Source of the DNA: Desulfotignum sp.
GTDB taxonomy: Bacteria; Desulfobacterota; Desulfobacteria; Desulfobacterales; Desulfobacteraceae
Direction of reading: 5' to 3'
DNA length: 64,000 nucleotides
Assembly: GCA_011389575.1 (NCBI GenBank)
Contig: JAABUB010000002.1
Location: 1 to 64,000, forward strand
Part shown: positions 1 to 64,000 of the stretch, piece by piece
How positions within the stretch are numbered: the stretch's first letter is position 1
Layout: the number at the start of each line of letters is the position of its first letter
Program-made: the position numbers and the translations under genes
Notes under the pieces: model-generated
The model's input: the letters and a program-made list of their open reading frames with translations, nothing else
Database searches by the model: none
What the model was told of the DNA's origin: nothing

Positions 1-425
1 AGGGCCTTTTTACACCCGGGCAGAATCTGCCGCACATAGACAACCCCATAGGCCAGAAGTCCGGCAATCAGCAGTGTCACCACTATTTTTTCGGGCCAGG
101 GCACGTCAGGGCTGAGAAAAAACTTGATCTTGAACATGCCCATGGTGGTGAGCCGTTCATGAAAATCCAGCTCCCGCAGGCCCAGAAGCAAAACAAAAAA
201 TCCCGGGGCCGGCCCGGTTTTGACCGTACCCGTCAGGTTCAGATACAGCAGGATCAGGCAGAAAAAAAAGTGGCCGCCTGCGGATAAATTCTCCACCGCA
301 CCATTTTCCCGAACCAGTTCAGAAGGAAGATCTCCGGGCATCAGATAGATGCCGAAGACCATCAGGACATACAAAGCCAGAACCCCTGCAACAAACAAAG
401 TGTTTTCCCGCGTCTTTGACTTCAT
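1..425 (-). CDS. Partial membrane protein of unknown function
   Basis: This reading frame is cut by the window start, so only the first 141 residues are visible; it is not in the ORF track. I translated it from the ATG at 425, which has a GGGAGG ribosome-binding site about ten bases upstream. The visible part has three hydrophobic stretches (roughly residues 10-29, 48-64 and 112-130) and a polar segment containing an RELDFHERL motif between the second and third. It is therefore probably an inner-membrane protein. I do not recognise the family. It is divergent from gatB. Confidence 0.65.
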   Translation of the reverse strand, partial: MKSKTRENTLFVAGVLALYVLMVFGIYLMPGDLPSELVRENGAVENLSAGGHFFFCLILLYLNLTGTVKTGPAPGFFVLLLGLRELDFHERLTTMGMFKIKFFLSPDVPWPEKIVVTLLIAGLLAYGVVYVRQILPGCKKA

Positions 426-612
426 TTTTTTAAAACCTCCCTTTTGTTGGGCATTGTCTATATCACTTTACGCATAAAAATTCATGGAAAAATTAAGAAC
501 CTGCGCAATGAATCAGAAATTGTGCTTGCTCTGTATATGACAAAAAGATACGCCCGGAAAAAACCCAGGCAGAATGTCTGAACAAGCAAATATCCAGAAC
601 CATAAAATTTCA

Positions 613-643
613 TTGATAAATCCCGCCATCAGGGTTATATAAT
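613..643 (+). promoter_or_regulatory. Candidate sigma-70 promoter of gatB
   Basis: TTGATA and TATAAT hexamers lie 19 bp apart, about 50 bp before the gatB start. The -10 is perfect and the spacing slightly long. Confidence 0.45.
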
Positions 644-695
644 CAGGTTGTTGTAAGTGACCCATAAAAACTGTCAAAAGGGGAAGAAACCGTTT

Positions 696-2135
696 ATGGA
701 GTTTGAACCTGTTATCGGCCTTGAGGTCCATGCCCAGCTCAAAACCGAGACCAAAATTTTCTGTTCCTGCACCACCGCCTTCGGCAATGCACCCAATGCC
801 AATACCTGCCCGGTGTGCACCGGCATGCCCGGGGTCCTGCCGGTCTTGAACAAAAAAGCGGTGACCTTTGCCATAAAGGCGGCCCTGGCCACCCATTGCA
901 CCATTGCCCAGGAAAGCCGGTTTGACCGGAAAAATTATTTTTACCCGGATCTGCCCAAGGGATACCAGATTTCCCAGTACGCAGCCCCCATTGCCGAACA
1001 TGGACACCTGGACATTGAAACCGATCAGACAGGAGAAAAATCCATCGGCATCACCCGGATTCACATGGAAGAAGATGCAGGCAAGCTGATCCATGACCCG
1101 GTACGGGGCAAAAGCATGGTGGATCTCAACCGCACAGGGGTGCCCCTGATTGAAATCGTGAGTGAACCCGATATCCGCACCCCGGCTGAAGCAGGGGCCT
1201 ATCTGCGCAAACTGCATGCCATTCTCAGATACATTGATGTGTGTGACGGCAACATGGAACAGGGCAGTTTCCGGTGCGATGCCAATATTTCCCTGCGCCC
1301 AAGGGGCCGGGATGCCTTTGGCACCAGAACCGAACTGAAAAATTTAAACTCCTTCCGCCATGTGGAAAAAGCGATCCAGTATGAAATTGACCGCCAGACC
1401 TATGTGCTGGAACAGGGCACATCCGTGGTTCAGGAAACCCGGCTGTGGGACCCTGCGGCAAACAAGACCGTTTCCATGCGGGGAAAAGAACAGGCCCATG
1501 ATTACCGGTATTTTCCAGACCCTGACCTGGTGCCCCTCATCGTGGACCAGGACTGGATAAATCAGGTGGCAGACCAGATGCCGGAACTGCCGGAAGCAAA
1601 AAAAGCCCGGTTCATGTCCGACTATCAGCTGTCTGACTATGATGCACAGATTCTGACCGCAGATATCAACCTGGCAAACTTTTTTGAAAGTTGTGTAAAA
1701 AACCTGTCCAATGTCAAACAGGCAGCCAACTGGATCTCCACCACCCTGCTGGGCCTGCTCAACAACCGGGGCCTGGATATCACCCAGTCCCCTGTGTCAG
1801 CAGAAGATTTCGGGACCCTCATGGGGTTGCTGGAATCAGATACCATCACTGCCGCAACAGCCAAAACCGTGTTTGAAGAAATGGCAGTGACCGGTGCCGA
1901 TCCTGTGGCCATTGTAAAAGAAAAAGGGCTGGAACAGGTTTCTGACAGCGCAGAGATTCACTCTCTGGTGGACACCGTTCTGGCGGAAAACCCGAATGAA
2001 GTGGCTGCCTTCCAAAACGGAAAAACCAAATTGTTCAGCTTTTTCATGGGACAGATCATGAAAAAAACCCGGGGCAAAGCTGATCCCAAAATCGTAACCC
2101 CTGTTTTACAATCCAAACTTGCATCGGAGAAATAA
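696..2135 (+). CDS. gatB: Aspartyl/glutamyl-tRNA amidotransferase subunit B
   Basis: GatB is the kinase/tRNA-binding subunit of GatCAB, which converts Glu-tRNA(Gln) (and often Asp-tRNA(Asn)) to the amidated form in the cytoplasm. The protein is 479 aa, the usual length. It opens with the family signature ([14 protein letters not shown]), has the catalytic domain to about residue 290, and ends in the helical GatB/YqeY tRNA-binding domain. The ORF track starts at a GTG at 657. I prefer the ATG at 696 because it follows a GGGGAAG ribosome-binding site and gives the normal N-terminus. The partner genes gatC and gatA lie about 8 kb away on the other strand, so the complex is encoded by a split locus. 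Confidence 0.96.
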
Positions 2136-2136
2136 A

Positions 2137-2823
2137 GTGACATACTTTAAAACAATTATTTGTGTTCTGTGTTTTGTGATGCTTTCTTTTCCGGTTCTCC
2201 GTATGCCTGCAAATCATGTTGTTCCGGCTGCATCCAGTGCCCTGGCTGCCACTGACAGCCAAGATACAGCGGTCCAGCTGCCTGCCACCATTGCGGTGCT
2301 GCCCTTTTCCATCCATGCTTCTGAAGATTTTTCCCATATCCAAAAAGGGGTGGAGTATATGCTGCACTCCCGTCTTTCCTGGCCGGAGAAAGTCCGTGTA
2401 GTGCCCAGACAGAAGATACGCACTGTTTTAAACCAGGTGGACACAACAGACAAAAACCGGCTCATCAAACAGGTGGCAGACCAGACCGACAGCGATCTGA
2501 TCCTGGAAGGCAGCATCACCAGACTTGCAGGATCTTTCAGCATTGATGCCATGGTGTATGATATGAAAAACAAGCGCTATATGACATTTTTTGAACAATC
2601 TGCAGACAGCGGCGAGCTGATCAGCAAAGTAGCCCAGGTTGCCGCCGGCATCAACAAGCAGGTGTTTGACCGCTCCACCATTACCTGGGAAAAAATGGAG
2701 CAGGAACGCCGGGCCCGGATCAATGAACTGAAGCGCAAAAACCCGGAATATCTGATGCAGAACCCCCAGTGGCAGCAGCAGGATGATTCTCCGGGCTGGA
2801 AAATCTGGAAATATTTGTTTTAG
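2137..2823 (+). CDS. Exported TolB-N/FlgO-like protein
   Basis: A 228-aa protein with an N-terminal hydrophobic signal segment (about residues 5-22). Its central domain (IAVLPFSI..., about 55-180) resembles the alpha/beta fold of the TolB N-terminal/FlgO-type envelope proteins. The last 40 residues are charged and then aromatic. I chose the GTG at 2137, one base after the gatB stop, because GGAGA lies six bases upstream; the track start at 2119 is inside gatB. The domain is a paralogue of the N-terminal part of the minus-strand gene at 5938-7566: both contain AVLPF, a TFFEQS motif, and a closing NQKVF/NKQVF segment. It is probably co-transcribed with gatB. The function is unknown, and an envelope-assembly role is only an inference from the fold. 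Confidence 0.7.
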   Translation: MTYFKTIICVLCFVMLSFPVLRMPANHVVPAASSALAATDSQDTAVQLPATIAVLPFSIHASEDFSHIQKGVEYMLHSRLSWPEKVRVVPRQKIRTVLNQVDTTDKNRLIKQVADQTDSDLILEGSITRLAGSFSIDAMVYDMKNKRYMTFFEQSADSGELISKVAQVAAGINKQVFDRSTITWEKMEQERRARINELKRKNPEYLMQNPQWQQQDDSPGWKIWKYLF

Positions 2824-2855
2824 CGGTTAGCGGTTAGCTTTTAGCTGTTAGCCTG
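2821..2855 (+). repeat. Heptameric tandem repeat block (TAGCNNT)
   Basis: Five in-phase heptamers occur: TAGCGGT, TAGCGGT, TAGCTTT, TAGCTGT, TAGCCTG. The first begins exactly with the TAG stop codon of the preceding gene. Related heptamers occur at 48748-48877. Confidence 0.75.
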
Positions 2856-2861
2856 TTCAGA

Positions 2862-4481
2862 CTACATCCCCCAGACCTTGATATCTGCTCCCTGGTATGT
2901 TTCAGTCCGGCGGAAGATCTTGTCTTCCCAGGGAACTTTTACATCACGGTTGAAGATCACCAGGTGGCCATCTTTCGTACCGCAGGTGTCCATGTAACCA
3001 CGGGTCTGTTCCAGGCCCAGGGCAATGGTTTTTTCCAGGCTTTTGTGCAGCACTTTCAGCTCCACCACCACCTTCTGCACCGGGCCCTGCCACCGGGCCC
3101 AGTCCGGTTTCTCATCTTGTGCAGGTTCCAGGGGCCACAGCACCAGCAGGTCCACCCGCTGCCTGCCCAGGCCGTATTCCCTCTCGATCCTTCCCCCGGA
3201 ATTGATAATCCGCTGGAGAAATGCCTGGAGCAGCAGCTGGGGCCCGGCTTCCTTGTACTGGAACCGCTCCAGCCAGTGTGCGGAATGCTTCTGGAAAAAT
3301 TTCTGGAATGCGGCCATGAGTTTGTCCATATCCAGCCGGTTGTCCGGAGTGATATACCAGGCGGTCTGATGGGACAAAGTGATCTGCGTGCTGTACGTCA
3401 ACATCCGGGGAATGATTTCCCGGTAAATGGGGTTGGCGATGGCAAGGTGGGGTTTGCTGCGGATCAGACCCAGATCTGTCACATACTGCACATCATCTTC
3501 GGGCAGGTCCCCCGCAGCATCCATCCACCCGCTTAAAATGCCTGCCACCACCCGATGCACCCGGGGCTCCTGCAGCTTGTCCCCCAGCTGGTCCAGGTGG
3601 GTTTCCCGCCTGAGGATCAGGTTCTCCTTTGCCTGGTCCACCATCTCTTTGTTAACAGGCCGGCTGCGGTCTCTGCCCTCTTTCATTTCAAAACAGACCT
3701 CATAGGCCAGGGCATTTACCAGCCAGGGTTGCCCCTGGCTCAGGTGCCAGATGCAGGAGACGGCATCCGGTGTGAACGCCTGGCCGGTCTCTGTGGTGTG
3801 CTGCTGCAAAAGAAACCGTACCTCATCTTTGATAAAATCACCCATGCGAAGGGATTTTGCCTTGATATTAAAGGCACTGCCGCCGGTGATGATCTCTCTG
3901 CCACTGCCGGAGTGAATCCGGTAGTCGCGCACATCCCGCACCCCGCACAGAACAATGGACGAGGGAAATTGTCCGGGGCGCTGGGGGTAACCCGAGCGGA
4001 TCTGCCGCAGCACTGAAATCAGGGTGTCCCCCACCAGGGCATCGATCTCATCGATGACCAGCACCACCGGAAGGGCACTGGACTGACAAAACCGCGTCAG
4101 AGCCACTTTCAATGCGGCATGTTCACCAGATACAGATAACATTTCCGGCCAGTTTTCAGCCAGTAATGCATCCCCCAAATCCTGTAACGAACGCTCTGCC
4201 AGTTCCACCAGGATGTTTTGCATCCCCTTGGCCACATCTTCTCTGGCCGTCTGTGCCGTTTCCACATTGCAGTACAGTCCCCGGTACCGGCCCCCGGCAT
4301 TCAGATAATCCACCAGTGTCAGCATGGACGTGGTCTTGCCGGTTTGACGAGGGGCATGCAGTACAAAATATTTTTCCTGGGCGATAAGGGTTTCGATCTC
4401 AAAAAGATCAAACCGTTGCAATGGCGGCACTGTATAATGCATTTTCTCGTTTATCGGTCCTGCTGTGTTGAAAAACCGCAT
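2862..4481 (-). CDS. AAA-like ATPase with C-terminal PD-(D/E)XK nuclease-like domain
   Basis: A 539-aa protein. Residues about 1-290 form an AAA-like P-loop ATPase with Walker A (APRQTGKTTS) and a Walker B-like strand (VVLVIDEIDAL). The C-terminal ~140 residues carry RVDLLVLW followed by VVVELKVL, the D...ExK arrangement of PD-(D/E)XK nucleases. I start at the ATG at 4481, which gives the family-typical N-terminus MRFFNTAGPI. The track start at 4610 adds 43 low-complexity residues. The upstream AGGA is weakly placed. Proteins of this build are common in anaerobic bacteria, often in many dispersed copies, and their role is not established. It is a single gene, convergent with the gatB operon and downstream of the porin on the same strand. 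A defence or mobile-element role is speculation. Confidence 0.8.
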   Translation of the reverse strand: MRFFNTAGPINEKMHYTVPPLQRFDLFEIETLIAQEKYFVLHAPRQTGKTTSMLTLVDYLNAGGRYRGLYCNVETAQTAREDVAKGMQNILVELAERSLQDLGDALLAENWPEMLSVSGEHAALKVALTRFCQSSALPVVLVIDEIDALVGDTLISVLRQIRSGYPQRPGQFPSSIVLCGVRDVRDYRIHSGSGREIITGGSAFNIKAKSLRMGDFIKDEVRFLLQQHTTETGQAFTPDAVSCIWHLSQGQPWLVNALAYEVCFEMKEGRDRSRPVNKEMVDQAKENLILRRETHLDQLGDKLQEPRVHRVVAGILSGWMDAAGDLPEDDVQYVTDLGLIRSKPHLAIANPIYREIIPRMLTYSTQITLSHQTAWYITPDNRLDMDKLMAAFQKFFQKHSAHWLERFQYKEAGPQLLLQAFLQRIINSGGRIEREYGLGRQRVDLLVLWPLEPAQDEKPDWARWQGPVQKVVVELKVLHKSLEKTIALGLEQTRGYMDTCGTKDGHLVIFNRDVKVPWEDKIFRRTETYQGADIKVWGM

Positions 4482-4816
4482 ATTGTTTGTTGTATCCTGT
4501 GTTTTATCCTGTTTCCTATTCGTTCTGGTAGTTGTCAGCATAATGCTGATTGTCTTTGTAATCAAGAAATAATAGGATATATTTTGTGCTTCTTTCCTTA
4601 AACAGGGCATTTGGAAGCCAAAAAGGCTGGTTTAAGAGCGAAAATCAACACAAAATATACGTTTTCTCTTACCATTTCAGGTAATTGACGAGGTCCGACC
4701 CATAAACAAATCCATAAACAACAATGGCCCGGTGATGAATATCACCGGGCCATTGTAAAATTCAGGTGGTTGCAGTAGAACAGTGGGAACTTCTAAATCA
4801 GATTATGTAATCCAGA
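4482..4816. other. 335-bp intergenic region
   Basis: It holds the porin terminator (4721-4756) and a weak 11-bp inverted repeat (TATATTTTGTG at 4578 with its complement at 4649). I see no ORF with a ribosome-binding site. Confidence 0.5.
4721..4756 (-). terminator. Rho-independent terminator behind the porin gene
   Basis: A perfect 16-bp stem (ACAATGGCCCGGTGAT and its complement) closes a 4-nt loop. On the minus strand it is followed by TTGTTTATGGATTTG, a moderately T-rich tail. It lies 60 bp after the porin stop. Confidence 0.8.
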
Positions 4817-5788
4817 TTAGAAGTTAATCTGCCATTTGGCACCATAGTACAGGACTTCATCCTGACCAGTTTCTTCAAAATCGATCATACCGATTTCAGG
4901 GGTGATGAACACGCCGGGAGCCAGAGTAATGTTGGACTGCACATAGTAGGCCTGTACTTCGTCTGCCTCGGCACCAGAAACATCCAGTTCAGCTTCATTA
5001 TAGCCGTAACCGACTTCAAAGGAAAACATGTCATTTGCCTGGAAACCAGCGGCAACAACAAATCCCATATTATCAACATCGCCTGCAGCACTGCCTTTAC
5101 CATCACTTCCACCGGTATCAATCCAGATCATATCACCGGCATTCTGGCCTGCATACACGTTAGCATTAACAAAGGCAGCGCCGAAACGGGCTTTTCCACC
5201 AAGAGCAACAACCCAGGTATCAACATCAGTTCCGCCCAGTTCATAGGTCTGGTAACCAGCGGCAAAGTTAAGGCTGTAGGCATCCATTCTCAGGTCATAG
5301 CTGACTTCGACGGCAGGAAAATCAGTTTCTGCACCAGCTGGTGAAGAAGGATCTAATGCAGCAATCTGAAAACCACCGAATGTCAACTGGATCATGGATT
5401 CACGGCCACTATAAACACCACCGTAGGCGAGCAGGTTAGTATCAGCACCATACACCTGGGTGGAGGTGAATATATTCAGAGGAGAGTAGTGCTGACCAAT
5501 ACCCAGCTGGCCGCCACCAAAGTCCCATTCACCCCACAGGATACGGACATTGACGCCTGTCCCGTATTCAAAACGACCCATCAGATTATCAGAAACTTTT
5601 ACATTGGCGCCGATACGGGCGTTGCCCTGCAGGCTCTGTGCGTAATTTGTGGTGTCAGCAAGATCAGAATCTGTATAAAATGTGGATACACGGGAAGATC
5701 CGTAAAAATTCCAGTCAGCCGCAGCTGCTGTCATTGCGGAACCTGCAACCAAAGCAAGGGCTGCAACCAAAACCATTAATTTTTTCAT
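4817..5788 (-). CDS. Outer-membrane porin-like beta-barrel protein
   Basis: A 323-aa protein with a clear Sec signal peptide (MKKLMVLVAALALVAGSAMT..., cleavage near AAA-ADW). The mature chain has alternating hydrophobic and glycine/aromatic strands and ends in a terminal phenylalanine (AKWQINF), the outer-membrane beta-barrel signature. No lysine- or arginine-rich constriction loop is obvious. The start follows a strong AAGGAG site. The gene is monocistronic: its own promoter (5875-5904), a 5' leader with an imperfect hairpin, and a terminator downstream. This fits a highly expressed general diffusion porin. Substrate specificity cannot be read from the sequence. Confidence 0.85.
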   Translation of the reverse strand: MKKLMVLVAALALVAGSAMTAAAADWNFYGSSRVSTFYTDSDLADTTNYAQSLQGNARIGANVKVSDNLMGRFEYGTGVNVRILWGEWDFGGGQLGIGQHYSPLNIFTSTQVYGADTNLLAYGGVYSGRESMIQLTFGGFQIAALDPSSPAGAETDFPAVEVSYDLRMDAYSLNFAAGYQTYELGGTDVDTWVVALGGKARFGAAFVNANVYAGQNAGDMIWIDTGGSDGKGSAAGDVDNMGFVVAAGFQANDMFSFEVGYGYNEAELDVSGAEADEVQAYYVQSNITLAPGVFITPEIGMIDFEETGQDEVLYYGAKWQINF

Positions 5789-5874
5789 CTTTTTCTCCTT
5801 AAAATTTTTTAAATAACCACCTGAAATCCGTCAGCAGACCTTCCTTTTAAGGGCCTGCTGCCAAATCAGTTTCT

Positions 5875-5904
5875 CTTGTAGAGCAGTTTGCATGAACTTG
5901 TCAA
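5875..5904 (-). promoter_or_regulatory. Promoter of the porin gene
   Basis: On the minus strand a perfect TTGACA is followed after 18 bp by TACAAG, about 90 bp before the porin start. The leader contains an imperfect hairpin (CAGCAGGCC pairing with GGTCTGCTG). Confidence 0.6.
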
Positions 5905-5937
5905 TCTTTTTTTTTATTTTTTCCCATTATTTCAATA

Positions 5938-7566
5938 TTATTTCAATTCATAGGAAATAATGCTGGAAGCTTTGTCTTTGGCCAAAATAGCCAGTTTGTT
6001 CTGGGTAACCACTGATACGATGAGTTCTTCTTTGCCATCCCCGGTTATATCGGCAATGGCAAAATCACTGATCCATCCCTGGAGATCGCTGGTAGAAAAG
6101 ATCGGTGCCAGGGCAATACCGTTCCAGGAAAGCACCTGGATTGTACCGTTTTTAAAGCGTTTGTATCTGCCCATTGAACCACCACCGAACTCATTGTTCT
6201 GTACCGCCAGAATTTCCGGTTTGTCATCTTCATTCATATCATAAAAGCATATTCTGGGATGAATATAGATCCGTTTCCGGTAAGAGGCATCTGTGTCATT
6301 TCTTGGCATAAGCCATACATGGGCGGTGCCCCCGTATTTTTGCGTACTTTCCCATTCAATGGCACCGCTGTCACTGGTCACCACCAGGCGGCCGAATTGG
6401 TTGATCATCACGTATTCATCAGCAGTATCGCTTGTAACAGGGCCTTTGGCCAGAGACAGTACAGATGTGTTTCTGGGAAACCGCATCTGCTTTTGCCTGG
6501 CATAGGAGGCACCTTCCGCCTGCATAATGGAAATACGTCCATCAAAGGGGCTGTTGCCGGTATACTGACCCAGGAGGGTGGGGTCGGTGTCCTGCGTCTG
6601 TATGACCCGGTAATAATAGGACTGGTTGTCCACCAGGGTCACATAATCAGATCCATTGTATTCCACCACAAAGGACTGGAGTCCGTCTCTATGGATGGTC
6701 AGGCTGCTGACAAAAATTTCCGGAAAACCGTTTCCGTTGATATCTGCTATGTCCAGGGATACGATGCGGTTGGTGGAAGCATATTCCAACTGCTTTTCCA
6801 GCACCAGCTGATTTCCTGACATCCGGTGGATCATAAGGGTGTCATCCGTGGCTGCCACCACCTGAATGGTGCCGTCTTTGTTCAGGTCTCCTGCTGCCAT
6901 GGCAGTGATGACCCCTTCAAACTTCAAATGGGTGGCAAATCCCCTGGCTCCGGGCTGCTGGCGGTTGACAAACCCGCCCTGGTAAGCTGCGCCCTGCCCT
7001 GAACCCTGGAATCCCCCGGGAGCCTGTGGCCCTTCCGGGGTGGGCTGGACATATAATTCATTGGCAATGGACCGGTTGAACACCTTCTGGTTGATATCGC
7101 CGGCAAAAGTGTTCACCAGGGGGATCACATCCCCCATATTATTGCTCTGTTCAAAAAAAGTCAGGGCCGGCTTGTCTTCGGTGAGATCCACCATGGCGGC
7201 ATCCAGGCTCACACTTTCCCCGAAATGGGTCAAACTGCCGAACAGCACATAATCCGCTCCCAGCTGTTCCCCGATGGCCCGAGCCCGGTCTTGGGTCAGG
7301 GCGGTTGCGGTATCTGCGGATGCCCGGGCCATGGCCGCATCAACAGTAGCCCGGTCCAGCACATCCACATTGCCCGGATCTGAAAGGCGGGATGACAGCA
7401 TGGAAAAAAGCCCGTTCTGCAAAAAGGTCAGATCCTGGGGGGAATTCATGGCAAAGGGAAGAATGGCCACGGTTTTGGGTGCAGCACCTGCCGCCGGACA
7501 GATGATACCCAGCATAAAAATAAAAACAATGCATCCGACCGATGCGGCTAATCGTCTGAATCTCAA
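5938..7566 (-). CDS. Exported protein with TolB/FlgO-like and FG-GAP/VCBS-like repeat domains
   Basis: A 542-aa exported protein. It has a signal peptide (about residues 1-28, ending AAGA-APK), then a TolB-N/FlgO-like domain (about 30-160) homologous to the gene at 2137-2823, then a Q/G-rich linker. The C-terminal half carries repeated calcium-type FG-GAP/VCBS motifs (AAGDLNKDGTIQ, DINGNGFPEI, DMNEDDKPEI, DITGDGKEEL), suggesting an integrin-like beta-propeller. The start is a TTG at 7566 with GGAG seven bases upstream. The function is unknown. The domain mix suggests a periplasmic or outer-membrane-associated binding protein. It lies upstream of the porin on the same strand, but the porin has its own promoter. 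Confidence 0.8.
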   Translation of the reverse strand: MRFRRLAASVGCIVFIFMLGIICPAAGAAPKTVAILPFAMNSPQDLTFLQNGLFSMLSSRLSDPGNVDVLDRATVDAAMARASADTATALTQDRARAIGEQLGADYVLFGSLTHFGESVSLDAAMVDLTEDKPALTFFEQSNNMGDVIPLVNTFAGDINQKVFNRSIANELYVQPTPEGPQAPGGFQGSGQGAAYQGGFVNRQQPGARGFATHLKFEGVITAMAAGDLNKDGTIQVVAATDDTLMIHRMSGNQLVLEKQLEYASTNRIVSLDIADINGNGFPEIFVSSLTIHRDGLQSFVVEYNGSDYVTLVDNQSYYYRVIQTQDTDPTLLGQYTGNSPFDGRISIMQAEGASYARQKQMRFPRNTSVLSLAKGPVTSDTADEYVMINQFGRLVVTSDSGAIEWESTQKYGGTAHVWLMPRNDTDASYRKRIYIHPRICFYDMNEDDKPEILAVQNNEFGGGSMGRYKRFKNGTIQVLSWNGIALAPIFSTSDLQGWISDFAIADITGDGKEELIVSVVTQNKLAILAKDKASSIISYELK

Positions 7567-7673
7567 AGTAACACTCCTTCAATATCGGGCCAGTGGGGTC
7601 AGGCCTGACCCCCGGACCTCATTCAATCATTTTGGATCTTACATTTCACGGCACTATATATCAACCGTACACA

Positions 7674-9533
7674 TCAGACAACCCTTTTGAACAGCTTTTC
7701 CATCCGGGTTTTATCAAAGCTCACCATGGTGGGCCTGCCGTGGGGACAGTGAAAGGGATTGTCACAGGCAAAAAGATCTTTTACAAGGGATTCCATCTCC
7801 CGCAGAGACATGGATTTATTGGCCTGAACAGCATGGTGGCAGGCCATGGAGATAAGACAGTTTTCCCGCCATTGTTCTTTGACAGCAGCATCACTGGTTT
7901 CCATAAGGGTTTCCACAATACCATGGACCAGAGATGTCACCGGTTTTTGGGAAAGAAGGCCGGGCACTGCCTTGACCACAAAGGTGGTGCCCCCGAAGGG
8001 TTCGATGACCAGGCCCAGGGCTTCGAGGTCCGCCAGGATGTTTGATAAAAGATCGGCCTCTCCTGCGCCAAGTTCCAGAGTTTCCGGCACCAGGAGAAAC
8101 TGGCTGTCCCTGGGCAGATGGGTATGCCGGTGTTTGAGTTTCTCATACACCACCCGCTCATGGGCTGCATGCTGGTCCACCAGCATAAGCCGGTCTTCCT
8201 GCTCAGCCAGGATATATGTGCCCATGACCTGGCCAAAGATAGTCGGCAGTTTTTTTTCCGAAATCCCGGTGACGGTTTCAGAGGATCTGTCCCGGGGTGT
8301 CGGTGCAAAAAAAGGGGGTTCATCCGGTGTGACCGGATCTGGTTTTTCGTTTGCATCTGTTTTTTGTGCTGCAGCCTCCGATGCAAAAAAAGGAGTCCCT
8401 TCAGGTTCAGATCTTCGTTTTGGGCCCCAGGAAATGGCAGACTGGACTGCCTGAAGACCGAAATCCTGTGCAAACCCTGTTTTTTCCCGGACATCCGATA
8501 CACGTGATCCGGGCACAGGGCGTGATCCGGCATAGGCGGCAACATTCTGCTGGGCCGCCTTCAGGGCGGTGGCTACGGCTTGTGCCACTGCCTGGTACAC
8601 CGGCTGAGGAGACAAAAACTTGATCTCTCGTTTGGATGGATGGACATTCACATCCACCTGGTCAAAGGGCAGTTCGCAGCAGATCACTGCCACAGGAAAC
8701 CGGCCTTTCATGATCCGGCCTTCAAATCCCCGGAACACCGCTGCCACGATGCCTTTGTCATACACCAGGCGGTTGTTCACAAACAAATAAATCCGGTTGG
8801 CTGTGGACCTTGTCACTGCCGGATTGGCGCAGACCCCGGATATACTGATATCTGCAGCCGTATATGCCAGAGGATACAGCTGGTCTGCCACATCCTTTCC
8901 CAGCACCAGCATGGCCCGGTGCAAAAGATCCTGGTCAGGGGGAAAATGCCTGACCAATTTGCCGTTGACAACCATTTTAAATCCCACACCCGGATTGCCC
9001 AGGGCCATGCCGGAAATGGTATCTGTAATATGACCGGCTTCCGTGGTGTCTGCCTTGAGAAATTTTCTGCGGGCAGGGGTGTTGAAAAACAGGTGTTTCA
9101 CTTCCACCAGGGTGCCGGCCGGGGCACCGGTTTCCGACACCTGCAACAATTTTCCCCCGGCCATTTCCACCCGGACGGCGGTATCAAATTCTTTGGGTTT
9201 TGTCACAAGACAGAATCTGGAAACCGATGCAATGGAGGGCAAGGCTTCTCCTCTGAACCCGAAAGTGCCAATGGAAAACAAGTCTGTCTGGTCAAAGATC
9301 TTGCTGGTGGCATACCGCTCAATGGCCAGCAGGGCCTGATCCCGGGACAGCCCTGCCCCATCGTCAGCCACCCGGATCACAGACTTGCCCCCTTTTTCAA
9401 TCTCAATGGTAATGCGGGCAGCGCCTGCATCAATACTGTTTTCCACCAGCTCCTTGACCACGGATGCCGGCCGCTGCACCACCTCTCCGGCAGCTATCTG
9501 GTTGGACAGAATCTCCGGCAGAATACGGATCAT
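7674..9533 (-). CDS. mutL: DNA mismatch repair protein MutL
   Basis: A 619-aa MutL, which couples mismatch recognition by MutS to strand incision. The N-terminal GHKL ATPase has ENSIDAGA, DDGAGL and FGFRGEALPSIASV. The linker (about 330-430) is variable. The C-terminal dimerisation domain holds DQHAAHERVVYE, matching the DQHA(x)2E(x)4E endonuclease motif, plus ACHHAV and CPHGRP. So this is the nicking type of MutL, as expected where MutH is absent. Its ATG directly abuts the stop codon of the 59-aa ORF upstream, which points to translational coupling in the argS-gatCA-mutL cluster. No mutS is in the window. Confidence 0.96.
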   Translation of the reverse strand: MIRILPEILSNQIAAGEVVQRPASVVKELVENSIDAGAARITIEIEKGGKSVIRVADDGAGLSRDQALLAIERYATSKIFDQTDLFSIGTFGFRGEALPSIASVSRFCLVTKPKEFDTAVRVEMAGGKLLQVSETGAPAGTLVEVKHLFFNTPARRKFLKADTTEAGHITDTISGMALGNPGVGFKMVVNGKLVRHFPPDQDLLHRAMLVLGKDVADQLYPLAYTAADISISGVCANPAVTRSTANRIYLFVNNRLVYDKGIVAAVFRGFEGRIMKGRFPVAVICCELPFDQVDVNVHPSKREIKFLSPQPVYQAVAQAVATALKAAQQNVAAYAGSRPVPGSRVSDVREKTGFAQDFGLQAVQSAISWGPKRRSEPEGTPFFASEAAAQKTDANEKPDPVTPDEPPFFAPTPRDRSSETVTGISEKKLPTIFGQVMGTYILAEQEDRLMLVDQHAAHERVVYEKLKHRHTHLPRDSQFLLVPETLELGAGEADLLSNILADLEALGLVIEPFGGTTFVVKAVPGLLSQKPVTSLVHGIVETLMETSDAAVKEQWRENCLISMACHHAVQANKSMSLREMESLVKDLFACDNPFHCPHGRPTMVSFDKTRMEKLFKRVV

Positions 9534-9713
9534 TTATGTTTCCTGTTTCACAAACCGCAGCAGGAATTCAGAGTCTTTGGGGCTCAGGTCAAACTGCAGG
9601 GATGCTGCCTCAGCCAGTTTTTCCACCGGGGTGTCAGGAGATTTTTTCCGCTGTTCACTGACCCACTGGATCGCTTTTTTCAATGCTTCTCCCTGGGGCT
9701 GGACATTGCTCAT
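9534..9713 (-). CDS. Small conserved-looking 59-aa protein between gatA and mutL
   Basis: Not in the ORF track. Translation gives 59 aa starting MSNVQPQGEALKKAIQWVSE and ending LLRFVKQET. It is soluble, predicted helical and mildly charged, with no cysteines. Three things support it: an AAGGAAAAAAACC ribosome-binding site before ATG 9713, a reading frame that fills the gatA-mutL gap precisely, and a stop codon with zero bases to the mutL start. I do not recognise the family. The coupling suggests it is translated with mutL, but no function should be assumed. Confidence 0.75.
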   Translation of the reverse strand: MSNVQPQGEALKKAIQWVSEQRKKSPDTPVEKLAEAASLQFDLSPKDSEFLLRFVKQET

Positions 9714-9733
9714 GGTTTTTTTCCTTTATATCT

Positions 9734-11206
9734 TTAAAGCGTTGGGAACCGCCGGTTCAGGCAAAGGGATTTTTCAATCCCGTATCCCGCCCGCACCAGA
9801 GACAGTTCATCAAACCGGCCTGCCATCATCTGAATGCCTATGGGAAGGCCGTTTGCTGAAAATCCGCCGGGAACAGATATGCCGGGCACCCCGGCCATAT
9901 TGGCGGATAAGGTGAATATATCGGTCAGGTACATGGTAAGCGGATCATCCACTTTTTCTCCTAAGCGAAACGCAGGTGTTGGTGCCACCGGTGACAAAAG
10001 GATGTCACACACGTCAAATGCCCGGGAAAAATCTTCCATGATCAAAGCCCGAACCTGGGAGGCTTTGCCGTAATAGGCCTCATAATACCCGGCAGACAGG
10101 GCATAGGTACCGATGATGATCCTGCGCTGCACCTCCTTTCCGAACCCTTCGGATCTGGTCTGCTTGTACATGTCAATAAGATCATCTGCCTGGTGGGCCC
10201 TGAACCCGTATTTGACCCCGTCAAACCGGGCCAGGTTGGAACTGGCCTCACACGGGGCAATGATATAATAGGCTGCCACCACATAGGCTGTATGGGGCAA
10301 TGAGACCTCCACAATTTTTGCCCCCAGATCCTTGAGCACCTGCCTGGCATTGTCAAACACTGCCAGCACATCCGGATCAACGCCTTCCATGCCCAGGTAT
10401 TCTCTGGGGATACCCACGGTCATGCCCCGGAGGCTGTGTTTGTCAAAAGCAGCCAGACCTGTGGTAAAATCCGGAACATCTTTGGAGGCACTGGTGGAAT
10501 CCAGAGGATCATGGCCGGCTATCAGGTTCATTATCAGGGCGGCATCTTCCACGGTGCGGGCAATGGGGCCGATCTGGTCCAGAGAAGAGGCATAGGAAAC
10601 CAGACCGAATCGGGATACCCGGCCATAGGTGGGTTTGAGTCCCACAACCCCGCAATGGGAGGCGGGCTGGCGGATGGATCCGCCGGTATCTGTTGCCAGC
10701 GCAGCACTGCAGAACTGCGATGCCACAGCAGCAGCAGACCCGCCGCTGGAGCCGCCCGGCACATATTTTTCGTTCCAGGGGTTTTTGGTGGGAAAATAAC
10801 CGGAATTTTCCGTGGATGATCCCATGCCGAACTCATCCATATTGGTTTTACCAAGGATGACCCCCCGGGCCTGCCGGAATTTTTTCACCACAGTGGCATC
10901 ATATCGGGGAACAAAATTATCCAGAATTCTGGACCCGCAGCTGGTACGCATCCCTTTGGTGCACAACAGGTCTTTCATGGCCATGGGGATACCGGCAAAA
11001 GCCGTCTGAATGCCGGCAGCTATCTGCTGGTCGGCAGCATCGGCCTGGGCCAGGGCATCAGCACTGTCCAAAAAGGCAAAGCTTTTGATGGTATCATCAT
11101 GGGCGGCAATGCGGTCCAGCAGTGAGCCGGTGAGTTCCCTGGAGGATATTTTTTTTTCATCCAGCAGGCGGCGGGCGTCTGCCAGGGTCAATGTATGTAA
11201 ATCCAT
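9734..11206 (-). CDS. gatA: Aspartyl/glutamyl-tRNA amidotransferase subunit A
   Basis: GatA, 490 aa, the glutaminase/amidase subunit of GatCAB. The amidase-signature core is intact: the catalytic lysine in AMKDLLC, the Ser-cisSer region in GGSSGGSAAA, and DTGGSIRQPA. The start at 11206 has AAGGAAAAAATAC upstream. It follows gatC by 16 bp and precedes the 59-aa ORF and mutL. Ammonia released here is passed to GatB, which is encoded at 696-2135 on the other strand. Confidence 0.96.
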   Translation of the reverse strand: MDLHTLTLADARRLLDEKKISSRELTGSLLDRIAAHDDTIKSFAFLDSADALAQADAADQQIAAGIQTAFAGIPMAMKDLLCTKGMRTSCGSRILDNFVPRYDATVVKKFRQARGVILGKTNMDEFGMGSSTENSGYFPTKNPWNEKYVPGGSSGGSAAAVASQFCSAALATDTGGSIRQPASHCGVVGLKPTYGRVSRFGLVSYASSLDQIGPIARTVEDAALIMNLIAGHDPLDSTSASKDVPDFTTGLAAFDKHSLRGMTVGIPREYLGMEGVDPDVLAVFDNARQVLKDLGAKIVEVSLPHTAYVVAAYYIIAPCEASSNLARFDGVKYGFRAHQADDLIDMYKQTRSEGFGKEVQRRIIIGTYALSAGYYEAYYGKASQVRALIMEDFSRAFDVCDILLSPVAPTPAFRLGEKVDDPLTMYLTDIFTLSANMAGVPGISVPGGFSANGLPIGIQMMAGRFDELSLVRAGYGIEKSLCLNRRFPTL

Positions 11207-11222
11207 GTATTTTTTCCTTATG

Positions 11223-11522
11223 TCATCTGCCGGGCTGTTTCACTACCCTGGGTACCAGATAATAATCATCTTCTTTGTGCGGGGCATTGGCCAGGGTCAC
11301 ATCAGGGCCGGGACTGGGACAAACCGTATCTTCGCGCAGTACATTTTCCATGAACGCGGCACCGGATACCGGTTTGACATCCTGTACATCCACATGGGCC
11401 AGTTTGTCCATATAATCCAGAATACCGCTCAATTGTTCACAAAGGGATGCTTTGCTCTGGTCGTCGATTTCAAGGCGGGCCAGGTGGGCGATGTTTTCAA
11501 CTTCCTGTGGTGAAATTTTCAT
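11223..11522 (-). CDS. gatC: Aspartyl/glutamyl-tRNA amidotransferase subunit C
   Basis: A 99-aa GatC of normal length, opening with the typical helix (MKISPQEVENIAHLARLEI) and closing with the conserved NAPHKEDDYYLVPRVV segment. GatC wraps around GatA and stabilises the GatAB interface. Its start lies two bases after the stop of the SPOR-domain gene, and gatA follows by 16 bp, so the three are probably one transcript. Confidence 0.95.
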   Translation of the reverse strand: MKISPQEVENIAHLARLEIDDQSKASLCEQLSGILDYMDKLAHVDVQDVKPVSGAAFMENVLREDTVCPSPGPDVTLANAPHKEDDYYLVPRVVKQPGR

Positions 11523-11524
11523 GC

Positions 11525-12280
11525 TTATTCCTTTTTAATAATCATGCCGTTGATACCGGCCTGGTTCAATTTTTCAAGATACCGGCGCGCTGCATCCCGG
11601 GTGGCAAATGCCCCCACACGCACCCGGTACCAGGTCACCCCATCTATTTTTTTGCTGGTACGCATGGCGGTAAATCCTTTTTCATCCAGGACCGCTGTCT
11701 GGGTGACAGCATCTTTAAAGGATTTAAATGCTGCCACCTGGATGGTATAATCCCCAACGGTTCCCATAGCAGAATCTGGTGCATTTTTTTCAGGTGCCGA
11801 AGCTGTGCGGGATCCGGCAGGTGCCGATTTTTCATCTGCAGCATCATCCCTGGCTGTGGCAGATGCCTTGAATGTGGCTGCTTTTTTACTGGTTTTCACA
11901 GGAACCGGCTCCGGGCCTGTGGTTTTTGGTGCAGGGGGCACCCGGGTATCTGTGGTTTCCTGCTGCATTTTTTTTGCCTCCAGGGGTTTGTTTTCCTCTT
12001 TTCCCGGGATCACCTCTACTGCCAGTGCCTGCATATCATCCGGCTTGACAGGTTCGTTAAGTGCCTCAAAATAATGCAGCGCAATTTTCTTATCCGGATC
12101 TTGCGGGTTTTCTGCCTTTTGTGTTTTCTGGACCATGGCCTGGAGCCGTTCCTGAAAACTGTGGGTTTCAAAAGTTATGGGGGCAGTGCCCCGGCCCACC
12201 ATGATCCCCAGCAAAAACATCCATGCGCCGATAAATATATAAATGGTATATTTTATGGCCCCCTTAAAGGACATGGTCAC
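11525..12280 (-). CDS. SPOR-domain membrane-anchored protein
   Basis: A 251-aa protein with one N-terminal transmembrane helix (about residues 10-30). A long Pro/Ala/Lys-rich periplasmic linker (about 55-170) follows, then a C-terminal SPOR domain ([15 protein letters not shown]... to the end). SPOR domains bind denuded glycan strands at the septum, so a cell-division or peptidoglycan role is likely. The start is either the GTG at 12280, overlapping the argS stop by four bases, or the ATG at 12274. Both give the same domain content. Confidence 0.85.
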
Positions 12281-13944
12281 ATTCTTTCAGGTGCAGACAC
12301 CCCTAAAAGTGCAAGTCCGTTGCGGATCACTTTTTTCACGGCCAGCACCAGACTGAGCCGGGCCCCGGACAACGCAATATCTTCAGTGATCACCTTATGC
12401 CGGTTGTAATAAGCATGAAAAGCAGATGCCAGGGACATCAGATAGGTGAAAATCACATGGGGGTGGCAGGTGGCAGCACTTTTTTCCACCTGTTCGGGAA
12501 ACCCTGCCAGAATTTTGATCAGATTGATCTCTTCGGGTTCCACCAGATGCGACAGATTTTTGCCCCGGGTAAAATCGTTGTCCTCCACCAGGTTCCGATC
12601 CAATGCCTTGGACAAAATACCTGCAATGCGTGCATGGACATACTGGACATAATAGACCGGGTTGTCACTGCTTTTCTGCTTTGCCACTTCCAGATCAAAA
12701 TCCAGGCCCGAGTCATAGCTGCGGCTTAAAAACATAAACCGTGCCGCATCTATTCCCACCTCATCCACAATATCTTTCAGGGTGACAAATTCTCCGGCCC
12801 GGGTGGACATCTGGACGGGACTGCCTCCCCGAAGCAGGTTCACCAGCTGCACCAGAATGACCTGAAACTGGTCACGGCTTTTGCCCAGCGCCACCACAGA
12901 GGCTGCCATGCGGTTGATATATCCGTGGTGGTCCGCACCCCAGACATCGATGACCCGGTGAAATCCGCGTTCAAATTTTTCCTGGTGATAGGCAATATCC
13001 GAGGCAAAATATGTGGTCATTTTATTGCTTCTCACCACCACCCGGTCTTTTTCATCCCCGAAATCCCGGGTCCTGAACCACAGGGCCCCGTCTTTTTCAT
13101 ACACCAAATCTTTTGCCTGAAGATCTGCCAGGGTCTCTGCAAGCCGGCCGGAATCATACAGACTCTGCTCACTGAACCATTTGTCAAAAATCACGCCAAA
13201 AGCGGCCAGATCCCTGCGGATGCCTTCTAGTATCTGCTGTGCCGCATACCTGGCACACACGGCAATGCCGGCCTCATCACTTTGGTTTACAAAATCCGGG
13301 CCCTGGCGTTCAAGAACCTGGCGGGCCAGATCTCGGATATATTCCCCCTTGTAACAGTCATCGGGAAAATCACCCCTGCGGCCGGAAATTTCCAGCAGCC
13401 TGAACCAGACCGATGTGCCCAGGGTTTTGATCTGCCGGCCGGAATCATTGATATAATATTCTTTGGAAACCTTGAATCCGGCAAAAGCAAGAATATTTCC
13501 CACGGCATCTCCCACGGCAGCGCCTCTGCCATGTCCCACATGCAGAGGTCCTGTGGGGTTGGCAGAGACAAATTCCACCTGGACCGGTTCATTTCGGCCA
13601 AAGTTGGAGGATCCGTAACCAATATCTTGTGCAAGTATCTGGTCCACCTTCGGGTGCCAGGCCGATGGCTGCAGGAAAAAATTGATAAACCCGGGACCGG
13701 CCACTTCCACTTTTTCAATAAATGCTGCATGCTCCATTGCTGCAACAATAGTATGGGCAATTTTTTTGGGGGGCATTTTCTGGATGCCTGCCGATACCAT
13801 GGCAAAATTGGTGGACAAGTCCCCTTGGGAAGCATGTTTAGGGGCTTCTATTTCCATTTCCGGCATCTGGTCACAAGGCAGCATGCCGGTGTCAAACGCC
13901 TTTTTTGCGGCGGTTTGAACGATTTCTTTTACTGTATTTTTCAT
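12277..13944 (-). CDS. argS: Arginyl-tRNA synthetase
   Basis: ArgRS, 555 aa, charges tRNA(Arg). It has the N-terminal Add1-like domain, the HIGH-type signature [10 protein letters not shown], the ArgRS-type second motif [10 protein letters not shown] in place of KMSKS, and the C-terminal anticodon-binding helical domain ending YYNRHKVI...GLALLGV. It overlaps the SPOR gene by four bases and follows the 150-aa acidic-tail ORF by 24 bp. It therefore heads a translation/repair/division operon (argS-SPOR-gatC-gatA-59aa-mutL). Confidence 0.97.
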
Positions 13945-13968
13945 ATGGCCTGGTTTGGCATCTGCCTT

Positions 13969-14421
13969 CTAATTTTCGTGTTCAGAAGTATCTTCCGGTG
14001 TAAATCTCGGGGTATCATCTTCAGAATCGATTTCCTTTATTTCATCTTCTTTGGAATCACCATCTTCATCCAGGAGTGCATCCAGTTCAACATCTTCATC
14101 TTCCAGCGCAAATTCTTCCTCTTCAGGCAGGGTTTCAGAATCCTTGAACTCCACTATGACCTTATCCTGGGTTGTGTCTGTGAAAAAATCAAGGGTTTCC
14201 CCATGGAGCTTGATACACAGATCCCGGGTGGGAAAAAAAGACCTGCGCCGCAGCAACCGGGTAAAAGGGTCCAGACCCTCCTTTGCTGCAGCAGCCATCT
14301 GTGCAAGATCATATTTTTCCTCATGCAGGGGCATGACAACCCCGGGATCCACTTCACTGGATTCCAGGACCGTTAAAATATTGTCTTTCACATTTTTTTC
14401 AAAACGAATTTTTTGTTTCAT
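13969..14421 (-). CDS. Hypothetical protein with strongly acidic C-terminus
   Basis: A 150-aa soluble protein. The first ~95 residues form a basic, probably folded domain (MKQKIRFEKNVKDNILTVLE..., LLRRRSFFPTRDL). The last ~50 are almost entirely Asp/Glu/Ser (EEEEFALEDEDVELD and on) and likely disordered. I do not recognise the family. It has an acceptable GGAG-type site before ATG 14421 and lies 24 bp upstream of argS, so it is probably the first gene of that operon. The acidic tail could mimic nucleic acid or stabilise a basic partner, but this is inference only. Confidence 0.75.
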   Translation of the reverse strand: MKQKIRFEKNVKDNILTVLESSEVDPGVVMPLHEEKYDLAQMAAAAKEGLDPFTRLLRRRSFFPTRDLCIKLHGETLDFFTDTTQDKVIVEFKDSETLPEEEEFALEDEDVELDALLDEDGDSKEDEIKEIDSEDDTPRFTPEDTSEHEN

Positions 14422-14524
14422 CTATTTTTCTCCTGTAAAAAGCATTGTCCTAAAACCCCTTAATATAGCGCAACCATTCTTTGTGTCAACAACAAGATGC
14501 GCCATTAAAAATCCAAGTTAGGTA

Positions 14525-14553
14525 TTGACCTGTTTTGCACAAGATGATATAAA
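14525..14553 (+). promoter_or_regulatory. Promoter of the tRNA-Ser pair
   Basis: TTGACC and TATAAA are spaced by 17 bp and end 16 bp before the first tRNA base. Confidence 0.8.
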
Positions 14554-14569
14554 TCTTTGGTTAATTTTT

Positions 14570-14657
14570 GGAGGAGTGGCCGAGCGGCTGAAGGCGGCGG
14601 TCTTGAAAACCGTTAAGTGTCAAAGCTTCGTGGGTTCGAATCCTACCTCCTCCGCCA
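14570..14657 (+). tRNA. tRNA-Ser (UGA)
   Basis: An 88-nt class II tRNA with encoded CCA. The acceptor stem GGAGGAG pairs with CTCCTCC, with discriminator G. The anticodon loop CTTGAAA reads UGA (UCN codons). There is a long variable arm, and the T loop is GGTTCGAATCC. Confidence 0.96.
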
Positions 14658-14672
14658 CAAAAAAATTGTCAC

Positions 14673-14764
14673 GGAGAAATGGCCGAGTGGCTGAAGGCGC
14701 TCGCCTGCTAAGCGAGTATGGGGGTAACACTCCATCGAGAGTTCGAATCTCTCTTTCTCCGCCA
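14673..14764 (+). tRNA. tRNA-Ser (GCU)
   Basis: A 92-nt class II tRNA with encoded CCA. The acceptor GGAGAAA pairs with TTTCTCC, with discriminator G. The anticodon loop CTGCTAA reads GCU (AGC/AGU codons). There is a long variable arm. It lies 15 bp after the first tRNA-Ser and shares its promoter. Confidence 0.96.
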
Positions 14765-14769
14765 CAGTC

Positions 14770-14814
14770 AAGGGTCTTCGGATTTGATATGATCAATCTG
14801 GAGACCCTTTTTTT
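14770..14814 (+). terminator. Rho-independent terminator of the tRNA pair
   Basis: AAGGGTCT pairs with AGACCCTT around an inner imperfect hairpin and runs directly into seven T residues. Confidence 0.85.
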
Positions 14815-14852
14815 GTCTGTAAGGTGTAAATTCTGGTGTGAAAAAAATATTT

Positions 14853-16067
14853 TTATGCAGGTTTTAACAATGAGTACACCTGCATGGGATTATTGATGCC
14901 TTTCAACAAAACCTTATCCCTGTCATATACCGGCCACAGGCCATCGATCAGATCTCTGGTGGCCTGGTTTACCAGAATATCACCGCCTGTGGCATAATCA
15001 GACAGGCGCGAAGCAATATTGGTCACAGACCCGGACGCGGTAAAGGTCATGCGGGTATCCAAAAGACCTTTGAATCTGGTCATACCCACCAGTGCGGTAC
15101 CGGAACTGATCCCCATGTTCACCTCCAGGGCCTCCATGTCTGAAAAAAGTTTCTCTCTGGAAATGGACTGGTTGACCGACCGGCTTCTGGCTGCGATTTC
15201 AAAGGCGGCTTTCACTGCATTCATGGCATTGGTTTTCGGGTCATGGTCCTTGAAAATAATCATGAACGCATCCCCGCTGGTTTCATTTATCTCACCGTGG
15301 GACCGGTGTATAGGGTCCACAAAACTGGAAAACAATTTTTCAATAATGGCGTTTACTTCCTGCTCAGACCGGCTGGCACTCAGGGCCGTATACCCCTCCA
15401 GATCCAGAAACAGCACACTGACATGTTTTTGTTCTTTTTCCCGGGTCAGAAGATCCGGATTCCTGTCCGCCATCTGGCGCACCGATCCCGGGATAAAAGC
15501 AGACAGGTTGGCCAGGGTCTGGCTGATGCGGATTTTTTCTCTGGTGATTTCCCACTGCCTTTTGGCATTTAATATGATGGTACCCAAAATGCCGGCAAAA
15601 TCCCGGATCAGATAAAAATCTTTGCGGGTATACCGGGTCATGGGCTGGATCACCACACTGATAATGGCCAGGATCCGGTCTTCCACAAACACGGGCATGG
15701 CATATTCCGGACCCACTGCCACCCGGGTGCCATCCGGTCTGACTATCGGTTCACTGTTGGAAACCACCACAGCATTTTTTTTGCTGATGGCCCGTTGTAC
15801 AGCCGGCCGGACCCGTTTGCAGGACTGACAGTTCACAGGCTGCTCATACAAAGCGCACTGCAGCGGGCTTGTGTACTGCTGTGCATCCGGATCCAGCAGC
15901 AGAATACAGACCTCCATGGCACTGGGAATAAGATTGCGCAGCTCTTCGCGCACGGTTTCAATAATCTCACTGACATCCATGAGCGGGGCGATCTTTTTGA
16001 TCAGATCCTGCTGGACATGAAAGCGTTCCTTGTAATAATGGTCCATTTTCCGCCTTTTTGTATTCAC
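14853..16067 (-). CDS. GAF domain-containing class III adenylate/guanylate cyclase
   Basis: A 404-aa soluble protein. A GAF-like sensor domain (about residues 25-170) contains CxxC-type cysteines (NCQSCKRV). A class III nucleotide cyclase domain (about 200-400) follows. The first metal-binding Asp is in LFLDLEGYTALS, the second in ETSGDAFMIIF, and the Asn/Arg pair is in VTNIASR. The substrate-selecting position reads S in ASGSVTN, so ATP versus GTP preference is unclear. The frame starts at a GTG at 16067 (AGGG six bases upstream); the ATG at 16046 is an alternative. It converges on the tRNA genes and has no obvious operon partner. A cytoplasmic second-messenger role is likely. Confidence 0.85.
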   Translation of the reverse strand: MNTKRRKMDHYYKERFHVQQDLIKKIAPLMDVSEIIETVREELRNLIPSAMEVCILLLDPDAQQYTSPLQCALYEQPVNCQSCKRVRPAVQRAISKKNAVVVSNSEPIVRPDGTRVAVGPEYAMPVFVEDRILAIISVVIQPMTRYTRKDFYLIRDFAGILGTIILNAKRQWEITREKIRISQTLANLSAFIPGSVRQMADRNPDLLTREKEQKHVSVLFLDLEGYTALSASRSEQEVNAIIEKLFSSFVDPIHRSHGEINETSGDAFMIIFKDHDPKTNAMNAVKAAFEIAARSRSVNQSISREKLFSDMEALEVNMGISSGTALVGMTRFKGLLDTRMTFTASGSVTNIASRLSDYATGGDILVNQATRDLIDGLWPVYDRDKVLLKGINNPMQVYSLLKPA

Positions 16068-16091
16068 TGTTTGCCCTGGATCCTCCTGGTT

Positions 16092-16415
16092 TTAAAAATG
16101 CCAGGTCATTGTGCCTAACCAGATATCAATACCGTCATTGGGGGATTTAATGGAGGCATTGGAATAATGCATATACCCCAGCTTGATGTCAATATGATTA
16201 ATAAAAACACCAAGACTGATGCGGTCTTCAAACTGAAAATTGGTGGAAAGATTTCTGCCGGCTATTTTGTAGTCATCATCCTGTCTTTTTTTGTGCAACC
16301 GCAGCCACATGTAAATTATCCCGGTGTGTATCACAAAAAACAACTTTGTGGATAGACCAAACTTCAAAAAAGAAAAGGGATGGTCAGTTCCCCACCAAAG
16401 GGAGCATTCAGACAA
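16092..16415 (-). pseudogene. Remnant of a PagL-like lipid A deacylase (acyloxyacyl hydrolase)
   Basis: The last ~60 codons of this frame read like the C-terminus of PagL-type outer-membrane lipid A 3-O-deacylases. There is an FQFEDRISLG strand, the catalytic-type GYMHYSNASI motif (His and Ser two apart), SPNDGI, and a final aromatic residue (MTWHF). The upstream part is only partly convincing (FGLSTKLFFVIHTGIIY), then homology stops. There is no signal peptide and no ribosome-binding site, and other minus-strand frames upstream contain stops. Full-length relatives are roughly 180-200 aa, so this appears to be a 5'-truncated or frameshifted relic. Confidence 0.5.
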
Positions 16416-16513
16416 GATTTTTCGATACTATATCATATCACCCGCACCTTATCAGGGTTTGTGCCAAACGGATTTTTTACTTACGATTGCCCGCAAACAG
16501 CATGCTTTTACCC

Positions 16514-16542
16514 TTGACATAAAATTTGAGTAAGTTTATATC
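16514..16542 (+). promoter_or_regulatory. Candidate promoter of the RsbRD_N-dsrMKJOP transcript
   Basis: TTGACA and TATATC are separated by 17 bp, ending 60 bp before the ATG at 16602. Confidence 0.65.
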
Positions 16543-16601
16543 CTTCTAAAAATTGTTACAGGGCACTATTGTTGAACAAACCAGGGAATTGCCATAAACA
16601 A

Positions 16602-17117
16602 ATGACATTAAAACAGACGATCGAAGACAACCACACCATATTGCTGAAAAAATGGTTTCAGGCAACCATTGATACCTATCCCGCCCAGAGCGCAAAAATT
16701 CTGGGCAAAGATGTCGACCGGTTCGACAATCCCGTGGGTGCGGTCACCAGAGAATCTTTGGAAGACATCTTGCATCTGCTGGCCTCCGATTATACCAGTG
16801 ACGCCCTTGAAAAGGCACTGGATCCGGTCATCCGTATCCGGGCGGTCCAGGCATTTTCAGCAGCCGATGCTGTCAGCTTTATTCTTGCCCTTAAAAACAT
16901 TGGTGAAACAGTCATGGATTCATCCTTTTTCCGGGAATTTGACCGGATGGTGGACCAGGTCCTTCTGGCCGGGTTCAACCGGCTGATGAAATGCAGAGAA
17001 GATATATTCCTTTTAAAGGCCACAGAAAGCAAACGGCGCATTCATGCAGCCTTTGAAAGGGCAGGTTTGGTAAAGGAGCTTAAGGAGGAAGACCTGCTTG
17101 GCTCGAAAAAATCTTAA
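16602..17117 (+). CDS. RsbRD N-terminal-domain-like protein upstream of dsrM
   Basis: A 171-aa all-helical soluble protein resembling the RsbRD N-terminal (non-haem globin-like sensor) family. It begins TLKQTIEDNHTILLKKWFQATI and contains an NPVGAVTRESLEDI segment, both typical. No STAS or other output domain follows, so it is a stand-alone sensor domain. The track start is a TTG at 16569; I prefer the ATG at 16602, although no strong ribosome-binding site is visible for either. It sits between the only good promoter in the region and dsrM, 56 bp before dsrM, so it is likely the first gene of the dsr transcript. A regulatory or stabilising role for the Dsr complex is inference from position. 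Confidence 0.75.
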   Translation: MTLKQTIEDNHTILLKKWFQATIDTYPAQSAKILGKDVDRFDNPVGAVTRESLEDILHLLASDYTSDALEKALDPVIRIRAVQAFSAADAVSFILALKNIGETVMDSSFFREFDRMVDQVLLAGFNRLMKCREDIFLLKATESKRRIHAAFERAGLVKELKEEDLLGSKKS

Positions 17118-17149
17118 CATGCATGACAAAATTTAAGGTTTGTCATGCA
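17118..17149 (+). promoter_or_regulatory. Perfect hairpin in the dsrM leader
   Basis: ATGCATGACAAA and its exact complement flank an 8-nt spacer. The repeat lies between the upstream gene's stop and the dsrM ribosome-binding site. There is no T-run, so it is not a standard terminator. It could be an RNA-processing or stability element, or a protein operator. Confidence 0.6.
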
Positions 17150-17173
17150 TACAATCTATGAGGTGGTTATAAC

Positions 17174-18178
17174 ATGACACAAAAGTACTTGATCCCCCTG
17201 ACAGCAGTATTTCTGCTTTTTCTCGTGGCGTACACAGGGGCGGGAGCAGGACTTGGGTGGTTCTTCGGGATTGTAGTTCCCTACCTGGCAGTGCTGGCCT
17301 TTTTGGTCGGCTTTGTCGTTAAAGTGATGGGATGGACAGCGTCTGCTGTTCCTTTCAGAATCCCCACAACCTGCGGACAGCAAAAGTCACTTCCCTGGAT
17401 TAAACAAAACCCCATTGACAATCCGGATACGTCATCTGGTGTGTTTGTCCGGATGCTTCTGGAGATATTTGCCTTCCGGTCGCTTTTCCGTAACACCAAA
17501 GCAGCATTCAACCGCAATGCATCCAACAGGATCATCTATTCCTGGGAGATTTTTCTGTGGGTGGCGGCCCTGGCTTTCCATTACGCATTTCTGGTGGTGG
17601 TGCTGCGGCATTTCAGATTTTTCACCGCCCCGGTGCCCGGTGCCGTTCAGTTTTTAGAAGCCCTGGACGGTATTGTGCAGGTGGGTCTGCCCGGGTTGTT
17701 TTTATCCGGCGTGGTCCTGCCGGCAGCCGCCCTGTTTCTTCTGGCACGCCGGCTGTTTGATGCCAAAGTGAAATATATGTCCCGGGCATCTGATTATTTT
17801 CCCTTGTTTCTGATCCTGGGCATTGCCGCCACCGGCATATCCATGCGGTATTTCACCAAGGTGGATGTCACCGGTATCAAGGAGATGACCATGGGTCTGG
17901 TTACCTTCAGTCCTGTCATCCCTGACGGAATAGGCGGACTGTTTTACGGCCATCTGTTCCTGGTCAGTATTCTGTTTGCCTATTTTCCGGCCAGCAAGCT
18001 CATGCATCTGGGGGGCGTATTCCTGAGCCCCACACGGAACATGGCCAATAATACCCGGGCCAGAAGACATATCAATCCCTGGAATTATGATGTGCCTATC
18101 CATACCTACGAAGAATATGAAGATCACTTCAGAGACAAAATGATTGAAGCTGGTTTGCCAGTGGATAAGAAGGAGTAA
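17174..18178 (+). CDS. dsrM: Sulfite reduction-associated complex membrane cytochrome b subunit DsrM
   Basis: DsrM, 334 aa, is the NarI-like dihaem cytochrome b of the DsrMKJOP complex, which moves electrons from the quinone pool or periplasm to the cytoplasmic DsrC trisulfide. The sequence shows about six hydrophobic helices (near residues 8-28, 33-50, 110-130, 160-180, 195-215 and 255-275) with histidines in the helices (FHYAF, VLRHF). A GAGGTGG site precedes ATG 17174. It opens a tightly packed five-gene operon in the usual order M-K-J-O-P. Confidence 0.95.
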   Translation: MTQKYLIPLTAVFLLFLVAYTGAGAGLGWFFGIVVPYLAVLAFLVGFVVKVMGWTASAVPFRIPTTCGQQKSLPWIKQNPIDNPDTSSGVFVRMLLEIFAFRSLFRNTKAAFNRNASNRIIYSWEIFLWVAALAFHYAFLVVVLRHFRFFTAPVPGAVQFLEALDGIVQVGLPGLFLSGVVLPAAALFLLARRLFDAKVKYMSRASDYFPLFLILGIAATGISMRYFTKVDVTGIKEMTMGLVTFSPVIPDGIGGLFYGHLFLVSILFAYFPASKLMHLGGVFLSPTRNMANNTRARRHINPWNYDVPIHTYEEYEDHFRDKMIEAGLPVDKKE

Positions 18179-18181
18179 TCA

Positions 18182-19831
18182 ATGGCCGACGAAATTACAC
18201 CAGATGAACTGCTGGATAAAATAGACTATGGCACACCATCCGGGGACTGGATGGATACCACCAAGTCCGTTCAAATCCGGCCCGGCATGTACTGCTACGC
18301 AGCCAAGGCTGAAAGCGTTGAGACACTGGGGCTGCCCAATGCCAGGCCCTGGAACCCCGTTGAAGATGACTGGAAACTGCCGGACGACTGGCAGCAGATC
18401 CTGCATGAGGGCATAAAGGAACGCCTGGAGCGTTTCCGGACATTCAAAATCTTCATGGATGTGTGTGTGCGCTGCGGTGCCTGTGCAGATAAATGCCATT
18501 TCTTCCTGGGCACAGGCGACCCCAAAAACATGCCGGTGCTCCGGTCCGAACTGCTCAGATCGGTTTACAGAAATGATTTTACCACCGCCGGAAAAATTTT
18601 ACAAAAAATTCCCGGGGGCCAGCGCCTTGGGGGAAACCGTCCCCTGACCCTGGATGCGCTCAAAGAGATGTGGTATTATTTTTTCCAGTGCACAGAATGC
18701 CGCAGATGCTCGGTGTTCTGCCCCTACGGTATTGACACTGCGGAAATCACCATCATGGCAAGGGAGCTGTTCAATCTTATCGGACTGAACATCGACTGGA
18801 TCGCCACCCCGGTGTCCAACTGCTATCAGACCGGGAACCACCTGGGGATTCAGCCCCATGCATTCAAGGACATGCTGGAATTTTTTGTGGAAGACATCGA
18901 AGATATCACCGGTGTGGACTGCACGCCCAATTTCCAGAAAAAAGGGGCGGACATCCTGTTCATCACCCCGTCAGGCGATGTATTTGCCGATCCCGGCACC
19001 TATACCTGCCAGGGATATCTGATCCTGTTTCAGTATCTCAAGGAAAAATACGGACTTGATGTAACCTGGTCCACCTATGCGTCTGAAGGCGGCAACTTCG
19101 GGTTTTTCACTTCCCATGAGACCATGAAGCGGCTCAACGCCAAAATGTATGCCGAGGCAAAGCGCCTGGGAGTCAAATGGATTTTGGGGGGAGAGTGCGG
19201 TCACATGTGGCGGGTCATCCACCAGTACATGGATACCATGAACGGCCCTGCCGATTTTCTGGAAGTACCGGTGAACCCCATCACCGGGACCCGGTTTGAC
19301 AATGCCGCTTCCACCAAGATGGTGCACATCACCGAATTTACAGCAGACCTGATCAAACACGGCAAACTGGAACTGGACAAAAGCAGAAACGCCAACCGGA
19401 TCATGACCTTTCATGATTCCTGCAACCCTGCCAGGGGTATGGGCCTTTTGGACGAACCCCGGTATGTGATCAACAACGTGTGCGACAATTTTTATGAAAT
19501 GCCGCCCAACACCATCCGGGAAAACACCTTCTGCTGCGGCTCCGGTGCCGGGCTCAACGCAGGGGAAAACATGGAGCTGCGCATGGCGGGCGCCCTGCCC
19601 CGGGCAACCGCCCTGAAATTTGTCCATGAAAAATTCGGGGTCAACACCCTGGGTACCATCTGTGCCATCGACCGGGCCGCTTTGTCCACCTTATGTGAAT
19701 ACTGGGTACCGGATGTGGAAGTGGCAGGCATCCATGAACTGGTGGGTAACGCGTTGATCCTGCCGGGTGAAAAAGAACGTACCGAAGACCTGAGAATGGA
19801 ACCGCTGCCAGGTTGCGAAGAGGAGGAATAA
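18182..19831 (+). CDS. dsrK: DsrK, HdrD-like iron-sulfur subunit of the Dsr complex
   Basis: DsrK, 549 aa, is the cytoplasmic catalytic subunit that reduces the DsrC trisulfide. Two [4Fe-4S] ferredoxin motifs are visible (VCVRCGACADKCHFF and CTECRRCSVFCPYGI). The HdrD-type cysteine-rich (CCG) part includes GGECGHMWR, HDSCNPARGM and TFCCGSGAGLN, which bind the noncubane active-site cluster. It starts three bases after dsrM and ends one base before dsrJ. Length and motif order match canonical DsrK. Confidence 0.96.
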   Translation: MADEITPDELLDKIDYGTPSGDWMDTTKSVQIRPGMYCYAAKAESVETLGLPNARPWNPVEDDWKLPDDWQQILHEGIKERLERFRTFKIFMDVCVRCGACADKCHFFLGTGDPKNMPVLRSELLRSVYRNDFTTAGKILQKIPGGQRLGGNRPLTLDALKEMWYYFFQCTECRRCSVFCPYGIDTAEITIMARELFNLIGLNIDWIATPVSNCYQTGNHLGIQPHAFKDMLEFFVEDIEDITGVDCTPNFQKKGADILFITPSGDVFADPGTYTCQGYLILFQYLKEKYGLDVTWSTYASEGGNFGFFTSHETMKRLNAKMYAEAKRLGVKWILGGECGHMWRVIHQYMDTMNGPADFLEVPVNPITGTRFDNAASTKMVHITEFTADLIKHGKLELDKSRNANRIMTFHDSCNPARGMGLLDEPRYVINNVCDNFYEMPPNTIRENTFCCGSGAGLNAGENMELRMAGALPRATALKFVHEKFGVNTLGTICAIDRAALSTLCEYWVPDVEVAGIHELVGNALILPGEKERTEDLRMEPLPGCEEEE

Positions 19832-19832
19832 A

Positions 19833-20228
19833 ATGACAAATAAATGGATCGTTACCGGACTGGCTGTCTTTGTTCTGGCCGTGCTCTCACCGTTCTGGTT
19901 CAACATGGTGACCACCACCCAGGCCGCACCCGAACCCGAGCTGCTGGGTCCTGCCAAAGAGGCCAGAAAATGTGTCCTGGACAAATATGAAATGCGGGCC
20001 AACCACATGTCTTTGCTGGATGAATGGCGGGATGCAGTGGTACGGGATGCCGACCGGATCTATGTGGCTGCCAACGGCAAATCCTTTCACATGAGCCTGT
20101 CCACAGGAGAAAATTCCTGCCTGGGCTGCCATGAAGACAAGGAAAAATTCTGTGACTCCTGTCATACCTATACATCGGTGAACCCATATTGCTGGGAATG
20201 TCACACAAACCCCAAGGAGATTGAATGA
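19833..20228 (+). CDS. dsrJ: DsrJ, triheme cytochrome c
   Basis: DsrJ, 131 aa, is the periplasmic triheme cytochrome c of the complex. An uncleaved signal anchor (about residues 5-27) is followed by three CxxCH haem sites packed near the C-terminus: CLGCH, CDSCH and CWECH. An AGGAGG site overlaps the end of dsrK. The stop overlaps the dsrO start (ATGATG), a coupling arrangement. Confidence 0.95.
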   Translation: MTNKWIVTGLAVFVLAVLSPFWFNMVTTTQAAPEPELLGPAKEARKCVLDKYEMRANHMSLLDEWRDAVVRDADRIYVAANGKSFHMSLSTGENSCLGCHEDKEKFCDSCHTYTSVNPYCWECHTNPKEIE

Positions 20229-21049
20229 TGGAAAAGAGCAGAAGAAGCTTTCTGAAAGTTGCAGGCATTGCCGCCATCGGGTTGGGTGCTGCTCCGGCAA
20301 TGAACTTTGCTGCATTGGATTCCAATGGTCCGGCCCTGCCCGTGAAAAAGAAAAATGAAAATGCCCTTCATGCAAAACGCTGGGGCATGGTCATTCATAT
20401 AGACAAAGTGACCGACAAGATTGCAAAAAAGATCTCCAATGCCTGCCATATTCAACATAATGTGCCGGATTTTACCCATGAAGTGGATACACAAAAATTT
20501 CCCGATATCCGTCCGGTAAACCCTGACCAGGAAATAAAATGGCTCTGGAAGGAAAAATTTCATTATGCATTTCCAGACAAGGGCGATGAATTTTTGGCAG
20601 AAAAATTTGAACATCTGCCGTTCATGGTGTTATGCAATCACTGCAAAGATGCCCCCTGCGTCCAGGCATGCCCCACCCAGGCCACTTTTTCCCGGGAAGA
20701 CGGCATTGTATTGATGGATTTTCACCGGTGTATCGGATGCCGGTTCTGCATGGCAGCCTGCCCTTACGGTTCCCGGAGTTTCAACTTCAGGGATCCCAGG
20801 CCGTTCATTGCACAAATCGATCCGGATTTCCCCGTCCGATCCAAAGGGGTGGTGGAAAAATGCAACCTGTGTGCCGAACGTCTGGCAAAAGGAGAACTTC
20901 CCCATTGTGTGGAAGCCTCTGAAGGTGCCCTTGTGGTGGGAGACCTGGAAGATCCTGAATCAGAAGTCAGGAAACTTCTCAAGGAACATTATTCAATCAG
21001 ACGTAAACAGTCTCTGGGTACGGAACCCTCTGTTTACTACATCGTTTAA
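20225..21049 (+). CDS. dsrO: DsrO, periplasmic iron-sulfur protein with Tat signal
   Basis: DsrO, 274 aa, is the Tat-exported ferredoxin subunit. The twin-arginine motif is RRSFLKVAG. Cysteine clusters CNHCKDAPCVQACP, CIGCRFCMAACPYG and CNLCAERL indicate several [4Fe-4S] clusters. It relays electrons between DsrJ and DsrP. Two ATGs (20225 and 20228) follow AAGGAGATTGA; the second has better spacing but the protein is essentially identical. Confidence 0.95.
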   Translation: MMEKSRRSFLKVAGIAAIGLGAAPAMNFAALDSNGPALPVKKKNENALHAKRWGMVIHIDKVTDKIAKKISNACHIQHNVPDFTHEVDTQKFPDIRPVNPDQEIKWLWKEKFHYAFPDKGDEFLAEKFEHLPFMVLCNHCKDAPCVQACPTQATFSREDGIVLMDFHRCIGCRFCMAACPYGSRSFNFRDPRPFIAQIDPDFPVRSKGVVEKCNLCAERLAKGELPHCVEASEGALVVGDLEDPESEVRKLLKEHYSIRRKQSLGTEPSVYYIV

Positions 21050-21060
21050 GAGAGGCGCGT

Positions 21061-22218
21061 ATGCTTGAAATAGCGACTAAAGGAACGAAAAATTATTGGT
21101 TGTGGATCGCCTTTCTGCTTATCGTGATCGGTGCAGGAACGGTGGCGTATCTGGATCAGTTCTTCAACGGCCTGATGATCACAGGCATGAGCAGAGATGT
21201 CTCCTGGGGGTTTTATATTGCCAACTTCACCTTTCTGGTGGGGGTGGCAGCAGGAGGGGTCATGGTGGTCATTCCCTATTACCTGCATGATTATGAAAAA
21301 TTCCACCGGATCACCATCCTGGGGGAATTTCTGGCCGTGGCCAGCCTGATCATGTGCCTGTTGTTCATCATCGTGGATCTGGGCCAGCCGGTACGCATGC
21401 TCAATGTACTGTTGTATCCCACCCCCCATTCCATGCTGTTTTATGACATGATTGTCCTGAACGGGTATCTGTTTTTAAACATTGTCATCGGCTGGAAGAT
21501 ACTGGAGGCGGAACGAAACCAGGTCAAACCCCCGGCATGGACAAAACCTTTGATTTATCTGTCCATTCCCTTTGCCATCGGTATCCATACGGTCACAGCC
21601 TACCTGTACTGCGGCCTGCCTGGAAGGGGCTACTGGCTTACTGCCATTCTGGCCCCCAGATTTCTGGCATCAGCCTTTGCTGCCGGACCCGCATTTCTGA
21701 TCATTTTATGCTATATCATCAGAAAATTCACCAAGTTCGATCCAGGCTGGGATGCCATGCAGACCCTGTCCAAGATTGTCTGCTACGCCATTATCGCCAA
21801 TCTGTTCTTCTTTTTGTGCGAGGTATTCGTGGTGTATTATTCAGGCATTCCCGGACATCAATCCCATCTGCAGTACCTTTTGTTCGGTTACCACGGATAC
21901 AATGCCCTGGTGCCCTGGATGTGGAGCGGGTTTATCCTCATGACCGTCGGTGCTGTTCTGCTGATCATCCCCAAACTCAGGCGCAATTATATACTGCTGC
22001 CGGTTGCCTGCGCCATGATCTTTATCGGTGCCTGGATCGACAAGGGCATGGGCATGATCTCCGGGGGATTTGTTCCCTCTCCGCTGCACCATGTGACGGA
22101 ATACACCCCCACAGGGCAGGAGATTGTTATTACCCTGGGTGTTTATGCCACAGGATTTCTGGTGCTCACCATCCTGTACAAACTGGCCACCAAAGTCAAA
22201 GAAGAGGTGGGCGGCTGA
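21061..22218 (+). CDS. dsrP: DsrP, NrfD-like membrane quinone-interacting subunit
   Basis: DsrP, 385 aa, is an NrfD/PsrC-type integral membrane protein with about ten transmembrane helices spread along the chain. It interacts with menaquinone and with DsrO. Family features include the early LDQFFNGLMITGMSRDVSWGF region and the closing IDKGMGMISGGFVPSPLH. It is the last gene of the operon, followed by a terminator-like hairpin at 22264. Confidence 0.95.
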   Translation: MLEIATKGTKNYWLWIAFLLIVIGAGTVAYLDQFFNGLMITGMSRDVSWGFYIANFTFLVGVAAGGVMVVIPYYLHDYEKFHRITILGEFLAVASLIMCLLFIIVDLGQPVRMLNVLLYPTPHSMLFYDMIVLNGYLFLNIVIGWKILEAERNQVKPPAWTKPLIYLSIPFAIGIHTVTAYLYCGLPGRGYWLTAILAPRFLASAFAAGPAFLIILCYIIRKFTKFDPGWDAMQTLSKIVCYAIIANLFFFLCEVFVVYYSGIPGHQSHLQYLLFGYHGYNALVPWMWSGFILMTVGAVLLIIPKLRRNYILLPVACAMIFIGAWIDKGMGMISGGFVPSPLHHVTEYTPTGQEIVITLGVYATGFLVLTILYKLATKVKEEVGG

Positions 22219-22263
22219 TGTGCTGATACCGTGACATCGCTTTTGCTGCAATATGTGACATGC

Positions 22264-22308
22264 ACACCAGGGGAGAGCCCGAAGGCCCTTCCCTGGTGTT
22301 ATTTTATA
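22264..22308 (+). terminator. Rho-independent terminator after dsrP
   Basis: ACACCAGGG pairs with CCCTGGTGT around a small inner GCC/GGC stem and is followed by TTATTTTATATA. It lies 45 bp after the dsrP stop. Confidence 0.75.
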
Positions 22309-22310
22309 TA

Positions 22311-23969
22311 ATGAATGCACAGATGTTTCAAAACCGGAAAAAGGATCCGGATGAAATCTTCCCGGAAACCTTGAAAAACCGCTTTCTGGCCGCCATTTTT
22401 CAAAAAGACCATCAGGCTGCCGGAAAGGTCTATCATGCCATAGTGGACCAGGCCCTGCTGACACAACCGCCTCTTTCGGAAAATTCGGAAAAATTACTGC
22501 GCCAGATCCAGACCGCTTTCCGGCGGTTCAGGCCTTTTCTGGTTCCTGAGAAAAACCGGCTTTCCGATCTGTATACGGATCTGAACAGGCTGTTGGCTGG
22601 CATAGCCGGATCTGCGGGGAAAAGCGTTTGCCATGTGAAGTTTGCCGACTGGGAAACCCGCATGGACCTGTTGCCCTGGCAGATGGACAAGGTATGTGAA
22701 ACCGCCATCACCGTGCAACTGACCTCGGGGTGTTCCAATTTCTGCCGCAGGTGCAATGAATGGGCACTGCCGGGCATCAGGGCACATTTTTCATATGCTG
22801 CAGCCAGACAGATCCTGCACCTGCTTGTGGAACAAAACAATACAGATGCCGCCCTTTACGGGGCATCAGACCCGCTGGACTGGGAAGACGGCACCCATAC
22901 CCTGGCGGATCTGCTCATGCCCTTTTGTTTCAGCACCGGTTTCAGTCTTTTGACCAAGATTCCCAGAACCAGAGGCCGGGTATTAAAAAAACTGGTCCAC
23001 CACGGGATAAGCCTGTCTGTGAGCGTGACTGCAGCAAACAGAGACCGTATCACTGCATTGGAGACCCGGGCCGGCATACACCTGCAAAAGCAGCATGATT
23101 CCGATGACCTGCTCATTGCCGCCGGCCTGGATGAGGATTTCACCACTGTAAAATCTTCCATCACGGATGCCTATGGCACGGAAATCACTCCTGAAGGGGT
23201 GTTTATCATCATCCCCACATTTACCAGTGCCCTGCACCCCATGGGCCACAAAAAAATACCTGTCACCAGGAACACCCGATTTTTTCCGGTAAAAAGAATC
23301 GGCCGTCAGGCCCTGCTGGTGGATTATTTCAAACCCCTGGAAGTGGTGGGAGAAAAAAACCGGTCATTTCACCTGTCCGCGCTGCTGGATATCCAGGTGG
23401 AAACCCTTCTTCTGGATAACGGTTCCATGGACCTGTCACCCCCTGGTATGCGGAACCTGAAAGAATATTTCACCATTTTTGATGAAACCGCCCGGCTGCG
23501 GCGCAAACAGATGACCAGATCGGTTATCAGGGGACTGAAAAAACATTTTTTTTCTGACGGCAGGTACAGGGATCTGGATCCTGCCAAAAAACGGCAATAC
23601 CGGCATAAAATTGCAGTACACAGGGATTTTTGCAAAAAAAAAACGGTAAACGCATCCCGTATCAGTGCTGCGGCATTTTTCCTGCGGTCAGTCAGAGATT
23701 ATCTGGCAGCCAATGAAGACAAAACAGCCATCATTGCCCATTTGATTACACCGGAAGCTGACCGGCTGGAACAATGCTATGGCAGGATCGCACGGGCCTC
23801 AAACCCGGAACAGCAGTTTTCCAGTGATTTTTGTGATTTTTTTGAAATGTTCCGGTTTTATGCCACCGCCCTTGTGTTTGGCCGCCATAAACAGGCAGCA
23901 GATCGGTTTATCCGGGCCAATCCAGCAATCTATGATCCGGTGGCGGAGCGCTTTATGCCGTCCCGGTGA
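22311..23969 (+). CDS. Radical SAM-like protein of unknown function downstream of dsrP
   Basis: A 552-aa soluble protein. Near residue 150 it has TSGCSNFCRRCNEW, a CxxxCxxC motif that fits radical SAM [4Fe-4S] binding, followed by a barrel-like region (YGASDPLDWEDGTHTL and on). The N-terminal ~130 residues are helical. The C-terminal ~200 are basic and helical with scattered cysteines and no recognised accessory cluster. I do not recognise the subfamily. The track start at 22260 lies inside the terminator; I use the ATG at 22311, although no clear ribosome-binding site is visible. It shares the dsr orientation but lies behind a terminator, so co-transcription is doubtful. It converges on oppF. 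Confidence 0.7.
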   Translation: MNAQMFQNRKKDPDEIFPETLKNRFLAAIFQKDHQAAGKVYHAIVDQALLTQPPLSENSEKLLRQIQTAFRRFRPFLVPEKNRLSDLYTDLNRLLAGIAGSAGKSVCHVKFADWETRMDLLPWQMDKVCETAITVQLTSGCSNFCRRCNEWALPGIRAHFSYAAARQILHLLVEQNNTDAALYGASDPLDWEDGTHTLADLLMPFCFSTGFSLLTKIPRTRGRVLKKLVHHGISLSVSVTAANRDRITALETRAGIHLQKQHDSDDLLIAAGLDEDFTTVKSSITDAYGTEITPEGVFIIIPTFTSALHPMGHKKIPVTRNTRFFPVKRIGRQALLVDYFKPLEVVGEKNRSFHLSALLDIQVETLLLDNGSMDLSPPGMRNLKEYFTIFDETARLRRKQMTRSVIRGLKKHFFSDGRYRDLDPAKKRQYRHKIAVHRDFCKKKTVNASRISAAAFFLRSVRDYLAANEDKTAIIAHLITPEADRLEQCYGRIARASNPEQQFSSDFCDFFEMFRFYATALVFGRHKQAADRFIRANPAIYDPVAERFMPSR

Positions 23970-23993
23970 AGCAGTCTGCAGACACGTCCACGG

Positions 23994-24818
23994 CTATCTG
24001 CCGTATTTAAATCCCGGCTGCACCTTGATAAGTTTTTTGGTATAAGGATGTTCCGGATGTCGGATAATATTTTCTGCGGTATTGACCTCAACAATATGGC
24101 CTTCGTTTATGACCGCAATCCTGTCACAAAGGTATCTGGCAGCCGCCAGGTTATGGGTGATAAACAAAAAGGTCATGCCAAAGGTGGTTTTGATATCCAT
24201 CAAAAGCTTGAACAACTGGATGGCAATGGTGGCATCCAGCATGGAGGTGGGTTCATCTGCCACGATAAATTCCGGCTCCACCACAATGGCCCGGGCAATG
24301 GCCACCCGCTGGCGCTGGCCACCGGAAAGCTGGTGGGGATACCGGTTATAAAAGGATTTTCCCGGAGACAATCCCACGGTTTCAAGGGTGTGGATCACCT
24401 TTTCCATCCGGGATTCAGGGGTACCGATCTTCTGCACCACCAGCGGTTCCATAACCGTTTCTGCAATAGACAGGTGGGAATTGAGGCTCTGGTAAGGATC
24501 TTGAAAAATCATCTGCACCCTGGAACGAAATTCTTTTAAGGCCCGGCCTTTTAACCCGCGGACAGGAACCTTGTTGAACACAATTTCACCGGCAGTGGGC
24601 TGCTCAAGTCTGAGCAGCAGCCTGCCAGCGGTAGTTTTACCGCTGCCGCTCTGTCCCACCAGACCGAAAATTTCCCCTGTTTCAATACAAAGATCAATAC
24701 CGTTCAAGGCCAGAACCGGATTCTGGTGTCCGGCAAACAGCTGTTTTCTGGGAAAATAGGTTTTGCTCACCCCTTTCATCTCAACCAGGGGCGATTTTTT
24801 TTTATCAGGTTTTCCCAT
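23994..24818 (-). CDS. oppF: Oligopeptide/dipeptide ABC transporter ATPase OppF-like
   Basis: A 274-aa ABC ATPase with Walker A GQSGSGKTT, signature LSGGQRQRVAIARA, Walker B EFIVADEPTS and switch His in ITHN. The short C-terminal extension (NIIRHPEHPYTKKLI) is typical of the OppF/DppF group. The track start at 24995 lies deep in oppD. I use the ATG at 24818, which has GAGGCGG upstream and overlaps oppD by 14 bp. It is the last gene of the minus-strand opp operon and energises import together with OppD. Confidence 0.9.
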   Translation of the reverse strand: MGKPDKKKSPLVEMKGVSKTYFPRKQLFAGHQNPVLALNGIDLCIETGEIFGLVGQSGSGKTTAGRLLLRLEQPTAGEIVFNKVPVRGLKGRALKEFRSRVQMIFQDPYQSLNSHLSIAETVMEPLVVQKIGTPESRMEKVIHTLETVGLSPGKSFYNRYPHQLSGGQRQRVAIARAIVVEPEFIVADEPTSMLDATIAIQLFKLLMDIKTTFGMTFLFITHNLAAARYLCDRIAVINEGHIVEVNTAENIIRHPEHPYTKKLIKVQPGFKYGR

Positions 24819-25788
24819 GGCCGCCTCTGATGATTTGTGGTTCACAGCAAAATGCTTTGTGGGTGCCGGATATCTCAATCCAGTCAGGTGCCTCTTTTCT
24901 GCAGACACCTGAACAGACCTTGCAATTGTCGGCAAACCGGCAGGAGCCGATGTCTGATAAAAGATCCGGGGATTCCTGCATGTCCGGAATGACAATATCG
25001 TTCAGGTTGTCCAAAGACAGATAAGAACCCAGCAGGCTGCGGGTATAGGGGTGACGCGGAGAGGTAAACACCTCTTTTTTGGTGCCTGTTTCAACAAGCT
25101 GACCGGCATACATCACACAGATCCGGTCGCATACGGAAGCCACAACCGCAATGTCATGGGAAATAAAAATCAGGCCGGTGCTGGTTTTTTGCTGAACTTT
25201 TCTGATTTCTTTGAGAATCTGGTCCTGGACAATAACATCCAGTGCAGTGGTGGGCTCATCCGCAATAATCAGATCCGGATCACAGGCCAGGGCCATGGCA
25301 ATGATCACCCGTTGTTTCATGCCGCCGGAATATTCATGGGGATAATCCTTCATGCGCTGCACCGGAATATCCACAAGATCGAACAAGTCCTTTAACCGGG
25401 CTGCAAGATCTGCGCTGGACATATCCGGCTGGTGGGTGATAATGGCTTCTTTGATCTGGTCCTCCACCCGGTGTACCGGATTCAAGGCATTCATGGCCGC
25501 CTGGAATATCATGGCGATTTTCGCACCCCTTACCCTGCGCCATTGTTTTTCTTTCAAAAGCACCAGATCTTCTCCCTGAAACTGGATAGTGCCGTCCAGG
25601 ATAACGGCATTTTCCGGCAGAAGGCCCATCAGGGCCATGCCGATGGTGGTCTTGCCGCAGCCGGATTCCCCCACGAATCCCAGTGGTCTGCCTTTTTCCA
25701 GATCAAAACTGATGTTGTCCACCGCCTTTAACAACCCTTTTTTGGTCTTGTACCCGATGGTCAGATTCTTTACAGATAAAAGTGCCAT
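24805..25788 (-). CDS. oppD: Oligopeptide/dipeptide ABC transporter ATPase OppD-like
   Basis: A 327-aa ABC ATPase with Walker [10 protein letters not shown], signature [14 protein letters not shown], Walker [10 protein letters not shown] and switch ISHD. The C-terminus carries the OppD/DppD-type cysteine cluster ([14 protein letters not shown]), which in relatives binds a [4Fe-4S] cluster. It starts four bases after the oppC stop. It pairs with OppF as a heterodimeric motor. Confidence 0.92.
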
Positions 25789-25792
25789 AAAT

Positions 25793-26704
25793 TCAGGACT
25801 GCCCCTCCTTTCTCAACCGGGGATCCAGCACCTCGTCCATGGCCCGGCCAAGCATGTAAAATGCCAGGGTCAAAAGGGAAATGCATACCCCGGGGGGTAT
25901 CAGCCAGTAGGGTGCCTGAAACATATGCCCGGATTTCCACACCCACTGGAGCATCATGCCCCAGCTTACCTGGCTGGGATCTCCGAATCCCAGAAAGGAC
26001 AATGCCGCTTCCACCAGGATGGCGGCAGTGACCCGGAAGGTCATGTATAAAAATGCCAGGGGCAGCACATTGGGCATGATATGCCGGAAAATAATACGCA
26101 GATGAGACGCTCCTGCCACCCGGGAGGCCTCGATAAACGGCCGGTGTTTCAATGACAGGGTCTGGGACCGGATCACCCGGGAGACCGCGGGCCAGCGCAT
26201 GATGGCAATGATGAACACAATGATCCAGATATTGAACTGGCCGAACAAAGAAGCCAAAATCAACAGAATAACCAGAGAGGGCAGCACCATGATGATATCT
26301 GCCGTACGCATGAGAAAGGCATCAAACAGGCCACCGGTGTAACCGGCCACCATGCCGACAAGCGTGCCGATGACAATACTGAAAAATGCTGCGGACAGCC
26401 CCACAATAAATGCCACCTTTGCCCCTTCCAGAAGCTGGGCCAGAAGATCTCTTCCCACATTGTCCGTGCCCAGCCAGTGGGTGAGGCTGGGGCCGGTGGA
26501 AACCCTGATATCAGGATCGATTCCGGTCATGGGATCATACATGGGACCGATAAGCGGCACAAAAAAAGAGGCAATGGCCATGAACATGAATACCGCCAGG
26601 ATGATCACACCGGTTTTTCCCAGAGGGTTTTTTATAAAAATCTGCCATCCTTTGTAAAACCGCTGCAGAGAATACTTGTTCAGCACAGGCACATCCTTTT
26701 TCAC
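25793..26704 (-). CDS. oppC: Oligopeptide/dipeptide ABC permease OppC-like
   Basis: A 303-aa inner-membrane permease with about six helices and the ATPase-coupling EAA loop (EASRVAGASHLRIIFRHIMPN). The N-terminal cytoplasmic segment and first helix followed by a periplasmic GTDNVGRD motif are typical of the DppC/OppC group. It overlaps oppB by one base. Confidence 0.92.
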   Translation of the reverse strand: MKKDVPVLNKYSLQRFYKGWQIFIKNPLGKTGVIILAVFMFMAIASFFVPLIGPMYDPMTGIDPDIRVSTGPSLTHWLGTDNVGRDLLAQLLEGAKVAFIVGLSAAFFSIVIGTLVGMVAGYTGGLFDAFLMRTADIIMVLPSLVILLILASLFGQFNIWIIVFIIAIMRWPAVSRVIRSQTLSLKHRPFIEASRVAGASHLRIIFRHIMPNVLPLAFLYMTFRVTAAILVEAALSFLGFGDPSQVSWGMMLQWVWKSGHMFQAPYWLIPPGVCISLLTLAFYMLGRAMDEVLDPRLRKEGQS

Positions 26705-27678
26705 TAATATGTAATCCTGGGATCCAGCCAGGCATACAACAGATCCACAATAAGGTTTGCCACCAGTACCACCAGGGCAATGAGCAGAAAACAGGCCTGG
26801 GCCAGGGGATAATCATTGTTGCTCACGGCAAATATCAGTTCTTTGCCAATGCCGGGCCAGGTGAAAATCTGTTCTGTCAGGGCACCGCCGTTGATGGAAA
26901 AGGCAAGGGAAAGTCCCACAGAGGTAATCACGGGCAGCGCAGCATTCTGGGCCGCATGTTTGTTGCGGATCACTTTTTCACTCAACCCTTTTGCCCGGGC
27001 CGTGATAATATAATCTTCTCTGAGAACCGAGAGCATGGACGAGCGCATCAACAGAAGATAAGAACCCAGATTGATGATAAACAGCGTCATCAGCGGCAGC
27101 ATCAGATGGTGAAGAACATCCAGTATCCGGATAAACAAGGAGGCATTTCCCACCCACAAAGACGGGGTCAGGACCCCGCCCAAAGGAAAAAGTCCCAGCT
27201 TGAATCCCAGAATCCACAGCAAAAGCAGGGCAAACCAGGGAATAAACAGGGTGTAACACACAAGGGCGGAAATGGACATGATATTGTCCAGAGACGAGCC
27301 TTTGCGCCAGGCGGCAATCTTACCCAGGAAAACCCCCACAAATGCAGCCAGAACCGTGGAGGTGGTGAACAGCAGAATGGTCCATTTGAGTTTGTCTAAA
27401 ATGATGGTGGAAACCTGTTCTCCATAATGAAAGGAAAACCCGAAATTACCGGTGAAAAAATTTTTCACATAAATAAGATATTGTTCCCACAAGGGTCTGT
27501 CCAGTCCCATCTGTTGGATAAGATGGGCCATGTCTTCAGGGGTGAGCATGGGATCCACCATTTTGGATATGGGATCTCCCGGAGACAAACGGAACAAAAA
27601 AAACAGCACCGTCAAAATCACAAAAAAAATGAAGGCAACTTCCACCAGTTTTACCAGAATATAGCTGGATTTTTTCAT
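26704..27678 (-). CDS. oppB: Oligopeptide/dipeptide ABC permease OppB-like
   Basis: A 324-aa inner-membrane permease with six predicted helices. Family signatures include FLFRLSPGDPI near the N-terminus, GLDRPLWEQYLIYVKNFFTGNFG, and the EAA-type loop ARAKGLSEKVIRNKHAAQNA. It forms the translocation pore with OppC. It lies 23 bp after oppA. Confidence 0.93.
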   Translation of the reverse strand: MKKSSYILVKLVEVAFIFFVILTVLFFLFRLSPGDPISKMVDPMLTPEDMAHLIQQMGLDRPLWEQYLIYVKNFFTGNFGFSFHYGEQVSTIILDKLKWTILLFTTSTVLAAFVGVFLGKIAAWRKGSSLDNIMSISALVCYTLFIPWFALLLLWILGFKLGLFPLGGVLTPSLWVGNASLFIRILDVLHHLMLPLMTLFIINLGSYLLLMRSSMLSVLREDYIITARAKGLSEKVIRNKHAAQNAALPVITSVGLSLAFSINGGALTEQIFTWPGIGKELIFAVSNNDYPLAQACFLLIALVVLVANLIVDLLYAWLDPRITY

Positions 27679-27701
27679 TTTATTCCAAACGCTTTATATG
27701 C

Positions 27702-29459
27702 CTAATCTATCGGCTTAACCACGCACAGAGACCAGATGTTTCCGATGCCGTTCACTTTTTCCACCCAGCCTTCAAAGCGTTTGTTTACGGTGGCTTCGAT
27801 GATATGGGGATTGTATAAGGGATAATAGGGCACATCTTCCAGGAGCATTTCCTGCATTTTATAAATCATCTGCCTGCGTTTTTCAACATCTACAACCAGG
27901 CGCTGCTCTGCGGCCAGGGTGTCGAACGCCTCATTTGTGTATCCACTCATGTTCCAGCCATTGGGCCTGTCATTTTCCGAAGAGAAAAACGCCCCCAGAT
28001 AATCAGGATCCAGATTCAGTTTGCCGTATCCCAGGACAAATGCATCGAAATCGTGTTTTCCCTTGACTGTTTCCAGCAGGGAATTAAAGGACATGGGCCT
28101 GGCAAAGGCAGGCAGGCCAAGTTTTCTGAGCCACTCCTGGATCATGGTACCGGCAAAGGCCCGTTTGGGGTCATAATCCGCCGGAGGGGTCAGAATAACA
28201 AATTTGTCCATTTTTTCCCCGGAGGGCAGGAGAATGTCCGAGGGAGTGGCCAGTGTTCCATCATCATTTACCGGTGGTACTTCCCAGGAATATCCGGCAG
28301 ATTTGAGCATGTCCCGGGCTGCGGTGATCCGCTGTTTTTCGTCCATGCCCGCCCCGTATTTTCTCACATCAGGGTTATGCCAGAAATGGTTGCCCGAGGG
28401 TATAATGGAATCCATGGGAGTGCCGTAATCCTGAAGAATCCGGTTCAGAATGAACTGCTTGTCCACGACGGTTGCAACTGCCTGGCGCAGAATTTTGTCA
28501 TCAAAAGGGGGTCTGCGCAGATTGAATCCCAGATAATACAGGGCGCTTTTTTTATTAAAGTGCAGGTCTATATCGGCATTTTCTTCCAGATCCTGGATAT
28601 AGCCGGGCTGGATGTCCCACCAGTAATAATCGATATCCCCTTTTTTTAAAGCCAGAATCGCCACATCCGTGGTCCCGTAAATATTGAACAAAAGATTGTC
28701 CACATAAGGACCCAGATCAAAGCCTGCAATATTTTTGCCCTCCCCGAAAAAATAGGGATTTTTTTTCATGTGTATATAAGCGCCCTTCTCGTATTCATGC
28801 AGTATAAAAGGGCCGGTTCCCAGGGGCTTTTCCACCTGAAAATCCTGCAGGATACGCAGGGGTTTTTCTTTGGTCAAAGCATTTTCAGCCACAGGTCCCC
28901 ATTCTTTTTTGGACACCATGGGAGCGGTCATGACCCGTGACATGAAAATAGCGGAAGGCTCTTTTAAATGAAAGACCACGGTATGGGCATCAGGGGCTTC
29001 CAATTTTTCAATTATTTTCCATTTGCTGTAGTACCTGGGAATTTTAAAATCAAAAAACAGCTGCTTGGTGAACAGCACATCTTCACTGGTAAAATCGGAT
29101 CCGTCAGACCATTTGGCCTTTCGCAGATGTATGGTATACGTCAATGCGTCTTCATCAAACACCGGTTCTTCTTTTGCCAGCCAGGGAATGATTTCCAGGG
29201 TTTCGGGGTGACGACGGAAAAGCGGCTGATAGATCTGTGACAGAATGTTGCGCGAATTGATATCGGTACCCAGCCAGAGATTCAACGACCGGGGTTCTTC
29301 AGGCAGTCCGATTTTCAAAAAAGTGGTATCCTCAGATTTTTGACAGGATACCCCCAACCCTGTGATGACTATCAAAAAAACCGCCGGCAGCAGCCGTGTA
29401 AAAAAAATGTTATACCACCTGTGGGAAACGTTTTTTGGCATTGTCCTGTTTTGATGCAC
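27702..29459 (-). CDS. oppA: Peptide ABC transporter substrate-binding lipoprotein (SBP family 5)
   Basis: A 585-aa family-5 solute-binding protein. The N-terminal signal ends in a lipobox (GLGVSC), so it is probably a lipoprotein. SBP_5 landmarks include LPEEPRSLNLWLGTDINSRN, the KWSDGSDFTSEDVLFT motif and GTGPFIL. The start is either the GTG at 29459, with a strong AGGAG seven bases upstream, or the ATG at 29441. I favour the GTG, which overlaps the upstream ATP-grasp gene by 50 bp. The substrate could be a peptide, but nickel or other small molecules are also carried by this family. Confidence 0.88.
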   Translation of the reverse strand: MHQNRTMPKNVSHRWYNIFFTRLLPAVFLIVITGLGVSCQKSEDTTFLKIGLPEEPRSLNLWLGTDINSRNILSQIYQPLFRRHPETLEIIPWLAKEEPVFDEDALTYTIHLRKAKWSDGSDFTSEDVLFTKQLFFDFKIPRYYSKWKIIEKLEAPDAHTVVFHLKEPSAIFMSRVMTAPMVSKKEWGPVAENALTKEKPLRILQDFQVEKPLGTGPFILHEYEKGAYIHMKKNPYFFGEGKNIAGFDLGPYVDNLLFNIYGTTDVAILALKKGDIDYYWWDIQPGYIQDLEENADIDLHFNKKSALYYLGFNLRRPPFDDKILRQAVATVVDKQFILNRILQDYGTPMDSIIPSGNHFWHNPDVRKYGAGMDEKQRITAARDMLKSAGYSWEVPPVNDDGTLATPSDILLPSGEKMDKFVILTPPADYDPKRAFAGTMIQEWLRKLGLPAFARPMSFNSLLETVKGKHDFDAFVLGYGKLNLDPDYLGAFFSSENDRPNGWNMSGYTNEAFDTLAAEQRLVVDVEKRRQMIYKMQEMLLEDVPYYPLYNPHIIEATVNKRFEGWVEKVNGIGNIWSLCVVKPID

Positions 29460-30432
29460 TGATTTTCTCCTCTATAAAATCCACTACTTTGGTTTCAAGC
29501 CTCTGACTGTTAAACCGGTTTATCCGGGGAATGCCGCCGGGACTGATGCAATTGATTTCAACCAGTTTGTCGCCTATGATATCAATACCCACAAAAAAGA
29601 GGCCGTCTTTTCTCAGCTTGGGTTTAATACGGCGGCAGACCTCTTTTTGGGCCTCGGTGATCTCGTGTTTGAAGGCCAGTGCCCCGGCATGGACATTGGT
29701 ACGAAAATCACCTGAGATGGACCGCCTGCCCATGGCCCCCAGAATTTCGCCGTTGAGCAAAAGAATCCGGACATCGCCCTCTTCCTTGACCTGTTTTAAA
29801 TATTCCTGCACCATTATGGGCCGTCGTTCCGGATAGGGTTTGCCTGCCTTGACATAATAATTGATCAGGGAGTTGAGATTTTCCTGGTCCTGGTTGCTCA
29901 CCTTGATCACCCCGTGCCCCCCGTGCCCGTGCAGGGGCTTGATGACCATGGCCCCGCCAAAATCATCAATGATTTTTTTCAACCGGTTGGGATCCCTGGA
30001 CACATGGGTTTCAGGAATGATATCAGGAAAATTAAGAATATATGCTTTGCTGTTGCCGTTGAGCTGGCCCAGGGTATTGTTTACCAGAAACACCCGGTCG
30101 CTCACCGGTCCTAAAAATTCCAGCATCTCATAATTGATGGGCGGATCTTTTCTCAAAAACAGGACATCCAGGTCTGTCACTGTTTCAAATATCAGCTCTT
30201 CCTTATCCAGGCATTGGATCAACTCGGCCCAGTAGGCCTGAATGGAAGCATCTTTTGTCACTGAGATATGGCGCATTCTTGCCACCACTTCATTTTTGCG
30301 GACATACACATCATGGGGTTCGAGAAAATAGACCTCATGGCCCCGCTGGTTGGACTCATACATGATATGGGCAGTGGTGTCCCAGACCGGATCGATCTGC
30401 CGCAAATCATCCATTAAAAATGCGATTTCCAT
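29410..30432 (-). CDS. Glutathione synthetase-like ATP-grasp ligase
   Basis: A 340-aa protein closely resembling GshB: VLFLRKDPPINYEML (N-terminal domain), GGAMVIKPLHGHGGHGV and IMVQEYL (ATP-grasp), and FVGIDIIGDKLVEINCISPGGI (Mg/ATP site and substrate loop). GshB joins gamma-glutamylcysteine and glycine. The fold also serves other amino-acid ligations, so the substrate is not certain. I use the ATG at 30432; the track GTG at 30456 is the alternative, and the GGAGG between them suits neither perfectly. It heads the opp operon and overlaps oppA, which is an unusual pairing. No gshA is in the window. Confidence 0.82.
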   Translation of the reverse strand: MEIAFLMDDLRQIDPVWDTTAHIMYESNQRGHEVYFLEPHDVYVRKNEVVARMRHISVTKDASIQAYWAELIQCLDKEELIFETVTDLDVLFLRKDPPINYEMLEFLGPVSDRVFLVNNTLGQLNGNSKAYILNFPDIIPETHVSRDPNRLKKIIDDFGGAMVIKPLHGHGGHGVIKVSNQDQENLNSLINYYVKAGKPYPERRPIMVQEYLKQVKEEGDVRILLLNGEILGAMGRRSISGDFRTNVHAGALAFKHEITEAQKEVCRRIKPKLRKDGLFFVGIDIIGDKLVEINCISPGGIPRINRFNSQRLETKVVDFIEEKISASKQDNAKKRFPQVV

Positions 30433-30558
30433 GATATCTGTGTAAGACCTCCGCACATCAGTACCTTCCGGGTTAAAAATTCTTCTAGAATGCTTTTCTT
30501 TGTAAGGTAAGTCAAGACAGCAAAATTGTCAAATGCTTATGAAAATTTTATGAAACAC

Positions 30559-30587
30559 AAGACAAACCCGGCATATTTGTGTAATAT
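30559..30587 (+). promoter_or_regulatory. Candidate promoter of the radical SAM gene at 30626
   Basis: AAGACA and TAATAT are spaced by 17 bp, 38 bp before the start codon. The match is moderate. The intergenic region is shared with the divergent GshB-like/opp operon, where TTGACA also occurs on the minus strand. Confidence 0.35.
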
Positions 30588-30625
30588 TATAGCTTTTACT
30601 ACCCAACTCATACTGGAGGGGATAC

Positions 30626-31858
30626 ATGGGAAACACCCTTTTTATTCAATTTTTCAGCCAGACCGGCAGCGGGTGGTTTGACCTGTGCAACGGATTTTCA
30701 GATACCTGGGACCTGTGCCGCAGCAAAGGGGATTTTCTGTGGATTCCCCTTGAGCAGGAGACAGACCAATGGTATGACGAAAGCGCTTACACCCCTGTTT
30801 TTCTGCCCATTGAAAAAGGGACCGTATATATAAGCGCAAGTTATGTGAACCAGTTATACCAGGCCTATCTGTGGGCATGCCAGTATCCGGACATCCATTT
30901 TGTTGTGGGCGGTCCGGTGGCATCGGAACGGTATGATACAGCACCGGGGTGGCATTCCGTGCATTTCAAGGTGGAACATCCTTTGCCCTCCAACCTGGTT
31001 TTGACCGGACAAAGCGTTGAATCCCTGTTCGGGGTGCCTGAGTTTTCCGGCAGATGGCATCTGGAAGTACCGGAGCAGATCCCGGAAAACAACCGGATCT
31101 ATTTTTCCTATACCCTTGAAAACCAGTGCTATTGGAAAAAATGTCCGTTTTGTTCCATTGCCCAGCATTCCTCTGCGCATTTCCGGAAACGCAAGGTGCT
31201 GGATCTGGGCTTTACAGACCTGGATTACACCGGACACAAGATCGTCCGGCTCAACACCGGATCCATGACACCGGAACATATCAGAAACATTCTGCCTGTT
31301 CTGCCTGTGCGCCCGGATATGGAGTACCGGTTTTTCATGCGGGCTGCCGCAGCGGAAACCAGGGCCATGGAAGCGGCTGTATCCAGGATGAAAGGTTCGA
31401 TTCCGGACTGCACCCTGGGATTTGGCATTGAATTTCCTTCAGACCGCATGTGGCAATACCTGAACAAGGGAACCCGCATGGATGAAGTGATAAAAACGCT
31501 TACGTTCTGTACAAAAATCGGTTTCAAGGTCAATGCCAACGTCATTTTGGGCTGGAACAACCTGGTGGAACAAGACCTGCGTGACCTGGAAGGGTTCATG
31601 GAAAACCTGTCTGCACACAGTGTCACCACCCTTCAGCTGCGCTGGCTGTTTGCCCATCCCTATACCCGGATTTACGAGACCTATGACGGGGTACAAAACA
31701 GTATCCGGCTGGGGCCTTTTAACTGCGGGTTCAATGTAAGGGTCAACCCGGATCAGCAGGAACTGAACCAGCGTGCCGGCCGGATAATTAAAAAATACTG
31801 TGAAAAAAAGGGCATCACACTTCAGGGATACAAAAATTTGAACAAGGGACAGGCATAA
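30626..31858 (+). CDS. Radical SAM-like protein (B12-type architecture), unknown function
   Basis: A 410-aa protein. The N-terminal ~150 residues look like a B12-binding-like Rossmann fold (strands TVYISASYVNQLYQAY and HFVVGGPV) without an obvious DxHxxG cobalamin motif. The radical SAM part has NQCYWKKCPFCSI, a Cx4Cx2C cysteine triad seen in a group of B12-type radical SAM enzymes, rather than CxxxCxxC. Barrel strands follow (GFGIEFPSDRMWQYLNKGTR, VNANVILGW). A good GGAGGGG site precedes ATG 30626. I see no precursor-peptide ORF beside it. It is divergent from the GshB-like/opp operon and may share regulation with it. Confidence 0.78.
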   Translation: MGNTLFIQFFSQTGSGWFDLCNGFSDTWDLCRSKGDFLWIPLEQETDQWYDESAYTPVFLPIEKGTVYISASYVNQLYQAYLWACQYPDIHFVVGGPVASERYDTAPGWHSVHFKVEHPLPSNLVLTGQSVESLFGVPEFSGRWHLEVPEQIPENNRIYFSYTLENQCYWKKCPFCSIAQHSSAHFRKRKVLDLGFTDLDYTGHKIVRLNTGSMTPEHIRNILPVLPVRPDMEYRFFMRAAAAETRAMEAAVSRMKGSIPDCTLGFGIEFPSDRMWQYLNKGTRMDEVIKTLTFCTKIGFKVNANVILGWNNLVEQDLRDLEGFMENLSAHSVTTLQLRWLFAHPYTRIYETYDGVQNSIRLGPFNCGFNVRVNPDQQELNQRAGRIIKKYCEKKGITLQGYKNLNKGQA

Positions 31859-32004
31859 CTGTCAAACCTCTTGTCCAGCCTTTTTGGGGCAATGCAGTCG
31901 CATTGACAATAAAATGCAGATGGTTATCCTGATGAGAGGCATCACAGGCAATAATATTTGGATGCAAGCCGGACAACCGATATCCATCCGCCTTGGGAGA
32001 CCCG

Positions 32005-33435
32005 ATGATGTTCAGGAAAAACAGCAGAAATAACGGGGTCCGGGAAATCCTGATAATGGGGGTTTTCTGGCGGATTCTTTTTATTGAGGCGGTGCTTCTG
32101 GTATATTCCCTTGTTTATCGCTGGCTGACAGAAGATGCCGGCCCGATGGAGCTTTTCTGGTATGCCCTAAGAATTATGGTGCTGGTGGGCATTATCATTG
32201 TATTCATGGTGGTGAGCCTGAAACGGTTTCTCACCCGAAAGATCATCGATCCCCTGGAGCGGATCGCTGCAGCCAACAGGGAAATTGAAACAGATTTTTC
32301 CAGGGCAGGTACTGTCAATCTGCCCGGCGATACCCCGGATGAAATCACAACCATTGTCACCTCCAGAGCGGCCATGCTCAAACGGGTCATCCAGGTATCT
32401 GACCAGCGGCTCCACCTGGTGAATTTTATAAAAGAAACCTTTGGGCGGTATCTTTCAAAAAAAGTGGTGGAAGAAATTCTTTCTTCCAAAAGGGGCGGGC
32501 AGATCGGGGGCACCCGCAAGACCGTCACCGTTCTCATGTCGGATCTGCGGGGATTTACCAGCCTTTCAGAATCACGGGATCCTGAAGAAATGGTGCAGCT
32601 GCTCAACCGGTACCTCAAAAAAATGTCTGCTATCATCCTGTCATATGACGGCATTATCGATGAAATCATCGGGGATGCCATGCTTGCGGTATTCGGCGCC
32701 CCTGAACCCCACGAAAACGATCCGGAACGGGCCATTGCCTGTGCCCTGGAAATGCAGAACTGCCTGGTCCACCTCAATAAAGAGATCACAAAGGAAGGAT
32801 ATCCAGCCCTTGAAATGGGTATCGGCATCAATACAGGCAGTGTGATTGTGGGAAATATCGGATCAGAGCTGCGCATGAAATACGGCATTGTGGGTGATAC
32901 AGTCAACCGGGTGGCCAGGATCGAATCCAACAGCATCGGGGGCCAGGTGCTCATCGGTGAGTCCACCTGTAAAGCGGTCCATGCCACTTTAAAAACAGAT
33001 CCTCCCAAGACCATAATGATGAAAGGCATGAAAAAACCACTTGTTTTTTATGCGGTATATGCCATTGAGATGGAGGGAAAAACAATTGCCATAAAGGTGC
33101 CCGCAGCCCCCGGTCCCCTGCTGGACATCCAGATACCGGTGCACTGCTGGGTTATTCAGGATAAAAAACTTGCATCCCTCCCCATAGCCGGTACCACCCT
33201 TTTTATGGATGAAACCCAGATCCATATCCGGACCACGACCCCTGTCGCACCGCTGACAGATGTGAGGCTCAACTTTGATTTCTGCCTGGAAGCCCATTGT
33301 TTCGGTGACATCTATGCCAAATGCACAGCCATTGAAATGGTGCGCGGCAGCCATCACTGTGAGCTGCATGTCACTGCCATGGAAGAAAAAGACCGGGCTG
33401 TCATCAGAAAATGGATGGCAGAAGCAGCTGCCTGA
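32005..33435 (+). CDS. Membrane-anchored class III adenylate/guanylate cyclase with HAMP and PilZ-like domains
   Basis: A 476-aa protein. Two transmembrane helices (about residues 20-40 and 55-75) flank a very short periplasmic loop. A HAMP-like linker (KIIDPLERIAAANREI) follows, then a class III cyclase domain (about 160-350) with metal Asps in LMSDLRGFTSLS and IIGDAMLAVFG and the VNRVARIES Asn/Arg motif. The last ~100 residues resemble a PilZ-type barrel. I start at ATG 32005 with GGGAGA just upstream; 32008 is possible. It lies 122 bp before the SUMF1-like gene and two genes before a cyclic-nucleotide-binding transporter-like protein, which makes a matching effector plausible. Confidence 0.88.
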   Translation: MMFRKNSRNNGVREILIMGVFWRILFIEAVLLVYSLVYRWLTEDAGPMELFWYALRIMVLVGIIIVFMVVSLKRFLTRKIIDPLERIAAANREIETDFSRAGTVNLPGDTPDEITTIVTSRAAMLKRVIQVSDQRLHLVNFIKETFGRYLSKKVVEEILSSKRGGQIGGTRKTVTVLMSDLRGFTSLSESRDPEEMVQLLNRYLKKMSAIILSYDGIIDEIIGDAMLAVFGAPEPHENDPERAIACALEMQNCLVHLNKEITKEGYPALEMGIGINTGSVIVGNIGSELRMKYGIVGDTVNRVARIESNSIGGQVLIGESTCKAVHATLKTDPPKTIMMKGMKKPLVFYAVYAIEMEGKTIAIKVPAAPGPLLDIQIPVHCWVIQDKKLASLPIAGTTLFMDETQIHIRTTTPVAPLTDVRLNFDFCLEAHCFGDIYAKCTAIEMVRGSHHCELHVTAMEEKDRAVIRKWMAEAAA

Positions 33436-33557
33436 CCTTCATGACCCATTGCAGCCGGGGCTTTTTCCTTGACAAGATCTCAAAAAAGTATTTGGATGGT
33501 GCATATAGTTTTCACTGCCGGTTTTTGTAAATATAATATCATCAAGGATTTCTAATA

Positions 33558-34415
33558 ATGGAAAACAACCTGCGCAGACAAGCTGTATCCTTTGACGGCA
33601 GAATAAGGGTAAAATGGTGGGCCTGGTTCCTTTTTTTCTGTTTGATCTGTATCACCCAGGCTGCTGCCGGCGAAGAAAAACAGATCACCAATCATCTGGG
33701 CATGACCTTTATCCGGGTGGCTCCCGGTACATTTCTCATGGGAAGCCCTGAAACCGAAGAACACAGAACAAGCAATGAAACACAGCACCAGGTTCAAATC
33801 AAAAAACCCTTTTACCTCCAGCAAAACGAAGTAACCCTGGAACAATGGCGCTCTGTGATGGGAAAAAGCTGGTTTATCAGACGAGAAGGCACAGCCCGGA
33901 CCCCGGTCACCCGTGTCTCTTTTTTTGATGCCGAAAAATTTATCAGAAAACTCAACAAAAAAGGCGGCGCACAATACCGGCTTCCTTCAGAAGCGGAATG
34001 GGAATATGCCTGCCGGGCCGGCACCACCACCGCATACAGCTGGGGAAATGATATTGACTGTTCCAAGGCCATGTATGCCAATAACCCGAAAAAATTGTGC
34101 GATTGCTGTGACTATTACCGATCTGTGGGACTGCCGGTAGGCGGACCTGCTCCGGTGGGCTCCTTTGCGCCGAATCCATGGGGATTTTATGACATGCACG
34201 GCAATGTCTGGGAATGGTGCGCAGATGTATATAATGAGGATATTCGTACCCCCGGGGGCAGCAGCTTCAATTTTTTTACCACCCTGCCCAGAGTGCGGCG
34301 GGGCGGCAGCTGGTTCAAATACGGCTTTTACCTCAGAAGTGCCAACCGCACCTATGCCCATCCCGGATCCAGGTTCACGACCACCGGATTCAGACTGGTC
34401 CGTGAGACAGATTGA
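33558..34415 (+). CDS. SUMF1/FGE-fold exported protein, probably non-catalytic as FGE
   Basis: A 285-aa protein with an N-terminal signal segment (about residues 18-37, ending QAAAG) and a SUMF1/formylglycine-generating-enzyme fold. Markers are TFLMGSPETEEHR, YRLPSEAEWEYACRAGT, NPWGFYDMHGNVWEWC and VRRGGSWFKYG...FRLVRE. The active-site cysteine pair of true FGEs, which follows the GGS motif, is absent here (GGSWFKYGFYLRSANR). No sulfatase gene is nearby. It is therefore more likely one of the broad group of SUMF1-fold proteins with binding or unknown function. An unusual CDCC cluster (KLCDCCDYY) is present. The stop overlaps the next gene's start (TGATG), so the two are translationally coupled. 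Confidence 0.85.
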   Translation: MENNLRRQAVSFDGRIRVKWWAWFLFFCLICITQAAAGEEKQITNHLGMTFIRVAPGTFLMGSPETEEHRTSNETQHQVQIKKPFYLQQNEVTLEQWRSVMGKSWFIRREGTARTPVTRVSFFDAEKFIRKLNKKGGAQYRLPSEAEWEYACRAGTTTAYSWGNDIDCSKAMYANNPKKLCDCCDYYRSVGLPVGGPAPVGSFAPNPWGFYDMHGNVWEWCADVYNEDIRTPGGSSFNFFTTLPRVRRGGSWFKYGFYLRSANRTYAHPGSRFTTTGFRLVRETD

Positions 34416-37400
34416 TGCGCGCAAAACTATTAGACTTTCTCAAGATATATGAAGAAGAACTCACCTTGTTTTTGTGGACGGCCGCCCTTTTGTTCATCAT
34501 CCGCAGTTCAGGCATCATCCTCAACAACTATGCGGAAACCGCCTTTTTAAAGCGCTACGGGGTGGAATATCTGCCCATGGTCAATATGCTCAATGCAGTG
34601 GCCACCTTTTTTGTCACCGGATTTCTGGCCGCTTTTTTGAGCAAGACGTCAGGGGCCAGGCTCTTGTCATATGTCTTTATTTTCTCAGGCATCGTTGTTA
34701 CAGTGATTCGGTTGCTCATCCCCTTTGGCATCAATTTGTTATACCCTCTGCTGTTTATGCTCAAAAGCCAGTTTGAACTGCTCCATGCCCTGCTGTTCTG
34801 GAACATGTGCAATGACCTTTTCAACACCCGTCAGTCCAAGCGGCTGTTCCCTTTGCTCACCGCAGGGGGGGTCATCGGTCTCATCCTGGGCAGTTTTGGT
34901 ACACCCCATTTTGCAAACCTTTTCAGCATGGACAACCTGTTGTATCTATACCTTTTTACCACTGTTGCCGGTGCATTCATGATCCAGGCCATGGGGCGCA
35001 GTTACGCCACTTTGATATTCACGGAAAAAACCGGGACACCAGGCAAAAAAAAGCCTGCCATGATCGAAGAAATAAAAAGGGTGTACCCCCTGGTGAAAGA
35101 TTCCATTCTGGTAAAAATAGTGCTGGTCCTGACATTCATGCCCAATGTGGTCATTCCCATCATGAACTACCAGTTCAATTATGCTGTAAATGAACGATTT
35201 GCCTCGGAAAGCACCATGATTCAGTTTTTCGGTAATTTCAGGGGGGTGCTGTATATTGTCAGTCTGTTTATTTTATTGTTTGTGGGACGAATTTACGGCC
35301 GGTGGGGACTGCCCGTGGCTCTCATGTTTCACCCCTTCAACTATATGGTGGCATTTATGGCCTTTCTGCTGCGCTTTGACGTGTTTTCAGCCATGTATGC
35401 CAAGATGTCCACCAACATCATCCGCACAACCATTAACGGACCAGCCAACAGCATTCTCATCGGGCTCTTTCCTGAATCCTACCGGGACATGATCCGTCCT
35501 TTTTTACGGGGCACTGTTGTCAGGCTGGCCCTGTTCACAGGATCCGCACTGATCCTGATTTCCACACCATTGTTTCATCCCCGGTATCTGACCCTGGTGG
35601 CCCTGCCTTTTCTCATTGCCTGGGTGGCGGCTCCGTTTGTGCTCAAAGCCAATTACTCAAAAATTTTACTGGATATGATCTCCAAAAACCTGCTGGATAT
35701 CAAAAGCCTTGACCAGAAAGAACTGGGCCAGATCTTTAAGCAGGAAGAAACACTGGCAGACCTGGAATCCTCATTTCTGGCTGCCCGGGGCAGTGATGCA
35801 CTCTGGTATGCCAGACTGTTGAAAAATTTTTCCCCGGAGCGGCTGGACCGATTGATTCTCAAAAATCTGGACCACCAGGATGAGGATACCCAGGTGGGAC
35901 TTATCAAAATGATCTCCCCTGAATTCGGACCACAGGCTGCAAGAGAACTGGTCCCCTATTTGTCCCCCCACCGTCATGAAACCACCATCGCCATCTTAAA
36001 GCTTATCATCCAGCATGGTATCCAGACTGTGAAACCATCTGATTTCTCCAGCTATATGAACAGTTCCCACCCGGTGGTCAGGGGATTTGCCTGTGCATGC
36101 CGGTATGCCGACCAGCCGGAATCTCTACGGAAATGTATCGATGACTGGCTGTCCCACACAGATAAAACCTTTCGCCAGTCCGGCATTATCTGTGCCGGAT
36201 TGAGTGGATACCAGGAATATATCCCCAGGCTGCAGGCCCTGCTCGATGAACCTGAAATCGATCCGGTTATACCCGATATCATCAGAGCCCTGTCCCGTTT
36301 ACAGGCTGAGGCAGGCCATTCAGCGGCTTTATCCTACCTGGATCATAATCATAAAGAAGTACGTATGGCAGCTCTGGATGCCCTTTCCATAACAAATGAT
36401 GATACTTTGAAAAAAGCGATTCACCTGCTGGGAGATCCTTCAGATGCCATCCATGACTTTGCCCTGGAAAAAATCAAAACCGCGGACTATCAGAACAATC
36501 TGCTGCTGGTGGAATCTTTGGGACTGCCATCCACCCGGATCAGACGCGGACTTTTTAAACTGCTGGAAACCCTGGATATAAAAGAGTTTGATGTGTTGCT
36601 GTTCGCCAAAAAAAATCTTTCCAAAGCCTATGAATACCTGGCCATGGCCCAATCTATGGAAAACCTTCCCCGGGGCGGGATGCAGGATCTTGCCATGGAA
36701 CATCTTGTGGAAAAAAAAGAAATGGTATTGGAAAACATCCTCAAGGTTCTGGCCATCCATGACCAGACCAAACGAATGAAATCCGCCTGGCAGGGAATTT
36801 TCTCTTCTGATACCCGCCAACGGGCCAATGCCATTGAACTGCTCAATGATGTTCTGGACAAAAAAACCTTTAATACCATGCTGCCGCTTCTGGAAAGCCC
36901 GAACCCTTCGATGGCTTTGACAGAGGGCAGAAAACTTACAAAAATACCAGAATTTGACACAAAAGGAAAACAGGCAATATCAAATCTGCTTTCCTCTGCA
37001 GACTGGGTAGATGTGGTCATTGGGCTGGGGGTTTTACGAGAAACACCAGACATATCCGTCAACCAGGACCTGCTCCAGAACTTGAAACAATCTGATAACC
37101 AGCATATTTTAAGGGAAGTTGACATGATATGGAACAAAAACAAAAAGTCCGGGGAAACAAATGGGGAAGATTCATCCCAAAAATTATCTCTGGGGGAAAA
37201 GATACTTCTTTTAAAGGAAATCGAAATATTTTCAGGGTTGAGCGCCTCGGAACTGGCAGCCATTGCCGGTGTCACCGAGGAGATGGCATATGATAAAGAA
37301 AAGGATGTAATCAAGCAAAACAGTGTTGGCGAAACCGTTTTTCTGATTATTGACGGTGAGGTATCGGTAATCATGGAGCGGGAAAACGGCAACGAGGAGC

Positions 37401-37630
37401 GCATCGACCAGATGACATCAGGCAGCGCCTTTGGAGAAATGTCCTTGATTGATGACTCTCCCAGGTCTGCCACCATCCGGACCATGGCCCCCTGCCGGTT
37501 TCTCATCCTTAACAAACAGGAATTCAAGGAAACCGCCATGGAATTTCCCCGTATTGCCCTGCAGATCTGTTCGGTTCTCAGCCGGCGGATCAGGCATCTG
37601 CATTCCCTGGTCCAGGAAAAAGAGTGCTGA
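34415..37630 (+). CDS. Fusion of nucleotide-exchanger/MFS-like membrane domain, HEAT-like repeats and cyclic-nucleotide-binding domain
   Basis: A 1071-aa three-part protein. Residues about 1-420 form a roughly 12-helix membrane domain resembling the NTT/MFS nucleotide exchanger group. Residues about 430-900 are alpha-helical repeats of HEAT type (DALWYARLLKNFSPERLDRLIL and similar). Residues about 925-1071 are a cyclic-nucleotide-binding domain with the phosphate-binding cassette FGEMSLIDDSPRSATI, keeping the Glu, Arg and Ser that contact cAMP in CRP. The start is the ATG at 34415, overlapping the SUMF1-like stop. The neighbouring cyclase could supply the ligand. Whether it transports, and what, is unknown; the membrane domain could be purely sensory. 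Confidence 0.85.
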   Translation: MRAKLLDFLKIYEEELTLFLWTAALLFIIRSSGIILNNYAETAFLKRYGVEYLPMVNMLNAVATFFVTGFLAAFLSKTSGARLLSYVFIFSGIVVTVIRLLIPFGINLLYPLLFMLKSQFELLHALLFWNMCNDLFNTRQSKRLFPLLTAGGVIGLILGSFGTPHFANLFSMDNLLYLYLFTTVAGAFMIQAMGRSYATLIFTEKTGTPGKKKPAMIEEIKRVYPLVKDSILVKIVLVLTFMPNVVIPIMNYQFNYAVNERFASESTMIQFFGNFRGVLYIVSLFILLFVGRIYGRWGLPVALMFHPFNYMVAFMAFLLRFDVFSAMYAKMSTNIIRTTINGPANSILIGLFPESYRDMIRPFLRGTVVRLALFTGSALILISTPLFHPRYLTLVALPFLIAWVAAPFVLKANYSKILLDMISKNLLDIKSLDQKELGQIFKQEETLADLESSFLAARGSDALWYARLLKNFSPERLDRLILKNLDHQDEDTQVGLIKMISPEFGPQAARELVPYLSPHRHETTIAILKLIIQHGIQTVKPSDFSSYMNSSHPVVRGFACACRYADQPESLRKCIDDWLSHTDKTFRQSGIICAGLSGYQEYIPRLQALLDEPEIDPVIPDIIRALSRLQAEAGHSAALSYLDHNHKEVRMAALDALSITNDDTLKKAIHLLGDPSDAIHDFALEKIKTADYQNNLLLVESLGLPSTRIRRGLFKLLETLDIKEFDVLLFAKKNLSKAYEYLAMAQSMENLPRGGMQDLAMEHLVEKKEMVLENILKVLAIHDQTKRMKSAWQGIFSSDTRQRANAIELLNDVLDKKTFNTMLPLLESPNPSMALTEGRKLTKIPEFDTKGKQAISNLLSSADWVDVVIGLGVLRETPDISVNQDLLQNLKQSDNQHILREVDMIWNKNKKSGETNGEDSSQKLSLGEKILLLKEIEIFSGLSASELAAIAGVTEEMAYDKEKDVIKQNSVGETVFLIIDGEVSVIMERENGNEERIDQMTSGSAFGEMSLIDDSPRSATIRTMAPCRFLILNKQEFKETAMEFPRIALQICSVLSRRIRHLHSLVQEKEC

Positions 37631-37709
37631 ATTTTTCAATCAGATATGCTTTGTAACAGGCCAAAATCATTGGCAACCAAGCCTGGACCCAAATTTTCAT
37701 ACCCCTGGT

Positions 37710-38840
37710 TCAGGCTGTGGAGGGGTCCAACAAAGAGGCAATGGTATCAGCCAGATCATCTCTTCCCTGTTTTCTGAGCAATGGTATCAGTGGCCGGTAA
37801 AAGGGAGGTCTGACCCGGATGGTAATATCAAATCGGGCAATATCTTCTGACTGGACTTCATCTGCTTTAAATGCCCGGGTTTTGTGCAGCAGCCCCAGTG
37901 CGGTAAGCTCGGTCATGGTACGCACACATTTTTCACATCTGCCGCAGTTGAGCAAATCCGGAACATTGGCCAGGCAGACCCTGAAATTTTGAAATGCCGT
38001 ATCCCACTCAGAAACGATTTTAATCTTTTCCAGCCGGGACAGCTCATAATCTCTGTGACGGATTCTCATGCCATAGCTGGAGTATTCCGGATCCAGCAAC
38101 GGATGGGAGCCGCAGGGGTGGAGATGGGGGATATCATAGGATGAAGCGATGAACATCAGATTGATCCGGCTGCTGAAACCATGGGCCATGGCAGCCAGCA
38201 CCGCGCCAAAGAAACTGTCCAGCCACAGGTCCCGTTCATCGCACAAATGGCGGATATTGGTGTATACCGGCACAAGCGTTGTGCCTGCATCCCGGGTGAT
38301 GCAGGATGCTGCAGTCAGGGCCCGGTCGAACACATGCAGTTTGGCGCCCCTTTCCTGCACCCCCCCGATATCGAATCCATGGAGAAAAAAACTGTCCCTG
38401 ACCCAGGCCGGATGGGTATCAGGATAATGCAGCCGGTTCAGGCGCAGGGCAGCCAGAGAATCCATGCCGCCGGACATGACCATGCCCGCACCGGGCTGTG
38501 CCGGGAGATTCTGGTGTTTTCGAATACCGGATTCTACGGGAACGGGAACATACCGCCCTTGTGTCCAGTGGGACAAAATATGCATGGCCACATGCACGCC
38601 TTCTTTGAGAAACGGACAGACAGCGCCTTCCACAAAAATGCGTTTTTCACCCAGATGCAGGGCCGGCAGCAGACACCCCACCAGGAATGCATCCGGATTG
38701 GCGCCAAATCCCCGGGCATATGCCACCGGGGTTTTGAAATAGACATCCTTGGCAGGTTGATCGCTTTGTTCGAAATCGACCCTGGCAGAGGCAGTGGCAA
38801 AATCACTGTCCTGTGTCAATTTTATATCGGTGATTTTCAT
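37710..38840 (-). CDS. PP-loop ATPase with QueC-like zinc-cysteine motif
   Basis: A 376-aa soluble protein. Residues about 1-115 are an N-terminal domain I do not recognise. The PP-loop ATP-pyrophosphatase domain begins with VMSGGMDSLAAL, and a C(x9)CGRCEKC cluster near residue 295 resembles the QueC zinc site. Such enzymes adenylate a carboxylate or carbonyl oxygen and then add ammonia or another nucleophile. It is far longer than QueC (~220 aa), and no other queuosine gene is nearby, so preQ0 synthesis is unlikely. It is the third gene of a minus-strand operon with a RimK-like ATP-grasp and a GNAT, which suggests a small pathway building an amide or peptide-like product. Confidence 0.78.
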   Translation of the reverse strand: MKITDIKLTQDSDFATASARVDFEQSDQPAKDVYFKTPVAYARGFGANPDAFLVGCLLPALHLGEKRIFVEGAVCPFLKEGVHVAMHILSHWTQGRYVPVPVESGIRKHQNLPAQPGAGMVMSGGMDSLAALRLNRLHYPDTHPAWVRDSFFLHGFDIGGVQERGAKLHVFDRALTAASCITRDAGTTLVPVYTNIRHLCDERDLWLDSFFGAVLAAMAHGFSSRINLMFIASSYDIPHLHPCGSHPLLDPEYSSYGMRIRHRDYELSRLEKIKIVSEWDTAFQNFRVCLANVPDLLNCGRCEKCVRTMTELTALGLLHKTRAFKADEVQSEDIARFDITIRVRPPFYRPLIPLLRKQGRDDLADTIASLLDPSTA

Positions 38841-38873
38841 AGGCGGTTTTTTGTCATACTGATTGGTGTTTTA

Positions 38874-39866
38874 TTATAATTCAGGTTTGGCTTTTTCCAG
38901 TGCACAGGTCCCGGCCGAAACCGACAGCACATGGGCAATGATTTTTCGGGCAATATCTTTTCCCGTGGCAGCTTCCAACCCCCTGAAGCCCGGGGAATAA
39001 TTCACCTCCACCACATGGGGAAGGCCCTCTTTTTCCACCATCATATCAATGCCTGCAATCTCCAGAGAACAGGCCCTGGCGGCTGAAACAGCCATGTTTG
39101 CCCACTCTTCAGGCGGATCAAATGCAATGGCACTTCCCTGCTGGTGGATATTGGTTCGAAAATCATTGTGTGCAGGTGTCAGCTGCATGGCACCGGCCAC
39201 CCGGCCACCGATCACAAGAATCCTGGCATCCATCCTTTCTTTGGGGGCAAAAAACCGCTGCAACACCAGCCCTTTTACCGGATCAAGCATGTTTGCAACA
39301 CAGGTTTTTGCCCCGCATCTGTCATCGATCTTCACCACCCCGTCCCCCCCCATGCCAGAGGGATGTTTAACAATGACCGGGTACCCGCCCAACTGGTCAA
39401 CAGCAGCAAAAAAGCTGTCAGACCTGGTGACAAAACAGGAATCGGGAACCCGAATCCCTGCCGCAGAAAGGGTCTGGAGGGTGATAAACTGGTGCCTGGC
39501 AATGGTCACTCCTTCCAGTCCGTTCACCAGGGGAATGCCCATTGCCTGAAACTGGCGCAGCACCACAAACCCGTATTCCCCCATGGGTGACCCCTGGCGG
39601 GGCATCACTACATCCGGCAAACCACCGGGGATACTGCTTTTCAGCAAATCATCTGAGTTGCCAGCCGGTTTGGTGCCGGGCATCGCCCCGAAGGAGATGC
39701 TGTCGTGGAAAAGTCCTCCCATGCCGGAATTCTGCTTTTCCAGAGAACAGATCAGCTGGTATGGATTGATGAGCTGGATCCTGTGGCCGGCTGTTCTGGC
39801 AGCTGTCTGCAGCCGGCCATTGGGATGAAACCCGAACCCGTGCACCGTGAGAATTCCGATATTCAC
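38874..39866 (-). CDS. RimK-like ATP-grasp carboxylate-amine ligase
   Basis: A 330-aa ATP-grasp enzyme of the RimK/GshB superfamily. Markers are GGYPVIVKHPSGMGGDGVVKI, LVLQRFF, DARILVIGGRVAGAM, a DFRTN segment and AGIDMMVEK...HVVEVNYSPGFRGLE. RimK-type ligases attach amino acids through acyl-phosphate intermediates. It overlaps the GNAT gene by four bases (39863-39866) and precedes the PP-loop gene by 33 bp. It is clearly distinct from the GshB-like gene at 29410. The substrate cannot be deduced. Confidence 0.85.
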   Translation of the reverse strand: MNIGILTVHGFGFHPNGRLQTAARTAGHRIQLINPYQLICSLEKQNSGMGGLFHDSISFGAMPGTKPAGNSDDLLKSSIPGGLPDVVMPRQGSPMGEYGFVVLRQFQAMGIPLVNGLEGVTIARHQFITLQTLSAAGIRVPDSCFVTRSDSFFAAVDQLGGYPVIVKHPSGMGGDGVVKIDDRCGAKTCVANMLDPVKGLVLQRFFAPKERMDARILVIGGRVAGAMQLTPAHNDFRTNIHQQGSAIAFDPPEEWANMAVSAARACSLEIAGIDMMVEKEGLPHVVEVNYSPGFRGLEAATGKDIARKIIAHVLSVSAGTCALEKAKPEL

Positions 39867-41029
39867 AGGCTGGTGTCTTTTGGGGTTTCCAAAGGTGAGA
39901 TCATGTGTGCCGGCATCCAGATGCCCATGTGTTTACCTGCCTTTTCACTGAAATATGTTGTAATTTTTCGGGTATTGTTTTGCAGGGCAATTTTCTGTGT
40001 GGCCAGGTTGTCTTCGTCAATAATGGAAAACACCCTGTATTTGCCGGCCCTTCCGGTCAACCCCTCAAGCAGTTTTCTGCCCACGCCCAGGGCCCGGTAT
40101 TCAGGCCGCACCGAGGTGTATCCCCGTTCCACAAATCCGGAAAAATCCACGCCTGTTGCTGTTTTCAGCCGGTCTGTCAAGGCTTTTCTGGGATGTTTCA
40201 GGCAGGAGTTTCCCACCAGCACCCCATTTTCCACAGCATATCCGATCAGATAGGCTTTTTCAAGGTTGGAGCGGACATGGGCCAGGTCCACGGAGCCCCC
40301 TGCCGCCACCATGGCGCAGACCGTATCCAGATATCCTTTCGGCAGATCTGCCGGCGGTGTAAAATAATAGGCAATATCCCGGCCCAGGGTAAGTAAATCA
40401 GTGCCATTGTGGCGCAGCCGGATCAGGTGATCCACAGGAAACCTTGCCAGACATGCCAACAGTCGAGCAGAATTTCCCAGAAGTTCCCAGGCCGGCCTGC
40501 CCGGCAGGGGCGCTGCCATATCATAGGCGCTGGCAACCGGCATATCATTTTCGGAAATATCATATGAATGCACAATGTGGGGGTTGTCCATGATAAATTT
40601 CACAACAGGTCCGACAGGCCTGTCCGCAAAAGATGCCGGAACTGTCACATGGTTCCATATTCCCAGCCTGGAAACCTGCCACAATAGTTGATCCGGTATC
40701 TTTGCCAGGTGTGGCGCACATTGCCAATGGATCAATTTCAATCCGTTTTCCCGCCATCCGGCCAGCTGGTTTTTCCCAACCGGTTTTTGGGATGAATCCA
40801 GACCGGCTGTGATCCCGAATACCATGGATACCGGTTTTTCTGCCAGCCATCGAGACAGACGGGCCATGCAGGACAACACATCCGGGGCTGGCCCCCCGGA
40901 TGCCGCAGCCTGAAAAAAAAACCCTGCTGCATCCCTGTATTCCTGCTGATCCAAATGCCGGAACAATGCATCCGGATCTTTACATGCAAAGGGATCCCTT
41001 GTATATATCTGTTCAATGCAAGAACTCAT
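39863..41029 (-). CDS. GNAT-family acyltransferase with long N-terminal domain
   Basis: A 388-aa protein. The C-terminal ~140 residues form a GNAT fold with the acyl-CoA loop in TSVRPEYRALGVGRKLLEGL. The N-terminal ~240 residues (GLDSSQKPVGKNQLAGW, HLAKIPDQLLWQVSRLG) form a separate domain I do not recognise. The track begins at a TTG at 41032; the ATG at 41029 is preferable. No strong ribosome-binding site is visible. It is the first gene of the GNAT/ATP-grasp/PP-loop operon and is divergent from msrAB. An acyl or aminoacyl transfer role next to the ligase is inference. Confidence 0.78.
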   Translation of the reverse strand: MSSCIEQIYTRDPFACKDPDALFRHLDQQEYRDAAGFFFQAAASGGPAPDVLSCMARLSRWLAEKPVSMVFGITAGLDSSQKPVGKNQLAGWRENGLKLIHWQCAPHLAKIPDQLLWQVSRLGIWNHVTVPASFADRPVGPVVKFIMDNPHIVHSYDISENDMPVASAYDMAAPLPGRPAWELLGNSARLLACLARFPVDHLIRLRHNGTDLLTLGRDIAYYFTPPADLPKGYLDTVCAMVAAGGSVDLAHVRSNLEKAYLIGYAVENGVLVGNSCLKHPRKALTDRLKTATGVDFSGFVERGYTSVRPEYRALGVGRKLLEGLTGRAGKYRVFSIIDEDNLATQKIALQNNTRKITTYFSEKAGKHMGIWMPAHMISPLETPKDTSL

Positions 41030-41319
41030 CAAATGCCATTCTTCGTATTCTTCATGGTAAAAAAACAGCTAGGCCATCACATTGCCAGCATCTCAACATT
41101 ATATGGTGTGCCTGCAGGAGTCAAGTGCATGGTCTGTAACAAAAATTTTATTGCAACAGATATGGGTCAAAGAAAAACAGAACAGGGCTGATGTTGTATC
41201 CACAACGGCTTGATGACATATCATGGGTTGCATATGCTGTGGCAGCGCTGCAAAATATCGGCACCTATTTACAATGGTCTGATGGATACTTATTTTGTTG
41301 TAAAAAAGGAGGACCTGCA

Positions 41320-42441
41320 ATGAAAGCAGTTTACCATATGAATTATTTTGTTTTTCTGCCCATCTGGATATTTCTGGTTTTATCCGTGTTTACTGGACAA
41401 AAGGCTTTTGCCATGGAGGATAATGTGACATACGAAAAAGCAACATTTGCCGGCGGGTGTTTCTGGTGCATGGAACACCCTTTTGAAAAGATTGACGGGG
41501 TTTTATCGGTGGTATCGGGCTATGCCGGCGGTCACCTGGAAAACCCCACCTATGAGGCGGTTTCTTCGGGTGCAAGCGGCCATCTTGAAGTGGTGCAGAT
41601 CACCTATGATCCTGATAAAGTTTCCTATGAAACCCTGGTGAAAATTTTCTGGCAGCAGATTGACCCCACAGACAAAGGCGGATCTTTTGTGGACCGCGGG
41701 GAACAATACGGTTCTGCCATATTTTATCACAATGACCGGCAGAAAAAAGCAGCCGTCGCAGCCAAAGAGGCTCTGGAGGCATCCGGACTTTTCAAGGATC
41801 CGGTTGCCACCCAAATTCGTCCCATGGAAACATTTTATCCGGCGGAAGAATACCACCAGGACTATCACAAGAAAAATCCGTTACGTTATAAATATTACCG
41901 GGCCGGTTCCGGCAGAGACCGGTTTTTGGAAAAAAACTGGAACGATGCGGCAAAGGCCAGGCTTGCGGATCAAGTTAAAAAAACCACAGGCACTTTTGTC
42001 AAACCCTCGGATGCGCAGCTTAAAAAAACATTGACCAAAATCCAGTACCATGTCACCCGGGAAGACGGCACTGAACAGGCATTTTCCAATGCTTACTGGG
42101 AAAACAAGGAACCGGGCATCTATGTGGATATCGTATCCGGAGAACCGCTTTTCAGTTCCACGGACAAATTTGATTCCGGTACGGGATGGCCCAGTTTTAC
42201 CCAGCCCATAAAAGGGGTTTCTCTGACCGAAAAAACTGACAATAAATTGATTTTTTCCACCAGAACCGAAGTGCGCAGCCCTCTGGCCGACTCCCACCTG
42301 GGCCATGTTTTCACTGACGGACCTCCCCCCACAGGATTGCGGTACTGCATGAATTCAGCTGCGCTGCGGTTTGTTCCTGTTGCAGAGCTTGAAAAACAGG
42401 GATATGCACAATTTCTGGATCTGTTTACAACTGTGCCTTAA
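41320..42441 (+). CDS. msrAB: Exported MsrA-MsrB methionine sulfoxide reductase fusion
   Basis: A 373-aa bifunctional enzyme that reduces both S- and R-methionine sulfoxide. A signal peptide (about residues 8-31, ending KAFA-ME) targets it to the periplasm. MsrA (about 35-200) has the catalytic [11 protein letters not shown]. MsrB (about 235-370) has GTGWPSF and the catalytic Cys in [11 protein letters not shown]. The MsrB part lacks the two CxxC zinc pairs: the position usually reading CG-PLF is SGEPLF. I chose the ATG at 41320 because it follows a perfect AAGGAGG; the track start at 41191 adds an unsupported extension. It protects envelope proteins from oxidation in an anaerobe. It is monocistronic. 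Confidence 0.95.
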
Positions 42442-42491
42442 CACTTCAGGACCATCGCATGTAGCCACATCTGTTCAGCAGCTTGATACCC

Positions 42492-42567
42492 GCCCCCTGA
42501 GGGTAGCGGTGTGACCGGCCCGGGATTGGCATCTGACGGTCCTGTCACACCGCTACCCTCAGGGGGC
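42492..42567. repeat. Perfect 24-bp inverted repeat with 28-nt loop
   Basis: The arms 42492-42515 (GCCCCCTGAGGGTAGCGGTG...) and 42544-42567 are exactly complementary. The loop is GC-rich and there is no T-run on either side. It lies between msrAB and the rplU promoter. It may terminate transcription or be a REP/MITE-like element. Confidence 0.75.
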
Positions 42568-42625
42568 TATGTCAATATAGGTAACGCTGCATCTTTATGC
42601 AATTATCCTGCTTAACATTTTTACA

Positions 42626-42654
42626 TTGACAAATTTCACTGAAATTTATAGTAT
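42626..42654 (+). promoter_or_regulatory. Promoter of rplU-rpmA-obgE operon
   Basis: A perfect TTGACA is followed after 17 bp by TAGTAT, with the overlapping TATAGT as an alternative -10. It lies about 55 bp before rplU. Confidence 0.7.
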
Positions 42655-42708
42655 AACGAGTTTTTATACGTTTGTGAAAAGTATTGATTTAATAAGGAGA
42701 GTTTACCC

Positions 42709-43020
42709 ATGTACGCAGTGATCAGAACCGGCGGCAAACAATACAAGGTTCATGAAGACCAGACCCTGAAAGTTGAAAAACTTTCCGGCTCCGAAGGTTC
42801 ACAAATTGAATTCAATGATGTTCTCATGTTTTCAGACGGAGAAAATATTACCCTGGGAAATCCCCTGGTGGAAAACGCAGTGGTAAAAGCCCATGTTGTG
42901 GAACAGGGCCGGGGCAGAAAACAACTGGTTTTCAAATACAAACGCCGCAAAGGATATAGAAAGATGCAGGGTCACAGACAACTATATACTGAAATCAAAA
43001 TCGACTCTATTTCAGCCTGA
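42709..43020 (+). CDS. rplU: 50S ribosomal protein L21
   Basis: A 103-aa L21 of standard length ([14 protein letters not shown]..., [20 protein letters not shown]). It binds 23S rRNA in the large subunit. An AAGGAGAG site precedes ATG 42709. It opens the conserved rplU-rpmA-obgE operon, 13 bp before rpmA. Confidence 0.98.
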
Positions 43021-43033
43021 AGGAGATATACAC

Positions 43034-43288
43034 ATGTCACATAAAAAAGCAGCAGGCAGTTCAAAGAACGGCCGGGATTCAAACGCCCAGCGCCGGGGCG
43101 TTAAAAGGTTCGGCGGAGAAACAGTGGTGGCCGGCAATATCATTGTCAGACAGGTGGGTACGAAAATCCATCCGGGAAACAATGTGGGCATGGGCAAAGA
43201 TTACACCCTGTTTGCAAAAATAGACGGTGTGGTGACCTTTGAAAGACAAGGCCGGGACCGTAAAAAAGTCAGCGTTTATGCCGCGTGA
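43034..43288 (+). CDS. rpmA: 50S ribosomal protein L27
   Basis: An 84-aa L27 ([20 protein letters not shown]..., [15 protein letters not shown]). The N-terminus lies near the peptidyl-transferase centre. The track ORF at 42893 is an upstream extension within rplU; the true ATG at 43034 follows AGGAG. No Firmicutes-type cleavable N-terminal extension is present. The stop overlaps the obgE start by four bases. Confidence 0.98.
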
Positions 43289-44280
43289 AATTTGTAGATG
43301 AAGCAGTTATTACCATCAGGTCCGGTGATGGCGGTCCGGGATGCACCTCTTTTCGCAGAGAACGCTTTATTGAGCGGGGCGGGCCTGATGGTGGAGACGG
43401 GGGGGATGGCGGACATGTAATCCTGAGGGCTGACCCGGCCAAACGCACCCTGTATGATTTTCGCCGTCAGAAAATGCGCCGTGCCAAGAACGGGGCCCCT
43501 GGAATGGGCAAACAGAAACACGGCAAAAACGGCAGCCACTGCTATATTGATCTTCCCCTCGGAACCCTGGTGATCCAGGCAGATACAAATGAGATCATTG
43601 CCGATATCACCGATCCCTGCAAAGAAGTCATCATTGCCCGGGGCGGAAAAGGCGGCCGGGGCAATAAACGGTTTGCCACTTCCACCAACCGGGCCCCCCG
43701 GTATTCCCAGCCAGGCCTTCCCGGTATTGCACTCACCCTGAAGCTGGAATTGAAACTTCTGGCAGATGTGGGAATTGTGGGGCAGCCCAATGCAGGCAAA
43801 TCCACTTTAATTTCCGCCATATCCGCGGCCCGCCCCAAAATTGCCGACTATCCGTTTACCACCCTTACCCCAACTTTGGGCATGGTGGAGCCGCCATTTG
43901 GAGAACCCTTTGCCGTGGCTGATATTCCCGGACTTATTGCAGGGGCCCACCAGGGAACCGGGCTGGGAATCAAATTTCTCAAGCATATTGAACGTACCGG
44001 CATATTGATCCATCTCATTGACGCCGGCACCATAGATCCAGAAACCCCCCTTGCCGCCTTTACCATGATCAACCGGGAACTGGCCCTTTACAGCAGTTCT
44101 CTGGCCGAAAAATCCCAGATCGTCGTGCTCAATAAGACAGATCTTACCGGCACTGAACACCGGGTGGACAGTTTTAGAAAAGCACTGCCACACCTTGAAA
44201 TCCATACCATTTCAGCGATCACCGGTAAAGGGATTGACATGCTTGTAAAAATGCTTTCATCCAGACTCCAAAACGGGTAA
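43285..44280 (+). CDS. obgE: GTPase ObgE/CgtA
   Basis: A 331-aa Obg GTPase acting in 50S assembly. It has the glycine-rich Obg fold (about residues 1-157: [24 protein letters not shown]) and then the G domain with [15 protein letters not shown] and NKTD. The variable C-terminal domain is absent. The start is a GTG overlapping the rpmA stop (GTGA). Confidence 0.97.
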
Positions 44281-44285
44281 ATACC

Positions 44286-44933
44286 ATGGAAGCCGGGCTT
44301 TTTGGGGGAACATTCAACCCGATTCACAATGGCCATATCCGTGTTGCCAGCCATGTGAAGCAGCAGTATAATCTTTCGAAAATATTTTTTTTTCCTTCTG
44401 CCACGCCCCCGCACAAAACCAACACCAACCTGGCACCTGCCCGGGACAGGTACGCCATGGTGGAACAGAGCCTGGCAGACATGAACGGATTTTATGCATC
44501 TGATATTGAATTGTCCCGAACAGGCCCCTCCTATACCATAGATACCATCCATGCCTTTGAAAAACAATACGGACCAAATGTCCGGTTTTTTTTGTTAATG
44601 GGATCAGACGCATTTTTTGACACCCCTTCCTGGAAAAAATACAAGGCCATATTTCTGGCCGTCTCCATTATTGTGATGCCCAGGTGCGCAAATGGACAAA
44701 ACCTGACCATTGCATCCTTTCTTGACGAACACATATCAAAAGGATACACATGGAACAAAGAAAAAAAACAGTTTACCCATGACAGGCTGCAATCCATATA
44801 TATCTGTCATGCACCCAAAATTGATATTTCATCCACCATGATACGCAACCGGGTGGAAAAAAACCTTTCCATAAAAGGACTTGTCCCCTCCCCGGTGGAG
44901 GAGATTATCAGCAAAAGGAATTTATATTTATGA
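44286..44933 (+). CDS. nadD: Nicotinate-nucleotide adenylyltransferase
   Basis: A 215-aa NadD, which makes deamido-NAD from nicotinate mononucleotide and ATP. It has GLFGGTFNPIHNGHI (nucleotidyltransferase HxGH), PPHKT, the LLMGSDAFFDTPSWKKY segment, and the C-terminal ISSTMIRNRV (ISxTxxR). It lies five bases after obgE and overlaps rsfS by four bases. Confidence 0.96.
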   Translation: MEAGLFGGTFNPIHNGHIRVASHVKQQYNLSKIFFFPSATPPHKTNTNLAPARDRYAMVEQSLADMNGFYASDIELSRTGPSYTIDTIHAFEKQYGPNVRFFLLMGSDAFFDTPSWKKYKAIFLAVSIIVMPRCANGQNLTIASFLDEHISKGYTWNKEKKQFTHDRLQSIYICHAPKIDISSTMIRNRVEKNLSIKGLVPSPVEEIISKRNLYL

Positions 44934-45301
44934 CAGTGCTTTCAGAAGAATTCAGGCCCTATCTGGCCTCTGTTTTCAACCGAAAACCCCAATCTGTTAC
45001 CGCCATCGATGTGGAACAGTATACCTCCTACACCGATGTGCTGGTCATTGTGGAAGCCGGTTCCCACCGCCAGGTGACTGCTATTGCCGAACATATCATC
45101 ACCCGGATGAAGGCCGATAAAATAACGGCTTTGGGAACAGAAGGCATTAAGGAAGGAGAATGGGCATTGCTGGATTATGGAAATATCATCATCCATGTTT
45201 TTGAAACCCGGGCCAAAACATTTTATGACCTGGAAGGTCTGTGGGGTGATGCCCCCCGCATTGATCTGTCTGAATTTGCATCACCTGCCCAAACCCCCTG
45301 A
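44930..45301 (+). CDS. rsfS: Ribosomal silencing factor RsfS
   Basis: A 123-aa RsfS/Iojap protein that binds L14 and blocks subunit joining in slow growth. Markers are DVLVIVEAGSHRQVTAIAEHI, EWALLDYGNIIIHVFE and YDLEGLWGDAPRID. The ATG overlaps the nadD stop (ATGA). The nadD-rsfS pairing is the usual arrangement. Confidence 0.95.
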   Translation: MTVLSEEFRPYLASVFNRKPQSVTAIDVEQYTSYTDVLVIVEAGSHRQVTAIAEHIITRMKADKITALGTEGIKEGEWALLDYGNIIIHVFETRAKTFYDLEGLWGDAPRIDLSEFASPAQTP

Positions 45302-45412
45302 TGACCGTTCGGATGAAAACCGACACTGAAGCTGTGGCAGCCTTACAACAGACCGGTGAACAACAAGCCAGACCAATGAACCTTTGACAAAGGATATTAT
45401 CAAAAATTGATT

Positions 45413-45922
45413 ATGGAACAGATGAAAGACTATATCACTGGAAAAGATATCAACAATGTCGGATCGGAAGTGAGCCGACAGAGCTTTGAAAAATTTTTGG
45501 TGGAGATCAAGGGGTACAAAAAAAGTGAGATCCTGGTGGATGTACCCTTGACTGTCCAGTTCAAGGGAAACGATTACCATTCATTCATTGACCTTGTTGT
45601 CTGTGTGGAAAAACAACCTGTCATGGCGGTCACCTGCGTGGCCGGTTCCATCGGCTCCTATGAACGGGAAATCCTTGCAGGGGCCAGGCTTTTGCAGGAT
45701 GACTGTCAGATTCCTTTTGCAGTGTCCACTGACGGGAAAAATGCTGTTATCATGGACACGCTTTCCGGCCGGGCCGTGGGCAAAACATTGTCTGATATCT
45801 TCTCCCGGAAAAAAATTCTAAAAATGCTGCCGGATCTTACATTTACGCCTTTTGACAAAACAAAAAAGGAACGGGAAATGATCATTTACCGTTCCTTTAA
45901 TATGGAAAAAATCAACAGATAA
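45413..45922 (+). CDS. Type I restriction HsdR_N-like protein with degenerate nuclease motif
   Basis: A 169-aa stand-alone protein resembling the N-terminal nuclease-fold domain of type I restriction R subunits (HSDR_N). The fold's Asp is present (SFIDLVVCVEK), but the following ExK strand reads AVTCVAGS, so the catalytic Glu and Lys are missing and the protein is probably inactive as a nuclease. I use the ATG at 45413; no strong ribosome-binding site is seen. It lies 111 bp after rsfS with no helicase or methylase genes around, so it is not part of a restriction system. The function is unknown. Its 3' end contains the terminator of the convergent operon. Confidence 0.75.
   Translation: MEQMKDYITGKDINNVGSEVSRQSFEKFLVEIKGYKKSEILVDVPLTVQFKGNDYHSFIDLVVCVEKQPVMAVTCVAGSIGSYEREILAGARLLQDDCQIPFAVSTDGKNAVIMDTLSGRAVGKTLSDIFSRKKILKMLPDLTFTPFDKTKKEREMIIYRSFNMEKINR
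45857..45898 (-). terminator. Terminator of the carboxyltransferase operon, inside a convergent gene
   Basis: AAAGGAACGG pairs with CCGTTCCTTT around an almost fully paired inner AAATGATCATTT. On the minus strand it is followed by TTTTTTGTTTTG. It lies within the last codons of the plus-strand gene at 45413-45922. Confidence 0.75.
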
Positions 45923-45930
45923 ATACGTTT

Positions 45931-46608
45931 CTAGGCTCTGGACACTTCCTTGTTGCAATGCCTGCAGAGGGTGGCCCGCTTTTTGATTATTTCCGCACAA
46001 TAGGGGCATTCTCTGGTAAAATGGCGTTCATGGAGCTGTTCAACCGCAGCTTGTACCCCTTCCACCAGTACAGGGGTGGGAAATTGATGGTTTACCAGAT
46101 GTTCAATAGCTTCCACTTCCCCCAGTTCCCCCACCATTTCAGCTGCCTTGAGCCGGGCCCTGCCGGGTATGGCCGGATCCAGAAGAATTTTTAAAATCTC
46201 ATCCCAGTCTTTGGCGATATAATAATCGGTAAGAATGGAAAAAGTTTTTTTGGTCAACTCTTTTTTTGCTTCCTGCTCAATAAGGACGGCATCATCCAGT
46301 TTGCCGCCGGTGGCCCCCACAGGGCTGAACACAGGCATGTATTCAAAATTGGGCTGTCCCGGTTCATTGATACACCTGTAGGAAGCAGGCGCTTCCATGG
46401 TTTCCTGCAGATGATCCCATCCGCCTTTATAGGACGGGCACTCATCGTTGAAACAGACAAACAGGTACGGGGTGCCCCATCCCAGCCCGTCTGAAAAATT
46501 GATGGGCGGCACTTCCCACAGGGACATTTCCCGGGTACAGTGGGGGCAGGCTGGTTTGTCCATTTTAATATATCGTTCAAGCAGTTCTTCTTTGGTTTCA
46601 AATGCCAT
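45931..46608 (-). CDS. Zinc-ribbon protein with helical repeat core
   Basis: A 225-aa protein. The N-terminal domain has a CPHC pair (ACPHCTREMSLW) and later CFNDEC, consistent with one zinc site. The middle holds a HEAT-like helical repeat (RARLKAAEMVGELGEVEAIEHLV). The C-terminal zinc ribbon is CPYCAEIIKKRATLCRHC. I use the ATG at 46608, which has AGGAG nine bases upstream. It lies downstream of the carboxyltransferase subunit gene on the same strand and ends at the shared terminator. I do not recognise a function. The two zinc sites suggest a protein- or nucleic-acid-binding scaffold. Confidence 0.8.
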   Translation of the reverse strand: MAFETKEELLERYIKMDKPACPHCTREMSLWEVPPINFSDGLGWGTPYLFVCFNDECPSYKGGWDHLQETMEAPASYRCINEPGQPNFEYMPVFSPVGATGGKLDDAVLIEQEAKKELTKKTFSILTDYYIAKDWDEILKILLDPAIPGRARLKAAEMVGELGEVEAIEHLVNHQFPTPVLVEGVQAAVEQLHERHFTRECPYCAEIIKKRATLCRHCNKEVSRA

Positions 46609-46677
46609 TATTCTTATCTCCTTTGTTAGTCTGACGGCTTCAGCCAAAGAAAATAAGCAGCCACCCGTTTTTGTCAA

Positions 46678-48699
46678 TCAGGCAGGTGCAATAACTGCCA
46701 GTACATCATCTTTTGACACTGAATCTCCTGTGTCAAAATAAATGGCTGTGACAACCCCTCCCACAGGTGCGGGCAGAGCATTTTCCATTTTCATGGCCTC
46801 GATGACCACAATGGTTTCGCCTTCATTCACTGTGTCCCCCACCTTTTTTTCATGTTTTATCACCATGCCGGGCATGGGTGCCTTTATGGGAGTGCCTTGT
46901 GTGTCAGCAGCTGCCGGAGCAGCAGCAGGTTTGACCTCAGGGCCGGGTTCTGCCGGCTTTGCCGGTGCAGCAGGGGCTGCAGATTTCGGGGCCCCGGCAG
47001 CAGGCCCGGGCTGTGCCGAAGACCGGGAGGTGTTGTCGGCAGGCCCTGCAGCGGGAATTACAGATACGTTGCCCTCTTCTTCCACCCCCACCTCAAAGGA
47101 ATCCCCTTCCACAAACACCTTGAAAATCCGGGTATTCTCCGTTTTTTCAAAGGCAGGCTTTTCCACCAGTTCGCCGGCTTTGGCTTTTTTAATCAATGCA
47201 TCCTGGTTTTTAACCTCTTCCAGGGTGATGGGTTTGAGGCTTTCCGGTACCGGCTCTCTGCCGTATTTCTGTTTGAGAAATTTTTTGCCTGTCACAGGAA
47301 ACAAAGCATACAGCAAAAGGTCTTCATCATCGGCAGCAAGATCTCCTATTTCTTTGCGGGCTTTTGCAAGTTCCGGTTCCAGCACCTGGGCCGGACGGCA
47401 GGAAATGGGTTCTTCTCCTCTGGGATAGCCTTTCAATGCTTTTTTCTGGACCTCCGGGTCTATGGGCACGGAGGTTTTTCCGTACAGCCCGTAACACAGA
47501 TCTTTCACCTGGCCGGAAACCATCTTGTACCGCTCTTCCTGGGTATCAAACAGCACATTGTTCACGGTCTGGGTGCCCACAATCTGGCTGGTGGGCGTAA
47601 CCAGCGGCACCTGGCCCAGCTCTTTTCTCACCCTGGGCAGTTCTTTATAGACCTGGTCTATCTTGTCCAGAGAATCCATCTCCCGAAGCTGGTTCACCAG
47701 GTTGGAAAGCATCCCGCCCGGGGTCTGGTGCAGCAGCACATTGATGTCAATGAGAGACACTTTGGTGTCATCCAGAAGATGCTTGTACTTGGGCATGACC
47801 TCTTTTTCCAGAATCTCATTGATATCTGCCAGGGCCTTGATATCAAATCCCGTATCCCTGCTGGTGCCCAGAAGGGTCATGACCAAAGGCTCCAGGGCCG
47901 CATGGGAGGTTCGGTAGGCATAGGGGGTCACACAGGTGTCAATGATATCCACCCCGGCTTCCACCGCCTTGAGATGGGTCATGGAAGACATGCCGGACGT
48001 AAAATGGCTGTGCAGGTGAATCAACGGCTTCACATTGTCTTTCAAGGCCTTGACCAGTTCAAAGGCATCATAGGGAGCCATCAGGCCTGCCATATCCTTG
48101 ACACAGATACTGTCTGCGCCCATATCCTCCAGCTCTTTTGCCTTTTTGATATAATAATCCAGGTTGTAGACCTCTCCGCCCAGACGGGGTTCGGTGAGGG
48201 TGTAGCAGATACAGCCCTGGAAGTGGGCACCGCATTCTTTGATCACCGGCACCACGGTTTCAAAATTTCTGTAATCATTGAGAGCATCAAAGGTACGAAA
48301 TATTTCCAGGCCGTTGTCCACGGTTTTTTTCACAAACAGCTTTGCCACATCATCGGCATAGTTTCGGTATCCCACAAGGTTCTGGCCCCGGAGCAGCATG
48401 GAAAACGGCGTTTTTTTAAAATACCGTTTCAAGGTCCGCAGCCGCTGCCAGGGATCTTCTCCAAGGAACCTGTGCATGGTATCAAAGGTGGCCCCTCCCC
48501 ATACCTCCACTGCCCAGAAACCGATCTCATCCATGCGCTCGGCAACGGGAATCATATCTTCTGTTCTGCCCCTTGTGGCAAACAGGGACTGATGCCCGTC
48601 CCGCAGGGAAATATCCTCCACTTTCAGAGGATTTTCAGCTGCCGGCCTGTCTTGGTCATAATTCATCTGTGTCATTGTCACCTGGGTGTGTTCTGTCAT
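46678..48699 (-). CDS. Carboxyltransferase (5S/OadA-type) fused to biotin carboxyl carrier domain
   Basis: A 673-aa protein of the oxaloacetate decarboxylase alpha/transcarboxylase 5S/pyruvate carboxylase B type. The TIM-barrel carboxyltransferase (about residues 25-300) has LRDGHQSLFATR, the lysine that is carboxylated in relatives (ICVKDMAGLM) and metal histidines (LIHLHSHF). The conserved carboxylase domain follows to about 480. An Ala/Pro linker (about 540-600) leads to a biotinyl domain with EAMKMEN. It moves CO2 between biotin and pyruvate/oxaloacetate. With the acyl-CoA carboxyltransferase upstream it could form a methylmalonyl-CoA:pyruvate transcarboxylase. A decarboxylase or pyruvate carboxylase role is also possible, and no biotin carboxylase or membrane beta subunit is in the window. 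AGGAG precedes ATG 48699. Confidence 0.88.
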   Translation of the reverse strand: MTEHTQVTMTQMNYDQDRPAAENPLKVEDISLRDGHQSLFATRGRTEDMIPVAERMDEIGFWAVEVWGGATFDTMHRFLGEDPWQRLRTLKRYFKKTPFSMLLRGQNLVGYRNYADDVAKLFVKKTVDNGLEIFRTFDALNDYRNFETVVPVIKECGAHFQGCICYTLTEPRLGGEVYNLDYYIKKAKELEDMGADSICVKDMAGLMAPYDAFELVKALKDNVKPLIHLHSHFTSGMSSMTHLKAVEAGVDIIDTCVTPYAYRTSHAALEPLVMTLLGTSRDTGFDIKALADINEILEKEVMPKYKHLLDDTKVSLIDINVLLHQTPGGMLSNLVNQLREMDSLDKIDQVYKELPRVRKELGQVPLVTPTSQIVGTQTVNNVLFDTQEERYKMVSGQVKDLCYGLYGKTSVPIDPEVQKKALKGYPRGEEPISCRPAQVLEPELAKARKEIGDLAADDEDLLLYALFPVTGKKFLKQKYGREPVPESLKPITLEEVKNQDALIKKAKAGELVEKPAFEKTENTRIFKVFVEGDSFEVGVEEEGNVSVIPAAGPADNTSRSSAQPGPAAGAPKSAAPAAPAKPAEPGPEVKPAAAPAAADTQGTPIKAPMPGMVIKHEKKVGDTVNEGETIVVIEAMKMENALPAPVGGVVTAIYFDTGDSVSKDDVLAVIAPA

Positions 48700-48747
48700 C
48701 GCAGTTTCTCCTGATAATATATTGTCATCAGCCCAAAAGCCGTTATT

Positions 48748-48796
48748 CAGCCTTCAGTCGTCAACCGTCAGTGTTAAGCGTTAAGCCGTCAGTATT
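48748..48796 (+). repeat. Degenerate heptamer repeat block, first arm
   Basis: Seven in-phase heptamers, including CAGCCTT, CAGTCGT, CAACCGT, AAGCGTT and AAGCCGT. They resemble the block at 2821 and face an inverted block at 48843. Confidence 0.65.
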
Positions 48797-48842
48797 GAAA
48801 TTTTCTAAAGTATCATATCAACACATCATTTAATACTGATTA

Positions 48843-48877
48843 CTCACGGCTAACGGATGAAAGCTGACAGCTTTTAT
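48843..48877 (-). repeat. Degenerate heptamer repeat block, inverted arm
   Basis: Read on the minus strand it gives in-phase heptamers such as CAGCTTT, CATCCGT and TAGCCGT. It runs opposite to the 48748 block and reaches the stop codon of the small gene at 48874. Confidence 0.6.
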
Positions 48878-49098
48878 CTAAACATCCGCAGCTGCATCAT
48901 GGTATTGGCCTGCATCAGAGATTGGCGCCCGGCCATGCCCCATACATTGGGGGCGTGTCCTGTCAGCATCCTGGATGCAGACTCTTTTATACCCGCAGTT
49001 TTTGCCTGTTCCTCCATATGCCGGGCATGTGCTTCTTCACTGGTTTTCATATGGGCATATACGCCTGCCAGGGCAGCTGCCCGTTTTTTAGCATCCAT
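48874..49098 (-). CDS. Small protein of the carboxyltransferase operon
   Basis: A 74-aa soluble, helical, Met/Ala/Gln-rich protein (MDAKKRAAALAGVYAHMKTSEE..., ending MMQLRMFR). A good AAGGAAG site precedes ATG 49098, and it follows the carboxyltransferase gene by 14 bp, so it is a real member of the operon. Small accessory subunits are known in several biotin-dependent carboxylase and decarboxylase complexes (gamma, delta or epsilon). This could be one, but I see no diagnostic motif and no transmembrane helix. Confidence 0.7.
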   Translation of the reverse strand: MDAKKRAAALAGVYAHMKTSEEAHARHMEEQAKTAGIKESASRMLTGHAPNVWGMAGRQSLMQANTMMQLRMFR

Positions 49099-49112
49099 GA
49101 CATCTTCCTTTT

Positions 49113-50666
49113 TTATACCGGAATGTTTCCGTGTTTTTTGGCCGGCCGCATTTCCCGTTTGGTGGCCATGGCTTCCAAGGCATCTATGAGCCGGGGGCGG
49201 GTTTCACTGGGCTGGATAACAGCATCCACATAGCCTCTGGCAGCTGCACAATACGGATTGGAAAACTGGTCATTGTATTGAACAATTTTTTCCCTGCGTT
49301 TGGCTGCCGGGTCATCTGCCGCCTTGATCTCCCTGGCATGAATGATATTGGCCGCGCCTTCCGCTCCCATGACCGCAATCTCGGCGCTGGGCCAGGCAAA
49401 TGCCATGTCCGCACCCAAATGACGGGAGCACATGGCAATATAGGAGCCACCGTAATTTTTACGGGTGATCAACAAAAGTTTGGGCACCGTGGCTTCGGAA
49501 TAGCACCACAGCAGTTTGGCCCCATGACGGATGATACCTCCCCATTCCTGGTTGGAGCCGGGCAGATATCCCGGCACATCCGCAATGGTGAGCATGGGAA
49601 TATTAAAGGCATCACAGAACCGGATGAACCGGGTGGCCTTGTCCGAAGCATTGATATCCAGACACCCGGCCAGGTGGTTTGGCTGGTTGGCGATAATGCC
49701 GATGGATCGGCCGTTGAGCCGGGCAAAGCAGACCACCAGATTTTTGGCATAATACTGGTGGGGTTCGAAAAACTGTCCGTCATCCACAATGGACCGGATC
49801 ACGTTTTTCATGTCATAGGACCGGTTGGGACTGTCCGGAATCATTGTGTCCAAAGATACGTCCATACGGTTGGGATCATCTGTCGGCGGAACAAGCGGAG
49901 GATCTTCCATATTATTGGAAGGCAGATAGGACAACAGGGTTTTTATCTGGAGGACGCAGTCTTCATCTGATTCACAGGCAAACTGGGCCACACCGGATTT
50001 TTCATTATGGGCCATGGCACCGCCCAGGTCTTCAGAGGAAACTTCCTCTCCTGTCACAGCTTTTATGACATTGGGGCCGGTGATAAACATGTAGGCACTT
50101 TTTTTGACCATGAAAACAAAGTCGGTCATGGCAGGAGAGTACACTGCCCCGCCGGCAGTGGGCCCCATGATGGCCGATATCTGAGGGACGACCCCTGAGC
50201 AGGCAGAGTTTCTGAAAAAGATCTCCCCGTATCCGGACAGGGCATCGATACCTTCCTGAATCCTTGCCCCGCCTGAATCATTCATGCCGATGACAGGCGC
50301 TCCTGCTTTTAAGGCCATGTCCATGACCTTGCATATTTTTTTGGCCTGCATTTCCCCTAACGAACCTGCCCGGGCCGTGAAATCCTGGGCATAGGCAAAT
50401 ACGATTCTGCCGTCCACCCTTCCATAACCGGTGATGACACCATCCGCCGGTATCTGTACTTTTTCCATGCCGAAATTGGTGCACCGGTGGGTGACAAACA
50501 TATCCAGCTCCCTGAAACTGCCTTTGTCAAACAAACAGTCAAGGCGTTCTCTGGCATTGAGCCGTCCCTGTTCCTGGCGTTTGGCCAATGCTGCGTCACC
50601 ACCCATCTTCAAAATTTCCTGCTCTTTTTGCTTCAGAATCTGGATATTGTCTGATGTGGCTCCCAT
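49113..50666 (-). CDS. Acyl-CoA carboxyltransferase (MmdA/PccB/12S-type)
   Basis: A 517-aa carboxyltransferase of the propionyl-/methylmalonyl-CoA family. The N- and C-terminal crotonase-fold halves carry GMNDSGGARIQEGIDAL, AIMGPTAGGAVYSPA, ITGPNVIKAVTGE and AVMGAEGAANIIHARE. It transfers carboxyl between acyl-CoA and biotin. I start at ATG 50666, which follows GGAAGGA; the track start at 50696 lacks a ribosome-binding site. With the downstream 5S-BCCP fusion it suggests transcarboxylase-type propionate/succinate interconversion. Sodium-pumping decarboxylation would need a beta subunit that is not seen here. Confidence 0.9.
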   Translation of the reverse strand: MGATSDNIQILKQKEQEILKMGGDAALAKRQEQGRLNARERLDCLFDKGSFRELDMFVTHRCTNFGMEKVQIPADGVITGYGRVDGRIVFAYAQDFTARAGSLGEMQAKKICKVMDMALKAGAPVIGMNDSGGARIQEGIDALSGYGEIFFRNSACSGVVPQISAIMGPTAGGAVYSPAMTDFVFMVKKSAYMFITGPNVIKAVTGEEVSSEDLGGAMAHNEKSGVAQFACESDEDCVLQIKTLLSYLPSNNMEDPPLVPPTDDPNRMDVSLDTMIPDSPNRSYDMKNVIRSIVDDGQFFEPHQYYAKNLVVCFARLNGRSIGIIANQPNHLAGCLDINASDKATRFIRFCDAFNIPMLTIADVPGYLPGSNQEWGGIIRHGAKLLWCYSEATVPKLLLITRKNYGGSYIAMCSRHLGADMAFAWPSAEIAVMGAEGAANIIHAREIKAADDPAAKRREKIVQYNDQFSNPYCAAARGYVDAVIQPSETRPRLIDALEAMATKREMRPAKKHGNIPV

Positions 50667-50734
50667 AATAGAAATCCTTCCATGTTCCTTATTCATGCAT
50701 TAATTATAATTCTAACAGCACCTTGTTGCGTTTT

Positions 50735-51478
50735 TTATTCTGTTGTAAACCGCCATGCACAATACCAGTCATCCGGATGCGGATCAGGGGGACATCCAAT
50801 GCATGCTGTCTTAATTTGTGGATCGATGGCCCTTGCAAAATACGTGTATTCAACCAGTCCTGCGGATTTGCACGGATAGTCGGGCATGCCTTTGCGCTTT
50901 CTTGCCGTCTGAACCCGGCATGCATTCATCTGGAATACAAAACTTTTTGGTGTCTCGTCAACAATTGATTGCGTATTTATAAAAGAATACATCCGTAAAT
51001 ATAACGCTTTTTTAAGTCCGGCCAGCCCCGGATTTTTATCCAGGTGTAAAAATTTTTTAATCGCATGGGCCTCATAGGGCGAAAACCTGCCCCAGCAGGA
51101 ATCATTGCACCGCTTGGCATCATTCATGCCATGGCATGATTCCACTGTCTGGAACCAGACCCCGTCCATGACCAGCCAGTTTTTGGCAAGATCCTGTAAA
51201 CATGCATTCATGACATCCTCCTCCATGTCTGACCAGGCTTTGGGCAGGCCGTCCTTCATCTCGAACCCCAGGGTTTTAGCCATGCGGTTCATGGCAATAC
51301 CCGCAGCTTTCGGGGTCACGGCATCCATCATTTCCAGGGCCTGTTCCATGCCCATCTGGTGGCGGACTTCCCCGAACCAGAACCCGTAATGCATGACCAT
51401 GCGCATCACCATATCCATCATCAACCGGCCCTTGTCTTGTTTTGACAACCCAAGATAAGGTGACTGACCCTCTTTCAT
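50735..51478 (-). CDS. Cysteine-rich DUF6125-like protein
   Basis: A 247-aa soluble protein, all-helical in its first half (MMDMVMRMVMHYGFWFGEVRHQMG). The C-terminal half has many cysteines (NDAKRCNDSCWGRF, NACRVQTARKRKG, CIGCPPDPHPDDWYCAWRF) that could bind metal or a cluster. It resembles the uncharacterised DUF6125 group seen in anaerobic Desulfobacterota; this is recollection and was not searched. A perfect AAAGGAGG site precedes ATG 51478. It is 68 bp upstream of the acyl-CoA carboxyltransferase on the same strand and may belong to that transcript. Confidence 0.75.
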   Translation of the reverse strand: MKEGQSPYLGLSKQDKGRLMMDMVMRMVMHYGFWFGEVRHQMGMEQALEMMDAVTPKAAGIAMNRMAKTLGFEMKDGLPKAWSDMEEDVMNACLQDLAKNWLVMDGVWFQTVESCHGMNDAKRCNDSCWGRFSPYEAHAIKKFLHLDKNPGLAGLKKALYLRMYSFINTQSIVDETPKSFVFQMNACRVQTARKRKGMPDYPCKSAGLVEYTYFARAIDPQIKTACIGCPPDPHPDDWYCAWRFTTE

Positions 51479-51534
51479 GAAATCGCCTCCTTTTTTTGCA
51501 AATGTATATCAACGTCCTGATTTTGAAATCAGGC

Positions 51535-52398
51535 TTATATCTCACAGTCTTTTGCACACCCTTTTTCCGACAACCGGCGGTAAAGTGCAAGATATGTTTG
51601 GGCTTCGGCAGTTTTGCCCCGTTTTTTGCACCCATTGCCGTAAATACGGCATTTTTCCTGTAATACAGCTGTTGCAGCAGCTTTTTGTTCCAGGCCCAAA
51701 GCATCTGACTGCACCAGGTGCATCAAAGAAGCGATGCGGTATCTGTCCTGGGAATGGCTGCAGGAAAGCTGATCATCATGCCCGCCGTACTTCACGGTCA
51801 ATGGTTTGTCAATAAGATATATGGGAATATCCGAACTGATACGCAGCCACAGATCATAATCTTCACACACTGCAAAATCCTCGTTGAACATGCCCTTGAG
51901 ATCAAAAATCTCTTTTTTCATCATCACGGCAGAAGGACTTACCAGACAGCGGTGAAGGGATGGTTCAAAAATCATACCGGATGGTTTTTTATGCTTTTGC
52001 ATGGGATTGACCCGCTTTCCTTTGCGAATCCAGATCTCCTGGGTCTGGCATATCAGGGCCTCGGGGTGGGTGGAAAAAAACGCTGCCTGGCAGGCCAGTT
52101 TTTCCGGCTTCCATTGGTCATCAGAATCCAGCAGGGCAATATAATCTCCACTGCTGTGGCGAATCCCGAAATTTCTTGCCGCGCTCACCCCCTGGTTGGA
52201 CCGGGTGAACACACGGATCCTTCTGCCATATTCCGCCAGAAGATCCGGGGTATCATCTGTGGATCCGTCATCCACCACAATGATTTCTTTGGGGCGCAGG
52301 GTCTGGGCCAGCACCGAATCAACGGCCCTGGCCAGAGTCCATGCCCGGTTACAGGTGGGGATGATCACGCTGATCTGTGATGAAGCCGTATTTTCCAT
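51535..52398 (-). CDS. Family 2 glycosyltransferase
   Basis: A 287-aa GT-A fold glycosyltransferase. It has the N-terminal SVIIPTCNRAWTLARAVDSVLAQT, the nucleotide-sugar-binding VVDDGSTDDT, the DxD-type ALLDSDDQW, and a downstream acceptor/catalytic ED (FAVCEDYDLWLR). There is no transmembrane segment. The sugar and acceptor are unknown, and no other polysaccharide genes are nearby. It is upstream of the DUF6125-like gene and divergent from the kor operon. Confidence 0.88.
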   Translation of the reverse strand: MENTASSQISVIIPTCNRAWTLARAVDSVLAQTLRPKEIIVVDDGSTDDTPDLLAEYGRRIRVFTRSNQGVSAARNFGIRHSSGDYIALLDSDDQWKPEKLACQAAFFSTHPEALICQTQEIWIRKGKRVNPMQKHKKPSGMIFEPSLHRCLVSPSAVMMKKEIFDLKGMFNEDFAVCEDYDLWLRISSDIPIYLIDKPLTVKYGGHDDQLSCSHSQDRYRIASLMHLVQSDALGLEQKAAATAVLQEKCRIYGNGCKKRGKTAEAQTYLALYRRLSEKGCAKDCEI

Positions 52399-52591
52399 GA
52401 TATATGGCTATACCATGTCCGGACCTGTTTAGGCAAACCGGTTTTGGCCCGACAGATGCAGCACAAATGGCCAAACCATTTTAAAATTTTTAAAATTACA
52501 AGCATATTCAAGGCCATAGCAAAACTTTTGTCTTGATTTTTCTAAAAAAATCCCCAATAATGCATTTTGTTCTTTTTTATATGAGTAATTC

Positions 52592-52620
52592 TTGACAAGC
52601 CCATCCAAATCACTTAATGA
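52592..52620 (+). promoter_or_regulatory. Promoter of the korDABC operon
   Basis: TTGACA and TAATGA are separated by 17 bp, 50 bp before the korD start. Confidence 0.7.
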
Positions 52621-52669
52621 AGGCCCTTAAATTTTGGTTAGCATTATCTTATGAATAATTGAGGATATT

Positions 52670-52900
52670 ATGGCAAAAGGCAAATCAGTCACACATGTAA
52701 TTGATACACTCTGGTGCAAGGGGTGTGGGATCTGTGTTCATTTCTGTCCCAAAGATGTACTGGAACTGGACAAAGAAGGCAAAGCCCGGGCAGTTCGACC
52801 CGAAGATTGCATCGCCTGCAAGCTGTGCGAACTTCGATGCCCTGATCTGGCAATACAAATACAAGAAACGCAGGAAGGGGAAAATGACTCTACAAAATAA
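52670..52900 (+). CDS. korD: 2-oxoacid:ferredoxin oxidoreductase delta (ferredoxin) subunit
   Basis: A 76-aa ferredoxin-type subunit with two [4Fe-4S] motifs (CKGCGICVHFCP and CIACKLCELRCP). It passes electrons from the TPP-bound intermediate to soluble ferredoxin. GAGGAT precedes ATG 52670. It overlaps korA by 17 bp and opens the four-gene operon. Confidence 0.93.
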   Translation: MAKGKSVTHVIDTLWCKGCGICVHFCPKDVLELDKEGKARAVRPEDCIACKLCELRCPDLAIQIQETQEGENDSTK

Positions 52901-54038
52901 TATCAGGTTTGTTCAGGGGAATGAAGCCTGTGTGGAAGGGGCACTGTATGCAGGTGTCAATTTTTTTGCAGGATATCCCATCACCCCGTCCACGGAAATA
53001 GCGGAACACCTGGCTGAAAGGCTTCCCCGGCAGGGCGGAAAATTTATCCAGATGGAAGATGAAATTGCTTCCATGGGTGCCATTCTCGGGGCATCCCTCA
53101 CAGGAAAAAAAGTGATGACCGCCACATCAGGCCCGGGATTTTCCTTAAAACAGGAAGCCCTGGGATATGCATGCATGGCTGAAATTCCCTGTGTAATAGC
53201 CAATGTGCAGCGGGGGGGACCTTCCACAGGCAACCCCACCCATGTGAGCCAGGGAGATGTGAACCAGGCCAGATGGGGCACCCACGGAGATCATGCCATC
53301 ATAGCCCTGACTGCATCCAACAACCAGGATGTGTTTAAAATCACGGTGGAAGCCTTTAACCTGGCGGAAACCTACCGGACCCCGGTTATCATTCTTTTGG
53401 ATGAAGTAGTGGGCCATATGCGGGAGAAACTTACCATACCGGACTCCGGAGACATTCCGGTTGTGGGACGGCTTCGCACTGCCGTGGCAAAAGGCGTGGA
53501 TTATCATCCCTATCTGCCCAGAGAAGACGGCCGCCTGCCCATGTCTGACTTCGGCGCAGAGCACCGGTACAATGTCACCGGCCTTTTTCATGACATGTGG
53601 GGGTTTCCCAGCAACAACCCCAAGGTGGTCAGCGAACTGCTCCGGCACCTGGTGGACAAGATAGAAAATAATGCGGAAAGCATCACCATGTACAAGGAAT
53701 ACTGGCTGGATGATGCTGATTATATTCTGGTCTCCTATGGATCTTCTGCCCGGTCCGCCATCCACATCGCCAAAAACCGGCGGGCCAGGGGTGTCAAAAT
53801 CGGGATTCTGGAACTTCAGACCCTGTGGCCGTTTCCCGCTGACATGGTCAGGGAAAAATGCGCCAACGCCAAAGCTGTACTGGTGGTGGAGATGAACATG
53901 GGTCAGGTGGTCACCCAGGTGAAAAGCGCTGTGGACAATCCCAACAATGTGTTTCTGGCCAACCGCATTGACGGCCAGCTCATTTCACCCACTGACATCA
54001 AAACCATTCTCAGAATGATCCAGGGAAAGGGGGTATAA
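52884..54038 (+). CDS. korA: 2-oxoglutarate:ferredoxin oxidoreductase alpha subunit
   Basis: A 384-aa alpha subunit. It opens with NEACVEGALYAGVNFFAGYPITPSTEIAEHL, the pyrimidine-binding domain that supports TPP, and contains TSGPGFSLKQEALGYA and VQRGGPSTGNPT. The track start at 52701 reads through korD in another frame; the true ATG at 52884 follows AGGAAGGGG. The enzyme (with B, C and D) interconverts 2-oxoglutarate and succinyl-CoA with ferredoxin. A related 2-oxoacid substrate cannot be excluded. Confidence 0.92.
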   Translation: MTLQNNIRFVQGNEACVEGALYAGVNFFAGYPITPSTEIAEHLAERLPRQGGKFIQMEDEIASMGAILGASLTGKKVMTATSGPGFSLKQEALGYACMAEIPCVIANVQRGGPSTGNPTHVSQGDVNQARWGTHGDHAIIALTASNNQDVFKITVEAFNLAETYRTPVIILLDEVVGHMREKLTIPDSGDIPVVGRLRTAVAKGVDYHPYLPREDGRLPMSDFGAEHRYNVTGLFHDMWGFPSNNPKVVSELLRHLVDKIENNAESITMYKEYWLDDADYILVSYGSSARSAIHIAKNRRARGVKIGILELQTLWPFPADMVREKCANAKAVLVVEMNMGQVVTQVKSAVDNPNNVFLANRIDGQLISPTDIKTILRMIQGKGV

Positions 54039-54039
54039 C

Positions 54040-54864
54040 ATGGCCACAAAGGAATTTGATTTCAAAGACTATATCCGATCCCGTTTTTTTCCCCATATCT
54101 GGTGCCCGGGATGCGGACATGGCATTGTTCTGGGCTCTTTGCTCCGGGCCATCCATGAACTGGGCCTGGACAAAAACGAGATTGTCATGACCTCGGGCAT
54201 CGGGTGTTCCTCCCGGATATCGGGATATGTGGATTTTCATTCCCTGCACACCATCCACGGCCGTGCCATGACCTTTGCCACAGGGGTCAAGCTGGCCAAG
54301 CCCGGCATTACGGCCATCGTACCCATGGGAGACGGAGATGCCCTGGCCATCGGCGGGAACCACTTTATCCATGCTGCCAGGCGCAACATCGATATCACCG
54401 CCATTGTGATGAACAACCGGATCTACGGCATGACCGGGGGCCAGTTTTCTCCCTTGTCCGGACTGGGCAAAAAAGCCACCACCGCCCCCTTTACCACCAT
54501 TGACAACCAGTTTGACATAGTGGAACTGGCCAAAAGCGCAGGTGCCACTTTTGTGGCAAGATCCACGGTTTTCCATGCCACGGAATGCAAGGATATGCTG
54601 AAAAAGGCCATTAGCCACAAGGGGTTTTCCGTGGTGGAAATTTTGTCCCAGTGCCCCACTTACTACGGCAGAAAAAACAAGGAAGGGGATGCGGTCCAGA
54701 TGATGGAAGGATTCAAAACCAATACCGTAAAACTTGGTTCCAAAAAACTGGAAAAGAATCCTGACCTTATCCAGCGGGGCATTTTTGTGGAAGACACACA
54801 AAAGGCGGAATATTGTGAAGCCTATGACAAGATCATCGCCACTGCAATGAAAGGAAACGCATAA
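54040..54864 (+). CDS. korB: 2-oxoglutarate:ferredoxin oxidoreductase beta subunit
   Basis: A 274-aa TPP-binding subunit with WCPGCGHGIVLG, SGIGCSSRISGYVDFHSLH and the Mg-TPP motif GDGDALAIGGNHFIHAARRN...NNRIYGMTGGQ. It starts one base after the korA stop and overlaps korC by one base. Confidence 0.94.
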   Translation: MATKEFDFKDYIRSRFFPHIWCPGCGHGIVLGSLLRAIHELGLDKNEIVMTSGIGCSSRISGYVDFHSLHTIHGRAMTFATGVKLAKPGITAIVPMGDGDALAIGGNHFIHAARRNIDITAIVMNNRIYGMTGGQFSPLSGLGKKATTAPFTTIDNQFDIVELAKSAGATFVARSTVFHATECKDMLKKAISHKGFSVVEILSQCPTYYGRKNKEGDAVQMMEGFKTNTVKLGSKKLEKNPDLIQRGIFVEDTQKAEYCEAYDKIIATAMKGNA

Positions 54865-55409
54865 TGGAACGTTCACGACTTGTTTTTTCAGGTTCCGGCG
54901 GCCAGGGCGTGATTACGGCTGCCATTCTCCTTGCCAAAGCAGCTGTGCTGTTTGAAGGAAAAAATGCCACCCAGTCCCAGAGTTACGGGGCAGCAGCCCG
55001 GGGCGGTGCCACCAGAAGCGATGTATTGATATCTGAATCAGATATCTATTTTCCCAAAGTGGTCCAGCCCAATATCCTGGTGAGCCTGACCCAGGAAAGC
55101 TACAATACCTTTTCAGGCATTATCCGGCCCGGCGGTCTGCTGCTTGTGGATGCCAGATTTGTGTCCATCGAAAAAAAGGTGGATGCCAAACACATTTCTC
55201 TGCCCATGTATGAAACGGTCATGGAAAAAATCGGCAAACCCATCGTGTTCAACATATGCATGCTCGGGGCCCTGCTCGGCGCAACCCGCCTGGTCCAGGC
55301 CCAATCCATTCTCAAGGTCCTGGAAATCTCCATTCCCAGAGATTTCATGGATATGAACAAAAAAGCCCTGGAACTGGGCATGGAAATGGGAGAATCCGCA
55401 GCCTCTTAA
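54864..55409 (+). CDS. korC: 2-oxoglutarate:ferredoxin oxidoreductase gamma subunit
   Basis: A 181-aa gamma subunit with the family start FSGSGGQGVITAAILLAKAA and YGAAARGGATRSDVLIS. It binds CoA-side elements and closes the complex. It is the last gene of the operon, ahead of the terminator at 55433. Confidence 0.94.
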   Translation: MERSRLVFSGSGGQGVITAAILLAKAAVLFEGKNATQSQSYGAAARGGATRSDVLISESDIYFPKVVQPNILVSLTQESYNTFSGIIRPGGLLLVDARFVSIEKKVDAKHISLPMYETVMEKIGKPIVFNICMLGALLGATRLVQAQSILKVLEISIPRDFMDMNKKALELGMEMGESAAS

Positions 55410-55432
55410 AAGTTTTTGAGCCCGCCAATGCA

Positions 55433-55478
55433 ACCACCCCTGTTGCGTGCAGATTATGCACCAGGGGTGGTAATTTTT
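55433..55478 (+). terminator. Rho-independent terminator of korDABC
   Basis: ACCACCCCT pairs with AGGGGTGGT, with an inner GTGCA/TGCAC stem, followed by AATTTTTA. It starts 24 bp after the korC stop. Confidence 0.8.
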
Positions 55479-55552
55479 ATCCTGATTTCCGGATTTTTCC
55501 TGCCGGGTCAGGCAGGCCCGGTGCAGATCCGGCAGGCAGACAGACAGACAGA

Positions 55553-55852
55553 TCATTCAGATGCATCTGGTTCTGCAGACCTTTGGGATGCACTGTTGCC
55601 TGTGGGAAAAAGGTCCTGAACGTTAAGCCCCTTGATCTTTTTCAAACAGTCCTCCAGGGCCCGGGGCTCTGTGTCTCCGGCACCCTGGTGTTCCGGCTTT
55701 GCCACGATATTGACCAGGTTCGGCACGGCAATATACGCACCAGCCAGATTCCCCTGGATTTTCTGGTGCACATCGATATAAATCATTCTGCCGTTGCGGA
55801 TAAGATTATAACGGGTAATACGGGTCAGTATATCATTTACATGAAGATCCAT
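55553..55852 (-). CDS. Small hypothetical protein
   Basis: A 99-aa soluble protein. The first ~80 residues look folded (MDLHVNDILTRITRYNLIRN, VHQKIQGNLAGAYIAVPNLVNIVAK). The last ~15 are polar and may be disordered. A strong GAGGAG site stands right before ATG 55852, which supports expression. A (CAGA)4 tetranucleotide repeat (55537-55552) directly abuts the stop codon. I do not recognise the family. It is divergent from panP and tail-to-tail with korC. Confidence 0.65.
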   Translation of the reverse strand: MDLHVNDILTRITRYNLIRNGRMIYIDVHQKIQGNLAGAYIAVPNLVNIVAKPEHQGAGDTEPRALEDCLKKIKGLNVQDLFPTGNSASQRSAEPDASE

Positions 55853-55941
55853 AGTCTCTCCTCTGAAAATTTTGACATTGACTATTGTTCACCAAAAGTC
55901 CATCATACAGGTTTTGTAAACAATGAAAACAAAAACATGCC

Positions 55942-57600
55942 ATGACAGCACCTGAAAAAATTCCCTCAGACTTGGTGGCGGACTGGAGCACCCTTCACCG
56001 GGTGTTTATCCGGCCTGAAGATGAAAAAAGCCGGCAGACTCTGGTGAAATACATGGAACAGATCCTGTTCGGACTCCATGATTTTCTCAACACCCATGTA
56101 GGGGTCACCGAAGCCATCCCCCTGGCGACCCTGGCCGAATCCTATACCGATACCCTGATCCACCCGGATCCGGAAAAAAAACTGGCTGACGTGATCAAGG
56201 ATATCATCAACCAGATTGCCCCCAGGGCAGTGAATGTGGCTTCCCCCTATTTTATCGGCCACATGACCTCGGCCATACCTTTTTTCATGGTGCATCTCAA
56301 AGCCATTGCCGCTGCGCTGAACCAGAACCTGATCAAACTGGAAACCTCCAAGGTGCTGTCCGTTCTGGAAAAACAGGTGCTGGCAAAGATGCATCGGATG
56401 ATCTACAACAAACCGCCAGAATTTTATGACTCCCATGTCCAGAATGTGGATACCTCTTTGGGCCTGTTCACCAACGGCGGCACCACAGCCAACATCACGG
56501 CCCTGTGGGTGGCCAGAAACCTTTGTCTGCCCCCCACAGCACATTTTTCGGGGGTTGAAAAAGACGGCATGGCCGCAGCCATGAAAGCCCATGATCTGGA
56601 ACGGCTGGTGGTGCTGGTATCGGAACGGGGACATTTTTCTTTGAAAAAAGCCGGCGGTATACTGGGCATTGGAAACCGCAACATCATTGCAGTGGATGTG
56701 GATGAAAACCACCAGGTGGATATGACAGAGCTGGTCCGGCTGGTCGAAAAATTTTCACGAGATAAAAAAACAAAGATTGCGGCCATGGTGGGTATTGCCG
56801 GGACCACGGAAACCGGCAGCATTGACCCCCTCCCCCGGATGGCGGCCCTGTGCAAAAAACACCGGATTCATTTTCATGTGGATGCTGCCTGGGGCGGTCC
56901 GGTACTGCTGTCGGAAAAATACAGCAACCTGCTGGCCGGGATACAGGAAGCTGATTCCGTGACCATTGACTGCCACAAGCAGTTTTACATGCCCATGAGT
57001 GCCGGCATGGTCTATTTCAAAGACCCGAAAGCCCTGGACCAGATCGCATACCATGCCGGATACGTAAACCGCAAAGGGTCGGTGGACCTGGGCATCAAGA
57101 CCCTGGAAGGATCACGGGAGGCAAGCTCTCTGATCCTGGACAGTGCCCTGAAAATCATGGGATCCCGGGGGTACGGCCTGATGATCGATCACGGCATTGA
57201 AACCACCAGGCTGTTTGCAAAGAAAATCAAGGCACGTGCCCATTTCCACCTGGTCACTGATCCTGTGCTCAACATTCTCACCTACCGGGCCGTACCTGCA
57301 CACCTGCAACAGCACCTGAATACTGACATATCATCATCCCGGCGGCAGCACCTGGATGCCTGCCTGGACAAAATAAACACAAATCTTCAGCGCGTTCAGC
57401 GGGAGGCCGGCAAAAGCTTTGTGTCCAGAACCTGTTTAAAAATCCGCCCTGGTGACAGCCATAAGGCAGTGGTACTGCGGTCAGTCATCATGAATCCTTA
57501 CACCACCGGCAAAATTCTTGACCAGATCCTGGATGAACAAGAAGCGATACTGGACAACCTGGATATCTTGGACCACCCTGCACCAAATATCTGGCGGTAA
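55942..57600 (+). CDS. panP: PLP-dependent decarboxylase, PanP-type (putative aspartate 1-decarboxylase)
   Basis: A 552-aa group II PLP decarboxylase. The sequence matches the PanP group in length and landmarks: SPYFIGHMTSAIPFF, LNQNLIKLETSKVLSVLEKQVL, FTNGGTTANITALWVARN, SERGHFSLKKAGGILGIG, GIAGTTETGSIDPL, HVDAAWGGPVLL, and the PLP lysine in TIDCHKQFYMP. PanP makes beta-alanine from aspartate for pantothenate in bacteria lacking PanD. A glutamate or other amino-acid substrate is the main alternative. It converges on the DHH-CBS gene with a two-base gap. Confidence 0.85.
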   Translation: MTAPEKIPSDLVADWSTLHRVFIRPEDEKSRQTLVKYMEQILFGLHDFLNTHVGVTEAIPLATLAESYTDTLIHPDPEKKLADVIKDIINQIAPRAVNVASPYFIGHMTSAIPFFMVHLKAIAAALNQNLIKLETSKVLSVLEKQVLAKMHRMIYNKPPEFYDSHVQNVDTSLGLFTNGGTTANITALWVARNLCLPPTAHFSGVEKDGMAAAMKAHDLERLVVLVSERGHFSLKKAGGILGIGNRNIIAVDVDENHQVDMTELVRLVEKFSRDKKTKIAAMVGIAGTTETGSIDPLPRMAALCKKHRIHFHVDAAWGGPVLLSEKYSNLLAGIQEADSVTIDCHKQFYMPMSAGMVYFKDPKALDQIAYHAGYVNRKGSVDLGIKTLEGSREASSLILDSALKIMGSRGYGLMIDHGIETTRLFAKKIKARAHFHLVTDPVLNILTYRAVPAHLQQHLNTDISSSRRQHLDACLDKINTNLQRVQREAGKSFVSRTCLKIRPGDSHKAVVLRSVIMNPYTTGKILDQILDEQEAILDNLDILDHPAPNIWR

Positions 57601-57602
57601 CC

Positions 57603-58892
57603 TCAGATTTCATAGATATGAAGGATGAGACCCCCGCGGGTAAGAACGCCGGCCAGACAGCCTTTTTCCAATACCGGCAACACACCTTCCCGGGACTGGT
57701 TCATCCGGTCCATAGCGGTTCTGGCATTATCGTCCGGACCCACTGCCGGAACCGTGGTTTTGATAAAACCCTTGACACTGTGCGACAGACGGTTTTTCTT
57801 TTTGGCACCTGAAACAGCGGATCCCGGTAAAAGCCCCATAAACCGATCCTCTTCACATACCAGGAGCCCATTTATCCTGGAACGGGCCATAATATCACCG
57901 GCTTCAGCCATGGTCAAAGATGAAGGGATCTTGAATCGGACGGCATCCGACATGATATCCCTGACAAAAGTGTTTTTCTGCCTGAATTTCTGAATGAGGG
58001 CTGTTACCTGTTCACAAACCCGGGCCGGATCCGCTTTTTTGACAATGGCGGACCCAGCCCCCGGATGCCCTCCCCCACCCAGGGAACGTACCACAGCACC
58101 GACATCTACGCCTGCCGGGCCGGACCGGCCGATTACCATGACTTTGTCCTGGTCGGTTGAAAATATGCCGAATACGACATCCAGTCCCTTGAATTCCCTG
58201 AATTTTTCCACCAGAGAAGACAGCAAGGTCAAACCGCTCTGCACCGGCCTGGCAAAGATGCCTATTTTCATCCCTTTTTGCTCCAGGATAGTGGCATGGG
58301 CCAGCATATCGGAAAAGACCTGTGAATGGGAATCATCTATGGTATTGGAAAGAAAGGCGCTGACAATGTTCAGGTCAGCCCCGTTTTCCAGAAGAAAGGC
58401 AGTCATCCGTGCATCTCTTGGTGTGGCTGAAGAAAAGGTCAGACATCCGGTATCATCATAAATACCCAGAAGAAAAAGGGTTGCCTGCATGGGGGTGAAA
58501 GGTGTCTGCTGCCGTTCCATCTCTTCCAGAAGCAAAGTCACGGAGGCCCCCACCTCTTCTCTGTGTTCGGTGTCTGAAACAATGGTCGTGCCTTCCATGT
58601 GGTGATCCCAGGAAATGATCTCAAGATCTTTTCTGCCGGCCAGTGAGCCCATCTGGTCAAGCCGGTTCCAATTGTTGGTATCCACCACGATCAACCCGGT
58701 CACCGCATCCGGATCAAAGCCTTTCCTGGGGATGATCCGGAGCAGGTCCTGGTGAATGGATAAAAAGGACCGAACCCCGGGCATGACATGGGAAGGCAGA
58801 ACACCATGGACACCCGGATAAAGGCTTGTGCAGGCCACCATGGAGGCCAGGGCGTCAAAATCCGTATTGGTATGGGTGGTCACAATCTGCAC
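57603..58892 (-). CDS. DHH-family phosphoesterase with CBS domains
   Basis: A 429-aa protein. The N-terminal DHH domain has TTHTNTDFDALASM, VVDTNNWNRL and SWDHHMEG. DHHA1 has [15 protein letters not shown], and a pair of CBS domains fills about residues 300-425. The DHH module hydrolyses phosphodiesters (nanoRNA or cyclic dinucleotides in relatives), and the CBS pair suggests adenosine-nucleotide control. In some relatives this arrangement is fused to a tRNA nucleotidyltransferase; that domain is absent here. I start at the GTG at 58892, which follows AAAGGAG; the track start at 58967 extends upstream without support. It lies 79 bp after ilvC on the same strand. Confidence 0.85.
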   Translation of the reverse strand: MQIVTTHTNTDFDALASMVACTSLYPGVHGVLPSHVMPGVRSFLSIHQDLLRIIPRKGFDPDAVTGLIVVDTNNWNRLDQMGSLAGRKDLEIISWDHHMEGTTIVSDTEHREEVGASVTLLLEEMERQQTPFTPMQATLFLLGIYDDTGCLTFSSATPRDARMTAFLLENGADLNIVSAFLSNTIDDSHSQVFSDMLAHATILEQKGMKIGIFARPVQSGLTLLSSLVEKFREFKGLDVVFGIFSTDQDKVMVIGRSGPAGVDVGAVVRSLGGGGHPGAGSAIVKKADPARVCEQVTALIQKFRQKNTFVRDIMSDAVRFKIPSSLTMAEAGDIMARSRINGLLVCEEDRFMGLLPGSAVSGAKKKNRLSHSVKGFIKTTVPAVGPDDNARTAMDRMNQSREGVLPVLEKGCLAGVLTRGGLILHIYEI

Positions 58893-58971
58893 GGTATGTT
58901 CTCCTTTCAACGATAATCCATCGACAGGATACCCTGTCATTCTGCCGATTAATACCAGACGGGGCACTGTC

Positions 58972-60444
58972 TTACAAAATGGATTTCATGGCCCCCATAT
59001 AGGTTCGCAGCTTTCGGCCCACCTGTTCCACTGAGGTGGCACTGACCGCTTCGTTAACCTGGATCAGCCTGATATTATCCACTCCCGTATCTTTCAGATC
59101 AAGCCCTTTTCCAATGACATCGATATCAATGGTTTTCATGAATTCCTCCAGCAGGGGGACTGCTTGGTGGGAAAACAGATAACATCCGTATTCCGCTGTA
59201 TCGGAAATAACCACATTCATTTCATACAGTTTTTTGCGGGCGATAAGGTTGGCAATGAGCGGTACTTCGTGCAGTGATTCGTAATAGGCTGAATCTTCAA
59301 CAATACCGGCAGATACCATTGTATCATAGGCAAGTTCCACCCCGGCCTTGATCATGGCCACCATGAGAATACCATGATCAAAGTATTCCTGCTCCGGGAT
59401 GTCCGCCTCCCGGGATACCGCTTTTTCAAAGGGGGTTTCTGCTGTTCGGGCCCGCCATTTGAGCAGATTGGCATCGTCGGCGGCCCAGTCTTCCATCATG
59501 GTTTTGGAAAAATCCCCGGTCATGATATCATCCATATGCCGGTTGAATAAGGGGATGAGAATCTCTTTCAACTGCCCGCTCAGATCCTGGGCCAGTATTT
59601 TGGCAGGATTTGACAACCGGTCCATCATATTGGTGATACCCCCGTGTTTCAGTGCTTCGGTGATGACTTCCCAGCCGTACTGCACCAGTTTTGAAGCATA
59701 TGCTTCATCGATGCCTTTTTCAATCATCTTGTCATAACACAGCAGAGAGCCCACCTGGAGCATGCCGCACAAAATGGTCTGTTCCCCCATGAGATCGGAT
59801 TTGACCTCTGCCACAAATGAGGATTCCAGAACCCCTGCCCTGTGCCCGCCCAAAGCAGCGGCATAGGCTTTGGCCAATTCCAGGCCTTCATTCCGGGGAT
59901 CGTTTTCACGGTGCACGGCAATCAGGGTGGGAACGCCGAATCCTCTTTTGTATTCCTCTCTGACCTCTGTTCCCGGTGATTTGGGGGCCACCATGATCAC
60001 AGTGAGATCATCTCTGATGTTCATGCCCTCTTCCACAATGTTGAAGCCATGGGAATAGGACAGGCAGGCATTTTTTTTCATCAGGGGTACGACAGCATTG
60101 ACCACCGGGGTATGCTGCTTGTCAGGGGTCAAATTTATCACCAGATCAGCAGAAGGCAGCAGATTTTCGTATGTATCTGCTGCAAACCCGTTTTCTGTGG
60201 CATTTTTCCAGGACTGGCGCTTTTGTGCAATGGCCTCTGCCCGCAGGGCATAGGACACATCCAGTCCGGAATCCCGCAGGTTAAGGCCCTGGTGAAGTCC
60301 CTGTGCCCCGCACCCCACTATTACAATTTTTTTGCCTTTCAGGGCATCCACCCCTGAAAATTCGCTGATATCCATGAAACGGCATTTGGACAGCTCTTCC
60401 AGCTGCAGCCGCAGCGGCAGTGTATTAAAATAATTATCTCCCAT
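58972..60444 (-). CDS. ilvC: Ketol-acid reductoisomerase, class II
   Basis: A 490-aa class II (long, E. coli-like) KARI, which converts acetolactate to dihydroxyisovalerate in valine/isoleucine/pantothenate synthesis. It has the Rossmann part [42 protein letters not shown] with the metal Asp/Glu, and the duplicated C-terminal knotted domain that sets class II length. I use the ATG at 60444 after AGGAG; the track start at 60483 adds 13 residues. The GTG-started DHH-CBS gene follows. Confidence 0.96.
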
Positions 60445-60497
60445 TCTGCATGTCTCCTTGCATATGTTACTGTTACAGTGCATTTTCCAAAAATCGT

Positions 60498-60526
60498 ATT
60501 GTGCTCTATTTTTGGCATTGCGTCAA
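60498..60526 (-). promoter_or_regulatory. Candidate promoter of ilvC
   Basis: On the minus strand TTGACG and CACAAT are spaced by 17 bp. The ~50-bp leader includes ACTGTAACAGT, a small palindrome. The MITE-like element begins 17 bp upstream of the -35. Confidence 0.45.
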
Positions 60527-60542
60527 ATGAATCATATGCAAT

Positions 60543-60762
60543 CTGGATATTTGCTATATGGTTTTTCTCAAGCCCCTGGTGGGACCGTTGTGAAAGGAAC
60601 GTCAGAGTCACAGGCTTCTGTTAAAATACAAACAGAGAAGGAAAACCCGCCTCATTTATTTTATCACGCCGGCGCGGCACACCAACCGGCCTTAAGAGTC
60701 TATAAATAGGTGCAGGGCTTCACCAAGGACTGAAATCATAGAACCTTATAGCAAATATCCAG
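60543..60762. mobile_element. 220-bp MITE-like element with 21-bp terminal inverted repeats
   Basis: CTGGATATTTGCTATATGG.. at the left end is the complement of ..CCTTATAGCAAATATCCAG at the right end, matching 20 of 21 positions, with weaker pairing further inward (AGCCCCTGGTG against CACCAAGGAC). There is no ORF inside with a ribosome-binding site. No clear target-site duplication was found. It fills the 454-bp gap between ilvC and the GNAT gene. Confidence 0.55.
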
Positions 60763-60778
60763 GGGCCGGGAATACAGA

Positions 60779-60806
60779 TTGACAAAATTTATGATAACTT
60801 GATAAA
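60779..60806 (+). promoter_or_regulatory. Candidate promoter of the GNAT gene
   Basis: TTGACA is followed after 16 bp by GATAAA, just outside the right end of the MITE-like element and about 90 bp before the start codon. Confidence 0.45.
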
Positions 60807-60898
60807 CTAACAATTTTTGGATACTGGATGGTTTCCAGAAAATTTCAATCCATCCGGTTCAGCATTTGATAACCTCATTCAAAAACACAAAGTAGAAA

Positions 60899-61504
60899 AT
60901 GAAACAGATCCGCATTGCATGCGCCCGGGACAGAGAACAGATCACTGATCTTCGACTAAAGGAATTCAACCGTTCCAGGGATTTCAAACTGCTAAAACCC
61001 GAACTGCTTCACTGGAGCCAAACAGATGATACCCATACGGTGCTGGGGGTCTGGGATGAACACCGGGAAATTATTGCCACCCTCCGCCTGATCCGAACAA
61101 CCCATGTCCAGGAGACCAGGGACCGACTGAAGTCGGATATTCCGGTTGAAATCGGGTTTCCCTGCCTGATTTTCAATTCAGCCGCCACCCGGCAAGCCTG
61201 CCACCGACAGGGATTCAACCAGCTGCTGCGCTATTATGCCATTCGGGCAGCCCGGGATCACCAAATCCGGCACCTGCTCAGTCCGGGGTACCAGACCGCG
61301 CCCAGAATCACCTTCATGGAAAAGCTGGGATATACCTTTCATATATTGACCCATACATGGCAGACCAAACTGGCCCCATTCAGTCCGCGTATCCTGGGTG
61401 TACTGGGTTACGACCAGTTTCCTGCCGCCATGGATATACTGGAAAAATCGATCCCTCACCTGATCGACACATATCCCTGGACAGGCAAACCTATTGCCCT
61501 GTAG
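60899..61504 (+). CDS. GNAT-family N-acyltransferase
   Basis: A 201-aa soluble GNAT. It has strands TVLGVWDEHREIIATLRLIR and an acyl-CoA-binding region around FNSAATRQACHRQGFNQLLRYYAIRAARD, where the usual R/QxxGxG/A loop reads RQACHRQGF. The general look is of the FeeM/autoinducer-synthase-like side of the family, but substrate and acyl donor are unknown. The ribosome-binding site is weak. It is monocistronic, and its last 14 bases overlap the convergent binding-protein gene. Confidence 0.75.
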   Translation: MKQIRIACARDREQITDLRLKEFNRSRDFKLLKPELLHWSQTDDTHTVLGVWDEHREIIATLRLIRTTHVQETRDRLKSDIPVEIGFPCLIFNSAATRQACHRQGFNQLLRYYAIRAARDHQIRHLLSPGYQTAPRITFMEKLGYTFHILTHTWQTKLAPFSPRILGVLGYDQFPAAMDILEKSIPHLIDTYPWTGKPIAL

Positions 61505-62510
61505 TATCTATTTCCCGAATAATCTGATCCGCAGCACCCAGAATATCTATGGAAGGGTTATACCCCACAACAGTAGCCGCCTCAATATTCAGGGAAATGG
61601 AAAAATCTTTTCCCACATCCATTGGCAGTTTGCCGGGATCCGCTCCGTTCAATATTTTCAACGCATATTCGGCACACTGAAACCCAAATTTTTCCTTGTC
61701 TCTGCCGATACCGACGACCAGCCCTTTTCTAATGTAAATGGGTTCACCGGCGCTGGGCAGGCTGTAATTTTTAAAGCAGTCGAAAAACAGGTCAAAATGC
61801 TGATCAAACGTATTGGATATCTGCACATAAAACACATCTACCCCGGGGGCCACTTTTTCCAAAGAAGACCGGATATTTTTCCGGATCAGGTCAACGGGAT
61901 GCTTCCGGTTGTTCTCATCCCGCAGGGAAAATCCTTCTGCCACAAATTCGAATCCGGCCTCCTGACTGAGTTCCGTGACGCGTTTGACGGCACCTTCATG
62001 ACTGGGAGACCCTTTGAGGTATATCATACCCAGGCTCTGGAACGCCATCAGTTCATGGAGCAGATGAATGCCGATTTCCACGTAGTTGCGGGTCTCCACC
62101 CCGGTATAATTGGCGCCGGATCCGTCCCAATCCGTAATAATGCCAGATGTTTCCGGGGCACCCAAATCGGTAAACACAATGGGAATCGTTTTGATTTCTT
62201 TGATAACCCGCCGGGTGGAATGGGTGCCGATGGAAAAAATCAGATCAATATCCTTTCGATCCTTGAGGGATGCAATAAACAAATCCAGGGCCGAAATATC
62301 ACTTTCCGCGTTGAATGTTTCTATTTTTATTTTGTCTGCCATATCAGACAGCGCAATCCCCTGCCTGAACCCTTTGAGGGACAACTCATAAGGCAGAAAA
62401 GTCTGGTGCTGGACAGCCAGAACATGATGGGTTTTTCCGGCCTGCGCACCGGAGATTAAAACAAAGGATATCACGGCACATAAAACAAGTAACGGTATTT
62501 TTTTTAGCAT
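61491..62510 (-). CDS. ABC-type substrate-binding protein (PF04392-like)
   Basis: A 339-aa exported protein with a signal peptide (about residues 1-24, ending AQA-GK) and two Rossmann-like lobes of the ABC_sub_bind (PF04392) type. Markers are LIFSIGTHSTRRVIKEIKTIPIVFTDLGAPETSG, LHELMAFQSLGMIYLKGSPSHEG, and a second lobe from FYVQISNTFDQHF. No permease or ATPase is adjacent. Relatives often act as ligand sensors for membrane-bound signalling proteins. The MFS-containing gene 37 bp upstream on the same strand may be its partner. Confidence 0.82.
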   Translation of the reverse strand: MLKKIPLLVLCAVISFVLISGAQAGKTHHVLAVQHQTFLPYELSLKGFRQGIALSDMADKIKIETFNAESDISALDLFIASLKDRKDIDLIFSIGTHSTRRVIKEIKTIPIVFTDLGAPETSGIITDWDGSGANYTGVETRNYVEIGIHLLHELMAFQSLGMIYLKGSPSHEGAVKRVTELSQEAGFEFVAEGFSLRDENNRKHPVDLIRKNIRSSLEKVAPGVDVFYVQISNTFDQHFDLFFDCFKNYSLPSAGEPIYIRKGLVVGIGRDKEKFGFQCAEYALKILNGADPGKLPMDVGKDFSISLNIEAATVVGYNPSIDILGAADQIIREIDTTGQ

Positions 62511-62547
62511 GTCACACGTCCTGAGTTACGGTTAAAACGCTTATTCA

Positions 62548-64000
62548 TCATGATTCCGGTCTAAAAAAAAACCAGAAAACAAGGTTGCCGCCAACACACA
62601 ATACGCCGCCCATGATAATGGCGGTATTTATATCATACCGGCCGGCGAAAAACCCGAAAAAAATCGGTCCCAGGCTGCTTCCCACCCGTTCAATTGAATT
62701 ATACACTGCCAGGGCGGTTCTGGCGCCCATTTTTTGCGCTGTTGCTGTTTTCAGCAGCAGCCCTGACTGAGCTGGAAACGTGATGCTGTTGGAAACACCC
62801 AAAATCAGCAGTGTAAAAATGACAGACACGGCGGTAAGCCATACCGGCCCTGCCATGACAAAATAAAACACCATCAGTACCCCCCCCACCAGAATATTTG
62901 AACCAACCACAGAAATCCGGCTCTGCTTGATCTGTTGTATCCGGCGGTTCAGAAAACCGGCGAACAACACACTGGGGAGAGTATAAAATATCATGATCCG
63001 GCCGATATCCGCATAGGCAAAATCCGGCCGCAGCAAAATCGGTACAGAATAATAAAAATACCCGATAAAAACAATCCGTGTAATGATCCCGTGCATCAGT
63101 ACACACATCAGGTTCATATCCCGGATGCCGTGCCTGAAAAACGCGGTCAACCCCGCCTGCCCCGGGACACTGCCGCTATCCGTCCCGACCGGGGGCTGCT
63201 GAACCTCCGCTTTGTCCGCAAGAATCATATAATCGAACACAAAGATCAGAAGCACCATGGCTGCTGCGGCAAAAAACACAAACTGGTAGGAAAAATATTC
63301 CACCATGATGCTGCCGATAATAATACTGCAGAACAACCCCCCTGAAAATGCGGCTGTGAATCCGGCCAGGTGGAATGCCTGGTTTTTTTTTGTGGCATGA
63401 GCCACAATAAACTGCTTGCAGGAAATCACGATAAAGGCAAAACCCACTGCGCTGAGAACCCGGCCGAAAATCAGCTGGACAATGTCACTGGACAATCCGC
63501 ACAACACCAGGCCCGCCGAGGTGCACAAGGTGCCCAGACCAATGCCGTAATCCGGATGGATCAACCGTTTGAACAGGTTGCTGCCCATGAACAGCATGAA
63601 AAGAAAGACCGTGATCATATAGCAGGTAATGGGCAACCCCATGAGGATTTCATCGGAAAACATCCCGGTCAGAAAGGTTTTTTTTACCAGCAGTTCTTTT
63701 GAGAAAATAGGCAGGAAACTCGACTGCAGGTTGGCCCCTAAAAAGAAAAGAAAAACAATGGGGCGGATCTGGGAGGGATCCTTGAACTTTCTTACCACAT
63801 CCTGTCGGGTCATGAACCGGGTGAGGGAAGATCGCTGTTTTTTGGCCGCCATAAGAAAATATTCCCGGCCATGGAATACCGTGGACAAAAAAATCGCGGT
63901 CACCTGGTTTACTTGGGCCAGGCTCTGATGAATCTGCTGTATCTGTATCATGATATGCTGCCGGATCCGGGCTGTGACCCCGCTTAATTCAACAGGAAGC
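62548..64000 (-). CDS. MFS-type membrane protein, 5'-truncated by the window edge
   Basis: A major-facilitator-like membrane domain with about 12 helices over the visible 484 residues. The track starts at an ATG at 63951, but the frame stays open to position 64000 (16 more codons, reading LPVELSGVTARIRQH before that ATG). The residues around HIMIQIQQIHQSLAQVNQVTAIF look like a helical linker from a larger upstream domain. The true start is therefore probably outside the window, and the protein may be a sensor-MFS fusion. The substrate is unknown. It is followed 37 bp downstream by the PF04392-like binding protein, likely in the same operon. Confidence 0.75.
   Translation of the reverse strand, partial: LPVELSGVTARIRQHIMIQIQQIHQSLAQVNQVTAIFLSTVFHGREYFLMAAKKQRSSLTRFMTRQDVVRKFKDPSQIRPIVFLFFLGANLQSSFLPIFSKELLVKKTFLTGMFSDEILMGLPITCYMITVFLFMLFMGSNLFKRLIHPDYGIGLGTLCTSAGLVLCGLSSDIVQLIFGRVLSAVGFAFIVISCKQFIVAHATKKNQAFHLAGFTAAFSGGLFCSIIIGSIMVEYFSYQFVFFAAAAMVLLIFVFDYMILADKAEVQQPPVGTDSGSVPGQAGLTAFFRHGIRDMNLMCVLMHGIITRIVFIGYFYYSVPILLRPDFAYADIGRIMIFYTLPSVLFAGFLNRRIQQIKQSRISVVGSNILVGGVLMVFYFVMAGPVWLTAVSVIFTLLILGVSNSITFPAQSGLLLKTATAQKMGARTALAVYNSIERVGSSLGPIFFGFFAGRYDINTAIIMGGVLCVGGNLVFWFFFRPES

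Follow-up and report, generated by a model that had tools for sequence, protein, structure and literature searches.

A co-inherited set of ligase, acetyltransferase, PP-loop and transporter genes in Desulfobacterota: a candidate multi-ligase pathway for a small peptide-like metabolite

What might a GNAT acetyltransferase, a RimK-like ATP-grasp ligase and a PP-loop enzyme make together, and are they the whole of the system to which they belong? In the window (the entire 64,000-nucleotide stretch of Desulfotignum DNA analysed here), the open reading frames place all three genes on the minus strand, and their coordinates (Table 1) bear out the compact layout described from the sequence alone, with a 4-bp overlap between the GNAT and ATP-grasp ORFs and a 33-bp gap between the ATP-grasp and PP-loop genes. 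An in-frame TTG at 41032 lies one codon ahead of the GNAT ATG. In comparison with four close relatives, dN/dS is 0.12-0.16 for the PP-loop gene, 0.20-0.35 for the ATP-grasp gene and 0.33-0.45 for the GNAT gene, so all three are protein-coding genes under selection and not chance ORFs.

The sequence-only reading took these genes for a three-gene operon. They are indeed kept together: the neighbourhood search across Desulfobacterota found their linkage conserved. Of 48 loci, 44 have the ATP-grasp gene immediately ahead of the PP-loop gene; contig ends interrupt the remaining four. The operon is not the whole unit, however, as the genes for a nucleotide-transporter (NTT)-HEAT-cyclic-nucleotide-binding (NTT-HEAT-cNMP) membrane protein and a glutathione-synthetase-like ligase co-occur with it one for one. 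Among the 86 genomes compared within the family, both the PP-loop gene and the NTT-HEAT-cNMP gene are present in 36 and missing from 49, with the PP-loop gene alone in none and the NTT gene alone in one; for the PP-loop gene and the glutathione-synthetase-like ligase the counts are likewise 36 with both, none and one with either alone, and 49 with neither, and for the PP-loop and GNAT genes 35, one and none, and 50 (Fisher 2e-23 over the 86 genomes, a type of value that ignores phylogeny). Within two genera that contain carriers as well as non-carriers (19 and 26 genomes), concordance is complete. The unit is larger than three genes, and related bacteria keep or lose the set together.

In the window, the region from 22.3 to 41.0 kb holds the core genes together with a nucleotide cyclase, two radical SAM genes and an oligopeptide ABC importer. 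The FGE/SUMF1-domain gene overlaps the NTT gene by 4 bp. The stand-alone radical SAM-like gene is found in 29 of the 36 PP-loop-positive genomes and in one negative genome; the second such gene has a homologue at the same place in three genomes (G062, G020 and G024), and we count it as a member of the locus only tentatively. A locus from another family (L097) has the order NTT-HEAT-cNMP, GNAT, PP-loop, glutathione-synthetase-like ligase on a single strand. In families f57, f29 and f24 the ligase-ABC part occurs without a close PP-loop orthologue, and family f85 has no RimK-like ligase, which points to a product that differs between lineages or to parts that can do without one another.

Table 1. 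Genes of the locus in the window, with positions counted from the first letter of the stretch
Feature	Position	Strand	Remarks
GNAT acetyltransferase gene	39863..41029	-	ATG at 41029
RimK-family ATP-grasp ligase gene	38874..39866	-	GTG start
PP-loop enzyme gene	37710..38840	-	SGGxDS loop and four-cysteine site
NTT (TLC)-HEAT-cyclic-nucleotide-binding membrane protein, 1072 aa	34412..37630	+	Pfam domains
FGE/SUMF1-domain protein, N-terminal hydrophobic segment	33558..34415	+	recurrent neighbour
Membrane nucleotide cyclase	31993..33435	+	Guanylate_cyc 104 bits; recurrent neighbour
Stand-alone radical SAM-like protein	30626..31858	+	CYWKKCPFC, Cx4Cx2C
Glutathione-synthetase-like ATP-grasp ligase	29410..30432	-	GSH-S_N and GSH-S_ATP domains
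Oligopeptide-type ABC substrate-binding protein	27702..29459	-	
Two ABC permeases, DppB/DppC type	25793..27678 (ORFs 26704-27678 and 25793-26704)	-	
Two ABC ATPases, OppD/OppF type	23994..25788 (ORFs 24805-25788 and 23994-24995)	-	
Second radical SAM-like protein	22260..23966	+	CSNFCRRC; adjoins OppF gene

On balance, we favour reading the locus as a multi-ligase pathway that makes a small peptide-like metabolite, N-acylated and amidated, and is coupled to the transport of this compound. The proteins linked and co-inherited in this way, with their catalytic motifs conserved (see below), would act towards a common product, presumably a small, non-ribosomal, amino-acid-derived metabolite, and we infer the following order of reactions. 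The RimK-like and glutathione-synthetase-like ligases would link amino acids after activating carboxylates as acyl phosphates; the GNAT would acylate an amine; and the QueC-fold PP-loop enzyme would turn a carboxylate, via an adenylate, into an amide, most likely with ammonia, or possibly into a nitrile. Transport across the membrane, of either the product or one of its precursors, would fall to the NTT-HEAT-cNMP protein together with the Opp-type ABC importer. The membrane nucleotide cyclase is the likely source of a cyclic nucleotide, which may set the state of the transporter through the cyclic-nucleotide domain of the NTT-HEAT-cNMP protein. A more specific version is possible, though we would not bet on it: a Desulfobacterota pathway in which two ATP-grasp enzymes, a GNAT and an amidating or nitrile-forming QueC-fold enzyme make a metabolite that is exported and then recaptured, perhaps a signal, a metallophore or an exchanged solute, with the NTT-HEAT-cNMP protein as a cyclic-nucleotide-controlled transporter.

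The PP-loop protein had been described as QueC-like, far longer than QueC and without queuosine neighbours. It has 376 aa, compared to 231 aa in E. coli QueC, of which about 115 aa form an additional N-terminal domain, and no qatA, qatB, qatD, CBASS or queuosine genes are seen among its neighbours in the loci examined. The SGGxDS loop and the C289-x9-C299-x2-C302-x2-C305 cluster, a candidate zinc site that reads C-x8-C-x2-C-x2-C in QueC, are invariant in 25 sequences. The AlphaFold model (pLDDT 86) has a predicted QueC-type Rossmann fold; QueC models are its best fold matches, the top BFVD match being a QueC (E 3e-6), and Foldseek of the model against PDB gave nothing significant. Sequence support for homology to QueC is weak. 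The match to Pfam QueC (PF06508) is 11.2 bits (E 0.27), under the gathering cut-off of 22; in hhalign comparisons with E. coli QueC and AsnB, the PP-loop profile aligns over the PP-loop motif only; a PDB sequence search with this profile returned only chance or weak matches; and the published QueC motifs YxQxHxxE, VPxRN and YPDC (PMC13329287) have no conserved counterpart in the alignment, as read by eye. No family reaches its cut-off in family scans, in which no glutaminase domain was found, and a PADLOC scan that includes the qatC model gave no match at E 1. Fold and motifs thus justify the description as QueC-like, whereas membership in the QueC family, including QatC and Cap9, does not follow. 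A match in Modicisalibacter (L079) was rejected as a chance match within a xanthine-dehydrogenase-like gene; two tandem PP-loop copies in G240, as well as matches of 1e-9 to 1e-39 in G113, G173, G254:C15 and G058, were set aside, as their contexts are different.

The RimK-like ligase passes TIGR00768 (150.6 bits, cut-off 143.4), and its ATP/Mg residues (K167, E287, N289 and others) are invariant across 26 homologues, as expected of the RimK family (S6 ligases, MptN, LysX, CofF). Unlike these enzymes, it passes no equivalog model, scoring 132.5 against a cut-off of 331 for S6 glutamate ligase and 30.3 bits against 569 for the synthetase of N-acetylglutaminylglutamine amide (NAGGN; TIGR03103), and its partner genes are different. 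Family cut-offs place none of the three operon proteins in a well-characterised pathway of its own, this broad RimK family excepted.

RimK glutamylates S6, and by analogy with QatC/Cap9 and RimK, a cellular protein could be the target of both the QueC-fold enzyme and its RimK-like neighbour, with the GNAT acetylating it. Protein N-termini are the targets of QueC-fold enzymes in CBASS and in qatABCD (PMC13279940, PMC13329287), and an extra N-terminal domain is common to the PP-loop protein and QatC. We nonetheless consider modification of a protein improbable, given the lack of a PADLOC match, the score far under the S6-ligase cut-off, and the compact operons without a conserved QatB-like partner or small precursor gene. 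Moreover, the company of two ligases and transporters of peptide and nucleotide type fits a small molecule better than a protein target. Of the two options first offered for these genes, the building of an amide or peptide-like compound is still the best reading, and protein modification has gained no positive evidence.

A compatible solute of the NAGGN type would employ the identical three enzyme classes in identical logical order: the GNAT would acetylate, the ATP-grasp enzyme ligate and the PP-loop enzyme amidate, as in NAGGN synthesis by the ngg GNAT/ATP-grasp and AsnO, while the ABC genes would recover the solute. The ATP-grasp protein does match the NAGGN synthetase model weakly, and several carriers come from saline sediments, according to record titles. 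But the synthetase cut-off is missed, the window genes are separate, no glutaminase domain was found in the PP-loop protein, and the NAGGN pathway has no place for a glutathione-synthetase-like ligase, an NTT-HEAT-cNMP protein, a cyclase or the further transporters; this solute appears no more probable to us than a protein target.

The glutathione-synthetase-like ligase just passes the NCBIfam glutathione synthase model NF003573 (278.7, cut-off 272), and two carriers from family f85 have a GCS2 gene, which would agree with a thiol metabolism in which the ligase produces glutathione or something close to it, with the remaining genes serving to modify or recycle this thiol, e.g., to glutathione amide. 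The ligase, however, is below TIGR01380 and PRK12458 and, unlike GshB, lies in an operon with an oligopeptide importer; the substrate-binding protein gene adjoins it in most loci examined. Gamma-glutamylcysteine ligase was searched for with PF04107 and PF04262 in 16 genomes. PF04107 is absent in 13 of the 16, the window's own included, and PF04262 in all 16; complete carriers such as G020, G021 and G024 have neither, and genome G000 is 83% complete. As most carriers searched with these two models have no detected gamma-glutamylcysteine ligase, the enzyme probably makes no glutathione, which we judged an unlikely product, and thiol metabolism as a whole ranks below the two preceding alternatives.

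All three domains of the NTT-HEAT-cNMP protein exceed their Pfam cut-offs (TLC 27.4 bits, cut-off 21; HEAT 48.6, cut-off 27.7; cNMP 60.1, cut-off 27.5). This architecture is widespread elsewhere (PMC5381601, where it has no assigned function); within the window's family, in distinction, the protein is tied one for one to the ligase set and so may do more than take up ATP. That genes of differing function merely share genomic ancestry and stay together by chance is most improbable: close relatives do inherit gene order by descent, as seen among the Desulfotignum loci, and these bacteria often carry cyclase, FGE-domain and NTT-type genes, but the NTT gene changes order and strand between loci with the association persisting, flanks such as obgE and rpmA differ while the set stays, and core genes co-occur even from distant loci, megabases apart in some genomes, all parts being present though far apart in G021 and G062.

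We found no description of this gene set in the literature searched. Predicted multi-ligase peptide systems, whose operons bring peptide ligases together with GNATs and peptide-binding transport proteins for unknown metabolites (PMC2922099 and related work), resemble the window locus in composition; in the portions of that work drawn upon here, they are centred on tRNA-synthetase-like proteins and cupins, and no PP-loop/RimK/GSH-S/NTT set is described. A co-inherited gene set is now defined in common sulfate reducers, and the existence of carriers and non-carriers within one genus makes its product findable. If the proposed pathway is correct, NTT-HEAT-cNBD proteins of free-living bacteria gain a role other than ATP uptake, and two puzzles, these proteins and the QueC-fold enzymes outside the QueC, QatC and Cap9 groups, become tied to a concrete pathway.

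The GNAT protein consists of an acetyltransferase domain (residues about 206-388), with a GNAT fold in the structure model, and an N-terminal domain (about 1-205). The latter had been noted as an unrecognised domain of about 240 aa; the extra domain is there, but it is shorter and not new. No family reaches its cut-off in scans of this N-terminus, and a PDB sequence search with the GNAT profile gave chance or weak matches only, but its alignment by hhalign with B12-binding radical SAM proteins (probability 99.9, E 7.5e-33) shows it to descend from a domain of that kind. The B12-binding half has been lost, and the cluster-binding cysteines are missing, the motif columns falling in a gap of the alignment. 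In L145 the cluster motif is intact (CYWGKCAFC). Elsewhere, B12-rSAM or B12-rSAM-GNAT genes are found beside RimK-like, glutathione-synthetase-like and ABC genes, in this order, in loci that also hold an amidohydrolase gene or as many as three additional ATP-grasp genes. An intact B12-radical-SAM-GNAT fusion, a remnant that lacks the cluster and a GNAT on its own form a series that offers a clear case of a catalytic domain decaying within a conserved system.

The GNAT, RimK-like ATP-grasp and PP-loop genes are placed on the minus strand with the overlap and spacing that the sequence-only reading had described (see the table), in a source genome (contig C90) that is 83% complete. The three genes are also kept together in relatives: in the genome collection, the RimK-like gene is located directly upstream of the PP-loop gene in 44 of 48 loci, mostly within less than 100 bp, the remaining four reaching a contig end within 152 bp, and GNAT is found further upstream in most PP-loop loci. 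About 4 kb are inserted in two related loci, L060 and L067, where the interval between GNAT and ATP-grasp (at ~2.5-8 kb) contains genes for a sigma54-type regulator and a multihaem cytochrome c as well as a DsrE-like gene; no GNAT was seen near the PP-loop gene in L064, L071 and L077. Purifying selection acts on all three genes, with dN/dS, measured against four relatives, of 0.12-0.16 for PP-loop, 0.20-0.35 for the RimK-like ATP-grasp and 0.33-0.45 for GNAT, whose N-terminal half is looser yet constrained (0.34-0.55).

Coordinates of the genes discussed (window positions, unless a related locus is named)
Feature	Position	Strand	Remarks
GNAT	41029..39863	-	
RimK-like ATP-grasp	39866..38874	-	GTG start; 4-bp overlap with GNAT
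PP-loop gene	38840..37710	-	33-bp gap after RimK-like ATP-grasp
Radical SAM-like protein, stand-alone	30626..31858		Cx4Cx2C motif
GAF-domain protein, L120	14671-17019		
GAF-domain protein, L113	5732-8137		
GAF-domain protein, L126	5589-7937		

Across the 86 genomes of the window's own family, the genes for PP-loop, GNAT, NTT-HEAT-cNMP (a nucleotide-transporter membrane protein) and GSH-S-like (glutathione-synthetase-like) ligase follow one shared pattern, present in 35-36 genomes and absent from 49, with orthologue identity of at least 53% for NTT-HEAT-cNMP and at least 69% for the ligase; an 81%-complete MAG, G074, has two of the four. Co-occurrence was scored from lists taken out of search tables, many compared genomes being fragmented MAGs, and ORFs of related loci came from a simple caller. 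Fisher values are near 2e-23, overstated as the genomes are related; concordance is complete inside two genera that have both carriers and non-carriers (5 of 19 and 10 of 26 genomes positive), and in G021 and G062 the set is complete though scattered over the chromosome. The radical SAM-like gene is present in 29 of the family's 36 PP-loop-positive genomes. In G070, the PP-loop frame is broken into two pieces (L076, 2858-3974) and only fragments of the radical SAM-like gene are found, which suggests that the system is decaying there.

Scored against the family models of Pfam, NCBIfam and PADLOC, the PP-loop protein stays below every cut-off. Its SGGxDS loop and C289-x9-C299-x2-C302-x2-C305 are kept across 25 aligned homologues, and the best viral-library matches of its AlphaFold model (pLDDT 86) are QueC proteins (E 3e-6 and 5e-4), with no significant match in PDB. 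The earlier label "QueC-like" is therefore apt for predicted fold and motifs and fails as a family assignment. With 150.6 bits against a cut-off of 143.4, the ATP-grasp qualifies under the RimK family model, but it passes none of the equivalog models. Sequence support for the GNAT domain is weak (18.4 bits vs cut-off 20.7); the fold assignment is clear from structure modelling, a long homologue (pLDDT 84.9) matching many solved GNATs at E ~1e-5 to 1e-6.

In many relatives, GNAT is 600-700 aa long and starts with LLxHPPxxSP...YDANLDF. The N-terminal 460 columns of the long-GNAT profile align with B12-binding radical SAM proteins of L139, L140, L151 and L154 (probability 99.9, E 7.5e-33), with a gap at the cluster-cysteine segment, and L145 encodes an intact fusion, a 769-aa protein with B12-binding, Radical_SAM (1.4e-18, CYWGKCAFC) and GNAT domains; stand-alone GNATs occur in L060, L067-L070, L096 and L143. 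The N-terminus, taken at first for an unrecognised domain, is thus the remnant of a lost catalytic domain, of which the shorter window protein has the second part only (residues 7-209 align). That the stand-alone radical SAM-like gene took over the lost function is a guess.

The PP-loop gene is rare in the phylum (fewer than 12 of 395 sampled genomes at E <1e-100). L097 has the order NTT-HEAT-cNMP, GNAT, PP-loop, GSH-S-like, and L096 and L108 are similar, with a divergent last gene; no RimK-like orthologue was found in these genomes (family f85). Families f57, f29 and f24 have a different arrangement, in which a B12-binding radical SAM or B12-like-GNAT protein is encoded near a RimK-like gene, an Opp-type ABC importer and a GSH-S-like ligase, the last of which lies elsewhere in the region in f24. 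These loci also contain additional ATP-grasps, and some have a gene resembling N-formylglutamate amidohydrolase. NTT-HEAT-cNMP is also close by in f57 and f24, in f57 adjoining a very divergent PP-loop gene that has lost the serine of SGGxDS. The gene set is modular, and this suggests several related products instead of a single one. Extra ATP-grasp-type proteins in f29 (L151, 1-5258; L154, 2-3418) include one whose C-terminal domain is of the L-amino acid ligase type and another that is circularly permuted, and L151 has a class III aminotransferase alongside. L101 comes from a genome (G240) that lacks the GSH-S-like ligase, and its PP-loop gene is present as two divergent copies in tandem (~1e-105). 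A GAF-domain protein of ~790 aa recurs in several genomes between the NTT/FGE-domain and ligase/ABC genes; none was seen in the window.

ATP-grasps form amides via acyl phosphates, and GNATs acylate amines. PP-loop enzymes of the QueC and asparagine-synthetase-like kinds activate a carboxylate by adenylation and then react it with ammonia; the result is an amide, or a nitrile if a second ATP is used (PMC13329287, PMC13060819). Together with the peptide-type import genes, these family chemistries point to a small amino-acid-derived metabolite as the probable product; we infer both product and direction of transport. Glutathione is unlikely, because GshA, searched as PF04107 and PF04262 only, was missing in 13 of 16 genomes by the former and in all 16 by the latter (the incomplete window genome G000 included). 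NTT-HEAT-cNBD proteins occur in free-living bacteria, where their function is unknown, and a link to cyclase-made cAMP has been proposed (PMC5381601); the cyclase adjoining the NTT gene in the window fits this proposal.

Elsewhere in the window, two tandem tRNA-Ser genes (14570-14764, anticodons TGA and GCT) lie within a stretch that ORF calling took for a 123-aa protein. A 582-aa AAA-ATPase-like ORF (2865-4610, minus strand; AAA_22, 34.6 bits) has a C-terminus with weak PD-(D/E)XK likeness and resembles ATPases of the mobile-element or defence type.
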